DNA of 41,269 nt from Bacteroidales bacterium. Its GTDB lineage: Bacteria > Bacteroidota > Bacteroidia > Bacteroidales > UBA932. The DNA is taken from contig JAGAKR010000002.1 of assembly GCA_017625535.1 (NCBI GenBank), positions 1 through 41,269 of the forward strand, given 5' to 3'. A program made the position numbers and the translations under genes. Position 1 is the first letter of the stretch; each line of letters opens with the position of its first letter. Below are positions 1 through 41,269 of the stretch, piece after piece. The notes beneath the pieces were generated by a model. The model was not told where the DNA came from. It made no database searches and worked only from the letters and a program-made list of their open reading frames with translations.

Positions 1-38
1 CCTATGTTTGTGGGCGTTAACCAATAAAAAACATTGTT

Positions 39-968
39 ATGGAAATAGTGAAGAGAGAAAGAAGGGTAATGAACCCATTTTTGGACTGGTGTTTCAAGTA
101 TCTTTTTGGAACCGAGGAAAATAAACCAAATCTTATAGGTTTCCTAAATCTTATGCTGATGCCACAGTCCCCGATTGTTGATGTTGAATTTATGAACAAT
201 GAATCCTTGCCGTCATCGCCCGATATAAAGGAGTGTGTGTTTGATATTGTGTGCAAGGACCAGAATGGAGACAGGTATCTGATAGAGGTTCAGAACGGGA
301 AGATGATTGAAATTAAGGACAGGATAATTTATTATACCTGCCGTCTAATGGACCGTATGGGTAAGAGAGGTTCTGGGTGGAATTACAGTGATATAAAGAG
401 GGTGTATACCATCTGTCTTATGAACTTTACATTTGAGAGCAATCCCAAATTGAGGCGTGATATTCAACTTTATGATATAGATGACAATACATTATTTTCT
501 GACAAGATTAACATTATTATGTTGCAGTTGCCTTGTCTAAAGGCAGAAAGTCTTGGGGAGTGCAAAGCAAACTATGAATTATTGTTATATTTGCTAAAAG
601 AAATGCAGGCCGGTATGAAAACAATAGATGAATTGAAGCAGGAGATAGCCAATACAACACTTCCACAAGAGACCAAGGAAGTGTTCTATAGAGTTTTGGA
701 TACAGCAGATGTTGGTTCTCTTTCAGAGAAGGACCAGATGCGATATGAGAGTGCTCTCAAGAACTATCTGGATACAATGAGTTGTATTGAGTATGCTACG
801 GTTAAGGTGAGGGAAGAGGGAAAAGCAGAAGGACTGGCTGAGGGTAAAGCAGAAGGAGAATCCATGGCTAAGGCTTCAATTGCCAAATCCATGAAGGAGA
901 AAGGTTTGGACAACAAGATTATTGCAGAGTGCACCGGCCTGTCGGTTGAGCAGATAAAGGTTTTGTAG
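39..968 (+). CDS. Rpn family PD-(D/E)XK nuclease / putative transposase
   Basis: This is a 309-residue protein of the PD-(D/E)XK nuclease-transposase family (Rpn/YhgA-like). Family members are DNA endonucleases linked to RecA-independent recombination, but the role of this one is unknown. The N-terminal part has the family's pattern of a hydrophobic block ending FLNLML followed by acidic residues. The likely metal-binding core is D69 (FDI), E83 and Q85 (IEVQ). The C-terminal 60 residues have the typical EGKAEG-type repeats and a charged helix-turn-helix-like end. The first ATG is used here; a second in-frame ATG at 69 would begin at MNPF and is also plausible, because many relatives start close to that point. 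No Shine-Dalgarno sequence is seen. The gene is convergent with the ATPase gene downstream, with a double-hairpin repeat between them. Such genes are often multicopy in Bacteroidales, which suggests an accessory gene. Confidence 0.85.
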   Translation: MEIVKRERRVMNPFLDWCFKYLFGTEENKPNLIGFLNLMLMPQSPIVDVEFMNNESLPSSPDIKECVFDIVCKDQNGDRYLIEVQNGKMIEIKDRIIYYTCRLMDRMGKRGSGWNYSDIKRVYTICLMNFTFESNPKLRRDIQLYDIDDNTLFSDKINIIMLQLPCLKAESLGECKANYELLLYLLKEMQAGMKTIDELKQEIANTTLPQETKEVFYRVLDTADVGSLSEKDQMRYESALKNYLDTMSCIEYATVKVREEGKAEGLAEGKAEGESMAKASIAKSMKEKGLDNKIIAECTGLSVEQIKVL

Positions 969-972
969 GTTG

Positions 973-1062
973 TTCCGTTCGGGAAACCACCCATTTTCCC
1001 GGACAAAACTGCAAAAAAAAGATACTCCGTTCGGGAAAACATATCATTTTCCGGACGGAGTA
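973..1062. repeat. 90-bp double-hairpin repeat, copy A (bidirectional terminator)
   Basis: This copy matches 2332-2421 in the same orientation with 4 mismatches in 90 bases. It contains two hairpins. The first pairs GTTCGGGAAA with TTTCCCGGAC. The second pairs ACTCCGT with ACGGAGT and, inside that, GGAAAA with TTTTCC. The second hairpin has A8 before it and a T-rich run after it, so it can act as a terminator for both converging genes (the nuclease and the ATPase). Confidence 0.85.
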
Positions 1063-1090
1063 TTTTTTCTGGGATGCCGGGCAGAGAATT

Positions 1091-2227
1091 TTAATACTTT
1101 TTAAGCCACTCGGCGTAGAAATAGTCATATACACGGTATCTGCCATCCTCTTTTACTATGGTGTCGTTGTTGAGCAATGGTTTAAGCGCAGATTGTAATG
1201 AACTGGCAGAACTCAAGTTGTGTTTTTTTATGAATTCTGCAGATGTGATGTTTGTGGCAATGCACTCTTTTGCAATGGCCAACAGGGCCAGTTTCTGTTT
1301 TGGAGCCAAAATGGAGAACTGCTCCCTATAACTCATATCCTGAGACATGATTACATTTTCCCAGGCAACATCAAACATTCCAAGTCCGCATTTTTCCCCA
1401 GCAGGAGTAAGGGCAAACAGTTCATTCATAATCATCTGTACAAACCAGGTACACCCCTCCAGTCTTGAATAAACCTTTTTTACAAGTTCCTGGTCAATCA
1501 TCTTTCCATAATCCTGGAATTTGCTTATGGCAAATTCCAAGTATGTATCCATATTTATTGGTTTAAGTCCAATTGTTATGGCACTCTGGTAAAATGGCTT
1601 GGATGGAGATTGGAACATATTCCCCATCATATGCCGTTTGCTGCCACAGAAAATGAATTGGGTCTGTCTGCATTTCTGGATTTTACTGCGCAATAGGGCT
1701 TCAATATTTTTCTCGGGGTAACCGCTTATTTGCTGGAATTCATCAATTGCAACAACGCAAGGTTTGTCTGCGCTCTCAAGGTACTCGAATATTTCATCCA
1801 ATGTGGTTTCAGGTGCACTTATGTCTCCCAATCCTATGTCAAATGTAGGTTCTCCAGTAAGAATATCCAGTTTGAACCCCATTCTTAAAGATGCCACAAT
1901 GTTTATGAATTTTTCAAATAACACGCTCTTCCGTGGTTTCAGTTCTTCATATATGGTTTTCCCAAGCAGGTATACCATTTCAGCCAAAGACGAGGTTGAG
2001 TAAATGTCTATAAAGAACAGATAATAATTCTTCTTCATCTCTTCCCGTCCAAAGCAATGCTCAATAAGGCCTGTTTTTCCCATACGTCTTGGAGAAATAA
2101 GTGCCAGATTTCGGCCATTGTAAATCTGTTTAATCAGAAAGTCAGTTTCCTGCTCCCTGTCGCAGAAATATTCTGGTGACACATATTTGCCAACGATAAA
2201 AGGGTTTGTTACCAAAGATTTGCTCAT
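1091..2227 (-). CDS. AAA family ATP-binding protein (archaeal-ATPase-like)
   Basis: This is a 378-residue ATPase of the AAA/archaeal-ATPase-like group that is expanded in Bacteroidetes. The N-terminus carries the usual NPF-G-Y--P-YF-DRE stretch (residues 8-26). The Walker A is SPRRMGKT (K51, T52), and the Walker B is VVAIDEF (D162, E163). A C-terminal winged-helix-like region fits the family. The cellular role is not established; relatives often occur as multicopy accessory genes. It starts at an ATG with no Shine-Dalgarno. The gene is bracketed by two direct copies of a 90-bp repeat (973-1062 and 2332-2421), so it may have arrived, or could leave, as a cassette. The flanking genes look like ordinary chromosome on the rlmH side. 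Confidence 0.85.
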   Translation of the reverse strand: MSKSLVTNPFIVGKYVSPEYFCDREQETDFLIKQIYNGRNLALISPRRMGKTGLIEHCFGREEMKKNYYLFFIDIYSTSSLAEMVYLLGKTIYEELKPRKSVLFEKFINIVASLRMGFKLDILTGEPTFDIGLGDISAPETTLDEIFEYLESADKPCVVAIDEFQQISGYPEKNIEALLRSKIQKCRQTQFIFCGSKRHMMGNMFQSPSKPFYQSAITIGLKPINMDTYLEFAISKFQDYGKMIDQELVKKVYSRLEGCTWFVQMIMNELFALTPAGEKCGLGMFDVAWENVIMSQDMSYREQFSILAPKQKLALLAIAKECIATNITSAEFIKKHNLSSASSLQSALKPLLNNDTIVKEDGRYRVYDYFYAEWLKKY

Positions 2228-2331
2228 ACTTACATGTTTTATTACAAATATAATAATTATATTTTCAATAATTGCAACTCAGTAAAATCTATCTGAAATT
2301 TTTCTTCACTTTTTTGGGGAATCATAAATGT

Positions 2332-2421
2332 TTCCGTTCGGGAAACCACCCATTTCCCCGAACCAAACTGCAAAAAAAAGATACTCCGTTCGGGAAAACA
2401 TATCATTTTCCGGGCGGAGTA
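2332..2421. repeat. 90-bp double-hairpin repeat, copy B
   Basis: This is the second copy of the element at 973-1062. Compared with copy A, the first hairpin has GAAC where A has GGAC. That changes a G-T wobble to an A-T pair, so the fold is kept. Read on the minus strand, the second hairpin is followed by ATCTTTTTTTT, which makes it a likely terminator for the DUF4783 gene. Confidence 0.85.
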
Positions 2422-2457
2422 CTTAATTCTTAGGGGGGCAGGCCCCGGGACTGTGAG

Positions 2458-2850
2458 TTATTCTCTCTCTATCCTCAATTGCTGTATCTGGTTCCCTTTT
2501 TCCTGGGTCATTACAAAGAGGGTAACCCTGAATTTCTCGCCGCCGGCGCTCAGGCTGCCAATGGCATAGGTGAGTGGGGCTTTGCCGCTCTTGTGCACTA
2601 TTGAGAAACTTTTTGGGGTGTAGTTTACAAAGAAATCCTTCATTATCTGGGTGGCCTGAACCTTGCTGCAAGCACTTACAGAGCCCAGGATATCAAGTTC
2701 CAGGTTGCTTGCAAACCAGGCTGAGAGTTTGTCAGAGTCTCCCATCTGAAGGTATTTGCCAATAGGTACAAATACATCTGCCTGTTTCTGGGCAAATGAA
2801 CAGTTGAAGAAAATCATTGTTGCCGCAATGGCCAGAATTATCTTTTTCAT
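2458..2850 (-). CDS. DUF4783 domain-containing secreted protein
   Basis: This is a 130-residue exported protein. The N-terminus is a Sec signal peptide (MKKIILA, hydrophobic core, then a site near CSFAQ). The rest fits DUF4783, a small NTF2-like/lumazine-binding-like fold found in Bacteroidetes, with the motif FVPIGKYLQMGDSDKLSAWF and a conserved NYTPKSFSIVHKSG segment. Its function is unknown. I chose the ATG at 2850 because the longer frame from 2880 adds ten residues ahead of a clean signal peptide. A C within the signal region (FFNCS) leaves a lipoprotein reading possible, but it is a poor lipobox. The gene is divergent from rlmH, and its terminator is the hairpin of repeat copy B. Confidence 0.8.
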   Translation of the reverse strand: MKKIILAIAATMIFFNCSFAQKQADVFVPIGKYLQMGDSDKLSAWFASNLELDILGSVSACSKVQATQIMKDFFVNYTPKSFSIVHKSGKAPLTYAIGSLSAGGEKFRVTLFVMTQEKGNQIQQLRIERE

Positions 2851-2918
2851 ATTATTGTAAGCCAAGTTTATAATGTGCAAATAACGGCATTAAACTTGCA
2901 AAAAACAAGCCATATTCC

Positions 2919-2926
2919 TACTTTTG
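2919..2926 (+). promoter_or_regulatory. Bacteroidota -7 element upstream of rlmH
   Basis: TACTTTTG matches the Bacteroidota -7 consensus TAnnTTTG. A TTG lies 20 bases upstream (2896-2898), in the -33 position. The element ends only 5 bases before the rlmH ATG, so the transcript would be leaderless or nearly so. Confidence 0.5.
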
Positions 2927-2931
2927 TTAGT

Positions 2932-3405
2932 ATGAAGATTACTTTATTGCTTGTTGGGAAGACCGCATTCCCCTACATAAACGAGGGAATTGCCATATAT
3001 GAAAAGCGCCTGCAGCACTATGTGAATTATGCCAGGGTGGAGATTCCTGAACTCAAAGGGGTTCAGGCAATGAGCCGTGAGCAGATTAAGGTGAAGGAGG
3101 GGGAACTTATCCTCAAGAACATAAAGGCTGCGGATGATGTAATCCTCCTTGATGAGCGTGGGAGCACCTACACCTCACTGGAGTGGGCCTCACATCTCCA
3201 GAAGAAGATAAATTATGAGGGGAAAGATATAGTATTTGTGATAGGGGGGGCATACGGCTTCTCCCAGAAGGTGTACCAGAGGGCAAACGGCAAAATCTCA
3301 CTTTCAAAGATGACATTCTCCCACCAGATAATAAGGGTGATTTTCCTGGAACAACTCTACAGGGCCTTTACTATAATGAAGGGGGAACCTTACCACCACG
3401 AATAG
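2932..3405 (+). CDS. rlmH: 23S rRNA (pseudouridine1915-N3)-methyltransferase RlmH
   Basis: This 157-residue SPOUT-family methyltransferase transfers a methyl group from SAM to pseudouridine 1915 of 23S rRNA (helix 69) in the assembled ribosome. The length is the family norm. The diagnostic features are the N-terminal MKITLLLVGKT, the SAM-binding FVIGGAYGFS loop, and the C-terminal end LSLSKMTFSHQIIRVIFLEQ through YHHE. The start is the ATG at 2932; the open frame reaches back to 2875, but the upstream residues do not belong to the family. It is followed after 18 bases by the large histidine kinase gene on the same strand, so the two may be co-transcribed. Confidence 0.97.
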   Translation: MKITLLLVGKTAFPYINEGIAIYEKRLQHYVNYARVEIPELKGVQAMSREQIKVKEGELILKNIKAADDVILLDERGSTYTSLEWASHLQKKINYEGKDIVFVIGGAYGFSQKVYQRANGKISLSKMTFSHQIIRVIFLEQLYRAFTIMKGEPYHHE

Positions 3406-3423
3406 CAGTTTACATTTGCAGCA

Positions 3424-6400
3424 ATGCAGGGAAGATCCACACATATTGCAGATTTGGCCGGCGCTGTATGGGGCGGTATAAAACGGATGGCAACACTCCT
3501 GTTGGACAACAGGACAACCCTGTTTATGTTTATCGCTGCAGCACTGCTTCTTGTCTCATATATTGCAGTACCGGGCGGGGGCGGACTTGAGGCCGAGGCG
3601 GAGAAATTGCAGAGAAGGATACAGAGCAGGCAGCATATTCTGGAGGAGTATGTTGAAACAGCACTGCAGATTCCTGTAGATGAGTGGCTGCAGTTGGAGG
3701 ATTTTCCTCCCGATATGGTAATATACCGGTACAATGCAGATACTCTCCAGTCCTGGGCAAACCAGTTCCCCGTGGCAAATGATGAGGTGGATGTGCTCAC
3801 TTTGTGGTATGGAATAAACCACCTGAACAGCAGGAGCCTCTACAATGCACCACTGGCCTACCTCACAGAGCAGGAGCAGTATGTTAACCTGGGTTCCGCC
3901 TGGTATGTGGTGAAGGTCTATAGGCAGGGTGCTGTAAAAGTGATTTCAGGACTCCTCATAAAGACAGAATACCTCTCAAACAACACCATACTTGCCAGCA
4001 AGATAAACCCTGAACTGGGCATTAAGAAGAGGCTGAGCCTTACCCCTGTAACATTTGATGAGGGGCTTGTGGTAAGCGGTATTGGCGGGGGGGCGCTCTT
4101 CTCTGTAAGTGATGAGATAATGGCGTTCAGTTCGGGAATGGCTGTTCCGTTGAAGTGGCTTGCCCTCTTCTTCCTCTGTGCCGCCCTTTACTCATTCTTC
4201 TACAACAGACGCAATTTCAAGGCACTTGCAATATATGTTGCCGGACTCACCTTTGCCAGGTATCTCTGTTTCGGGCTGGCTGCAGGACTCCGGTACTATT
4301 CTCCTGTATTCTCACCAAACCTCTATGCAGACTCAGGAATCTTCTCCTCATTCGGCAACTTCCTCCTCAACAACCTCTATGTAACGCTGGTTGTGCTTGG
4401 AATATACTTGCTCAGGAAGAGATTCATCCTGCTGCTCAAACACTCGGGGAAATGGGGCAGATATTCCATCCATTTCCTCCTGGGGCTTCTTCCGGTGCTC
4501 CTTGCAGGTTATATAAACTATGCCTTCCACTCCCTTATAAACAACTCAAATATAGTTCTGGAACTCTACAGGCTTGAAGAGTTGGGCGTATATTCCATTA
4601 TGGCATATGCCTCCTTTGCCCTGCTGTTTATAGTCCTTTACCTTACCTTGCAACTTTTTGTACCAACCCTTCCTTTTGTGCGCAAGAGCACATTGCTAAG
4701 GCCCAAATACATGCTTGCATACATATGCATAATCTCCCTCTACACATTGGCTACGGTAAGTACGCTGGGCTTTAAAAAAGAGGTTTCGGGAAGTAAGGTG
4801 TGGGCAAACAAACTTGCTGTGGAGAGGGATATAAGCCTTGAACTCCAACTCCGTTCTATAGAGCCCAAACTGGTCTCTGACCCTATAATTGGGGCAATGC
4901 TGGGGCTCCCGCAGGAGAGATACAGCCTTATACAGAACAGAATGGAGGAACTGTACCTGAAAGGTGTAAACCAGAAATATGAGATAAGCATAACCATATG
5001 CCGTCCCAATGACATGCTTTTGGACAGCAAATGGCAGCAGATGGTAGACTGCTCGTCATACTACCAGGATCTCCTTGCATCTGCAGTGCCTCTGGCAACC
5101 GGCTCCAACTTCTTTTTCCTGAACAACTACAACGGAAGGGTAAGTTATCTTGGAGTGCTCAGATACACCAGCCCGGTGCATGGTCCCATAACAATGTATA
5201 TGGAGTTTGAATCCAGGTACACCAAAGATGTGGCTGAGTACACCGCAGTCCTTTTTGATTACAAGCCATCAGACAATGTAAATATGCCAAGTGCATATTC
5301 ATATGCAAAATACATAGACAACCGCCTGGTAATATACCGGGGCAACTATGTATATCCAATGGTTTGTAATCCCGACGAATACCGTCAGGGATTCTCGGTG
5401 GTGAAGGATGAAGACAACCTCCATTTTGTAACCAGGGCGGAGAATGACAACCTCATAATTATAACCAGGGCAAACCGCAGCATTGTGCCGTATCTGGTCT
5501 CATTCTCATATATAATGCTCTTCTACAGCGGAATAATGTTCCTTTTTGCCCGCACAAGGTCTATGGGCAGGAGGAATATGAGGATAACCCTTCCTAAGAA
5601 TTCGTTCAGGAGGAAAATCACATACCTCATTACAATTTCATTGGTGGTATCCCTCATTTCAATGGGATTTGGCAGTGTATGGTTCTGCCTAAACTATTAC
5701 AGGGAGAGCAACAGCCTGCAGATGGAGGAGAGGCTGCAGACAGTGCAGCAGACGCTGTCTGACCAGTGCAAATTTGCCGAGAGTTATAACGAGATAAATA
5801 CTTCGTCTGTATTCCAGTCACTGGAAAGGCTGGCACAGAATACCCAGACAACCATAAATATTTTTGATCCGCACGGAAGGCTGATGCGCTCAACCCAGCC
5901 TGAACTGTTCGACCGTTATCTCCTGGCATCCAGAATCCATCCCGATGCATATTATCAACTGGTAAAGGAGAAGAAGATGCAGGTAATTACAAAAGAGAAA
6001 CTGGGTGAACTCAATTACTCGTCTCTCTATGCACCAATATACAATGCGGAGGGAAAATTGGTTGCCATTGCAAATATCCCGTATTTTGCAAAGGTCTCCG
6101 ATTTGTCGGGAGACATATCAACAATCCTTGCGGCAATTATAAATGTGTACATTTTGTTGCTCCTTGCTGCAATTTTTGGAGGTACGGCTCTTGCAAACCA
6201 GTTGTCAAAACCTCTGGCGGAGATTGGAAACAAGATGAAACTGATAGATGTTTCCAAGAAGGCAGAGCATATTGATTACAGGAACAAGGATGAATTGGGA
6301 GAACTGGTTGGGGCATACAACAAGATGGTTGATGACCTTGAAGAAAGTACCCGGCGCCTGGCACAGACAGAGAGGGAGCAGGCCTGGAGCGAGATGGCCC

Positions 6401-7041
6401 GCCAGATAGCCCACGAAATAAAGAATCCGCTTACCCCTATGCGTCTGAGCATACAGCACCTGATAAGGCTCAAACAAAGGGGTGTTGATGGATGGGAAGA
6501 GAAGTTTGAGGAGGTTGCAAGTTCAATTCTTGAGCAGATAGACATCCTGTCCAATACTGCATCAGAGTTCTCAAGTTTTGCCAAGTTCTATTATGAAGAG
6601 AACTCTGTAATTGATCTGGCTGAACTTATAAATGACCAGAGGGTGTTCTTTGATACCAGGGACAACATACGCATATCATATGATTACTGCCATAGAGATT
6701 GCAATGTGTTTGCCCGTAAGGGACAGATAATAAGGGTACTTGTGAATCTTGTCTCAAATGCCATACAGGCACTTGAAGAGGGAGGAGGATATATACGCAT
6801 TACTTTGCGTGAAGATGCCGGCTGTTATGTGGTGGCAATAGATGACAATGGCCCGGGTGTAAAGGATGAGGATACTGTGAAACTCTTCAAGCCAAACTTT
6901 ACCACAAAGAGCAGCGGAACCGGTCTTGGACTTGCAATCTGCCGCAATATCATTGAGCAGAGTGGCGGCAAAATCTCCTACAGGCGCTCGGATTTGGGTG
7001 GTGCCTGCTTCTCGTTCAGCCTGCCTGTTTACAATGGATAA
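3424..7041 (+). CDS. large membrane sensor histidine kinase (NtrY-like, HAMP)
   Basis: This is a 1205-residue histidine kinase. Residues about 30-50 form one membrane segment. A cluster of about six membrane segments follows at about 240-450, then an extracytoplasmic region to about 690. Further membrane segments at about 690, 740 and 915 frame a second extracytoplasmic sensor region. A HAMP domain leads to a DHp domain with phospho-acceptor H997 in ARQIAHEIKNPLTPM, which is the NtrY-type H box. The catalytic domain has N box NLVSNAIQALE, DDNGPGV and GTGLGLAI. No response regulator is adjacent, so its partner is elsewhere. Kinases of this size and layout occur in many Bacteroidetes, but their signals are unknown. 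It lies 18 bases after rlmH and ends in a strong bidirectional terminator shared with der. Confidence 0.9.
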   Translation: MQGRSTHIADLAGAVWGGIKRMATLLLDNRTTLFMFIAAALLLVSYIAVPGGGGLEAEAEKLQRRIQSRQHILEEYVETALQIPVDEWLQLEDFPPDMVIYRYNADTLQSWANQFPVANDEVDVLTLWYGINHLNSRSLYNAPLAYLTEQEQYVNLGSAWYVVKVYRQGAVKVISGLLIKTEYLSNNTILASKINPELGIKKRLSLTPVTFDEGLVVSGIGGGALFSVSDEIMAFSSGMAVPLKWLALFFLCAALYSFFYNRRNFKALAIYVAGLTFARYLCFGLAAGLRYYSPVFSPNLYADSGIFSSFGNFLLNNLYVTLVVLGIYLLRKRFILLLKHSGKWGRYSIHFLLGLLPVLLAGYINYAFHSLINNSNIVLELYRLEELGVYSIMAYASFALLFIVLYLTLQLFVPTLPFVRKSTLLRPKYMLAYICIISLYTLATVSTLGFKKEVSGSKVWANKLAVERDISLELQLRSIEPKLVSDPIIGAMLGLPQERYSLIQNRMEELYLKGVNQKYEISITICRPNDMLLDSKWQQMVDCSSYYQDLLASAVPLATGSNFFFLNNYNGRVSYLGVLRYTSPVHGPITMYMEFESRYTKDVAEYTAVLFDYKPSDNVNMPSAYSYAKYIDNRLVIYRGNYVYPMVCNPDEYRQGFSVVKDEDNLHFVTRAENDNLIIITRANRSIVPYLVSFSYIMLFYSGIMFLFARTRSMGRRNMRITLPKNSFRRKITYLITISLVVSLISMGFGSVWFCLNYYRESNSLQMEERLQTVQQTLSDQCKFAESYNEINTSSVFQSLERLAQNTQTTINIFDPHGRLMRSTQPELFDRYLLASRIHPDAYYQLVKEKKMQVITKEKLGELNYSSLYAPIYNAEGKLVAIANIPYFAKVSDLSGDISTILAAIINVYILLLLAAIFGGTALANQLSKPLAEIGNKMKLIDVSKKAEHIDYRNKDELGELVGAYNKMVDDLEESTRRLAQTEREQAWSEMARQIAHEIKNPLTPMRLSIQHLIRLKQRGVDGWEEKFEEVASSILEQIDILSNTASEFSSFAKFYYEENSVIDLAELINDQRVFFDTRDNIRISYDYCHRDCNVFARKGQIIRVLVNLVSNAIQALEEGGGYIRITLREDAGCYVVAIDDNGPGVKDEDTVKLFKPNFTTKSSGTGLGLAICRNIIEQSGGKISYRRSDLGGACFSFSLPVYNG

Positions 7042-7080
7042 AAAAAGCAACCCTTTTGGAGTTGCTTTTTTTTTATCCAT
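7034..7080. terminator. bidirectional terminator between histidine kinase and der
   Basis: A long stem pairs ATGGAT-A7-GCAAC with GTTGC-T9-ATCCAT around the loop CCTTTTGGA. It carries a T-run on each strand and includes the histidine kinase stop codon and the first base of the der stop codon. It would end both convergent transcripts. Confidence 0.9.
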
Positions 7081-8393
7081 TATTTCTGTCTCAAGAAAAT
7101 CTGTACCGGAACACCATTGAAGTTGAAATGCTCGCGGAGCCTGTTCTCCAGGAACCTCTTGTATGGCTCCCTGATGTATTGTGGGAGGTTGCAGAAGAAT
7201 GCGAATGAAGGGCTCTGGCTTGGAAGCTGGGTAATGTATTTGATCTTTATGTATTTACCTTTCCATGCAGGTGGCGGATAGTTCTCTATCTCCGGAAGCA
7301 TAGCCTCGTTGAGCTGCGAAGTAGGTATCTTGCGTGAGTAGTTGTCGTACACCTCTGTTGCAGCCTTGAGCACGTCAAATATCCTCTGTTTGTTGATTAC
7401 AGATGTAAAGATGATAGGTACATCTGTAAATGGTGCAATGCGGTTGAGGATATCCTCCTTGAACTTTTTCATTGTATTGGTATCCTTCTCAATTGCATCC
7501 CATTTGTTCACCACAATTACAACACCTTTCTTGTTCCTCTGTATCAGATTGTAGATGGCCATATCCTGGGCCTCAATTCCGGCCTGGGCATCTATCATAA
7601 GTATACATACATCGGAGTTCTCAATTGAGCGTACGGCACGCATTACAGAGTAGAACTCAAGGTCTTCCTTAACCTTGTTCTTCTTCCTGAGGCCTGCGGT
7701 ATCCACAAGCATAAAGTCATATCCGAACTTGTTGTATCTGGTTGATATTGAATCCCTGGTGGTTCCTGCTATATTGGTTACAATGTTCCTGTCTTCACCC
7801 AGGAGGGCATTTGTCATTGATGATTTTCCAACATTCGGCTTTCCTACAATGGTGATTCTTGGAATGCTCTCATCCTCGTGGTCTATTACAACGTCGTTAT
7901 TGTCGGGAAGAAGTTCGCAGATCTTGTCCAACAGGTCTCCTGTGCCGCTTCCGCTTGCCGCTGCAATGCAGAAAGGCTCACCAAGGCCAAGGGCGTTGAA
8001 CTCATAGGAACCGTACATCTTGTCTCCTGTGTCAACCTTGTTCACTGCAAGAATTACAGGTTTCTTGCATCTGCGGAGAATGGAGGCTATCTCTGAATCG
8101 TAGTCAGTTATGCCGGTAGCCACCTCGCACAGGAAGAGGATCACATCTGCCTCCTCTATTGCCAGGGATACCTGTTTGCGGATTTCACCCTCAAAAATAT
8201 CATCCGAGTTGCTGGTGTAACCGCCGGTGTCAACTACAGAGAACTCCTTGCCGCACCACTCGCTTTTCCCGTAATGGCGGTCTCTGGTTACTCCCGCAGT
8301 TTCATCAACAATGGCCTGCCTCATTCCTACAAGCCTGTTGAAAAGGGTTGATTTGCCCACGTTGGGCCTTCCTACAATTGCTACAATTCCCAT
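7080..8393 (-). CDS. der: ribosome biogenesis GTPase Der (EngA)
   Basis: This 437-residue protein with two tandem GTPase domains is needed for 50S ribosomal subunit maturation. The first G domain begins with [18 protein letters not shown] at the N-terminus, with DTGGY as its G3 motif and NKVD as G4. The second has [22 protein letters not shown] and NKWD. A KH-like domain forms the C-terminus. The length is typical of Der. It is the last gene of a minus-strand run (engB, prs, nadE, small membrane protein, der), with only 15 bases separating it from the small-protein gene upstream. Confidence 0.98.
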
Positions 8394-8408
8394 AAAATCT
8401 CCATTTTT

Positions 8409-8648
8409 TTAGCAGCCCATACCGCTACTTCCGCAGTCTGAATTGCACTCTCCACTGTTTTTTTTCTGTTTCTTTCCCCAAAGTTTCTTCTCTTCCATTT
8501 TTGCGCACTGGATGCCACGTTTGCGCATTTCGCGGTTGTGTTCAATCTCGGTTTCGGGGAATTTTCCGTCTTTTCTGAATATGATGTTGAAACACAGGCC
8601 TATTATACACAAGCCTACCAGAAAAATTGTAAATAAAAGCAGTTTCAT
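8409..8648 (-). CDS. small single-pass membrane protein, Cys-rich tail
   Basis: This 79-residue protein has an N-terminal membrane segment (residues 2-24) followed by a charged cytoplasmic-type region. That region includes an N-x-x-MRKRGIQC motif of a kind I recall from small unnamed Bacteroidetes proteins. The C-terminus is rich in Cys, Gly and Ser (four Cys with the one at the end of GMGC). No function is known to me. The Cys-rich tail may bind metal or an iron-sulfur cluster, as in NqrM-type maturation factors, but this is only a guess. It sits 43 bases after nadE and 15 bases before der in the same orientation. Confidence 0.7.
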   Translation of the reverse strand: MKLLLFTIFLVGLCIIGLCFNIIFRKDGKFPETEIEHNREMRKRGIQCAKMEEKKLWGKKQKKNSGECNSDCGSSGMGC

Positions 8649-8691
8649 AATCTTACAGTTTATCTACATATACACACAACCCTGTACATTG

Positions 8692-9534
8692 TTACAGCAG
8701 CCACTTCTCTTTATATGCAAGAGGCTTGCTGCTTATATTGAAGATTGGAGGTATCTGCGCAGCCTTGAATGCCGAACCGCGTTTGAGTCTCACAATCTTC
8801 TCCACTATCTCTTTGTCTGCACCCTCTGCAATGAGTTCCTCTGGTGTTTTGCCACCCTCCTGCATTGCGTAGAGGGTAGGGTCAAGTATTGAGTAGTCAG
8901 GCAGTGAATCGCTGTCTTTCTGTCCTTCCCTCAATTCTGCCGATGGGGCTTTGGTTATTGTGGATACGGGTATTACAATGCCGTTGCGGTTTATGTAATG
9001 TGCCAGTTCGTAAACTTCACATTTGTACAGGTCTGCAATTACCATTGCCGCACCTGCAAGGTCTCCATAAAGTGTGCCGTATCCGGTGCTCAGTTCACTC
9101 TTGTTTGAGGTGTTGAGCAGCAGTGCCCCGAATTTGTTGGAATAGGCCATAAGGAGCGCGCCCCTTGTCCTTGCCTGAAGGTTCTCTTCAGCCACATTCC
9201 ATTTGTTGTCGGGCCCGAATACAGGTGCCAGTTCCTTCATGAATTTGTTCCATATGCCGGCAATTGGGACAATGTCATATGACATTCCAAGATTCTCGGC
9301 CAAATCCACTGCATCCTGCACAGAATGGACAGTTGAAAAGTCGCTTGGCATAAGGAACCCGTGCACATTTTCTTTTCCAAGGGCCTCAACGGCCAATGCG
9401 GCAACCACCGCAGAATCTATTCCTCCCGACAGTCCCAGGACAACCTTCTTGGCACTGCAGGAATGGACAAAATTGCGCAGTCCCTCCACCAGGGTCCTGT
9501 GTACATTCTCAATTTGTAAATCAGGTGACAACAT
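8692..9534 (-). CDS. nadE: NAD+ synthase, synthetase domain only
   Basis: This 280-residue enzyme adenylates nicotinic acid adenine dinucleotide and amidates it to NAD+, the last step of NAD biosynthesis. The ATP pyrophosphatase P-loop is SGGIDS (residues 36-41). Downstream motifs NTSNKSELSTGYGTLYGD and KAPSAELREGQKD resemble the synthetase half of glutamine-dependent NadE rather than the short E. coli type. There is no N-terminal CN-hydrolase (glutaminase) domain, so it should use free ammonia or a separate glutaminase. The start is the ATG at 9534. A 110-bp inverted-repeat element separates it from prs, which makes a PRPP precursor for the same pathway. Confidence 0.93.
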   Translation of the reverse strand: MLSPDLQIENVHRTLVEGLRNFVHSCSAKKVVLGLSGGIDSAVVAALAVEALGKENVHGFLMPSDFSTVHSVQDAVDLAENLGMSYDIVPIAGIWNKFMKELAPVFGPDNKWNVAEENLQARTRGALLMAYSNKFGALLLNTSNKSELSTGYGTLYGDLAGAAMVIADLYKCEVYELAHYINRNGIVIPVSTITKAPSAELREGQKDSDSLPDYSILDPTLYAMQEGGKTPEELIAEGADKEIVEKIVRLKRGSAFKAAQIPPIFNISSKPLAYKEKWLL

Positions 9535-9561
9535 ATAATTTATGTGTTTGAAATTATAAAT

Positions 9562-9671
9562 GTAAAAGTGTTTTTTAATAGGGGGACCTCATTCGACGGT
9601 TGCGAGTTATCGCTATGCGATGACGAAGCAGAGGAGACTGCGTCGTCCCCCTATTAAAAAAACACTTTTAC
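9562..9671. repeat. 110-bp structured inverted repeat between prs and nadE
   Basis: The left arm (9562-9587) and right arm (9645-9671) are complementary over 26 bases with a single extra A in the right arm. They bracket 57 bases. The core contains a hairpin GTTATCGC-TAT-GCGATGAC (one wobble pair) and a second helix pairing GCAG with CTGC, extended by GAC/GTC across a bulge. There is no U-run after the long stem in either direction, so it is not a simple terminator. It could be a MITE-like element or a structured RNA. Confidence 0.85.
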
Positions 9672-9692
9672 TTATGCAAATTCATAACTCAA

Positions 9693-10643
9693 TTAGAATA
9701 CAAATGAACCGCTGATTGAAGTGTCGGTGTAAACCTTGTTGATGATGTCTGCAAACAGGTCTGCAACAGAAATCACTTTAATCTTTGATGTATCCTGGTC
9801 TTCACGTGCCCTCAATGGAATGGTGTCTGTTACAACAAGTTCGCAAAGTTCCGATTTTGCAATGTTCTCGTATGCGGCACCGCTCAATACAGGGTGGGTT
9901 GCAACGGCCCTTACGCTCAATGCTCCTTTCTCTTTGAGCATATTTGCAGCCTTGCACAATGTACCTGCAGTATCCACCATATCATCTACGATAACCACGT
10001 TTCTTCCTTCAACCTCTCCGATGGCTGTCATTGAACCCACAACATTGGCCCTCTCCCTTGATTTGTGGCATACGATAAGCGGACATCCAAGGATTCTTGA
10101 GTATGCGTTAGCCCTCTTTGCACCTCCCATATCAGGTGCTGCAATTGAGAGATTCTCTATATTGAGGCCTCTGAGGTAGTTGAGGAACAGGCCGCTTGCG
10201 TATACGTGGTCGAAAGGTACATCAAAGAAACCCTGTATCTGGTCTGCGTGGATATCTGCTGTCATAACACGGTCGCAACCTGCTGCGGTAAGCATATTGG
10301 CAACGAGTTTGGCACCGATTGAAACTCTTGGCCTGTCTTTTCTGTCCTGTCTTGCCCATCCGAAGTAAGGCATTACGGCAATCACTTTGTATGCAGATGC
10401 CCTCTTTGCAGCGTCAATCATAAGCAGAAGTTCAAAAAGGTTCTCTACAGGTGGGAATGTAGACTGTACAATGAATACGGTTGCACCCCTTACACTCTCA
10501 TCAAATGCAGGCTGGAATTCGCCGTCACTGAAAACTGTAACGATTGATTGTCCCAAATCCAGTTTCAAGGATTTTGCAATTTTCTCGGCAAGGTAACGTG
10601 AACCTCTGCAAGAGAAAATTTTAATCACGTGATTATGATCCAT
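9693..10643 (-). CDS. prs: ribose-phosphate pyrophosphokinase
   Basis: This 316-residue PRPP synthetase makes phosphoribosyl pyrophosphate from ribose 5-phosphate and ATP, supplying nucleotide, His, Trp and NAD synthesis. It has the usual length. Visible motifs are FSDGEFQPAF near residue 40, the ATP-binding PYFGWARQDRKDRPR around residue 95, DIHADQIQGFF, and the PRPP-binding loop VVIVDDMVDTAGTL near residue 220. It starts at an ATG 10 bases after the engB stop, so the two are very likely co-transcribed. The NAD synthase gene follows after the structured inverted repeat. Confidence 0.98.
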   Translation of the reverse strand: MDHNHVIKIFSCRGSRYLAEKIAKSLKLDLGQSIVTVFSDGEFQPAFDESVRGATVFIVQSTFPPVENLFELLLMIDAAKRASAYKVIAVMPYFGWARQDRKDRPRVSIGAKLVANMLTAAGCDRVMTADIHADQIQGFFDVPFDHVYASGLFLNYLRGLNIENLSIAAPDMGGAKRANAYSRILGCPLIVCHKSRERANVVGSMTAIGEVEGRNVVIVDDMVDTAGTLCKAANMLKEKGALSVRAVATHPVLSGAAYENIAKSELCELVVTDTIPLRAREDQDTSKIKVISVADLFADIINKVYTDTSISGSFVF

Positions 10644-10653
10644 AGTTTAAATT

Positions 10654-11250
10654 TTATAGTGTATTTAAGATAGTTTGTATATAATCAAGCACTTCTTCCC
10701 TTCCGGTGTGTTTTTCGGAAGAGGTTACAAATACAGGTGGAAGTTCTTCCCAGTAGTTGAGCAGTTCCTTCTTGTTCTCTTCAATCTGCTTCTCAAGTGC
10801 ATTTTTTCCAAGTTTGTCTGCCTTTGTGAAGATTATTGAGAACGGGATGCCCGCCGCCCCAAGACTAAGGAGGAACTCAAGGTCTATTTTCTGTATGCTG
10901 TGCCTGCTGTCGAGCAGTACAAACAGAAGCACCATCTCCTGTGATTCATTTATGAACTCGTTTATCATATTGTGCAGTTTTACCCTGCCGGCCTGGGATA
11001 TTTTTGCATATCCGTAGCCTGGAAGGTCTACAAGATACCACGAGTCATTTATGAGGAAATGGTTGACAAGCAAGGTTTTGCCCGGTGTGGAAGATGTCTT
11101 TGCCAGTCCCTTGTGGCTGCACAGGGAATTTATAAGGGAAGATTTGCCCACGTTTGACCTCCCGATAAATGCGAATTCGGGGAGTTTTGCTTTGGGCTTG
11201 TCTTTCAGTTTCTGGCTGCTTCCGGCAAATATGGCCTTGGTTATTTTCAT
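10654..11250 (-). CDS. engB: ribosome biogenesis GTP-binding protein EngB (YsxC/YihA)
   Basis: This 198-residue TrmE-Era-EngA-EngB-family GTPase is involved in late 50S subunit assembly. The G1 motif is GRSNVGKSSLIN, G3 is DLPGYGYAK and G4 is TKADK, all in the expected order. The start is the ATG at 11250 (MKITKAIF); the open frame extends 12 residues further upstream, but those residues are not part of the family and would overlap the promoter region. A good Bacteroidota promoter lies 25-60 bases upstream. It heads the engB-prs-nadE-der run. Confidence 0.96.
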   Translation of the reverse strand: MKITKAIFAGSSQKLKDKPKAKLPEFAFIGRSNVGKSSLINSLCSHKGLAKTSSTPGKTLLVNHFLINDSWYLVDLPGYGYAKISQAGRVKLHNMINEFINESQEMVLLFVLLDSRHSIQKIDLEFLLSLGAAGIPFSIIFTKADKLGKNALEKQIEENKKELLNYWEELPPVFVTSSEKHTGREEVLDYIQTILNTL

Positions 11251-11275
11251 CTCAATTTGTTCCTGTATCAGATGA

Positions 11276-11307
11276 CAAATGTACAATTTTTTTGTACCTT
11301 GTGCAAA
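11276..11307 (-). promoter_or_regulatory. engB promoter (TTTG-N20-TACATTTG)
   Basis: On the minus strand the -33 TTTG (11307-11304) and the -7 TACATTTG (11283-11276) are separated by 20 bases. This matches the Bacteroidota primary sigma consensus. A perfect dyad GTACAA-N5-TTGTAC (11281-11297) overlaps the spacer and could be an operator. Confidence 0.65.
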
Positions 11308-11320
11308 AATCTGAGAGAGA

Positions 11321-12517
11321 ATGGAAGAGAAGATATCATTGCTTGAACTTCAGGAGAGGATCAGGCGCGGAATTGAGGGGGCCGTACCGCATCAGGTGTG
11401 GATAACGGCAGAGATTGGGGAGATAAAGAACCATCCCAGCGGACATTGTTACCTTGATCTTGTTGATTACAAGGAGGGGGAGAGGGGAGTGGCGGCCAAG
11501 GCCAGGAGTGTGATATGGAGTTCTGCCTGGAGGATGCTGCAGCCATATTTTCTGAGTGCTGCAGGTGTGCCGCTTTCAAAGGGGCTGAATGTGCTGCTCA
11601 AGGTCCAGGCAAACTTTTCTGCAGTTTACGGGTTGTCATTGAATATACTGGATATAGATCCGTCGTTTACGGTGGGTGAACTGGAACTCAGGAGGCAGCA
11701 GACCATAAAGAGGCTGCAGCAGGAGGGGTGTATGGAGATGAATGCCCAGTTGCAGTTGTCTCCGCTGCCAAGGAGAATTGCGGTTATATCTTCTGCAACT
11801 GCGGCAGGATACAGGGATTTTATGAACCATCTGCACAAGAATGAGTACGGGTTCCGTTTTTCAACAGAACTTTTCCCTGCCCAGATGCAGGGACAGGAGG
11901 CTCCGGAAAGCATAATAGTGGCTCTTGACAAAATTGCGGAAAGGGAGGGGGAGTTTGATGTTGTGGCAATCCTCAGAGGGGGTGGGGCGGCTATGGACCT
12001 GCTCTGTTTTGATGATTATTCCCTGGCGGTTAACATTGCACAGTTCCCGCTTCCGGTTATAACCGGTATAGGACACGACCACGATTACCACATTGCCGAT
12101 ATGGTTGCCAACACCTGGCTGAAGACACCTACTGCTGTGGCGGATTATTTTGTGGATATTTTTGTGCAGCAGGAGCAGTATCTGATGCATTTGTTTCAAA
12201 GAATTTCACTAACTTTAGCACATAAAATCTCTACAGAAAGGCATCGCCTGCTCACTCTTCACAATACACTTGTCCAGAATGTGGCAAACCTGCTTTCCTG
12301 CAGAAGACAGCAGCTGGAAATGTTGCGGCTCAAGGTTGAGGCTGCAGATCCGGCCAGGATTCTGGGCAGCGGCTTTGCCATTGTTGCTGTTGGGGGAAGA
12401 AGGGCCGGTGCTGAGGACATTGTTGAGGGGGCAAGGGTGAAGATGGTGCTTGGTGACGGGGAGGTTGAATTTGTTGTAGGGGAAATTGTCGGGAAGAAGG
12501 TTTTTAAGGAGAAATGA
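11321..12517 (+). CDS. xseA: exodeoxyribonuclease VII large subunit
   Basis: This 398-residue catalytic subunit of exonuclease VII degrades single-stranded DNA in both directions. The N-terminal OB-fold (residues about 10-105) contains VWITAEIGEIKNHPSGHCYLDL. The nuclease domain has PRRIAVISSATAAGYRDFM, AILRGGGAAMDLLCFDD and TGIGHDHDYHIADMVA. A helical region and the GFAIV segment near the C-terminus complete the family pattern. The length is typical for Bacteroidetes. It starts 70 bases from the divergent engB start. xseB follows after 3 bases. Confidence 0.97.
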   Translation: MEEKISLLELQERIRRGIEGAVPHQVWITAEIGEIKNHPSGHCYLDLVDYKEGERGVAAKARSVIWSSAWRMLQPYFLSAAGVPLSKGLNVLLKVQANFSAVYGLSLNILDIDPSFTVGELELRRQQTIKRLQQEGCMEMNAQLQLSPLPRRIAVISSATAAGYRDFMNHLHKNEYGFRFSTELFPAQMQGQEAPESIIVALDKIAEREGEFDVVAILRGGGAAMDLLCFDDYSLAVNIAQFPLPVITGIGHDHDYHIADMVANTWLKTPTAVADYFVDIFVQQEQYLMHLFQRISLTLAHKISTERHRLLTLHNTLVQNVANLLSCRRQQLEMLRLKVEAADPARILGSGFAIVAVGGRRAGAEDIVEGARVKMVLGDGEVEFVVGEIVGKKVFKEK

Positions 12518-12520
12518 TTT

Positions 12521-12718
12521 ATGGAGAAGAAAATGACATATGAGGAGGCTTTGGCTGAACTGCAGCAGTTGGTTGGGGTGATTGAGGCGCCTGATGCCCA
12601 GATTGCAGGGATTGGAAAGGAATTGAAAAGGGCTATGGAGCTGATAGAGTTCTGTAAAAAGGAACTGGACGGTTATGAAAAGGATTTCAATACTATATTA
12701 AATAAGGAGCAGTTATGA
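12521..12718 (+). CDS. xseB: exodeoxyribonuclease VII small subunit
   Basis: This 65-residue helical subunit of exonuclease VII has the family start MTYEEALAELQQLV and a second helix rich in charged residues. It binds XseA. It follows xseA by 3 bases. Its stop overlaps the glgB start as ATGA, with AAGGAG 6 bases ahead of that ATG, so glgB may be translationally coupled to it. Confidence 0.93.
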   Translation: MEKKMTYEEALAELQQLVGVIEAPDAQIAGIGKELKRAMELIEFCKKELDGYEKDFNTILNKEQL

Positions 12719-14694
12719 TTTTTGATAATGATACCTATTTGGAGCCGTTCAAAAAGGCTATTTTGGGAAGACACGAGAGATATCTTATAAGGAGGGGGGA
12801 GATTGCGGGCCATGGCGGCAGAATTGCGGATGCGGTAAACAATCATCTGTTTTATGGAGTTCACAGGGTTGGTGACAATTGGGTGTTCAGGGAGTGGGCT
12901 CCAAATGCAACTTCTATCTATATAAAGGGAGATTTCAACAACTGGGAGGTCTCTCCGGGTTACAGGATGACAAACAAGGGGGGAGGAATCTGGGAACTTG
13001 TGCTTCCAAAGAAGTTTGTAAAGCATGGGGATCTGTTCAGGCTCCATATCCGCTGGAACGGCGGTGAGGGTGACAGGCTCCCTTCATATGCAACACGTTG
13101 CGTGCAGGATCCACGCACCAAACTTTTCTCTGCGCAGGTGTGGGCCCCTTCAAGAGCTTACAAATGGAAGAATCCGCGTGCTCCAAAGGTGGAGAATCCA
13201 CTTATTTATGAGACACATATTGGAATGGCAGGTGAGGAACTGGCTGTTGCAACATTCAAGGATTTTACAAAAAATGTGCTTCCGAGGATTGCCAAACTGG
13301 GTTACAATACAATTCAGGTGATGGCTTTGCAGGAGCACCCTTATTACGGCTCGTTCGGATACCAGGTTTCAAATTTCTTTGCCCTGAGTTCCCGTTTTGG
13401 TACTCCGGAGGAGTTCAAGGAACTGGTTGACAAGGCGCACAAACTGGGAATTGCCGTAATTATGGATATAGTGCATTCGCACGCAGTTAAGAATGAACTT
13501 GAGGGTTTGAGCAATTTTGACGGCTCAAGCACACTATATTTCCATGCCGGTGAAAAAGGTGAGCATCCTGCCTGGGATACAAGGTGCTTTGATTACGGCA
13601 AGGATGAAACATTGTATTTCCTCCTTTCAAACTGCAAATACTGGATGGAGGAGTATAACCTGGACGGTTTCCGCTTTGACGGCATAACCAGTATGCTTTA
13701 TTGGGACCATGGTCTGGGACGTGCATTTGGCGGGTATGAGGATTATTTCAATCCTAATGTGGATGTGGATGCCCTTGTATATCTGGGCCTTGCAAATGAG
13801 ATGATTAAGGAGATACACCCGGATGCCTTTACAATTGCGGAGGATATGAGCGGAATGCCCGGGCTTGCAGCACCCGTATCGGAAGGTGGCTGGGGCTTTG
13901 ACTACAGGATGAGCATGGGTGTTCCCGACAATTGGATAAAATGGATTAAGGAGGTTCCCGACGAAAAATGGAATGTGTGCGATATGTGGTGGCAGCTTAC
14001 CAACAAGAGGGCAGATGAGAAGACAGTGAGTTATGCGGAGTGCCACGACCAGGCGATGGTGGGAGACAAGACCATCATCTTCCGCCTGATGGATGCCCTT
14101 ATGTACACCCATATGGATTTGGGAATGCAGAGCCTGGAGGTTGACAGGGCAATTGCACTGCACAAGATGATAAGGCTGGTTACAATTGCAACTGCAGGAA
14201 ACGGATACCTGAACTTTATGGGAAATGAGTTCGGACATCCGGAGTGGATAGATTTCCCAAGGGAGGGGAACAACTGGTCGCACGCATATGCCAGAAGGCA
14301 GTGGAGCCTGGCGGACAGCCCGTTCCTCAGGTACGGCAAACTGCTTGAGTTTGACAAGAAGATGATTCATCTGTTCAGGGAAGGAGAGATACTGTCGCAG
14401 CCGCCTGTTTCAATCTATAATGATGAACCAAGGCAGATTATGGTTCTGGAGAGGAACGGATATGTGTTTGTGTTCAACTTCAGCCCGTCTGAATCTTACA
14501 AGGATTATAGGGTGAATATCTTTGGAGGGGAGTATTCTGTGGTGCTGGATACAGACTGGAAAGAATTCAACGGATTTGGCAGAAACAGGAAAAAGCAGGT
14601 GCATTATACGCAGGAGGACAGCCAGGGCACGTTTTTGCAGCTTTACCTCCCTGCCAGGAGTGCGTTTGTGCTTAAACGTAAATTAGTTAAATAA
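12715..14694 (+). CDS. glgB: 1,4-alpha-glucan branching enzyme (GH13_8, eukaryote-like)
   Basis: This 659-residue branching enzyme forms alpha-1,6 branches in glycogen. An N-terminal CBM48 domain (WVFREWAPNATSIYIKGDFNNW, about residues 57-80) precedes the GH13 barrel. Catalytic residues visible in the sequence are the nucleophile D322 (GFRFD), the acid/base E376 (IAEDMSG) and H444-D445 (AECHDQ). A C-terminal all-beta domain ends the protein. The length and motifs fit the GH13_8 type found in eukaryotes and Bacteroidetes rather than the longer proteobacterial GlgB. It begins inside the xseB stop codon (ATGA overlap) and heads the glycogen gene set, followed by the debranching enzyme after 42 bases. 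Confidence 0.95.
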   Translation: MIFDNDTYLEPFKKAILGRHERYLIRRGEIAGHGGRIADAVNNHLFYGVHRVGDNWVFREWAPNATSIYIKGDFNNWEVSPGYRMTNKGGGIWELVLPKKFVKHGDLFRLHIRWNGGEGDRLPSYATRCVQDPRTKLFSAQVWAPSRAYKWKNPRAPKVENPLIYETHIGMAGEELAVATFKDFTKNVLPRIAKLGYNTIQVMALQEHPYYGSFGYQVSNFFALSSRFGTPEEFKELVDKAHKLGIAVIMDIVHSHAVKNELEGLSNFDGSSTLYFHAGEKGEHPAWDTRCFDYGKDETLYFLLSNCKYWMEEYNLDGFRFDGITSMLYWDHGLGRAFGGYEDYFNPNVDVDALVYLGLANEMIKEIHPDAFTIAEDMSGMPGLAAPVSEGGWGFDYRMSMGVPDNWIKWIKEVPDEKWNVCDMWWQLTNKRADEKTVSYAECHDQAMVGDKTIIFRLMDALMYTHMDLGMQSLEVDRAIALHKMIRLVTIATAGNGYLNFMGNEFGHPEWIDFPREGNNWSHAYARRQWSLADSPFLRYGKLLEFDKKMIHLFREGEILSQPPVSIYNDEPRQIMVLERNGYVFVFNFSPSESYKDYRVNIFGGEYSVVLDTDWKEFNGFGRNRKKQVHYTQEDSQGTFLQLYLPARSAFVLKRKLVK

Positions 14695-14736
14695 AAAAAA
14701 ATGTTGTAATTTCGCGCGCAAAATACTTTCATTACA

Positions 14737-16665
14737 ATGGCATACTTGGAATTTAACAAAGAGGAGCTGGTTAATCTTGAATATTCTTTGGAACGTGAAA
14801 TCCTGCTCAGCAACAGGGCCGGAGGCTACGTGAACACCACAATCGTTGGCTGTAACACCAGAAAATACCACGGATTGCTGGTTGTTCCTATTGAGAATTT
14901 TGGAGGTGACAAGCATATCCTCCTTTCAACTTTACACGAGTCTCTGATCCAGCACGGGCAGAGCTTTAACTTGGGCATTACTTCATACGGCGATGTTTAC
15001 GAGCCAAGGGGCCACAAGTACATTGTTGACTTTGAGATGGACTATGCCTCAACAATCACATACAGGGTTGGAGGAATGAAGTTCAGCAAGACAATAATGT
15101 TCCTTAGAGATACAGAAGAGGTTTTGGTGAAATATACCCTTCTTGAGGCACATTCACCTACAACCCTAAGAATAAAACCGTTCCTGGCATACAGGAACAT
15201 CCACGCCCTCACAGCGGCTAATACAAATGCAAACACCAGATACACAGCAGTGGACAATGGTGTTGCTTTCAATATGTATGCAGGTTTCCCTACACTTAAC
15301 CTGCAGTTGAACAAGAAGAATGACTGGATTGCTTCTCCAGACTGGTACAAGGGTGTAGTTTACAAGGAGGAGAGCAGAAGAGGATTCGAGTGCAAGGAGG
15401 ATCTTTTTGTTCCCGGTTATTTTGAACTCCCTATAAAGAAAGGTGAGAGCATCATCCTTTCTGCCTCTACAGGTGAGGCTGTCCCTTCAAAATCATTGAA
15501 GACAAGGTTTGAGAGGGAGGTTATGAAGAGGGACAATACAAGAAGCAATTATGATGCGTGCTTGAAACTTGCAGCAGGCCAGTTCCTTATAAAGCATGCC
15601 GGAGAATATAGCGTATGTTCTGGCTATTCTTGGGATTATGAGAGCCTTAGGGAGTCTTTCATTGCGCTTCCGGGACTTACCCTGTACAATGACGGGGATG
15701 CTGAGAGGTTTGAGAAGGTGATTGACAGCACAATCAAGCGCCACAGGGATGCGATGTTGTGTGAGTCTGACTGCCCTGACAGCGGATTGTGGTTCATAAG
15801 GGCAATCCAGCAGTATGTTGATTATGGTGCAGATGCTTCTGCAGTATGGAAGAAATACGGAAAATGGCTTGTTGACATAATAGAATCATTCCTTGGCAAT
15901 TGCAGGCCAAGTGTGCATCTTCACGAGAACGGTCTTTTGTGGGCACAGAAATATGGTGTTGCACTTACCTGGATGAATACATATGTAGATGGTAGTCCTG
16001 TCAGCGAAAGACCTGGTTATCAGGTTGAGGTGAATGCCTTGTGGTACAATGCCCTCTGCTTTGTGAGGGATCTTGACCTCAAGTTCGGAAAGGGCAAGCT
16101 TGTACAGAAGACAGATTCAATTATCGGGAAGATAAGGGAGAATTATACAAAAGTGTTCTGGTGCGAAGAGAGGAACCATCTTGCAGATTATGTAGATGAG
16201 CACGGCCAGAATGTCTTTACAAGGCCTAACCAGTTGATGGCGTGCTGCGTGAAGTACTCTCCGCTTGATGACGAGACTAAGATGGCAGTGCTTACTGCAG
16301 TGAAGAAGGAGCTCCTTACTGTAAGGGGTATAAGGTCTTTGTCTCCAAAGAACCCTCTGTACAGAGGTGTGTATGAGGGAGACCAGGGCAGCAGGGATAT
16401 TGCCCACTTCAACGGATGTGCATTCCCTTGGCTGCTTACACCTTATATTGAGGCAAATCTTGCACTTACAGGCAAGAGCTTTGTAAAGAAGGCAAAAGAG
16501 ATGCTTGAGGCATTTGAAGAGGATATGGAGATCCACGGCATTGGTTCGGTTGCCGAGATTTATGACGGTGACCCTTCTCACAGACCTCACGGTTGTATCT
16601 CATCTGCAATAAGCGTGGCAGAGATTGTAAGAGGTAAGAGCATTTTAAACAGGATTAAAAAGTAA
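14737..16665 (+). CDS. glycogen debranching enzyme (amylo-alpha-1,6-glucosidase)
   Basis: This 642-residue enzyme has the N-terminal glycogen-debranching domain (ILLSNRAGGYVNTTIVGCNTRKYHGLLV at residues about 20-50) and a C-terminal (alpha/alpha)6 GDE domain of the GH133 type. The second includes YSWDYESLRESFIALPGL, DSGLWFIRAIQQYVDYG and HGCISSAISVAE. It removes alpha-1,6-linked glucose left after phosphorolysis of glycogen branches. The ATG at 14737 follows a short AT-rich gap containing TAATTTCG, a near match to the -7 consensus, so a secondary promoter is possible. The GT4 gene follows after 4 bases. Confidence 0.94.
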   Translation: MAYLEFNKEELVNLEYSLEREILLSNRAGGYVNTTIVGCNTRKYHGLLVVPIENFGGDKHILLSTLHESLIQHGQSFNLGITSYGDVYEPRGHKYIVDFEMDYASTITYRVGGMKFSKTIMFLRDTEEVLVKYTLLEAHSPTTLRIKPFLAYRNIHALTAANTNANTRYTAVDNGVAFNMYAGFPTLNLQLNKKNDWIASPDWYKGVVYKEESRRGFECKEDLFVPGYFELPIKKGESIILSASTGEAVPSKSLKTRFEREVMKRDNTRSNYDACLKLAAGQFLIKHAGEYSVCSGYSWDYESLRESFIALPGLTLYNDGDAERFEKVIDSTIKRHRDAMLCESDCPDSGLWFIRAIQQYVDYGADASAVWKKYGKWLVDIIESFLGNCRPSVHLHENGLLWAQKYGVALTWMNTYVDGSPVSERPGYQVEVNALWYNALCFVRDLDLKFGKGKLVQKTDSIIGKIRENYTKVFWCEERNHLADYVDEHGQNVFTRPNQLMACCVKYSPLDDETKMAVLTAVKKELLTVRGIRSLSPKNPLYRGVYEGDQGSRDIAHFNGCAFPWLLTPYIEANLALTGKSFVKKAKEMLEAFEEDMEIHGIGSVAEIYDGDPSHRPHGCISSAISVAEIVRGKSILNRIKK

Positions 16666-16669
16666 AGAG

Positions 16670-17989
16670 ATGAAAGTATTGATGTTCGGGTGGGAGTTCC
16701 CGCCGCATATTGCAGGAGGTTTGGGTACTGCATGCTACGGCCTTACCAAAGGTCTGGCAAAACACGATGTAGAGGTTCTGTTTGTTATGCCGTCTGCATC
16801 CGGTGATGAGGATGAGAGTGCTGTTAAAATCATCAATGCGAGTGACATCTCTGTTGCAGATGTATGGAGCAAGGCTGATATCAGCAGGCTTGACAGTTTC
16901 CTGAGCAAGGTGAGTTTCTTTAAAGTGTCTTCGGGTCTTGTGCCTTATATAGATCCTGAGATGTTCTCTTCTATGGTTGAAGGCCAGGAGAAACGTTCCC
17001 GTTATGAGGAGTATGAGCAGTTCAAGATCCATTATGGCGGAAAATACAAGTTCTCTGGAAAATACGGTGCCAACCTTATGGAGGAGGTACAGAGATATGC
17101 GATGGTTGCAAGTGCCATTGCCCTTGAGAATGATTTTGATGTAATCCACGCACACGACTGGCTTACATATGCTGCCGGTATTGCTGCAAAGAGGATTTCA
17201 GGCAAGCCGCTTGTAATCCACGTGCATGCAACCTCATTTGACCGCGCCAGCGACAATGCCATAGATCCAAGGGTGTTTGCCCTTGAGAAGATGGGTATGG
17301 AGGCAGCAGACAAGATTATGGCTGTGAGCAACCTAACCAGAAATATTGTGATAAACAAATACGGAATAGATCCAAGCAAGGTTGTAGCCGTTCATAATGC
17401 TGTAGACTTCAATGAGTTCAAGCAGATGGAGGTGAAGAGGGGAGTTGATGACAAGATTGTGACTTTCCTTGGCCGTATCACATATCAGAAAGGACCTGAG
17501 TACTTTATTGAGGCAGCATATAAGGTGCTTCAGAAATGCCCTAATGTGAGGTTTGTTATGGCCGGTAACGGTGACCTTATGAACAGGTCAATAAGACGTG
17601 TTGCAAAACTTGGCATTGCAGACAAGTTCCACTTTACAGGTTTCTTGCGTGGAGATGACGTTAAGAAGATGTTTGCATATTCTGATGTGTACATTATGCC
17701 TTCAGTTTCAGAGCCGTTTGGAATTTCACCTCTTGAGGCAATGAAATCCAATGTGCCGAGCATCATCTCAAAACAGTCAGGTGTGGCTGAGGTCCTTGAT
17801 TATGCAATAAAGACAGACTTCTGGGACATTGATGCAATGGCTGATGCTATTTATGGCCTGCTTAACTATCCTGCTCTTGCTTCAATGAGTGCAAGATGCG
17901 GTGTGGAGGAGGTTAATAACCTTAAATGGGAAAATGCCGCCCTTAAGATGATAGATGTATATCAGGAGGCTATAGATAACTTAAAATAA
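16670..17989 (+). CDS. GT4-type glycosyltransferase of the glycogen locus
   Basis: This 439-residue GT-B-fold glycosyltransferase of the GT4 type has an N-terminal substrate motif FGWEFPPHIAGGLGTACYGL. Its C-terminal donor-binding domain has FLGRITYQKGPEYFIEAA, AGNGDL and the E-x7-E signature in SEPFGISPLEAM. An unusual acidic insert of about 70 residues lies around 55-125. Its exact donor and acceptor are not known. In Bacteroidetes the same GT4 commonly sits beside the debranching enzyme and a GH57 enzyme, so a role in making or priming an alpha-glucan is a reasonable inference. It lies 4 bases after the debranching enzyme and 26 before GH57. Confidence 0.9.
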   Translation: MKVLMFGWEFPPHIAGGLGTACYGLTKGLAKHDVEVLFVMPSASGDEDESAVKIINASDISVADVWSKADISRLDSFLSKVSFFKVSSGLVPYIDPEMFSSMVEGQEKRSRYEEYEQFKIHYGGKYKFSGKYGANLMEEVQRYAMVASAIALENDFDVIHAHDWLTYAAGIAAKRISGKPLVIHVHATSFDRASDNAIDPRVFALEKMGMEAADKIMAVSNLTRNIVINKYGIDPSKVVAVHNAVDFNEFKQMEVKRGVDDKIVTFLGRITYQKGPEYFIEAAYKVLQKCPNVRFVMAGNGDLMNRSIRRVAKLGIADKFHFTGFLRGDDVKKMFAYSDVYIMPSVSEPFGISPLEAMKSNVPSIISKQSGVAEVLDYAIKTDFWDIDAMADAIYGLLNYPALASMSARCGVEEVNNLKWENAALKMIDVYQEAIDNLK

Positions 17990-18015
17990 CAGAAACAAAT
18001 AAAAATTTAACATAT

Positions 18016-19218
18016 ATGGAAAAGTCACTTTGTCTTTATTTTCAGGTGCATCAGCCAGACAGGCTAAGATTGTACAGATTCTTTGATATAGGCAATGATT
18101 CTCAGTATTTTGATGAGTTTGCCAACAGAACTATCCTTAAAAGGGTTGCACAGCGTTGCTATCTTCCTATGAATGAGTTGATTTATGAGCTCATCCAGAA
18201 GCACGGCAAGAACTTTAAGGTGGCATTCTCAATTTCAGGAGCGGCCCTTGAGCAGTTTGAGCAGTACGCACCGGAGGTTCTTGAGAGTTTCAAGAAACTT
18301 GCTTCTACAAAGTGTGTTGAGTTCCTTGCAGAGACATATTCTCACAGCCTTGCTTCATTGAAATCACCAAAAGAGTTCAAGAACCAGGTTAAGGAGCATT
18401 CGGCTGCAATAAAGAAACATTTTGGAGTAAAACCAAAGACTTTCAGAAATACAGAGCTTATATATTCGGATGCAATTGGTGAGGCAGTTGCTGATATGGG
18501 TTTCACAACAATGCTTACAGAGGGTGCAAAGCACATTCTTGGTTGGAAGAGCCCTAACTTCCTGTATACAAATGCAATCAACCCTAAGTTGAAACTTCTT
18601 CTCAAGAACTTCAACCTGAGTGATGACATTGCTTTCAGATTCTCTGACAGGAGCAATCCTAACTGGCCTCTTACCAGCGACAGATATGCTGCATGGCTTG
18701 CTGAAGGTGCTGCAAATGATGACATCATCAACCTGTTTATGGATTATGAGACATTTGGTGAGCATCAGAATGCATCTACAGGTATCTTTGAGTTCATGAG
18801 GGCTCTCCCTGATGCAGTGCTTGCAAATACAGAACTCAAGTTCTGTACCCCTTCTGAGGCTGCTGCAAAACACCAACCTGTAGCACCTCTTCACGTCCCA
18901 TATGCAATCTCTTGGGCAGATGAGGAGAGGGATACAAGTGCATGGTTGGGTAATGAGCTTCAGAATGAGGCATTTGAGAAATTGTACTCTTTGGAGAAAG
19001 GTGTTATGGCTGCAAAAGATGAGGAACTTCTTGCAGACTTCAGAAAACTTCAGGAGAGTGACCACTTCTACTATATGTGCACCAAGTTCTTCTCAGACGG
19101 TGCTGTGCACAAGTATTTCAACCCATACGATACACCATATGAGGCGTTCATCAACTATATGAATGTATTGAGCGATTTTGCCTTGAGGGTGGAGAAGAAG
19201 ACATCAAAGAAAAAATAA
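18016..19218 (+). CDS. glycoside hydrolase family 57 alpha-glucan enzyme
   Basis: This 400-residue protein begins with the GH57 motif LCLYFQVHQPDRLR. It contains the other conserved regions of the family: AETYSHSLASL, a TLLTEG-like segment (TTMLTEGAKHILGW) and the FMDYETFGEHQ block carrying the likely catalytic Asp. GH57 enzymes are alpha-amylases, 4-alpha-glucanotransferases or branching enzymes; which of these applies here cannot be decided by eye. The position between the GT4 and the synthase-phosphorylase gene ties it to glycogen. A near-perfect inverted repeat lies in the 99-base gap that follows. Confidence 0.92.
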   Translation: MEKSLCLYFQVHQPDRLRLYRFFDIGNDSQYFDEFANRTILKRVAQRCYLPMNELIYELIQKHGKNFKVAFSISGAALEQFEQYAPEVLESFKKLASTKCVEFLAETYSHSLASLKSPKEFKNQVKEHSAAIKKHFGVKPKTFRNTELIYSDAIGEAVADMGFTTMLTEGAKHILGWKSPNFLYTNAINPKLKLLLKNFNLSDDIAFRFSDRSNPNWPLTSDRYAAWLAEGAANDDIINLFMDYETFGEHQNASTGIFEFMRALPDAVLANTELKFCTPSEAAAKHQPVAPLHVPYAISWADEERDTSAWLGNELQNEAFEKLYSLEKGVMAAKDEELLADFRKLQESDHFYYMCTKFFSDGAVHKYFNPYDTPYEAFINYMNVLSDFALRVEKKTSKKK

Positions 19219-19247
19219 CATAACAAAAAATAGAAATAAGTAAGATG

Positions 19248-19291
19248 AATTTGACTCAAAGGGACAAGTTTTTGCCCTTTTGAGTCAAATT
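19248..19291. promoter_or_regulatory. inverted repeat upstream of the synthase-phosphorylase gene
   Basis: The left arm AATTTGACTCAAAGGG (19248-19263) pairs with CCCTTTTGAGTCAAATT (19275-19291), with one unpaired A/T. The loop is 11 bases. No U-run follows on the plus strand, so it is a weak terminator at most; an attenuator, operator or mRNA-stabilising hairpin is possible. A further TTTGAGT follows directly and could compete for pairing. Confidence 0.7.
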
Positions 19292-19317
19292 TGAGTTAAA
19301 AACGAAAACAGAAAAGA

Positions 19318-22300
19318 ATGATTGTTGAGAAAATTAACAGGCCCGATTATCTGTTTGAAGCGAGTTGGGAGGTCTGCAACAAAGTGGGTGGAATTCACAC
19401 TGTTGTGGCAACCAAGGCCCTTAATTTGAAGGAGGAGTACGGCCGGAACCACATTATGATTGGTCCGGATGTCTGTATGGACGAGGCCGGAAATCCGGAG
19501 TTCCAGGAGGACAACATCCTCTTCAGGGCGTGGAAGAAGGAGGCAGCTTCAGAGGGATTGAGAGTTAAAGTGGGAAGGTGGAATGTTCCTGGTAAGCCTA
19601 TTGCCATTCTGGTAGACTTTACCACTTTCATTTCAAGGAAGGATGAGATTTTTACAGATTTGTGGAAGAAGTTCGGACTTGATTCATTGAGCGGCCGTTG
19701 GGATTATGTGGAATCTGCTCTGTTCGGTTATGCAGCCGGTAAGGTGGTTGAGAGTTTTGTGAAATTCAATATGCAGCCTCACCACAAGGTAATTGCCCAG
19801 TTCCACGAATGGATGACAGGTGCAGGTGTGCTGTATTTGAAAAGCCGCAACAGTTCGGTTGGTACAGTGTTCACAACGCACGCTACAGTGCTTGGAAGAT
19901 GCATAGCCTGCAACAATCTGCCTTTGTATGATTCTCTGGAGTCTTACAATGCAGATGAGATGGCCGGGAGGTTCAATGTTGTTGCAAGACATTCACTTGA
20001 GAAGTATGCCGCTTTGAATGCGGATATTTTCACTACAGTGAGCAACATTACTGCTGCAGAGTGCAGACAATTTATCGGGAGGGAGGTTGACTTCATTACC
20101 CCGAATGGATTTGATGCAAGTTTTGTACCTGCTGAGAAGGATTTTGATGTGTGCAGGGGTGCTGCAAGGGAGACTTTGCTGAAGGTTGCATCTGCAATGC
20201 ACGGCGTTGAGTATGGAGATGATACTCTGCTTGTTGGCATAAGCGGCAGGTATGAGTACAAGAACAAGGGTATTGATGTGTTCCTTGATGCCCTTGGAAG
20301 AATCAGGAACAGCGGATATGCCGGCAAGAAGATATTGGCTTTCCTTATGATTCCTGCCTGGAACAAGGGGATGGACAAGGAACTGGCACTGAAGATTGCC
20401 GGTGAGGGCAACGCAGAGTACGTTACAAACTCTTCACATTATCTTGCGGAGCCTGAGTATGATGCCATTATGGGCAAGATAAGGTATTATGGCTTTGATG
20501 CTGCCAATGACAACGTGGGTGTGGTTTATGTGCCTACATATCTGAACGGCAATGACGGCATTTTTGGAGTGAAGTATTATGATCTCCTGATTGGCCTTGA
20601 CCTTACCGTATTCCCTTCTTATTATGAGCCTTGGGGCTATACACCTCTTGAGTCACTTGCATTCAAGGTTCCTACAGTTACAACTTCACTTGCCGGATTC
20701 GGCGTTTGGGTTAGGGATTACTACAGTGGCAACCACCCTGGAATTGAGATTATTGAGAGAAATGATGCAAATTATGATGCTGTGGTTGGCAAGGTTATGG
20801 AGAGGATTGTAGGGGTGGCAGCGCTTGAAGAGCGTGACCTGAACAATTATAGAAACAATGCACAGGAGGTTTCCGGCATTGCACTTTGGAAAAACAATGT
20901 TAAGTATTATAAAGAGGCATACGCCGCTGCACTACGTAAGGTTGTGGAGAGGAACGGTGCTTTCCCATTAGTAAAAGAATCTGAACAAATGACATTTCAT
21001 AAATTTAAAGTGAATTCTCCAGAGTGGAGGACACTTCTTATCAATAAGGATCTTCCTGCAAAATTGAAACACCTTGATACCATCTCAAAGAACTTGTGGT
21101 GGTGCTGGAACCAGGATGCAATTGAACTCTTCAAGATGGTGGATGAGGAGTTGTGGCAGCTGGCAAACGGCAACCCTATTGCAATGCTTGATATGGTTGA
21201 CCTGAAGAGATACAAGGAACTTGCAACTGATGCCGCATTCCTTGCAAAACTTGAGGTAGTGTACCGCAATTTCAAGAAGTATATGGAGAGCAAGTCAAAA
21301 TCCAACACCCCACAGATCTCTTATTTCTGTATGGAGTATGGTCTTGACACTTCACTGAAGATCTATTCAGGCGGTTTGGGTATCCTTGCAGGTGACTACC
21401 TTAAAGAGGCAAGTGATATGAATGTGAATATGAATGCTGTTGGATTCCTTTACAAATACGGTTATTTTACACAGCAGTTGTCTTCACAGGGTGACCAGGT
21501 GGCAACTTATGATCCACAGGATTTCACAAAGACCCCTGCAACTCCTGTAATGGATGAGAACAACAACTGGGTTACAATTTCAGTTGCATTCCCTGGCAGA
21601 AACATTTATGCAAGGGTTTGGAAAGTGGCTGTAGGTAGAATTGACCTTTACCTTCTGGATTCTGACATTGAGCAGAACCTTCCGGAGGACAGGGCAGTTA
21701 CCCACCAGCTGTATGGCGGTGACTGGGAGAACCGCTTGAAACAGGAGCTTCTTCTTGGTATTGGAGGTATCAGGGCTTTGAGGGCTCTTGGCATCAATTC
21801 AGAGGTTTACCACTGCAATGAGGGCCACGCTGCATTCATCGGCCTTGAGAGATTGAGGGAGTATGTACAGAATGATGGTCTTTCATTCTCAGAGGCACTT
21901 GAGGTTGTAAGGGCTTCTTCACTTTATACAACTCATACTCCAGTGGCAGCAGGTCACGATGCATTCTCAGAGGATATGTTGAGGACCTATATTTCACATT
22001 ACCCTGGCAGATTGAACATAGACTGGCCTACACTTATGTCTTTGGGCAAGATAGATCCATACAACCTTGGCGAGAAGTTCTCTATGAGTAATCTTGCAGC
22101 CAACTTGAGCCAGGAGGTTAACGGTGTAAGCTGGCTGCACGGTAAAGTGAGCCAGGATATCCTTGGCAATTTGTGGCCAGGTTATCTTCCTGAGGAACTT
22201 CACGTAGGTTATGTTACAAATGGTGTACACTATCCAACCTGGACAGCACCGGAGTGGAAAGAGGTTCACGCAGAGGTATTTGGCGAGGAGTTCAAGACTC

Positions 22301-23553
22301 ACCACTATGACAAGAGCTGCTTCAACGGCATAAGGAAAGTGAGCGATGACAAGATATGGAGCATAAGGACTGCATTGAAATCTAAACTTATTGCAAAGGT
22401 TAAGGAGGTGATTTCAAACCCTTCTGCAGCAAACCACTACTCTCCTGCACAGATTGTGAAGATTAAGGAGACTTTGAGGGATGATATCCTTACAATTGGT
22501 TTTGCAAGACGTTTTGCAACCTACAAGAGGGCACACCTGTTGTTCAGGAACCTTGACAGACTCAACGAGATTGTAAACAATCCTGAGCATCCTGTACAGT
22601 TCCTGTTTGCAGGTAAGGCACACCCTGCAGACAAACCTGGCCAGGATCTGATCAAACATATTGTAGAGGTTTCAAAGATGCCTCAGTTCATTGGAAAGAT
22701 TGTATTTGTTCCTAACTATGACATTACAATTGCCAAACATCTTGTACAGGGTGTTGATATCTGGATGAATACCCCTACAAGACCTCTTGAGGCTTCAGGT
22801 ACTTCAGGTGAGAAGGCTGTAATGAACGGTGTAATGCACTTCTCTGTTCTTGACGGATGGTGGGTTGAAGGTTACAAGGAAGGTGCAGGCTGGATGCTTC
22901 CTATGGAGAGATCGTATGACAACCAGGGCTTCCAGGATGAGTTGGATGCTGCAACAATCTACAACATCATTGAGGGTGAGATTGCTCCGTTGTATTACGA
23001 CAAGAATGCCAAAGGCATTTCTCCTCTATGGATTGAGACCATCAAGAACTGTGTGGCAAACGTTGCATGCAACTTCACCACAAACAGGATGATGGAGGAT
23101 TATTTAAGACAGTATTATCTCCCTCTTGCAAAGAGAAGTTCAAAACTTGTTGCAAAAGAGTATGCAGTAGCAAAAGAGATTGCTGAGTGGAAGAAGAAGA
23201 TGAGGAGGGAGTGGCCTATGATTGAGGTGCTTTCATCTTCAAATGTAGGAAATATGTCTGGTGCATTGCTCCTCAACAACGAGTACAAGGCAGAGATGAC
23301 CCTTTCAGTTGGAGAGGCAGACCCTCAGGATATTGGTATTGAGGTAGTTCTTGCACAGCCTAACAAGAAAGGCAAACTTTGCATCAAGGATATCTTTGAG
23401 TACAAGTTGAAGGAGAGCAAGGATGGTGTTGCAACCTACAAGTGCAAGATTGTTCCCGACAAGACCGGTGCTTACCAGATTGCAGTAAGAATGTTTGCAA
23501 AGAATAAACAACTTCCACACAGACAGGATTTTGAGTTGGTAAGATGGTTGTAG
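19318..23553 (+). CDS. fused glycogen synthase (GT3) and alpha-glucan phosphorylase (GT35)
   Basis: This 1411-residue protein joins two opposing enzymes. Residues 1 to about 557 form a GT3, eukaryote-type glycogen synthase. It starts with FEASWEVCNKVGGIHTVV and carries GRYEYKNKGIDVF and FPSYYEPWGYTPLESLA. Residues 558-1411 form an alpha-glucan phosphorylase with the N-terminal DUF3417 region (LKHLDTISKNLWWCWNQDA), GGLGILAGDYLKEASD, and the PLP-binding lysine K1166 in GTSGEKAVMNG. Each half has the size of the stand-alone protein. A Met at residue 558 (ATG at 20989) sits exactly where a free phosphorylase would begin, so the fusion may have come from loss of a stop codon, and a separate phosphorylase could still be made. 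The end overlaps ribF by 10 bases. Confidence 0.95.
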   Translation: MIVEKINRPDYLFEASWEVCNKVGGIHTVVATKALNLKEEYGRNHIMIGPDVCMDEAGNPEFQEDNILFRAWKKEAASEGLRVKVGRWNVPGKPIAILVDFTTFISRKDEIFTDLWKKFGLDSLSGRWDYVESALFGYAAGKVVESFVKFNMQPHHKVIAQFHEWMTGAGVLYLKSRNSSVGTVFTTHATVLGRCIACNNLPLYDSLESYNADEMAGRFNVVARHSLEKYAALNADIFTTVSNITAAECRQFIGREVDFITPNGFDASFVPAEKDFDVCRGAARETLLKVASAMHGVEYGDDTLLVGISGRYEYKNKGIDVFLDALGRIRNSGYAGKKILAFLMIPAWNKGMDKELALKIAGEGNAEYVTNSSHYLAEPEYDAIMGKIRYYGFDAANDNVGVVYVPTYLNGNDGIFGVKYYDLLIGLDLTVFPSYYEPWGYTPLESLAFKVPTVTTSLAGFGVWVRDYYSGNHPGIEIIERNDANYDAVVGKVMERIVGVAALEERDLNNYRNNAQEVSGIALWKNNVKYYKEAYAAALRKVVERNGAFPLVKESEQMTFHKFKVNSPEWRTLLINKDLPAKLKHLDTISKNLWWCWNQDAIELFKMVDEELWQLANGNPIAMLDMVDLKRYKELATDAAFLAKLEVVYRNFKKYMESKSKSNTPQISYFCMEYGLDTSLKIYSGGLGILAGDYLKEASDMNVNMNAVGFLYKYGYFTQQLSSQGDQVATYDPQDFTKTPATPVMDENNNWVTISVAFPGRNIYARVWKVAVGRIDLYLLDSDIEQNLPEDRAVTHQLYGGDWENRLKQELLLGIGGIRALRALGINSEVYHCNEGHAAFIGLERLREYVQNDGLSFSEALEVVRASSLYTTHTPVAAGHDAFSEDMLRTYISHYPGRLNIDWPTLMSLGKIDPYNLGEKFSMSNLAANLSQEVNGVSWLHGKVSQDILGNLWPGYLPEELHVGYVTNGVHYPTWTAPEWKEVHAEVFGEEFKTHHYDKSCFNGIRKVSDDKIWSIRTALKSKLIAKVKEVISNPSAANHYSPAQIVKIKETLRDDILTIGFARRFATYKRAHLLFRNLDRLNEIVNNPEHPVQFLFAGKAHPADKPGQDLIKHIVEVSKMPQFIGKIVFVPNYDITIAKHLVQGVDIWMNTPTRPLEASGTSGEKAVMNGVMHFSVLDGWWVEGYKEGAGWMLPMERSYDNQGFQDELDAATIYNIIEGEIAPLYYDKNAKGISPLWIETIKNCVANVACNFTTNRMMEDYLRQYYLPLAKRSSKLVAKEYAVAKEIAEWKKKMRREWPMIEVLSSSNVGNMSGALLLNNEYKAEMTLSVGEADPQDIGIEVVLAQPNKKGKLCIKDIFEYKLKESKDGVATYKCKIVPDKTGAYQIAVRMFAKNKQLPHRQDFELVRWL

Positions 23554-24452
23554 CAGCAACAGGATTCTTTGACGGAGTACATAAGGGGCACCAGAAAGTC
23601 CTTTCCCTTCTGCGGGATATTGCACAGCAGGAGGGGAAGAAGAGTGCGGTGATAACTTTCTGGCCTCATCCAAGAAATGTTTTGCAGCAGCAGGCCTACA
23701 GCCTGCGGCTGCTTACATCATTGGAGGAGAAGAAGGCACTTGTAAAGGGGCTTGGTGTGAACAAGTTCATAACAATCCCTTTCTGCAAGGAGTTCAGCCG
23801 CAATACCACCCGTGAATTCCTGAAGGATTACCTTAAGGACAAATATGGAGTCTCTACCCTTATAATAGGTTATGACCACCGTTTTGGGCACGACAAGTTA
23901 TCACACGAGGAGATGATGGCCCTGGCGGATGAGATAGGGATAAAGGTAATTAAGGTGAGCGAGTTCATTCAGGATGAAAATGTGATAAGTTCCACCAAAA
24001 TAAGGAATCTGCTGCAGGCGGGGAATGTGGAGAAGGCAAATGATTTCCTGGGTTACAGGTACGGACTCAAGGGTGTTGTGGTATCCGGACAGAAGGTAGG
24101 CAGGACAATAGGTTTCCCTACTGCCAACATGAAATTGTACGAACCGTTGAAACTTATTCCGGCAGACGGCGTTTACAGTGTATTTGTGGAGGTTCTTGGT
24201 AAGGTATATATAGGCATCTGCAATATAGGTACCAGACCAACGGTGGGGGAGAGCAATGAGAGGACAATTGAGACCCATATACTTGATTTTGATGAGGATA
24301 TTTACGGTCTTGACATAAAGATTGAGTTTGTGGGGAGCATTAGGAAAGAGAAGAAGTTCCCTTCAATGGAGGCGCTTAAGGAGCAGTTGCAGAAAGACAA
24401 GGATTTTGCGGCGGTTCTTCTGAAAGAGAAAATGGTGAAAAAATTGAGATAA
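23544..24452 (+). CDS. ribF: bifunctional riboflavin kinase / FAD synthetase
   Basis: This 302-residue enzyme converts riboflavin to FMN and then FAD. The N-terminal adenylyltransferase domain has GFFDGVHKGHQKVL with the HxGH nucleotidyltransferase motif, and ISSTKIRNLL near residue 150. The C-terminal kinase domain has GRTIGFPTANMKL and GICNIGTRPTVG. The N-terminus is short compared with many RibF proteins, because the catalytic motif begins at residue 7. Its ATG lies inside the last codons of the synthase-phosphorylase gene (10-base overlap), so translation is probably coupled, although the two functions are unrelated. Confidence 0.96.
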   Translation: MVVAATGFFDGVHKGHQKVLSLLRDIAQQEGKKSAVITFWPHPRNVLQQQAYSLRLLTSLEEKKALVKGLGVNKFITIPFCKEFSRNTTREFLKDYLKDKYGVSTLIIGYDHRFGHDKLSHEEMMALADEIGIKVIKVSEFIQDENVISSTKIRNLLQAGNVEKANDFLGYRYGLKGVVVSGQKVGRTIGFPTANMKLYEPLKLIPADGVYSVFVEVLGKVYIGICNIGTRPTVGESNERTIETHILDFDEDIYGLDIKIEFVGSIRKEKKFPSMEALKEQLQKDKDFAAVLLKEKMVKKLR

Positions 24453-24455
24453 GTT

Positions 24456-24944
24456 ATGAAAAGGATGGATTCCGACATAATGGGCATCATTATGGCTCTC
24501 CTCACTTTTCTGATTCCTGCAATATCAGCTCTGCTGGAGAAGAACAGGAAGAAGAAAAAGGGGGAAGCAGTACAGGATGTACAGGATTCCCAGGAGGAAA
24601 ATGAAGAGGAGTCCCCATTTTTTGACCTTAAGGCCATTTTTGATGAGGTGACGGAGGAACTTGCACAGGAAGAGGAGTCCGCTGTAAATGAAGAGTATGA
24701 GACCGCCAGGGAACAGCAGGTGCAGCCGGTTTTGCAGGTTCAGGAGCCTGAGCCTGTGGAATACGGGGAACTTGTTGAAGAGGCGGTTCCGGTTACTGCA
24801 GATGTTCCGGTGCAGGAGGTGCCCGGAAGCGTGGTTCCGGAAGGGGAAAAGCCAAAAAATAAAATTTTGCAGCGCCTGAAGGAAAATCCTGCGGATATGG
24901 TTCTTTTTGCTGAAATAATGAATCCAAAGTACAAGGAATTGTAA
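24456..24944 (+). CDS. small acidic membrane-anchored protein, unknown function
   Basis: I do not recognise a named family. The 162-residue protein has one N-terminal hydrophobic helix (residues about 8-27) followed by a Lys-rich stretch. A long acidic, Glu/Val/Pro-rich and probably disordered middle comes next. It ends in a short conserved-looking region (ADMVLFAEIMNPKYKEL) that resembles the C-terminus of other Bacteroidetes proteins of this layout. It starts 3 bases after ribF and lies just before the greA promoter, so it is likely co-transcribed with ribF. Confidence 0.7.
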   Translation: MKRMDSDIMGIIMALLTFLIPAISALLEKNRKKKKGEAVQDVQDSQEENEEESPFFDLKAIFDEVTEELAQEEESAVNEEYETAREQQVQPVLQVQEPEPVEYGELVEEAVPVTADVPVQEVPGSVVPEGEKPKNKILQRLKENPADMVLFAEIMNPKYKEL

Positions 24945-24964
24945 TGTAAATAAGATTTTTATAT

Positions 24965-24972
24965 TATCTTTG
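24965..24972 (+). promoter_or_regulatory. greA -7 promoter element
   Basis: TATCTTTG matches the Bacteroidota -7 consensus TAnnTTTG. The best -33 candidate (TTG at 24939-24941) is 23 bases upstream, a little further than usual. It implies a greA leader of about 50 bases. Confidence 0.5.
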
Positions 24973-24980
24973 CACAAAAG

Positions 24981-25020
24981 GAAGGGTCCCGAATTCATCG
25001 GGATTCTTTTTAATTTTTAT
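24981..25020 (+). promoter_or_regulatory. greA leader hairpin with U-rich tract (possible attenuator)
   Basis: TCCCG (24987-24991) pairs with CGGGA (24999-25003) around a 7-base loop. GAA/TTC can extend the stem across a bulge. The hairpin is followed by TTCTTTTTAATTTTT, which ends just before the greA start. The layout is that of a leader terminator. E. coli greA is known to produce short terminated leader RNAs. Confidence 0.5.
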
Positions 25021-25026
25021 ATAATT

Positions 25027-25503
25027 ATGTCAGGTAAAGTACATTATTTTACAGAGGAAGGTCTGGAGAAGGTGAAGGCTGAATTGGCCCACATGATCTC
25101 TGTTGAGAGACCTGCCATTTCAAAGGCCATTGCAGAGGCCAGGGACAAAGGTGATTTGTCTGAGAATGCGGAGTATGATGCGGCCAGAGAGGCCCAGGGT
25201 CTTCTTGAACTGAAAATATCACAGTTGCAGGACATTATTGCCAATGCGCGTGTGATTGATGAGTCAAAAATAAATACAGACCAGGTTCAGCTGCTCAATA
25301 AGGTGAAGATAAAGAACCTTGCAAACGGTGCAGTTATGGAGTATACAATTGTGGGTGAGAGTGAGGCAAACCTCAAGGAGGGAAAGCTTGCGGCACAGAC
25401 TCCTATAGGCAAGGCACTTATCGGGAAGAAGAAAGGAGAAGTTGTGGAGGTGAATGTTCCAAGCGGCATTGTGAAGTTTGAGATTGTTGACATTTCAATC
25501 TAA
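25027..25503 (+). CDS. greA: transcription elongation factor GreA
   Basis: This 158-residue factor binds the RNA polymerase secondary channel and stimulates cleavage of backtracked RNA. The N-terminal coiled coil has the family pattern EGLEKVKAELAHM and the tip region GDLSENAEYDAAREAQG carrying the acidic residues that act in the active site. The C-terminal FKBP-like domain ends with TPIGKALIGKKKGEVVEVNVP. The start is the ATG at 25027; the longer open frame would run through the promoter and leader hairpin. The HIT gene follows after 5 bases. Confidence 0.97.
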   Translation: MSGKVHYFTEEGLEKVKAELAHMISVERPAISKAIAEARDKGDLSENAEYDAAREAQGLLELKISQLQDIIANARVIDESKINTDQVQLLNKVKIKNLANGAVMEYTIVGESEANLKEGKLAAQTPIGKALIGKKKGEVVEVNVPSGIVKFEIVDISI

Positions 25504-25508
25504 GTGCC

Positions 25509-25910
25509 ATGGCTTCTATTTTTACAAGAATTGTGAATGGTGAGATTCCTTCGTACAAGGTTGCGGAGGATGAGAATTACTATGCTTTCCTTGATATAAA
25601 TCCGCTTGCCAAAGGGCATACTCTGGTAATTCCAAAGATGGAGGAGGATTATATCTTCAATCTCCCTGTTGAGACATATTCAGGGTTGTGGAATTTTGCC
25701 AACAAGGTGGCAAAGGCAATAGACAAGGCTGTCCCTTGCAAGAGGGTAGGTGTTGCCGTACTTGGTATGGAGGTTCCACACGCACATATCCATCTTGTTC
25801 CACTGCAGAGCGAGCAGGATCTGGATTTTGGGAAGAAGAAGGCTGAACTCACAAAAGAGGAGTTTGCCGCAGTTGCGGAGAGTATTTCTAAAGCATTTTC
25901 TACACTATAA
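25509..25910 (+). CDS. HIT family nucleotide-binding protein
   Basis: This 133-residue histidine-triad protein starts SIFTRIVNGEIPSYKVAED and carries the active-site motif HAHIHLVPL near residues 91-99. The family hydrolyses nucleotide phosphoramidates or dinucleoside polyphosphates, with the middle His as nucleophile. The natural substrate is unknown. It lies 5 bases after greA and 6 before the lipoprotein gene, so all three are probably in one transcript. Confidence 0.95.
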   Translation: MASIFTRIVNGEIPSYKVAEDENYYAFLDINPLAKGHTLVIPKMEEDYIFNLPVETYSGLWNFANKVAKAIDKAVPCKRVGVAVLGMEVPHAHIHLVPLQSEQDLDFGKKKAELTKEEFAAVAESISKAFSTL

Positions 25911-25916
25911 GATATT

Positions 25917-27071
25917 ATGAAAAGAATTTTTCTATTGGGTTTGGCCGCTCTTATGGCTGTTTCATGTTCCAAAAGCAATACAGCGGTCATTGATGCCCAA
26001 ATTGACGGGGCAGATGCAAAACAGATTCTTGTTACCAAATTGTCTGTAAACCAGTTGAGGTTTGTGGATACATTAAGGACAGACAGCAAAGGTGCCGTTA
26101 CAGGCAAGATTGAACTTACAGAGGAAACCCCTAACTTCTACTATCTTTCATATAACGGAAGACGCCTTGTTTCACTTGTTCTGAAACCTGGTGACAAAGT
26201 TAAGGTTACAGCAGATACACTTGGAAGGAATGTGACTGTTGAGGGCTCACAGGAGTCTGTGCTTATGCAGAAATATGATATGGACCTTGCTGCGGCAGTA
26301 TCAAAGTTTGAGTCCCTTTCATCGCAACTCGGCAAGGCTATGGAGGCTAAGGATGCCAAGGCCGAGGCGCAACTCAATGCAGAGTTGAGCAAGCTGTATG
26401 TCAAGCACAAACAGAACACAATAAAGAGCATTATGCAGAATCCGTATGCACTTGCAAACGTACAGGCACTTTACCAGTCAATTATGCCTGGCCTTCCTGT
26501 ATTCGGCGGAGAGAATGACCACTTCATCTTCCAGAGGGTGCATGATTCATTGGCAACACTCTATCCGGAGTCTGTTTATGTGAAATCATTGCAGGAGCAG
26601 ATAAAGGCTGCAGAGGATTTGAAACTTCTTGCAGGAAGGATTGAGAATGCAGAGGAGAAATCATTCCCCAACATTTCTCTTCCCGACGTAAATGCAAAGA
26701 ATGTGGAACTTGCATCCCTTGAGGGCAGACCTTTCATCCTTATGTTCTGGGCAGTTGCAGACCCTAACCAGAAGATGTTCAACAATGAACTTAAAGAGGT
26801 TTACAATAAATACAAAGGACAGGGGCTTGAGATTTATCAGGTGGCTGTTGATACAGACAAGACAGCTTGGGCTACAGCCGTTAAGGAGCAGGAACTCCCT
26901 TGGATAAGTGTATGTGACGGAAAGGGTGCCGCATCAATTGCAGTGGCAAGTTACAATGTTACAGCCATCCCTTCAATTTTTGTTTTTGACAGGAACGGTG
27001 ACATTGTTGCAAGCAAGAACCTCTTCTCAAAAGAGAATATTGAGGCCGCTGTGCGCAAGGCAATAAAATAG
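25917..27071 (+). CDS. DUF4369 / thioredoxin-fold lipoprotein without CXXC
   Basis: This 384-residue protein has a lipoprotein signal peptide with lipobox AVSC (Cys17), so it should be membrane-anchored. An N-terminal DUF4369 domain (about residues 20-110) is followed by a helical middle region. A C-terminal AhpC/TlpA-type thioredoxin domain (about 250-384) ends the protein. The usual WxxCxxC motif reads WAVADPNQ, so both redox cysteines are missing. The cis-Pro loop AIPSIFVFD is kept. It is therefore unlikely to be a disulfide reductase and may have a binding or structural role. It ends at a strong terminator. Confidence 0.9.
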   Translation: MKRIFLLGLAALMAVSCSKSNTAVIDAQIDGADAKQILVTKLSVNQLRFVDTLRTDSKGAVTGKIELTEETPNFYYLSYNGRRLVSLVLKPGDKVKVTADTLGRNVTVEGSQESVLMQKYDMDLAAAVSKFESLSSQLGKAMEAKDAKAEAQLNAELSKLYVKHKQNTIKSIMQNPYALANVQALYQSIMPGLPVFGGENDHFIFQRVHDSLATLYPESVYVKSLQEQIKAAEDLKLLAGRIENAEEKSFPNISLPDVNAKNVELASLEGRPFILMFWAVADPNQKMFNNELKEVYNKYKGQGLEIYQVAVDTDKTAWATAVKEQELPWISVCDGKGAASIAVASYNVTAIPSIFVFDRNGDIVASKNLFSKENIEAAVRKAIK

Positions 27072-27095
27072 GTCTCCAATTACCGGTGGCAGTAT

Positions 27096-27130
27096 AAAAA
27101 AGCAGCAGTCCGCAAGGGCTGCTGCTTTTT
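27096..27130. terminator. bidirectional terminator after the lipoprotein gene / tsaB
   Basis: GCAGCAGTCC pairs with GGGCTGCTGC (one T-G wobble) around a GCAA tetraloop. It is flanked by an A-run and a T-run, so it works for both convergent genes. Confidence 0.92.
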
Positions 27131-27146
27131 CTGTAAGATATTCTTT

Positions 27147-27845
27147 CTACAGAAGCTTCTTTGGCTTGCCGGCAATGAAATCCTTAAGGTAAAAAGGCTC
27201 AAAATAGGCATTGTCCTCAAATTCTCCGGCCTGCAGTTTGCGGGTGGCAATAACACGCATTCCAGAGGCGTGGGGCTCTTGTGGGGCAAAGAAGGCATTG
27301 GGATTGCCTCCTACAAGTTCCTTGAACTTTTCTGCACCGTTGCCGGTAAAAAGTACAGGACCGGCAGCCAGTTCTGCTGCATAACTGTTTTCATCAAGTA
27401 TTTTTGCCTCAACAGGGGTAAGCTGCTCCCCGGCAGAGTTGAAATTGGCAGTGTAAACCTCCATCCTCCTGGCATCAATCATCGGGATAATGGTATATTC
27501 CCCCTCTTTCCCGTACAGGTTGTTGTCCATTGCCATTTGTGCAATTGTAGCAAGTGTACATACTGATATCAAAGGCTTACCGGCCCCGTAGCACAACCCT
27601 TTGGCACAGGAGACTCCAACCCTGAGGCCTGTGTATGAACCGGGTCCTTTGCTCACGGCAACTGCACTGCATTCTGCCATAGTTATGCCGTTCTCTTCCA
27701 ATATGTCACTTATATATCTGGCCAGCAGTGATGCGTGGGCTTTTGGCTGGTTTATGTATTTTTCTGCTACAATATTCCCGTTGTCTGCCAATGCAACCGA
27801 GCAGGAGTCAGTGGCAGTTTCAAGTAAAAGTATATAGTTCTTCAT
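27147..27845 (-). CDS. tsaB: tRNA threonylcarbamoyladenosine biosynthesis protein TsaB
   Basis: This 232-residue ASKHA-fold protein is the TsaD partner in making N6-threonylcarbamoyladenosine at position 37 of ANN-decoding tRNAs. Motifs include LLLETATDSCSVALAD at the N-terminus, AHASLL, and AVSKGPGSYTGLRVGVSCAKGL around residue 70. The gene is the last of the tolC-adaptor-tsaB run. It starts one base after the adaptor stop, so it is co-transcribed with a transporter to which it has no evident functional link. Confidence 0.95.
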   Translation of the reverse strand: MKNYILLLETATDSCSVALADNGNIVAEKYINQPKAHASLLARYISDILEENGITMAECSAVAVSKGPGSYTGLRVGVSCAKGLCYGAGKPLISVCTLATIAQMAMDNNLYGKEGEYTIIPMIDARRMEVYTANFNSAGEQLTPVEAKILDENSYAAELAAGPVLFTGNGAEKFKELVGGNPNAFFAPQEPHASGMRVIATRKLQAGEFEDNAYFEPFYLKDFIAGKPKKLL

Positions 27846-27846
27846 C

Positions 27847-29082
27847 TCATTTGTTTTCTTCAGCAGTAACAGCCGAACCGTTTGACAACTCTTTGCTTAT
27901 GGCACTGTAAGGTGCAACCACAATCCGGCAATCGGGGTTGAGCCCCCCAGTAATCTCAATATTTGTCATATCCTGGATTCCTGTCTCCACACAAGCCACA
28001 TCTACGGTACCGCTCTGCGGGTTGTATACAAACACCTGCTGCAGCACGCCGTCATAGGTGGAGAGAGAGTCAACCAGCCCCTTGCGGGTAGTGATTGCCT
28101 GCAGTGGAACCATAAGCACTCCATCCTTCTTCTGTGTCTGTATTGAAACAGATGCACTCATTCCAGGCCTGAACGGTATGGAGCTCTTTTCAAGCAGATC
28201 TTTGTAGGATTCAGCAAGTACAAGAACCTTTACCTCAAAATTTGTAACCTGGTCTGCTGTGGCTGTTCCGGAATTCTTGGAAGAGTTGGCCACCTGGGTA
28301 ACCACCCCCTTGAACTTCCTTCCAGGATATGCATCAATCTCTATTGTGGCTGTATCTTTAGTTGAGAGGCGGATGATGTCTATCTCGTTCACATCCACCA
28401 GTACCTCCATCTGGCTCAGGTCTGCTATGCGGAGCATCTCTGTTCCCGCCATCTGGGTTGTACCTACAACGCGCTCTCCAATCTCCACACTCAATTTGGA
28501 GATGGTGCCGCTCATAGGGGCATATATGTTTGTCTTAACAAGATTCTCCTCAGCCTCCTTGAGCGAAGCCTGTGCACTCTTTACATTATACTCTGCCGCT
28601 TTCAGCTGGCTCTTGGCCATCTGGTATTCTGCCAGCGACTTCTCATAGTCTGCTTGCGGGATTGTCTTTTTGCTGAAAAGCAGTTCATTCCTGTTGTGGG
28701 CAAGTTCTGTCTGCTTCATCTGTGCCTCCTGCTGCATATACTGTGATTTTACCGCATTCAGCGAAGCCTCGGCCCTGTCCCTTGCAGAGAGATATACATC
28801 CTGCTTTATCTGCAGGATAAGGTCCCCTTTCTGTACAATGTCACCCTCCTGGAAATTAAGTTTTACAATCTCGCCGGAGACATCGGGACTTATCTTCACT
28901 TCAGTTACAGGCTGTATCTTTCCGTTTGCAGGAATGGATTCCACAATTGAACCGGTTTGTGGAGCCTGCAATGTAACCCTTATCCCTTTTCCTCCATTGT
29001 TCTTCCCGATAAAAATAAGTAGGACAATTACGGCAACCGCCGCAATGAGGATGAATCTTCTGTTGTTTTTAGTTTTTCCCAT
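27847..29082 (-). CDS. periplasmic adaptor (membrane fusion) protein, MacA/RND type
   Basis: This 411-residue membrane fusion protein has an N-terminal membrane anchor (residues about 8-25). A biotinyl-lipoyl-like half motif (VSGEIVKLNFQEGDIVQKGDLI) comes next, followed by a long alpha-hairpin coiled coil (about 95-190) and the second lipoyl half (APMSGTISKLSVEIGERV). Beta-barrel and membrane-proximal domains complete it. Such proteins join an inner-membrane pump to TolC. Here it follows tolC by 9 bases. No MacB-type permease or RND pump gene is beside it; the nearest pump is the peptidase-ABC exporter upstream, which makes that exporter a candidate partner. Confidence 0.92.
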   Translation of the reverse strand: MGKTKNNRRFILIAAVAVIVLLIFIGKNNGGKGIRVTLQAPQTGSIVESIPANGKIQPVTEVKISPDVSGEIVKLNFQEGDIVQKGDLILQIKQDVYLSARDRAEASLNAVKSQYMQQEAQMKQTELAHNRNELLFSKKTIPQADYEKSLAEYQMAKSQLKAAEYNVKSAQASLKEAEENLVKTNIYAPMSGTISKLSVEIGERVVGTTQMAGTEMLRIADLSQMEVLVDVNEIDIIRLSTKDTATIEIDAYPGRKFKGVVTQVANSSKNSGTATADQVTNFEVKVLVLAESYKDLLEKSSIPFRPGMSASVSIQTQKKDGVLMVPLQAITTRKGLVDSLSTYDGVLQQVFVYNPQSGTVDVACVETGIQDMTNIEITGGLNPDCRIVVAPYSAISKELSNGSAVTAEENK

Positions 29083-29091
29083 AATCCAGTG

Positions 29092-30414
29092 TTACAATGT
29101 AATTGGGGTGTTTTTGTAATAATCCAGCACCTTCAGCTGGAAGATGTACTGGAACTTGCTCTGCAGATATTCAGACTCTGCCTTGAAAAGGTTTGTCTTG
29201 GCCACAGTATAGTCTGTTCCTCCAAGCATACCCACATTGAACTTTTCCTGTGTATACTTGAAAGACTCCTTTGCCGCCTCCATATTCTGTTTTGCCGCGC
29301 CAAGTCTCTCAAAACTTGCAAGGGCATCGTTGTATGCCTGCTGTATATCTTTAAGCAGATTCTGGTGCTGCAGTTTCAGTTCAATCTCTGAATTCTTCAC
29401 GTTCAGCCTCGCATTCCTTATTGATGTGTTGCTCCTCCAGTTGTTGAAGATAGGGATGCTTAACCCAAACCCCATAGATGGGTTGCGGTTGTTGTTGAAC
29501 TGCTCAAAAAATGCGCTGCTCTGGTTGTCGCTGTAGTATGTGCCGTATCCGGCATTGAACGAGATAGAGGGCAATGCCGCCCCTTTCTGTATCTTGTACT
29601 GCAGTTTGCTCTGTTCAAGTGCAAGTTCAGCCCCCTTTATTCGGGGAAGTCCTGTTGCATTGCCATATATCTCCTCCACACTTTCGGGGTTGAATGATAA
29701 TGTGAGGTAATCTGTCTGTGGTGTCTCTATGTCGAACTTTCCAAAATCCTCAATGTCCAGCAGCTGGGCCAGCGCAAGAAGGCTGCTCCTTACATTGTTG
29801 CCTGCAGTTACTGCCTGTACTTTCTCACTGGCAAGCTGGGCCTGTATCTCCAACAGAGAACTGTATGCCTGGCTCCCGGCCTCCACAAGCTGGCGGCTTC
29901 TGGCCTCCTGCTCCTGCACGCTTGCAAGACTTGCCTGTGCACTCTTCTCAATCTCCTTATTCAGCAGCACCTGCAGATATGCCTGGGCTACGGTGAGTGA
30001 TATCTCATCCTGCAGTTTCTCCACATTCACCCCAGCAATCTCCAGCTGCTTAAGATTGCGCTTTACCGTATTGCGTTTCTGCATCCCCTCAAAAAGGGGA
30101 ACAGAAGCTGAGATGTTCATTGATGTGCTCTGTGACAGCTTGTTCTCAATTATCTCCAGATCATTGAGGTTTACCGAACGTCCCCAGCTCATATTGTGGT
30201 TCATTGAGGCATTTACAGAGGGAAGGTACTCCATCTTGGATGAAAACAGGTTGTTCTCTGCCTGTTCAATGGCAATCTGCTGTTGCTTTACCTGCAGGTT
30301 GTTTTCTCTGGCGTGCCTGATGCATCCTTCCAGAGACCATTTGTGTTGTGTATACGCATTGCCGCACAATACAAGTGCAAGCATAAGGGCCGGTATTTTT
30401 ATAAAGTTCATCAT
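29092..30414 (-). CDS. TolC family outer-membrane efflux protein
   Basis: This 440-residue outer-membrane channel protein has a signal peptide (ALMLALVLCGNAYTQ) and two repeats of the OEP fold, each with long periplasmic helices. The first begins WSLEGCIRHARENNLQVKQQQ, and YTQEKFNVGMLGGTDY lies near the C-terminus. It forms the exit duct of a tripartite export system. Its product is expected to work with the adaptor encoded directly downstream. The gene lies 108 bases after the second double-glycine peptide gene, with a hairpin and a -7 promoter element in the gap. Confidence 0.94.
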   Translation of the reverse strand: MMNFIKIPALMLALVLCGNAYTQHKWSLEGCIRHARENNLQVKQQQIAIEQAENNLFSSKMEYLPSVNASMNHNMSWGRSVNLNDLEIIENKLSQSTSMNISASVPLFEGMQKRNTVKRNLKQLEIAGVNVEKLQDEISLTVAQAYLQVLLNKEIEKSAQASLASVQEQEARSRQLVEAGSQAYSSLLEIQAQLASEKVQAVTAGNNVRSSLLALAQLLDIEDFGKFDIETPQTDYLTLSFNPESVEEIYGNATGLPRIKGAELALEQSKLQYKIQKGAALPSISFNAGYGTYYSDNQSSAFFEQFNNNRNPSMGFGLSIPIFNNWRSNTSIRNARLNVKNSEIELKLQHQNLLKDIQQAYNDALASFERLGAAKQNMEAAKESFKYTQEKFNVGMLGGTDYTVAKTNLFKAESEYLQSKFQYIFQLKVLDYYKNTPITL

Positions 30415-30431
30415 TGGAGCAATCTTAAAGA

Positions 30432-30439
30432 CAAAGTTA
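30432..30439 (-). promoter_or_regulatory. -7 promoter element for tolC-adaptor-tsaB
   Basis: On the minus strand TAACTTTG matches TAnnTTTG exactly and lies 17 bases before the tolC ATG. No -33 TTTG is found at the ideal distance, so it may be a weak or activated promoter. Confidence 0.45.
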
Positions 30440-30455
30440 TATAATTATTGCCAAA

Positions 30456-30483
30456 GAGGGCCACTAAAATTATAGTTGCCCTC
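30456..30483 (-). terminator. hairpin between the peptide genes and tolC
   Basis: GAGGGC pairs with GCCCTC, and inside it ACTA pairs with TAGT across one mismatch. On the minus strand the stem is followed by a short TTT only. It could be a partial terminator that lowers tolC expression relative to the peptide genes, or an RNA-processing or protecting hairpin. Confidence 0.5.
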
Positions 30484-30522
30484 TACAGTCATTACAAAAG
30501 TTGTTCCCAATTCAACGCTGCG

Positions 30523-30693
30523 CTACAATGTTGCAGGTGCAGAGAACATTTTGCGGAATTTGTTTGCCATATATATCATTTTGGCAATTGTGCCTATGCA
30601 CTCTGCTATGAAAGCCACAAGTTGTGCTGTCTCCTTGTTCCTGCCGCCATATACGGCACACGCTTCGGACATATCCATCTCATATATTCCCAT
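30523..30693 (-). CDS. double-glycine-leader peptide B (bacteriocin-like precursor)
   Basis: This 56-residue precursor is shorter than the usual gene-finding cutoff. The 17-residue leader is MGIYEMDMSEACAVYGG. Counting back from the cleavage site it has GG at -2/-1, V at -4, A at -7, E at -8 and M at -12, the positions recognised by C39 peptidases. The predicted 39-residue core begins RNKETAQ. It has one Cys (core position 15), a helix-prone hydrophobic middle and a net charge of about +4. The start is strongly supported: AAAGGAGG lies 5 bases ahead of the ATG, directly at the stop of peptide gene A, with 11 bases between the two genes. No modification enzyme is adjacent. Activity (bacteriocin, signal or other) is inference. 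Confidence 0.75.
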   Translation of the reverse strand: MGIYEMDMSEACAVYGGRNKETAQLVAFIAECIGTIAKMIYMANKFRKMFSAPATL

Positions 30694-30704
30694 AACAGCC
30701 TCCT

Positions 30705-30890
30705 TTAAAAATTGTTCCAGCCGCGTTTGAACCCGTCTACAATATCCTTATGGTATTCCATAAGGAAATCAAAGGCTTCCTTTATGCAGCCCCAGAAATT
30801 CTCAAAACAGGCAACGGATACCCCTCCCCTTACAAATTGGAGTTCCCCGATGCCGGCACATACAAAACCTTCATTTTCCAATTTTTTCAT
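30705..30890 (-). CDS. double-glycine-leader peptide A (bacteriocin-like precursor)
   Basis: This 61-residue precursor has a 23-residue leader ending in ELQFVRGG: GG at -2/-1, V at -4, L at -7 and E at -8, a textbook C39-peptidase leader. The predicted 38-residue core begins VSVACFENFWGC. It has two Cys (core positions 5 and 12), is rich in aromatic residues and has a net charge of about -2. The start is the ATG at 30890; the frame can be read from a TTG three codons earlier, but the ATG gives the usual MKKLEN start. It lies 60 bases after the exporter gene and 11 bases before peptide gene B, on the same strand. Its function is inferred only from the leader and the neighbouring exporter. Confidence 0.82.
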   Translation of the reverse strand: MKKLENEGFVCAGIGELQFVRGGVSVACFENFWGCIKEAFDFLMEYHKDIVDGFKRGWNNF

Positions 30891-30950
30891 AATCTTCAAA
30901 TTTTTAAGCCCTACCGATAAGTGCTGCGTAGGTTACCACTTTGAGCATGC

Positions 30951-33044
30951 TCATTTTATTGTAACAACGTTGTCTGCAATTGAAATTCCGGCCTCCTTGT
31001 GTGAGATGAACAGGATTGTTTTCCCAGCATCCCTCAACTTCTGCAAAGTGTCCAGCACACATTTTTCACTCAACTTGTCCAATGAAGATGTGGCCTCATC
31101 AAGAATATATATTTGAGGATTCTTGTACAGGGCCCGGGCAATGGCAATTTTCTGGCATTCTCCTCCCGACAGTCCTTCCCCTTTTTCACCTGTATGGGTG
31201 AGGAGTCCCTGGGGGAACCTCCGTATCATCCCCTCCATCCCCAGGGAGAGACATATCCCAAGCACCCTCTCCATATCGGCATTATCATCGCCAAGGGTGA
31301 TGTTATCCAGTATTGAGGCATTGAACAGATGTATCCTCTGCGGTACATATCCTATCTTATCCCTCCACTGCTGCAGATTGAACTGGGCAATGTTCACCCC
31401 TCCGCAGCAGATCATCCCTTTGAGGGGAAGATGTTCCCTGAGGATAAGTTTTGCAATGGTGCTCTTCCCGCATCCGCTCTCCCCCTTTATAAGGGTGATT
31501 TTCCCTTGCGGTACGGAAAAGGTGAGATCTTCCAGCAGGGTTTCCCTTCCCGGGAAACGGAATCCCACAGAATCCACCGTCAGGCTCCCCTCAACACCAT
31601 CTGTCGGGAGTCCTTTACCCTGGGTGGCATCACTGGGAAGATCCATAATCTCAAAGATCCTACCACAGGATACGGTTGTTCTGGCAATGGTCTCCCCGGT
31701 GCTTATGAGGTTGCCCAATGGTACTGTAAGGAAGGTGCAGAGGCTGTAGAACCCAACCAGTTCCCCAATGCTCATCTCCCCTTTGAGCACTGCGGCAGAC
31801 CCTATGGTAAGGATTATGCACACAAGAGATTTTGATACCCCTTGGGAAAGGGTTTCAAATAGGTTGATGGTATTGGCGCAGGAGTGGAGCCTTCCCATAA
31901 GGGAAACCAGACTCTTTTCCAGCCTCCCTATGGACATCTTCCCGGCCCCGTAATGCCTTATCTCTCCAATGCCGGATATGGTATCAAGCACATCAGATTC
32001 AAAAGCGGCGTTTGCGGAGGCAATCTCCTTGCTGTACCTGCGGCTTATCCTTCCGCTCAGCAGGTAAAGTCCGCAATACAGCGGGGTGAACAGTGCAATG
32101 TAGAGGGTGAGCCTTGGATTGTACAGAAGCATTGCCAGAAGGGCCCCAACAATGGTAATTATGCTGGTGAGTATCCCTATGGCACCTTCTGTTACAAAGG
32201 TGCGGATATTCCGTATGTCATCTGTTCTGGATGTTATGTCACCTGCACGGTAATTGTTGAAGAACTCCTGCGGAAGGGAGATTATCTTCTCAAGGTAGCC
32301 GCAAAGGAGAGATGTCTCCATCTTAAGGCTGCATCTGATAAGGTAGCCTGCTGTTGCCCAACCTATATAAAGGGTAAATGCTGTAAGTATAACCACCAGC
32401 AATCCAAGAATGGCCATTGCGGTGTGGTCTCCTTTGGGAACCACATCATCTATAAGTTGCTGCAGCAGGAATGTTATGCTTATCCCTGTAAAGGTGCAGG
32501 TGGCGGAACCGGCAAAAGAGAGGGCAATCTCCCGGTAGAAAGAAGTGAATAAAGCAAGCAAGTGTTGTGATATGGGAGCAGACTTGCCCTCTCCGGTTCC
32601 GGAAACCGTATCCGGTTCAATTGTAATTATATAGCCTGTCCATTGTGAGACAAATTTTTCTATGGATATCTTCTCCATTTTGCCACTTGCAGGGTCCATT
32701 ATCTGCATTGTATCCCCTTTGGTGCAGTACACTACAATAAAGTGGTAATATCCGTCTGAATCTGTGATGTGGGCTATGAAAGGTGCCTCCAGACATTTGA
32801 GCGGAGTTGTCTCCTTCTCCTTTGAACGGTATCCTCTGGCCTTGAAACCGGCTTTGGCTGCACCGTCAATCAACCCCTGTATGGATATCCCCTCCGGGGT
32901 ACATCCGCAGGCCATCCTTATCCCGGCAAGTGAAACCTTTACCCCATAGAAGGCGGCAATTGAGGCAAGGCAGGCAGCCCCGCAGTCATATTTGTAGTGC
33001 TGGCGTATTTCCAGCGGCTTTCTATGTAACATCTGTGCAATCAT
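30951..33044 (-). CDS. C39 peptidase-containing ABC exporter (PCAT) for double-glycine peptides
   Basis: This 697-residue protein cleaves double-glycine leaders and exports the core peptide. The N-terminal C39 peptidase domain (about residues 10-150) has the full catalytic set: C21 in QHYKYDCGAACLAS, H101 in GYYHFIVV and D117 in IMDPASG. A six-helix ABC membrane domain (about 170-440) follows. The nucleotide-binding domain has Walker A GESGCGKST, signature LSGGE and Walker B YILDEATSSLD. The start is the ATG at 33044: it overlaps the stop of the upstream 52-residue membrane protein as ATGA. A second ATG at 33032 is possible. The open frame to 33149 begins with GTG and adds residues foreign to the family. 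Two matching precursor genes lie directly downstream. Confidence 0.95.
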   Translation of the reverse strand: MIAQMLHRKPLEIRQHYKYDCGAACLASIAAFYGVKVSLAGIRMACGCTPEGISIQGLIDGAAKAGFKARGYRSKEKETTPLKCLEAPFIAHITDSDGYYHFIVVYCTKGDTMQIMDPASGKMEKISIEKFVSQWTGYIITIEPDTVSGTGEGKSAPISQHLLALFTSFYREIALSFAGSATCTFTGISITFLLQQLIDDVVPKGDHTAMAILGLLVVILTAFTLYIGWATAGYLIRCSLKMETSLLCGYLEKIISLPQEFFNNYRAGDITSRTDDIRNIRTFVTEGAIGILTSIITIVGALLAMLLYNPRLTLYIALFTPLYCGLYLLSGRISRRYSKEIASANAAFESDVLDTISGIGEIRHYGAGKMSIGRLEKSLVSLMGRLHSCANTINLFETLSQGVSKSLVCIILTIGSAAVLKGEMSIGELVGFYSLCTFLTVPLGNLISTGETIARTTVSCGRIFEIMDLPSDATQGKGLPTDGVEGSLTVDSVGFRFPGRETLLEDLTFSVPQGKITLIKGESGCGKSTIAKLILREHLPLKGMICCGGVNIAQFNLQQWRDKIGYVPQRIHLFNASILDNITLGDDNADMERVLGICLSLGMEGMIRRFPQGLLTHTGEKGEGLSGGECQKIAIARALYKNPQIYILDEATSSLDKLSEKCVLDTLQKLRDAGKTILFISHKEAGISIADNVVTIK

Positions 33045-33199
33045 AACATCAATGAATTGAAGAAAAACGATATGAGACAGAAGATGATTGCCGCTGCTAT
33101 AGAGACAATGAAAATGGCATCCCTCTTCTTGTGGGGGAGAAGAATCCACTGTGGGGATTCTTTAAGGTGCTGCAATGTGGAAATGCGGTGTTGTGGCAT
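33041..33199 (-). CDS. 52-residue single-pass membrane protein before the exporter
   Basis: I know no family for this. The protein has a basic, His-containing N-terminal half (MPQHRISTLQHLKESPQW) and one hydrophobic C-terminal segment (about residues 27-49). It is predicted to sit in the inner membrane with the N-terminus inside. The stop codon overlaps the exporter start as ATGA, strong evidence that it is a translated gene in the exporter operon. Small membrane proteins in such loci are often immunity or accessory proteins. It could also be a remnant of an adaptor N-terminus. The frame can be read upstream to a TTG at 33235, but the ATG at 33199 is preferred. Confidence 0.65.
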   Translation of the reverse strand: MPQHRISTLQHLKESPQWILLPHKKRDAIFIVSIAAAIIFCLISFFFNSLML

Positions 33200-33280
33200 A
33201 GCGTTCCATTTTTTTGCAAAAATGGGAAACGGCAATGCTTTATGCCGGGTAAAACGTAAAATTTACCCCAAGAATTTTTC

Positions 33281-33781
33281 TTAAGAAAAAATCTTCTCTA
33301 AAAAAGGAAAAAAATTGCGGTGGAAATGCTCCAGAAAGGCATATCCCTTTGAACCGTCCAATATCCCCTGTGGAATTATATTGAACATATTGTTCAGATG
33401 ATTTATAAGATAAACTGCCACACTCAGGATTATTGTGGCCTTCAGGGCCCCGAAAAGGAAACCCAAAAGACGGTTGAGCCAACCGAGCAGGCTCAGTTTT
33501 ATTATCCCCTCTATCCCTTTTCCTATAAAGTGCGCCAGAATCATTACAATGATGAATATTACAACAAACATTATTATGTGCAGGGTGTTCTGGGCAATGG
33601 AGAGTGAAAGGAGTTCCTTTGCCTGGGCGGAGAGATATGCGGTGAACTTGAATGCACACCATATTCCAAGCAGAAGGGCGGCTATGCTCACTATTTGCCT
33701 TACAAACCCTTTGAAGATTCCCCATACCGCTGAGGCTGCTATAATTACAAGAATTATGATGTCCAATGCTCCTATATCCAT
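33281..33781 (-). CDS. CvpA family membrane protein
   Basis: This 166-residue protein has four predicted membrane segments. The family start is MDIGALDIIILVIIAASAVWGIFKGFVRQ, and there is a GW-NRLLGFLFGALKATI segment in the middle. CvpA was named for colicin V production in E. coli but is a general membrane protein of uncertain function, so its place ahead of a peptide exporter is not proof of a link. The start is the ATG at 33781; the longer frame uses a TTG inside the promoter. It has a consensus promoter overlapping that of the divergent ileS, and lies 81 bases before the 52-residue protein gene. Confidence 0.9.
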   Translation of the reverse strand: MDIGALDIIILVIIAASAVWGIFKGFVRQIVSIAALLLGIWCAFKFTAYLSAQAKELLSLSIAQNTLHIIMFVVIFIIVMILAHFIGKGIEGIIKLSLLGWLNRLLGFLFGALKATIILSVAVYLINHLNNMFNIIPQGILDGSKGYAFLEHFHRNFFPFLEKIFS

Positions 33782-33795
33782 CTGTAGGTAATTTT

Positions 33796-33826
33796 TTTTC
33801 AAAAATAGGTATTTATCTTATCTTTG
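33796..33826 (+). promoter_or_regulatory. ileS promoter (-7 TATCTTTG)
   Basis: TATCTTTG (33819-33826) matches TAnnTTTG, with a T-rich -33 region 18-19 bases upstream. The ileS ATG is 33 bases downstream. It overlaps the cvpA promoter face to face. Confidence 0.65.
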
Positions 33827-33830
33827 CAAA
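33800..33830 (-). promoter_or_regulatory. cvpA promoter (TTTG-N19-TATTTTTG)
   Basis: On the minus strand TTTG (33830-33827) and TATTTTTG (33807-33800) are spaced by 19 bases, an exact match to the Bacteroidota primary promoter consensus. Its -33 box is adjacent to the -7 box of the ileS promoter on the other strand. Confidence 0.7.
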
Positions 33831-33859
33831 TTCAAAATTATTATAATAAAATCTCAAAA

Positions 33860-36800
33860 ATGGGTTTCGCGGAATATAAAAAACTCGATTTAACAGAGAT
33901 AAATCGTAGTGTACTGGAAAAATGGAAAGCAGAAAAATGCTTTGAGAATACCCTTAAGGCAAGAGAGGGGGCAAAGAAGTTTGTATTTTTTGAAGGCCCG
34001 CCTTCTGCAAACGGTATGCCCGGCATACACCACGTAATGGCAAGGGCCATAAAGGATGCGTTCTGCAGGTTCAAGACTCAGAGCGGATATCTTGTACAGA
34101 GGAAGGCCGGTTGGGATACTCACGGACTCCCTGTGGAGTTGGGTGTGGAGAAGATGCTCGGCATTACAAAGGAAGATATCGGGAAGAAGATTTCTGTGGA
34201 TGATTATAACAACGCCTGCCGCAAGGAGGTGATGAAATATACAAAGGAGTGGGTTTCACTTACTGAGAGGATAGGTTATTGGGTGGATATGGACAACCCT
34301 TACATCACCTATGACAACAAGTACATTGAGACTTTGTGGTATCTGCTCAAGGACATTTATGGCAAAGGGCTACTTTACAAGGGATATACCATACAGCCTT
34401 ATTCGCCAGCAGCGGGTACAGGCTTGAGTTCTCACGAACTCAACCAGCCGGGCTGTTACCGCGATGTAAAGGATACTACAGTTGTAGGTCAGTTCAGGAT
34501 TAAGGATCCTAAGCCTGAAATGGCACAGTGGGGTACCCCTTACTTCATTGCGTGGACCACAACCCCTTGGACACTTCCTTCAAATGTGGCACTTTGTGTG
34601 GGTCCAAAAATTGATTATGTAGCTGTACAGACATATAACGGATATACCGGTGAGAAGATTACAGTAGTGCTTGCAAAGAACCTGCTGTATTCACATTTCA
34701 ACAAGAAGGCTGAGGGGATTGCCCTTGAGGATTACAAGCAGGGAGACAAACTCATTCCGTTCAAGGTGGTTGGCGAGTACAAGGGACCTGAACTTGTGGG
34801 TATGGAGTATGAGCAACTTATCCCATGGGTGAAACCGGTATCGGTTGATGAGAAGGGCAAATGGAGCGATGCTTCAGACAAGGCGTTCCGTATCATTCCT
34901 GGTGATTATGTAACTACAGAGGACGGTACAGGAATTGTGCACATTGCACCTACATTCGGTGCTGATGATGCATTTGTGGCACGTGCTGCAGGTATTCCGT
35001 CATTGTTTATGATAAACAAGAGCGGGGAGACACGCCCTATGGTAGACCTTACAGGCAAATTCTATCTTATGGATGAACTTGATGAGGAGTTTGTAAAGGA
35101 GTGCGTGGATGTTGAGGCATACAAGGAGTTTGAGGGAAGATGGGTGAAGAATGCATATGATCCTCAGTTTACCGTAAACAAGGTGTATGATGAGAAGGCT
35201 GCCGCTGCTGCAGAGACATTGGACATTTACATCTGCCTTATGATGAAGGGTGCCAACAAGGCATTCAAGATAGAGAAGCATACACACAACTATCCTCATT
35301 GCTGGAGAACCGACAAGCCGGTGCTTTATTATCCGCTGGATTCGTGGTTCATCAGGAGCACTGCAGTGCAGGATGAACTTATTGCCCTTAACAAGACAAT
35401 GAACTGGAAACCTGAGAGCACAGGTACAGGCCGTTTTGGCAAGTGGCTTGAGAACCTGCAGGACTGGAACCTTTCACGCAGCCGTTATTGGGGTACTCCG
35501 CTCCCTATCTGGAGGACAGAGGACAAGAAGGAGGAGAAGTGCATAGGTTCTGCCCAGGAGTTGTACAATGAACTTGAAAAATCTGTTGCAGCAGGCTTTA
35601 TGGCTTCAAACCCATTGAAGGATAAAGGGTTTGTACCTGGAGATTTCTCAAAGGAAAATTATGAGAAGATAGATCTCCACAGACCATATGTAGACGGTTA
35701 TATTCTGGTTTCGGAGAGCGGAAAACCTATGAAGAGGGAACTTGATCTCATTGACGTATGGTTTGATTCAGGAGCCATGCCGTTTGCCCAGGAGGGTTTG
35801 GAGAATCTTGGCAAGCCTGAGTTCGGACAGACAGCAGACTTCATTGCCGAGGGTGTTGACCAGACACGCGGATGGTTCTTTACCCTGCACGCAATTTCCA
35901 CTATGGTTAACAAGCGCATTGCATACAAGACAGTGCTTTCAAATGGTCTTGTGCTTGACAAGGACGGCAACAAGATGAGCAAGAGGTTGGGTAATGCGGT
36001 TGATCCGTTCAAGGCACTTGATGAGTACGGTGCAGACTCCCTGAGGTGGTATATGCTTACAAATGCACAGCCTTGGGACAATCTCAAGTTTGATTTTGCA
36101 GGTGTGGATGAGGTAAAGAGGAAATTCTTCGGTACCTTGTACAACACTTACTCGTTCTTTGCGTTGTATGCAAATGTTGACGGCTTCAACAACAAGGCAC
36201 CGCAGGTTCCTGTAGAGAAGAGGCCTGAGATTGACCGTTGGGTGATTTCATACCTCAATACCCTTATAAAGGAGGTTAAGGAGTGTTATGAGAACTATGA
36301 TGTTACAACAGCAGGAAGGAAGATTCAGGATTTTGTATGTGACCATTTGAGCAACTGGTATGTAAGGCTCAACAGGAAACGTTTCTGGGGCGGTTCAATG
36401 ACAGAGGACAAACTTGCGGCATATCAGACATTGTATTCTTGTCTGGAGAGTGTTGCAATTCTTGCAGCCCCTATTGCTCCGTTCTTTATGGAGAGGCTGT
36501 TCCTCGACCTCAACGCAGTTTCGGGTGCACATCCTGAGAACTCGGTACATCTTGTGCTTATGCCTGAGGTTGAAGAGAAATATATTGACAAGGATCTTGA
36601 GGAGAGGATGGCACTTGCCCAGTTGGGTACCTCTATGGTGTTGGCCTTGAGAAAGAAGGTGAACATAAAGGTAAGGCAGCCTCTTGCAAAAATCATCATC
36701 CCGGTATTGGATTCTAGGATACAGGAGCAGTTGGAGAAGGTGAAGAATCTTGTGCTTGGAGAGATAAATGTTAAGGAGATAGAGTTCATTACAAATACAG

Positions 36801-37348
36801 AGGGACTCATAACCAAGAAGATAAAGCCTAACTTCAAGACATTGGGCAAGAAGTACGGCAAAATGATGAAGGACATTGCGGCAGCATTCGGACAGTTCCA
36901 GCAGAGCGATATCTCAAAGATAGAGGCTGCCGGTACATATACATTTGCTATGGCACAGGGTGATGTTACTCTTGAGCCTGCCGATTATGAGATAACTTCT
37001 GAGGATATGCCGGGCTGGCTTGTTGCAACTGAGGGAAAACTTACTGTTGCGCTTGACATTACCATTACTGACACCCTGAGGAAAGAGGGTATTGCCCGTG
37101 AACTCATAAACAGGATCCAGAACTTGAGGAAGGAGAAGGATTTTGAGATTACAGACAGGGTTGAGGTGAAGATATGCAGGAGAGATGATGTTGAGGAGTC
37201 TTTGGCAGAGTTTGCCGGATATGTGTGCGAGCAGACCCTTTGTGAGGACATTCAGATAACAGATTCCCTTGAGGATGCCGATGAGGTTGAATGGGGCAAT
37301 GACGAGGTATTGCGCATATCAATTAAATTGTTAAATTTGCCACTTTAA
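33860..37348 (+). CDS. ileS: isoleucine-tRNA ligase
   Basis: This 1162-residue class I aminoacyl-tRNA synthetase charges tRNA-Ile. The HIGH motif appears as GIHH (residues 55-58, in GPPSANGMPGIHHVMARAIKD), a form seen in Bacteroidetes. The editing (CP1) domain contains WTTTPWTLPSN. KMSKR begins at residue 705. An anticodon-binding domain and a long C-terminal extension follow, fitting the eukaryote-like IleS type. The start is the ATG at 33860 (MGFAEYKKL); the open frame back to 33824 would begin with a TTG inside the -7 promoter box. The TraR/DksA-like gene follows after 11 bases. Confidence 0.98.
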   Translation: MGFAEYKKLDLTEINRSVLEKWKAEKCFENTLKAREGAKKFVFFEGPPSANGMPGIHHVMARAIKDAFCRFKTQSGYLVQRKAGWDTHGLPVELGVEKMLGITKEDIGKKISVDDYNNACRKEVMKYTKEWVSLTERIGYWVDMDNPYITYDNKYIETLWYLLKDIYGKGLLYKGYTIQPYSPAAGTGLSSHELNQPGCYRDVKDTTVVGQFRIKDPKPEMAQWGTPYFIAWTTTPWTLPSNVALCVGPKIDYVAVQTYNGYTGEKITVVLAKNLLYSHFNKKAEGIALEDYKQGDKLIPFKVVGEYKGPELVGMEYEQLIPWVKPVSVDEKGKWSDASDKAFRIIPGDYVTTEDGTGIVHIAPTFGADDAFVARAAGIPSLFMINKSGETRPMVDLTGKFYLMDELDEEFVKECVDVEAYKEFEGRWVKNAYDPQFTVNKVYDEKAAAAAETLDIYICLMMKGANKAFKIEKHTHNYPHCWRTDKPVLYYPLDSWFIRSTAVQDELIALNKTMNWKPESTGTGRFGKWLENLQDWNLSRSRYWGTPLPIWRTEDKKEEKCIGSAQELYNELEKSVAAGFMASNPLKDKGFVPGDFSKENYEKIDLHRPYVDGYILVSESGKPMKRELDLIDVWFDSGAMPFAQEGLENLGKPEFGQTADFIAEGVDQTRGWFFTLHAISTMVNKRIAYKTVLSNGLVLDKDGNKMSKRLGNAVDPFKALDEYGADSLRWYMLTNAQPWDNLKFDFAGVDEVKRKFFGTLYNTYSFFALYANVDGFNNKAPQVPVEKRPEIDRWVISYLNTLIKEVKECYENYDVTTAGRKIQDFVCDHLSNWYVRLNRKRFWGGSMTEDKLAAYQTLYSCLESVAILAAPIAPFFMERLFLDLNAVSGAHPENSVHLVLMPEVEEKYIDKDLEERMALAQLGTSMVLALRKKVNIKVRQPLAKIIIPVLDSRIQEQLEKVKNLVLGEINVKEIEFITNTEGLITKKIKPNFKTLGKKYGKMMKDIAAAFGQFQQSDISKIEAAGTYTFAMAQGDVTLEPADYEITSEDMPGWLVATEGKLTVALDITITDTLRKEGIARELINRIQNLRKEKDFEITDRVEVKICRRDDVEESLAEFAGYVCEQTLCEDIQITDSLEDADEVEWGNDEVLRISIKLLNLPL

Positions 37349-37359
37349 ATCAAAGAGTT

Positions 37360-37737
37360 ATGGAGACAGAGAAAGTAAGGTACAGCGATGCTGAGTTGCA
37401 GGAGTTCAAGGAACTCATTCTTCAGAAACTGGAGACAGCAAAGATGGACTACGAAGAGTTGAGGGCTGCAATTACCCATAGTGCCAGCAATGGCGTTGAG
37501 GATACATCCCCAACATTCAAGGTACTTGAAGAGGGCGCATCTTCGCTTTCCAAAGAGGAGTCGGGCCAGTTGGCACAGAGACAGTACAAATTCATACAGT
37601 CTTTGGAGGCAGCCCTTATCCGTATAGAGAACAAGACCTATGGTGTGTGCAGGGAGACTGGAAAACTTATCCCTAAGGAGAGGCTTATGCTGGTTCCGCA
37701 CGCAACATTGAGTGTAGAGGCTAAAAACAAGAGATAA
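37360..37737 (+). CDS. TraR/DksA family protein, zinc site degenerate
   Basis: This 125-residue protein has the coiled-coil N-terminal part and the C-terminal globular part of the TraR/DksA family, with YGVCRETGKLIPKERLMLVPHATLSVEA. Only the first of the usual four zinc cysteines is left, since the CVEC-type pair reads SVEA. The family binds the secondary channel of RNA polymerase, or similar sites, and alters initiation; whether this member does so is unknown. It is located between ileS and lspA, 3 bases before lspA, an arrangement common in Bacteroidetes. Confidence 0.9.
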   Translation: METEKVRYSDAELQEFKELILQKLETAKMDYEELRAAITHSASNGVEDTSPTFKVLEEGASSLSKEESGQLAQRQYKFIQSLEAALIRIENKTYGVCRETGKLIPKERLMLVPHATLSVEAKNKR

Positions 37738-37740
37738 TTT

Positions 37741-38364
37741 ATGAAGTTATCCAAAGGTACTCTCATTACCCTGTTTGTGGTGTTGCTCCTTGTGGCAGAC
37801 CAGGCTATAAAGTTTGCAGTAAAGTTGAACATGACAATAGGGGAGAGCATTCCGGTGTTCGGCAACTGGTTTCAGATATGCTTTATTGAGAACAACGGAA
37901 TGGCGTTTGGAATGCAGTTCGGAGGTTCTTTGGGCAAATTGGCTCTGAGCCTTTTCAGGGTTGTACTTATTGGATTCATCATTGTTTATCTCAGGAAACT
38001 GATAAAGAAAGCGGATACTCCCACAGGTATTCTTGTGGGGCTTTCGCTTGTTTTGGTTGGAGCAATAGGAAATGTGGTTGACTGCCTTTTTTACGGGGAG
38101 ATATTCAGTGAGTCAACCTATACAAGGGTTGCGGAACTTTTCCCTCCAGGAGGCGGCTATTCCGGATTCCTTTACGGAAAGGTTGTAGATATGTTCTATT
38201 TCCCCATTATAAATACAACCTGGCCCGATTGGGTTCCTGTATGGGGAGGAGAGGAATTTGTCTTTTTCCAGCCAATTTTCAATTTTGCTGATGCCTGCAT
38301 ATCTGTTGCAGTGATTTATATGCTGCTATTCCAGAGAAAGTTCTTTGCAGAAGACAAAAAATAA
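37741..38364 (+). CDS. lspA: lipoprotein signal peptidase (signal peptidase II)
   Basis: This 207-residue inner-membrane aspartyl protease removes signal peptides from prolipoproteins. Four membrane segments are visible. The catalytic aspartates are D114 (GNVVDCL) and D184 (NFADACISV), and ENNGMAFGM is the conserved NxG-type loop. The protein is longer than the 160-170 residues of E. coli LspA because of an insert at about 117-165 before the last conserved block, as in other Bacteroidetes. It ends at a strong bidirectional terminator. Confidence 0.97.
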   Translation: MKLSKGTLITLFVVLLLVADQAIKFAVKLNMTIGESIPVFGNWFQICFIENNGMAFGMQFGGSLGKLALSLFRVVLIGFIIVYLRKLIKKADTPTGILVGLSLVLVGAIGNVVDCLFYGEIFSESTYTRVAELFPPGGGYSGFLYGKVVDMFYFPIINTTWPDWVPVWGGEEFVFFQPIFNFADACISVAVIYMLLFQRKFFAEDKK

Positions 38365-38390
38365 GAAAACGCGCCCTGTGGCGCGTTTTC
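38365..38390. terminator. bidirectional terminator between lspA and the sigma factor gene
   Basis: A perfect 11-bp stem pairs GAAAACGCGCC with GGCGCGTTTTC around the loop CTGT. It serves both convergent genes. Confidence 0.92.
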
Positions 38391-38399
38391 CATTTTATA

Positions 38400-38891
38400 T
38401 CATTTCTTTATTTTTTCCATCAATTTCTGTCGGGAAAAATGTATCCTGCTCTTTACAGTACCAAGGTGGAGGCCAAGTTCATCCGCTATTTCCTGGTATT
38501 TGTATCCGCTGTCGTGCATCTGGAATGGAATCCTGAATTCAGGCTCCAGTGAATTTACCATTGCGGTAAGTTCGCGGAAGTTGTAGTCGCTCTCGGGACT
38601 TGTCTGTGCAGGTCTGCTTGTTATTACAAATTCCTGTACATCTTTATTGAAAATTGCCTGTTTCTTTACCCTACGTCTGTAGTCGTTTATGAAGGTATTT
38701 TTCATAATTGTGTACATCCAGGCCTTGATGTTTGTCTGCTCATCAAATTTGTCCTGGTTATAGAAAGCCTTGAAATAAGTTTCTTGAACCAAATCTTTAG
38801 CATCATCCATATTTGAGGTGAGGCTGTAAGCGTACCTTGTAAGGCTTGGTTCCAGGTTAATAATCTCGTTATGGAATTTTGAATCAGCCAT
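38400..38891 (-). CDS. ECF-type RNA polymerase sigma factor
   Basis: This 163-residue sigma-70 family protein has region 2 (residues about 15-80: LTRYAYSLTSNMDDAKDLVQETYFKAF and AWMYTIMKNTFINDYRR) and region 4 (about 105-160: LEPEFRIPFQMHDSGYKYQEIADELGLHLGTVKSRIHFSR). No anti-sigma gene lies next to it, so its control is not evident here. The start is the ATG at 38891; the longer frame begins with TTG. It is divergent from the response regulator gene, with a 223-base gap that holds dyads and direct repeats. Confidence 0.93.
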   Translation of the reverse strand: MADSKFHNEIINLEPSLTRYAYSLTSNMDDAKDLVQETYFKAFYNQDKFDEQTNIKAWMYTIMKNTFINDYRRRVKKQAIFNKDVQEFVITSRPAQTSPESDYNFRELTAMVNSLEPEFRIPFQMHDSGYKYQEIADELGLHLGTVKSRIHFSRQKLMEKIKK

Positions 38892-38921
38892 AATAGTTAA
38901 GATTATCTGATTAACCAATTT

Positions 38922-38940
38922 CAGTAAAAAAGGTTTACTG
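38922..38940. promoter_or_regulatory. dyad upstream of the sigma factor gene
   Basis: CAGTAAA and TTTACTG form a perfect 7-bp inverted repeat with a 5-base spacer, 31 bases upstream of the sigma factor ATG. A second dyad, GTTAA-N10-TTAAC (38896-38915), lies between it and the gene. These are candidate operators; no protein can be assigned. Confidence 0.4.
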
Positions 38941-39055
38941 ACCTGTCCTAGTTTTAAAGAGGTTTTGTCTCTCTGGCTTCCGTTTGCGAAATTAGGAAGT
39001 TGTTTTTTTACAATAATTAACGGGTGGTGTATTTATTGTTAAGTTTCGGTGACTT

Positions 39056-39077
39056 TTTCAGAATTGTTTCAGAATTA
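39056..39077 (+). promoter_or_regulatory. tandem 11-bp repeat, candidate response-regulator site
   Basis: TTTCAGAATTG is followed immediately by TTTCAGAATTA. Direct repeats at 11-base spacing are the usual binding layout of OmpR/PhoB-type regulators. They lie just upstream of a near-consensus -7 box (TTTCTTTG, about 39083-39090) and 38 bases before the response regulator ATG, so autoregulation is likely. Confidence 0.5.
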
Positions 39078-39114
39078 TGTATTTTCTTTGTAATGGAAAA
39101 TGTAACGGAAACTT

Positions 39115-39789
39115 ATGAAGATTCTTATTGTAGAGGATGAGCCTCAGTTGCAGGAGGTTATACGCCGTACCCTTGAGAAGGAGCGTTATGTGGTGGAGAG
39201 TGCAGGGAGCCTTGCGGAGGCACTTGAGAAGACTGGAGTATATGATTATGAGTGCATATTGCTGGACATTATGCTTCCCGATGGAAGCGGGCTCACCCTG
39301 CTTGAAGAGTTGAAGAAGTTGAGGAAAAAGGAGAATGTGATAATAATTTCTGCCAAGGATTCAATAGAGGACAAGATTGCGGGGCTTGATCTGGGGGCAG
39401 ATGATTACCTTGCCAAACCTTTCCACATTGCGGAACTTGTAGCCAGGGTAAGGAGTGTCATACGCCGCAGGCATAGGGATGGGGAGAATACAATCCAGGT
39501 AGGGAATGTGCTCCTTTATCCCGACAACTTCAAGGTTGAGGTGGCAGGTTCACCTGTTGAACTCAGCCGGAAGGAGTATGACATTCTCCATTATTTCCTG
39601 AACAGGCCGGGGAGGCTTGTAAACAAGAGCACCCTTGCTGAATCTGTATGGGGAGACCATATAGACCAGGTTGATAATTATGATTTTATGTATGCGCAGA
39701 TGAAGAATCTGAGGAAGAAGCTTTCAGATGCCGGTGCTGATATAGAGATAAAGGCCGTATATGGGGCCGGATATAAACTTGTAGAGTAA
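39115..39789 (+). CDS. OmpR-family response regulator
   Basis: This 224-residue regulator has an N-terminal receiver domain (residues 1-120) with the acidic pocket E7-D8, phospho-acceptor D51 (LLDIMLP) and the conserved Lys in LAKPF. A C-terminal winged-helix DNA-binding domain carries ELSRKEYDILHYFLNRPGRLV and ends VYGAGYKL. The cognate kinase follows after 12 bases. The signal and regulon are not evident. A tandem 11-bp repeat before the promoter suggests it controls its own operon. Confidence 0.96.
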   Translation: MKILIVEDEPQLQEVIRRTLEKERYVVESAGSLAEALEKTGVYDYECILLDIMLPDGSGLTLLEELKKLRKKENVIIISAKDSIEDKIAGLDLGADDYLAKPFHIAELVARVRSVIRRRHRDGENTIQVGNVLLYPDNFKVEVAGSPVELSRKEYDILHYFLNRPGRLVNKSTLAESVWGDHIDQVDNYDFMYAQMKNLRKKLSDAGADIEIKAVYGAGYKLVE

Positions 39790-39801
39790 ATTATCGGGAA
39801 G

Positions 39802-41082
39802 ATGAAACTTTCTTACAGGGTATTTTCCAGATTGTCCGTTGGGGTTGTGGCTGTCCTTTCCATTTGGGCGGTGTGCTTTTATTTTGCCATTATGGATGAG
39901 GTTACAGATGAGGTGGATGATTCCCTTGAGGATTATTCAGAGATGATAATAAGGCGCTCCCTTGCCGGGGAGACTCTCCCTTCAAATGACAGCGGGTCCA
40001 ATAACCAGTATTTTATAAAGGAGGTTACACCGCAGTGGGCAATGGGAAGGCCTGCTGTTGAGTACAAGGATTCGATGGTTTATATTGTTGCAAAAAATGA
40101 GACTGAGCCTGCAAGGATATATACTACCATATTTATGGATAAGGAGGGGCGGTATTTTCAGTTGGAGGTTTCTGTACCTACAATAGAGAAGGCTGATTTG
40201 AGGGAGTCTATAGTTTATCTTATTGTGGGGCTTTATGTGGTGCTTCTGCTTGCTTTCATGCTTATAAATTATTTTGTGTTCAGGAGGTCGATGAAGCCTT
40301 TTTATGCCATTCTGGATTGGCTGGATGCCACCAGACCTGGAAGCGGTTCCGGCGGGCCTGCGGTGGATACGGACACAACGGAGTTCCGCAAACTTGGGGA
40401 GGCCCTTGCCAGGTATTCAAATCATAGCGAAGAGTTGTTCAAACAGCAGAAACAGTTCATTGGGGATGCTTCTCACGAGGTGCAGACTCCTGTGGCCATA
40501 TGCATAAACCGCATAGAGATGCTTATGGAAGATGAATCCGTAACGCAGAAACAGATGGAGGAACTGCAGAAAGTGCACAAGACTCTTGGGTATGTTTCAA
40601 GGCTCAACAAATCACTGCTGTTGCTTACAAAAATTGACAACAACCAGTTCTGCGATGTGGAGGATGTGGATATGAATGCCATTCTCAGGAATGTTGCCGA
40701 GGATTATACGGAGGTGTATGCGTATAAGGAGGTTTCTCTGGCATTGGAGGAGAATGGTGTGTTTGATGTGAGGATCAACAGGACACTTGCGGGGATCCTT
40801 GCTGCAAATCTTGTAAAGAATGCCTTTGTCCATAATGTGCAGGGGGGCAGGGTGCAGATCAGTTGCTCTTCAGACAAAATAGAGTTCTGCAATACTGCTT
40901 ACGGTGAGGCTCTGGATTCTGCTTGTGTCTTTGAACGGTTCTGGCAGGGAAGCCGCAAAGAGGGTTCTGCTGGCCTTGGCCTTGCCATTGCCCAGGCAAT
41001 CTGCAGACACTTCAACCTCTCCCTGGAATACAAATACAACAAAGGGATGCACTGCTTTACCATCAGCAGACAGATTTCATAA
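39802..41082 (+). CDS. sensor histidine kinase paired with the response regulator
   Basis: This 426-residue membrane kinase has two membrane segments (about residues 10-30 and 136-157) around an extracytoplasmic domain of about 105 residues. The DHp domain has H225 in GDASHEVQTPVA. The catalytic domain has the N box NLVKNAFVHN and a C-terminal GLGLAIAQAI. The G1 box is weak: the usual DxGxG region reads FCNTAYGEAL, which is common in small Bacteroidetes kinases of this group. No clear HAMP domain is seen. It is 12 bases downstream of its response regulator and is the last gene in the window. Confidence 0.94.
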   Translation: MKLSYRVFSRLSVGVVAVLSIWAVCFYFAIMDEVTDEVDDSLEDYSEMIIRRSLAGETLPSNDSGSNNQYFIKEVTPQWAMGRPAVEYKDSMVYIVAKNETEPARIYTTIFMDKEGRYFQLEVSVPTIEKADLRESIVYLIVGLYVVLLLAFMLINYFVFRRSMKPFYAILDWLDATRPGSGSGGPAVDTDTTEFRKLGEALARYSNHSEELFKQQKQFIGDASHEVQTPVAICINRIEMLMEDESVTQKQMEELQKVHKTLGYVSRLNKSLLLLTKIDNNQFCDVEDVDMNAILRNVAEDYTEVYAYKEVSLALEENGVFDVRINRTLAGILAANLVKNAFVHNVQGGRVQISCSSDKIEFCNTAYGEALDSACVFERFWQGSRKEGSAGLGLAIAQAICRHFNLSLEYKYNKGMHCFTISRQIS

Positions 41083-41169
41083 CATATCAACAATTATCCT
41101 GTATATTCCATTACCAGAAATATTGGTTCTATGTTCAGCCTTCCACCAGGCTTGCAATCTATTGCATCT

Positions 41170-41230
41170 GAGCCTGGCTCAGGAACTCGCCAACTGAAGT
41201 TGGCTCAAACAGGCCTGAGCCTGCAGGCTC
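41170..41230. repeat. cluster of nested palindromes
   Basis: Within 61 bases there are four dyads: GAGCC-T-GGCTC (41170-41180); GCCAAC-TGAA-GTTGGC (41189-41204); GGCTCAGG (41176-41183) paired with CCTGAGCC (41214-41221), enclosing the previous hairpin; and the perfect 14-bp palindrome GAGCCTGCAGGCTC (41217-41230). No gene covers it. It may be a repetitive extragenic palindrome or the edge of a mobile element beyond the window. Confidence 0.7.
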
Positions 41231-41269
41231 ATCTGCAATGATTGCTTACGCCGTTCCAGGATTCACATA

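Follow-up and report, generated by a model that had tools for sequence, protein, structure and literature searches.

A vertically inherited Bacteroidales locus that may encode a class IIb-like two-peptide export system

Introduction

Why would a Bacteroidales genome carry, behind a gene for a bacteriocin-type exporter, two small genes whose products both resemble export substrates, and would those products serve as a weapon, as a signal or within the producer itself? Two-peptide bacteriocins are known mainly from Gram-positive bacteria, where they are known as products of accessory, strain-variable clusters. The locus considered here lies in a window (the whole stretch of DNA that was analysed) of 41,269 nucleotides. 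An earlier note on this window, made from its letters alone, had proposed that the two peptides act together as in two-peptide bacteriocins, or that they are two signals. We have compared the locus with its relatives in a set of 76 exporter-carrying loci from 11 genera of one family. Our reading, to which we give about an even chance of being correct, is that the locus encodes an obligate two-peptide, class IIb-like export system that would be a core trait and most likely antibacterial.

Results and discussion

The exporter gene (30951..33044, minus strand, with its ATG at 33044 and its stop at 30951) encodes a protein of 697 aa that matches the Pfam families Peptidase_C39 (E 5.6e-31), ABC_membrane and ABC_tran. 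Its closest solved relative is 4ry2, an 'ABC-type bacteriocin transporter', which aligns over residues 2-695. The catalytic triad C21, H101 and D117 that the earlier note had described is indeed intact in the window protein, as is Q15. Across the family, the catalytic C is present in 75/76 exporters (L076 has a gap there), and the H and D are present in all 76. Narrow motif patterns recovered Walker A in 75/76, LSGG[EQ] in 56/76 and Walker B in 37/76, from which nothing is concluded.

The two GG-leader ORFs reported to follow the exporter are likewise present on the same, minus strand. The PepA precursor (30705..30890, minus strand; alignments A1 and A3) consists of a 23-aa leader with E at -8, L at -7, V at -4 and a terminal GG, followed by a core of 38 aa, whereas the PepB precursor (30523..30693, minus strand; alignments A2 and A4) has a 17-aa leader with E at -8, A at -7, V at -4 and GG, followed by a core of 39 aa. 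Both core lengths are as originally given. Furthermore, the search for homologous exporters that lack these small ORFs found none: both peptides lie beside the exporter in 76/76 loci, always in the order A then B, with a spacing of -16 to +20 nt apart from one of 48 (median 9 nt). PepB occurs as a single copy per genome in 37 of the 39 genomes of the genus. Selection for coding, the second check that had been suggested, is also evident from dN/dS values that are mostly low (for PepA at most 0.43 in 38 of 40 close pairs, and for PepB at most 0.29 in all 36 of the 40 pairs that gave a value). Thus, purifying selection acts on both peptide ORFs in most close pairs.

Other features of the window peptides do not extend to the system as a whole. 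The opposite charges of the cores hold in the window (-2 for PepA, +4 for PepB), but an acidic A accompanies a basic B in only 11/76 pairs, and the two cysteines that had suggested a disulfide in peptide A recur in 3/76 A cores, the window included, and in 0/76 B cores. The expectation of conserved leaders and variable cores is only weakly borne out, because the cores are conserved too: mean column entropy over the last 15 leader positions is 2.19 bits for PepA and 2.12 bits for PepB, versus 2.52 and 2.53 bits for the respective cores. By contrast, what stands behind the two-peptide proposal is a dedicated exporter with two linked substrates and a GxxxG-like motif in each core.

In each peptide, the small residues of this motif, spaced four apart, form the two best-conserved core columns, in 76/76 sequences each. 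For PepA, the first column is G in 76/76 and the second is G in 72 and A in 4, whereas for PepB the first is G in 59 or A in 17 and the second is G in 76/76. Accordingly, strict GxxxG occurs in 72/76 A cores and 59/76 B cores, and a GxxxG-like motif in 76/76 of each; after shuffling, the pattern is retained by an average of 12.3/76 A cores and 31.9/76 B cores, and these counts should be read in the light that GxxxG also arises by chance and that the 76 loci are related rather than 76 independent observations. In the window, the motif appears as GFKRG close to the C-terminus of the PepA core and as AECIG in the middle of the PepB core. The cores are amphipathic relative to shuffles, and an AlphaFold2 model predicts PepB to be a single helix over residues 20-51.

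These properties invite comparison with class IIb bacteriocins of the lactococcin G/enterocin 1071 type, which share with our loci an adjacent pair of GG-leader peptides with a C39-ABC exporter (76/76 here), cores of 35-39 aa and one GxxxG-like motif per core. The consensus dFikGFkkG of PepA locally resembles EFIKGFGKG of lactococcin G beta, and iGygiG of PepB locally resembles IGQGIG of lactococcin G alpha. We considered whether the likeness might reflect descent, but when the core HMMs were compared with the mature peptides using 3000 shuffles each, 7/8 tests were not significant; the sole low tail came from lactococcin G alpha against B, at 3/3000 shuffles. Therefore, we claim likeness of motif and not descent. 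Similarly, the window peptides found no relevant match among curated class IIb families. The NCBIfam model lactGbeta_entB matches 5/76 A members (best E 0.0012). For PepB, the alpha model matches 1/76 members (E 0.082) and the beta model likewise 1/76 (E 0.009). With matches this few, scattered and weak, the sequences do not qualify as members of a curated class IIb family. Our loci also differ from the lactococcin G/enterocin 1071 type in that they come from a Gram-negative type of genome, are vertically inherited and show no clear immunity gene beyond a small one-helix gene that probably has another role. Work on enterocin C states that GxxxG is the main means by which cognate peptides interact, and that class IIb bacteriocins need such motifs for their activity (PMC12765074).

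A Gram-negative precedent for paired small proteins is Cdz of Caulobacter, which is reported to consist of a pair of small proteins with glycine zippers, exported by a type I system and accompanied by a small transmembrane protein for immunity (PMC5380434). If the peptides were a pair of this kind, they would remain on the surface of the producer and kill by contact. The general layout is shared (two small proteins, type I export, GxxxG, a Gram-negative host), but the extended GxxxGxxxG zipper is almost absent, in 2/76 A and 0/76 B cores, and G+A+V+I make up on average 31% and 35% of the cores versus the 75% given for Cdz proteins (PMC5380434). Our loci also lack a proven immunity gene and are vertically inherited. 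We regard a Cdz-like surface pair as very unlikely.

Bacteroidetocins (Coyne et al. 2019), by comparison, share with our loci the Bacteroidales host, a GG leader, a peptidase-ABC exporter, a membrane protein gene and no clear immunity protein (PMC6671954). However, they are described as single peptides that carry two or more cysteines, in clusters that mostly include a gene for a thiol oxidoreductase (PMC6671954), whereas here there are two peptides, the cysteines are not conserved and the cluster has no thiol oxidoreductase gene. At 25917-27071 there is a thioredoxin-like gene, but it runs convergent to the gene string and is present without the system as well. As stated earlier for the surroundings, none of the 28 window proteins scanned belongs to a radical SAM, lanthionine or cyclase family, and the 162-aa ORF at 24456 has no family match at E 1e-6. 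Judged by gene content, both peptides would be unmodified.

The gene string is longer than the earlier note had described, as it runs past PepB into genes for a channel, an adaptor and TsaB, all on the minus strand. The TolC-type outer-membrane channel (29092..30414, 440 aa; Pfam OEP, E 3.6e-55) matches TIGR01844 at E 4.6e-44, under the cut-off of that model, and lies 3' of PepB in 74/76 loci. The periplasmic adaptor of MacA/RND type (27847..29082, 411 aa) exceeds the cut-off of NCBIfam TIGR01730 (175 bits versus 94.9) and matches the MacA model at E 1.1e-33, under its cut-off. The combination of C39-ABC exporter, periplasmic adaptor and TolC-type channel is the layout of colicin V export (PMC10352776) and of class II microcin export; what differs here is the presence of two peptides, a MacA-like adaptor and a possible HlyD stub. 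Two loci (L053 and L132) have the exporter and peptides with no adjacent channel or adaptor, and thus the link of these two components to the module is not strict.

From these parts, a mechanism can be proposed in which the operon would make and export two unmodified, helical peptides that are obligate partners. The C39 exporter would cut both leaders after GG, and the cores would be pumped out through the MacA-like adaptor and the TolC channel. Peptides A and B might then pair through their GxxxG faces, in the manner of class IIb two-peptide bacteriocins, and act jointly on the membrane of a target cell, most likely to antibacterial effect. In favour of the exporter and the pair as one system, exporter, A and B are jointly missing from G010 (by a whole-genome check) and, at the site, from G435 (with a whole-genome check of PepB), where CvpA, channel, adaptor and TsaB remain.

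Does the locus also carry a gene to protect its host? Just upstream of the exporter, and absent from the earlier note, is an ORF (33041..33199, minus strand; read from 33199 to 33041) for a small single-helix membrane protein of 52 aa, whose stop overlaps the exporter ATG. Because its dN/dS is 0.00-0.46 in the 16 pairs, of 17, that yielded a value, we judge from sequence that it is a real gene. Similar ORFs occur in 49/76 loci, and none was found in 27/76 that keep both peptides, although two of these 27 (L057 and L069) end at a contig edge. An immunity protein would suit a real gene with a single membrane helix, since immunity proteins of two-peptide bacteriocins carry putative transmembrane domains (PMC6957408). 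In line with this, no such gene is seen between CvpA and the channel in G010 and G435, where the exporter and peptides are missing as well. Nevertheless, the 27 loci that have both peptides but in which no such gene was found speak against immunity, as does the finding that, among outside sequences, the 52-aa profile best matches the N-terminal end of a HlyD-type adaptor placed likewise before its exporter. Moreover, bacteroidetocin clusters are described as having a gene for a membrane protein with no immunity function (PMC6671954). No multi-helix immunity gene was seen.

The HlyD match itself is weak (E 9e-4 among 5543 ORFs, a set that includes the model's own rows). When shuffles kept the hydrophobic pattern, 0/1000 equalled the match to the L063 adaptor, versus 4, 17 and 27/1000 for three other adaptors, among them the MacA-like adaptor of the window; of 19 loci outside the operon set, L063 alone gave a clear match to the profile. 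Together, the loci without the gene and the HlyD match lower the immunity reading, which we consider possible but doubtful; it is more likely that the gene aids the exporter. The 52-aa protein is perhaps a HlyD adaptor reduced to its anchor. Taken further, the locus could be a vertically inherited, class IIb-like secreted weapon or signal in which, next to the C39 exporter, the usual HlyD adaptor is reduced to its membrane helix and cytoplasmic tail, with the downstream MacA-like adaptor doing the periplasmic work, a composite reading that we offer tentatively.

The genomic setting is that of a fixed site between housekeeping genes. The string begins with a cvpA-like gene (33281..33802, minus strand, 173 aa; Pfam Colicin_V PF02674, E 6.9e-30), which is probably a housekeeping neighbour outside the peptide system, and ends with tsaB (27147..27845, minus strand; TIGR03725, 171 bits versus a cut-off of 69.3), a housekeeping gene that starts 1 nt past the adaptor. 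Preceding cvpA is a promoter-like site, TTTG-N19-TATTTTTG (33800..33830, minus strand), found by a pattern search with the Bacteroidetes-type consensus; it is weak, with 2 matches in the window versus 1.0 expected. CvpA adjoins TsaB in loci without the system. The thioredoxin-like gene likewise neighbours such loci (L154, L157 and L171).

The exporter tree shows 10 label changes for 11 genera, which is the minimum possible. The tree thus tracks the genera, and by this measure inheritance of the operon is vertical, an uncommon pattern among bacteriocins. Genus-wide conservation without diversifying selection is also unusual for such peptides, and would be in keeping with a signalling or a physiological role. 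In the latter case, the peptides would serve the envelope or housekeeping of the producer and not be aimed at other cells, which agrees with the conserved site between housekeeping genes and its wide retention. However, the TsaB tree requires at least five gains or losses of the system, and the system is absent from the site in 4/4 loci of genus g26; both findings indicate that it is dispensable. We consider a physiological role unlikely. We also looked at peptide-exporter co-evolution, but the partial distance correlation for CvpA (0.60) matches those for the A core (0.61) and B core (0.54), such that the correlation is not specific and provides no evidence of co-evolution.

Alternatively, the peptides could be one or two pheromones by which the family communicates, matured and exported by the same machine. 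Vertical inheritance and purifying selection favour this, as does the finding of no small membrane or immunity gene in those 27 loci. In addition, the PepA of L050 matches BlpC (E 4.4e-4, residues 9-34, mostly leader; 20 bits versus a cut-off of 70), and one of 35 PepA members matches ComC (E 3.1e-5). C39 substrates have similar leaders anyway, however, and paired GxxxG motifs are unexpected in pheromones. Nor does the unit contain a sensor gene: what we read as ileS-, dksA- and lspA-like genes separate it from the closest two-component pair in the window (39115-41082). A signalling role is rather doubtful on this balance.

If the preferred reading of an exported, antibacterial pair holds, two-peptide systems can become a core function in a Gram-negative gut lineage. 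The 76 paired sequences would form a natural set for the GxxxG pairing rule and for the rules by which C39 peptidases choose substrates, and the locus may offer a case in which the adaptor of an export machine is split.

A plasmid search with PepA gave no match. The A profile finds 27/393 genomes of the order at E values up to 0.1, mostly weakly, and the B profile finds 6/393 with alignment A2 and 20/393 with A4. Outside the family, most of the A4 matches fall within ORFs some 325-360 aa long and seem to be chance hits, and the top solved-structure matches of A4 are polyprenyl synthases. Two of the A4 matches outside the family are small-ORF pairs.

A two-peptide export operon in the window

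The two-peptide secretion locus proposed in the earlier note is real. Judged from sequence, it is a class IIb-like system for the export of two peptides, Gram-negative and passed on vertically, with a putative function and an export machine of unusual make-up. Its genes form a string on the minus strand that begins with cvpA (33802-33281), followed by an ORF for a 52-aa, one-helix membrane protein (33199-33041) that overlaps the start of the C39-ABC exporter gene (33044-30951). Then come the genes for the two GG-leader peptides, PepA (30890-30705) and PepB (30693-30523), a TolC-type channel (30414-29092), and a MacA-like adaptor (29082-27847), and the string ends with tsaB (27845-27147). The gaps measure 11 nt between the peptide genes, 108 nt between PepB and the channel, 9 nt between channel and adaptor, and 1 nt between adaptor and tsaB.

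The catalytic residues of the exporter are as claimed, with Q15, C21, H101, and D117 all present, and the leaders, core lengths, and charges of PepA and PepB match the values reported earlier for the window. The closest solved relative of the exporter is the ABC-type bacteriocin transporter 4ry2 (aligned over residues 2-695). The window lies in a genome of 2.18 Mb (31 contigs; completeness 88.6%) that carries one such exporter; 21 further matches start at query residue 282 or later, and none spans the C39 part.

Distribution of the operon among relatives

Exporter matches at E values up to 1e-60 occur in 45 of the 61 genomes searched, including 35 of 37 from the same genus when the window's genome is counted. 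Of 40 loci surrounding these matches, 34 represent this operon, five have a different C39 exporter, and L063 comes from beyond the family. All 34 operon loci have two small GG ORFs 3′ of the exporter. A PepB profile finds a single copy per genome in 37 of 39 members of the genus and matches 201 of 398 genomes of the family at a loose limit of E 1 (126 at E up to 1e-3, as counted from the table) and six of 393 genomes of the order at E 0.01. Every one of 36 loci taken from the family matches, 34 of them in other genera, contains the exporter with both peptides.

We also examined 25 genomes that have no clear PepB match. TsaB is present in 24 of these, and 20 of the TsaB loci were compared. The operon is present in five and absent from the stretch examined in 15. 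In the four loci of genus g26 the site is empty: CvpA adjoins TsaB, with 17-41 nt between the hit ends. L155, L169, and L170 have the same look. G010, a genome of the window's genus that is 93% complete, and G435, from genus g212, keep the channel and adaptor, and at this site the exporter, both peptides, and the small membrane gene are absent. One locus each from g221, g217, and g226 has channel, adaptor, and TsaB, and the stretch examined lacks this exporter; of these, the g221 locus lies at the end of its contig. The last three loci (L162, L168, and L172) are arranged in other ways. The other same-genus genome lacking a match, G001, is uninformative because its contig breaks off at TsaB (base 37).

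A constant module of exporter and two peptides

The window, the 34 and 36 loci, and the five additional ones yield a comparison set of 76 exporter loci from 11 genera. When homologous exporters were checked for missing small ORFs, none was found without them: both peptides are present, PepA first, in all 76. Their spacing ranges from -16 to +20 nt (median 9), with one case of 48 nt. The flanking genes are less uniform. CvpA lies 5′ of the exporter in 69 loci, the adaptor is present in 72, and the channel lies 3′ of PepB in 74, at a distance of up to 500 nt in 70 and of 716-788 nt in four loci of genus g225 (L141, L142, L143, and L165), which leaves room for another gene. L053 and L132 have the exporter and both peptides, and the stretch examined contains no channel or adaptor in either locus; in L132 TsaB directly follows PepB. 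Two further loci of the channel and adaptor tallies, L057 and L145, lie at the end of a contig.

The similarity of the channel to that of the window falls into two grades, approximately 45-56% in g27, g28, and g225 (except L120, at 26%) and approximately 26-33% in g215, g218, g219, and g222. Because the channel grade varies while exporter and peptides stay, the constant module is the exporter with PepA and PepB. Across L117 to L152, both channel and adaptor come in two sequence grades among genera with exporter and peptides unchanged, as if outer parts had been exchanged.

Conserved features of the peptides

The two best-conserved columns of the PepA core are G53 (76 of 76) and, four residues on, G57 (72 G, 4 A). 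Those of PepB are G34 (76 of 76) and position 30, four residues before (59 G, 17 A). Shuffled PepA cores keep G[FYLI]xx[GA] in a mean of 12.3 of 76 (maximum 21), and shuffled PepB cores keep [GA]xxxG in a mean of 31.9 (maximum 44). This excess over shuffles measures constraint rather than independent origin, because the 76 loci are related. Amphipathicity exceeds the shuffled 95th percentile in 75% of PepA and 54% of PepB cores, and the window PepB is modeled as one helix (residues 20-51; mean pLDDT 92 for block 21-30 and 96 for 31-40; pTM 0.41). Two features highlighted in the earlier note do not extend to the system: opposite core charges are conserved in only 11 of 76 loci, and the PepA cysteine pair, a possible disulfide, occurs in only three.

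Family searches with the window PepA and PepB matched no relevant family. Scattered weak matches were obtained with their relatives. For PepA these are lactGbeta_entB in five of 76 (best E 0.0012), one Pfam match to ComC (E 3.1e-5), and one to BlpC (E 4.4e-4, far under the cut-off); for PepB, a CTB family bacteriocin is matched by five of 76 (best E 0.0085), and each of the two lactococcin G models has a single weak match.

Likeness to class IIb bacteriocins

Paired GG peptides, close spacing, one GxxxG-like motif in each peptide, and a dedicated C39 exporter together give this system the look of class IIb. In a study of enterocin C, its two peptides touch mainly via GxxxG, and both enterocin C and lactococcin G bind BacA, a membrane phosphatase of Enterococcus faecalis (PMC12765074). 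PepA has a short motif likeness to the beta peptide of lactococcin G, and PepB to the alpha peptide. Full-core homology to the lactococcin G type is not supported, with scores not above those of shuffles except for alpha versus PepB (3 of 3000 shuffles; eight tests). We therefore take the mode of action to be probably that of class IIb and do not claim membership of the class.

No immunity gene of the usual kind is apparent in the system. That is by itself compatible with a bacteriocin: the bacteroidetocins, the known GG peptides of Bacteroidales, likewise come without immunity and inhibit their own producers (PMC6671954). Among titles and the beginnings of abstracts, a scope that leaves out most subscription journals, we found no account of a two-peptide, GxxxG-bearing, family-wide Bacteroidales export locus.

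Mode of evolution

The exporter tree requires 10 label changes for 11 genera, which is the minimum, and the TsaB tree requires 11 (fast method). No single branch sets off genus g28 or g208 in either of the two trees, or g27 in the TsaB tree. Presence and absence imply at least five changes on a TsaB tree that includes 14 loci without the system.

Of 73 pairs, the 40 closest were used to compute peptide dN/dS. PepA values are at most 0.43 in 38 of 40, with 0.56 and 0.76 in two pairs that have few changes, and PepB values are at most 0.29 in all 36 pairs yielding a value. Exporter and TsaB values are similar (0.04-0.29). The window and its nearest relative share 55% identity in the exporter, versus about 85% in TsaB and 95% in IleS; the exporter thus changes fast here.

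A small membrane gene upstream of the exporter

In 49 of 76 loci a small membrane ORF with one helix, mostly of 45-105 aa, lies 5′ of the exporter, after two doubtful cases (L074 and L075) were removed from the 51 given by an automatic rule. The remaining 27 loci yielded no such ORF, and contig ends cut two of them (L057 and L069). Purifying selection acts on the ORF: dN/dS is 0.00-0.46 in 16 of 17 pairs, and the other, window versus L042, is saturated. When its profile was searched against 5543 ORFs, the best match beyond the gene itself was the N-terminus of the HlyD-type adaptor of L063 (E 9e-4; 0 of 1000 shuffles keeping the hydrophobic pattern), which lies 6 nt 5′ of the exporter that is the closest of those found beyond the family. 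Three other adaptors score 7-8 bits versus 20.5 (4, 17, and 27 of 1000 shuffles). With moderate doubt, we suggest that the small membrane gene derives from an HlyD adaptor of which it retains the anchor, the periplasmic part having been replaced by the MacA-like protein encoded downstream; an immunity function is the alternative.

Such adaptor stubs may be a wider theme. In other C39 loci of the order, ORFs of 62-65 aa lie right 3′ of the exporter (L225, 5189-5383; L077, 62 aa) and by eye resemble the first part of an HlyD adaptor, for example RSEKVSKLTGEIPPSLVRTGIAIIVIV. The profile is weak on these (E 0.068 for L225 and 2.0 for L077, among 656 ORFs).

Other GG-peptide loci and neighboring genes

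An adjoining GG pair occurs in genome G191 of another family (L179, 1300-1635), with an A-like core GDFVAGFKAA and a B-like DLGYLIG, near a radical-SAM-like gene assigned by eye (L185, 4936-6174, minus strand). Its B-like peptide matches lactGalph_entA at E 4.4e-4, under the cut-off. Family f14 offers another A/B-like GG pair (G266; L184, 3251-3903), whose A-like peptide scores 21.0 bits on the class IIb model TIGR03949 (cut-off 21.5). This locus and L228 of the same family (G049) also have an HlyD adaptor and a 35-aa membrane ORF (IFRNWE) like the end of the A core (IFRDWENFKAG), adjoining a C39 exporter in L228; this mimic-like ORF could confer immunity.

Beside its channel, adaptor, and TsaB, L160 (G444, genus g221; 37-593, at a contig end) has a membrane ORF of 43 aa together with two GG ORFs other than PepA and PepB, and a third GG-like ORF lies further on. 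Within the genus of the window, L077 holds a different C39 locus (3637-6107, as oriented in the analysis), in which an 86-aa, Cys-containing GG precursor lies directly 5′ of the exporter, and a gene upstream resembles, by eye, a radical-SAM maturase.

Elsewhere in the window, a glycogen block on the plus strand (12715-23553) includes branching-enzyme-like, debranching, glycosyltransferase, and GH57 genes and a 1411-aa ORF for a fused glycogen synthase-phosphorylase. At 38400-41082 an ECF-type sigma factor gene is divergent from a response regulator-histidine kinase pair; a histidine kinase domain is also present in a 1205-aa ORF at 3424-7041.
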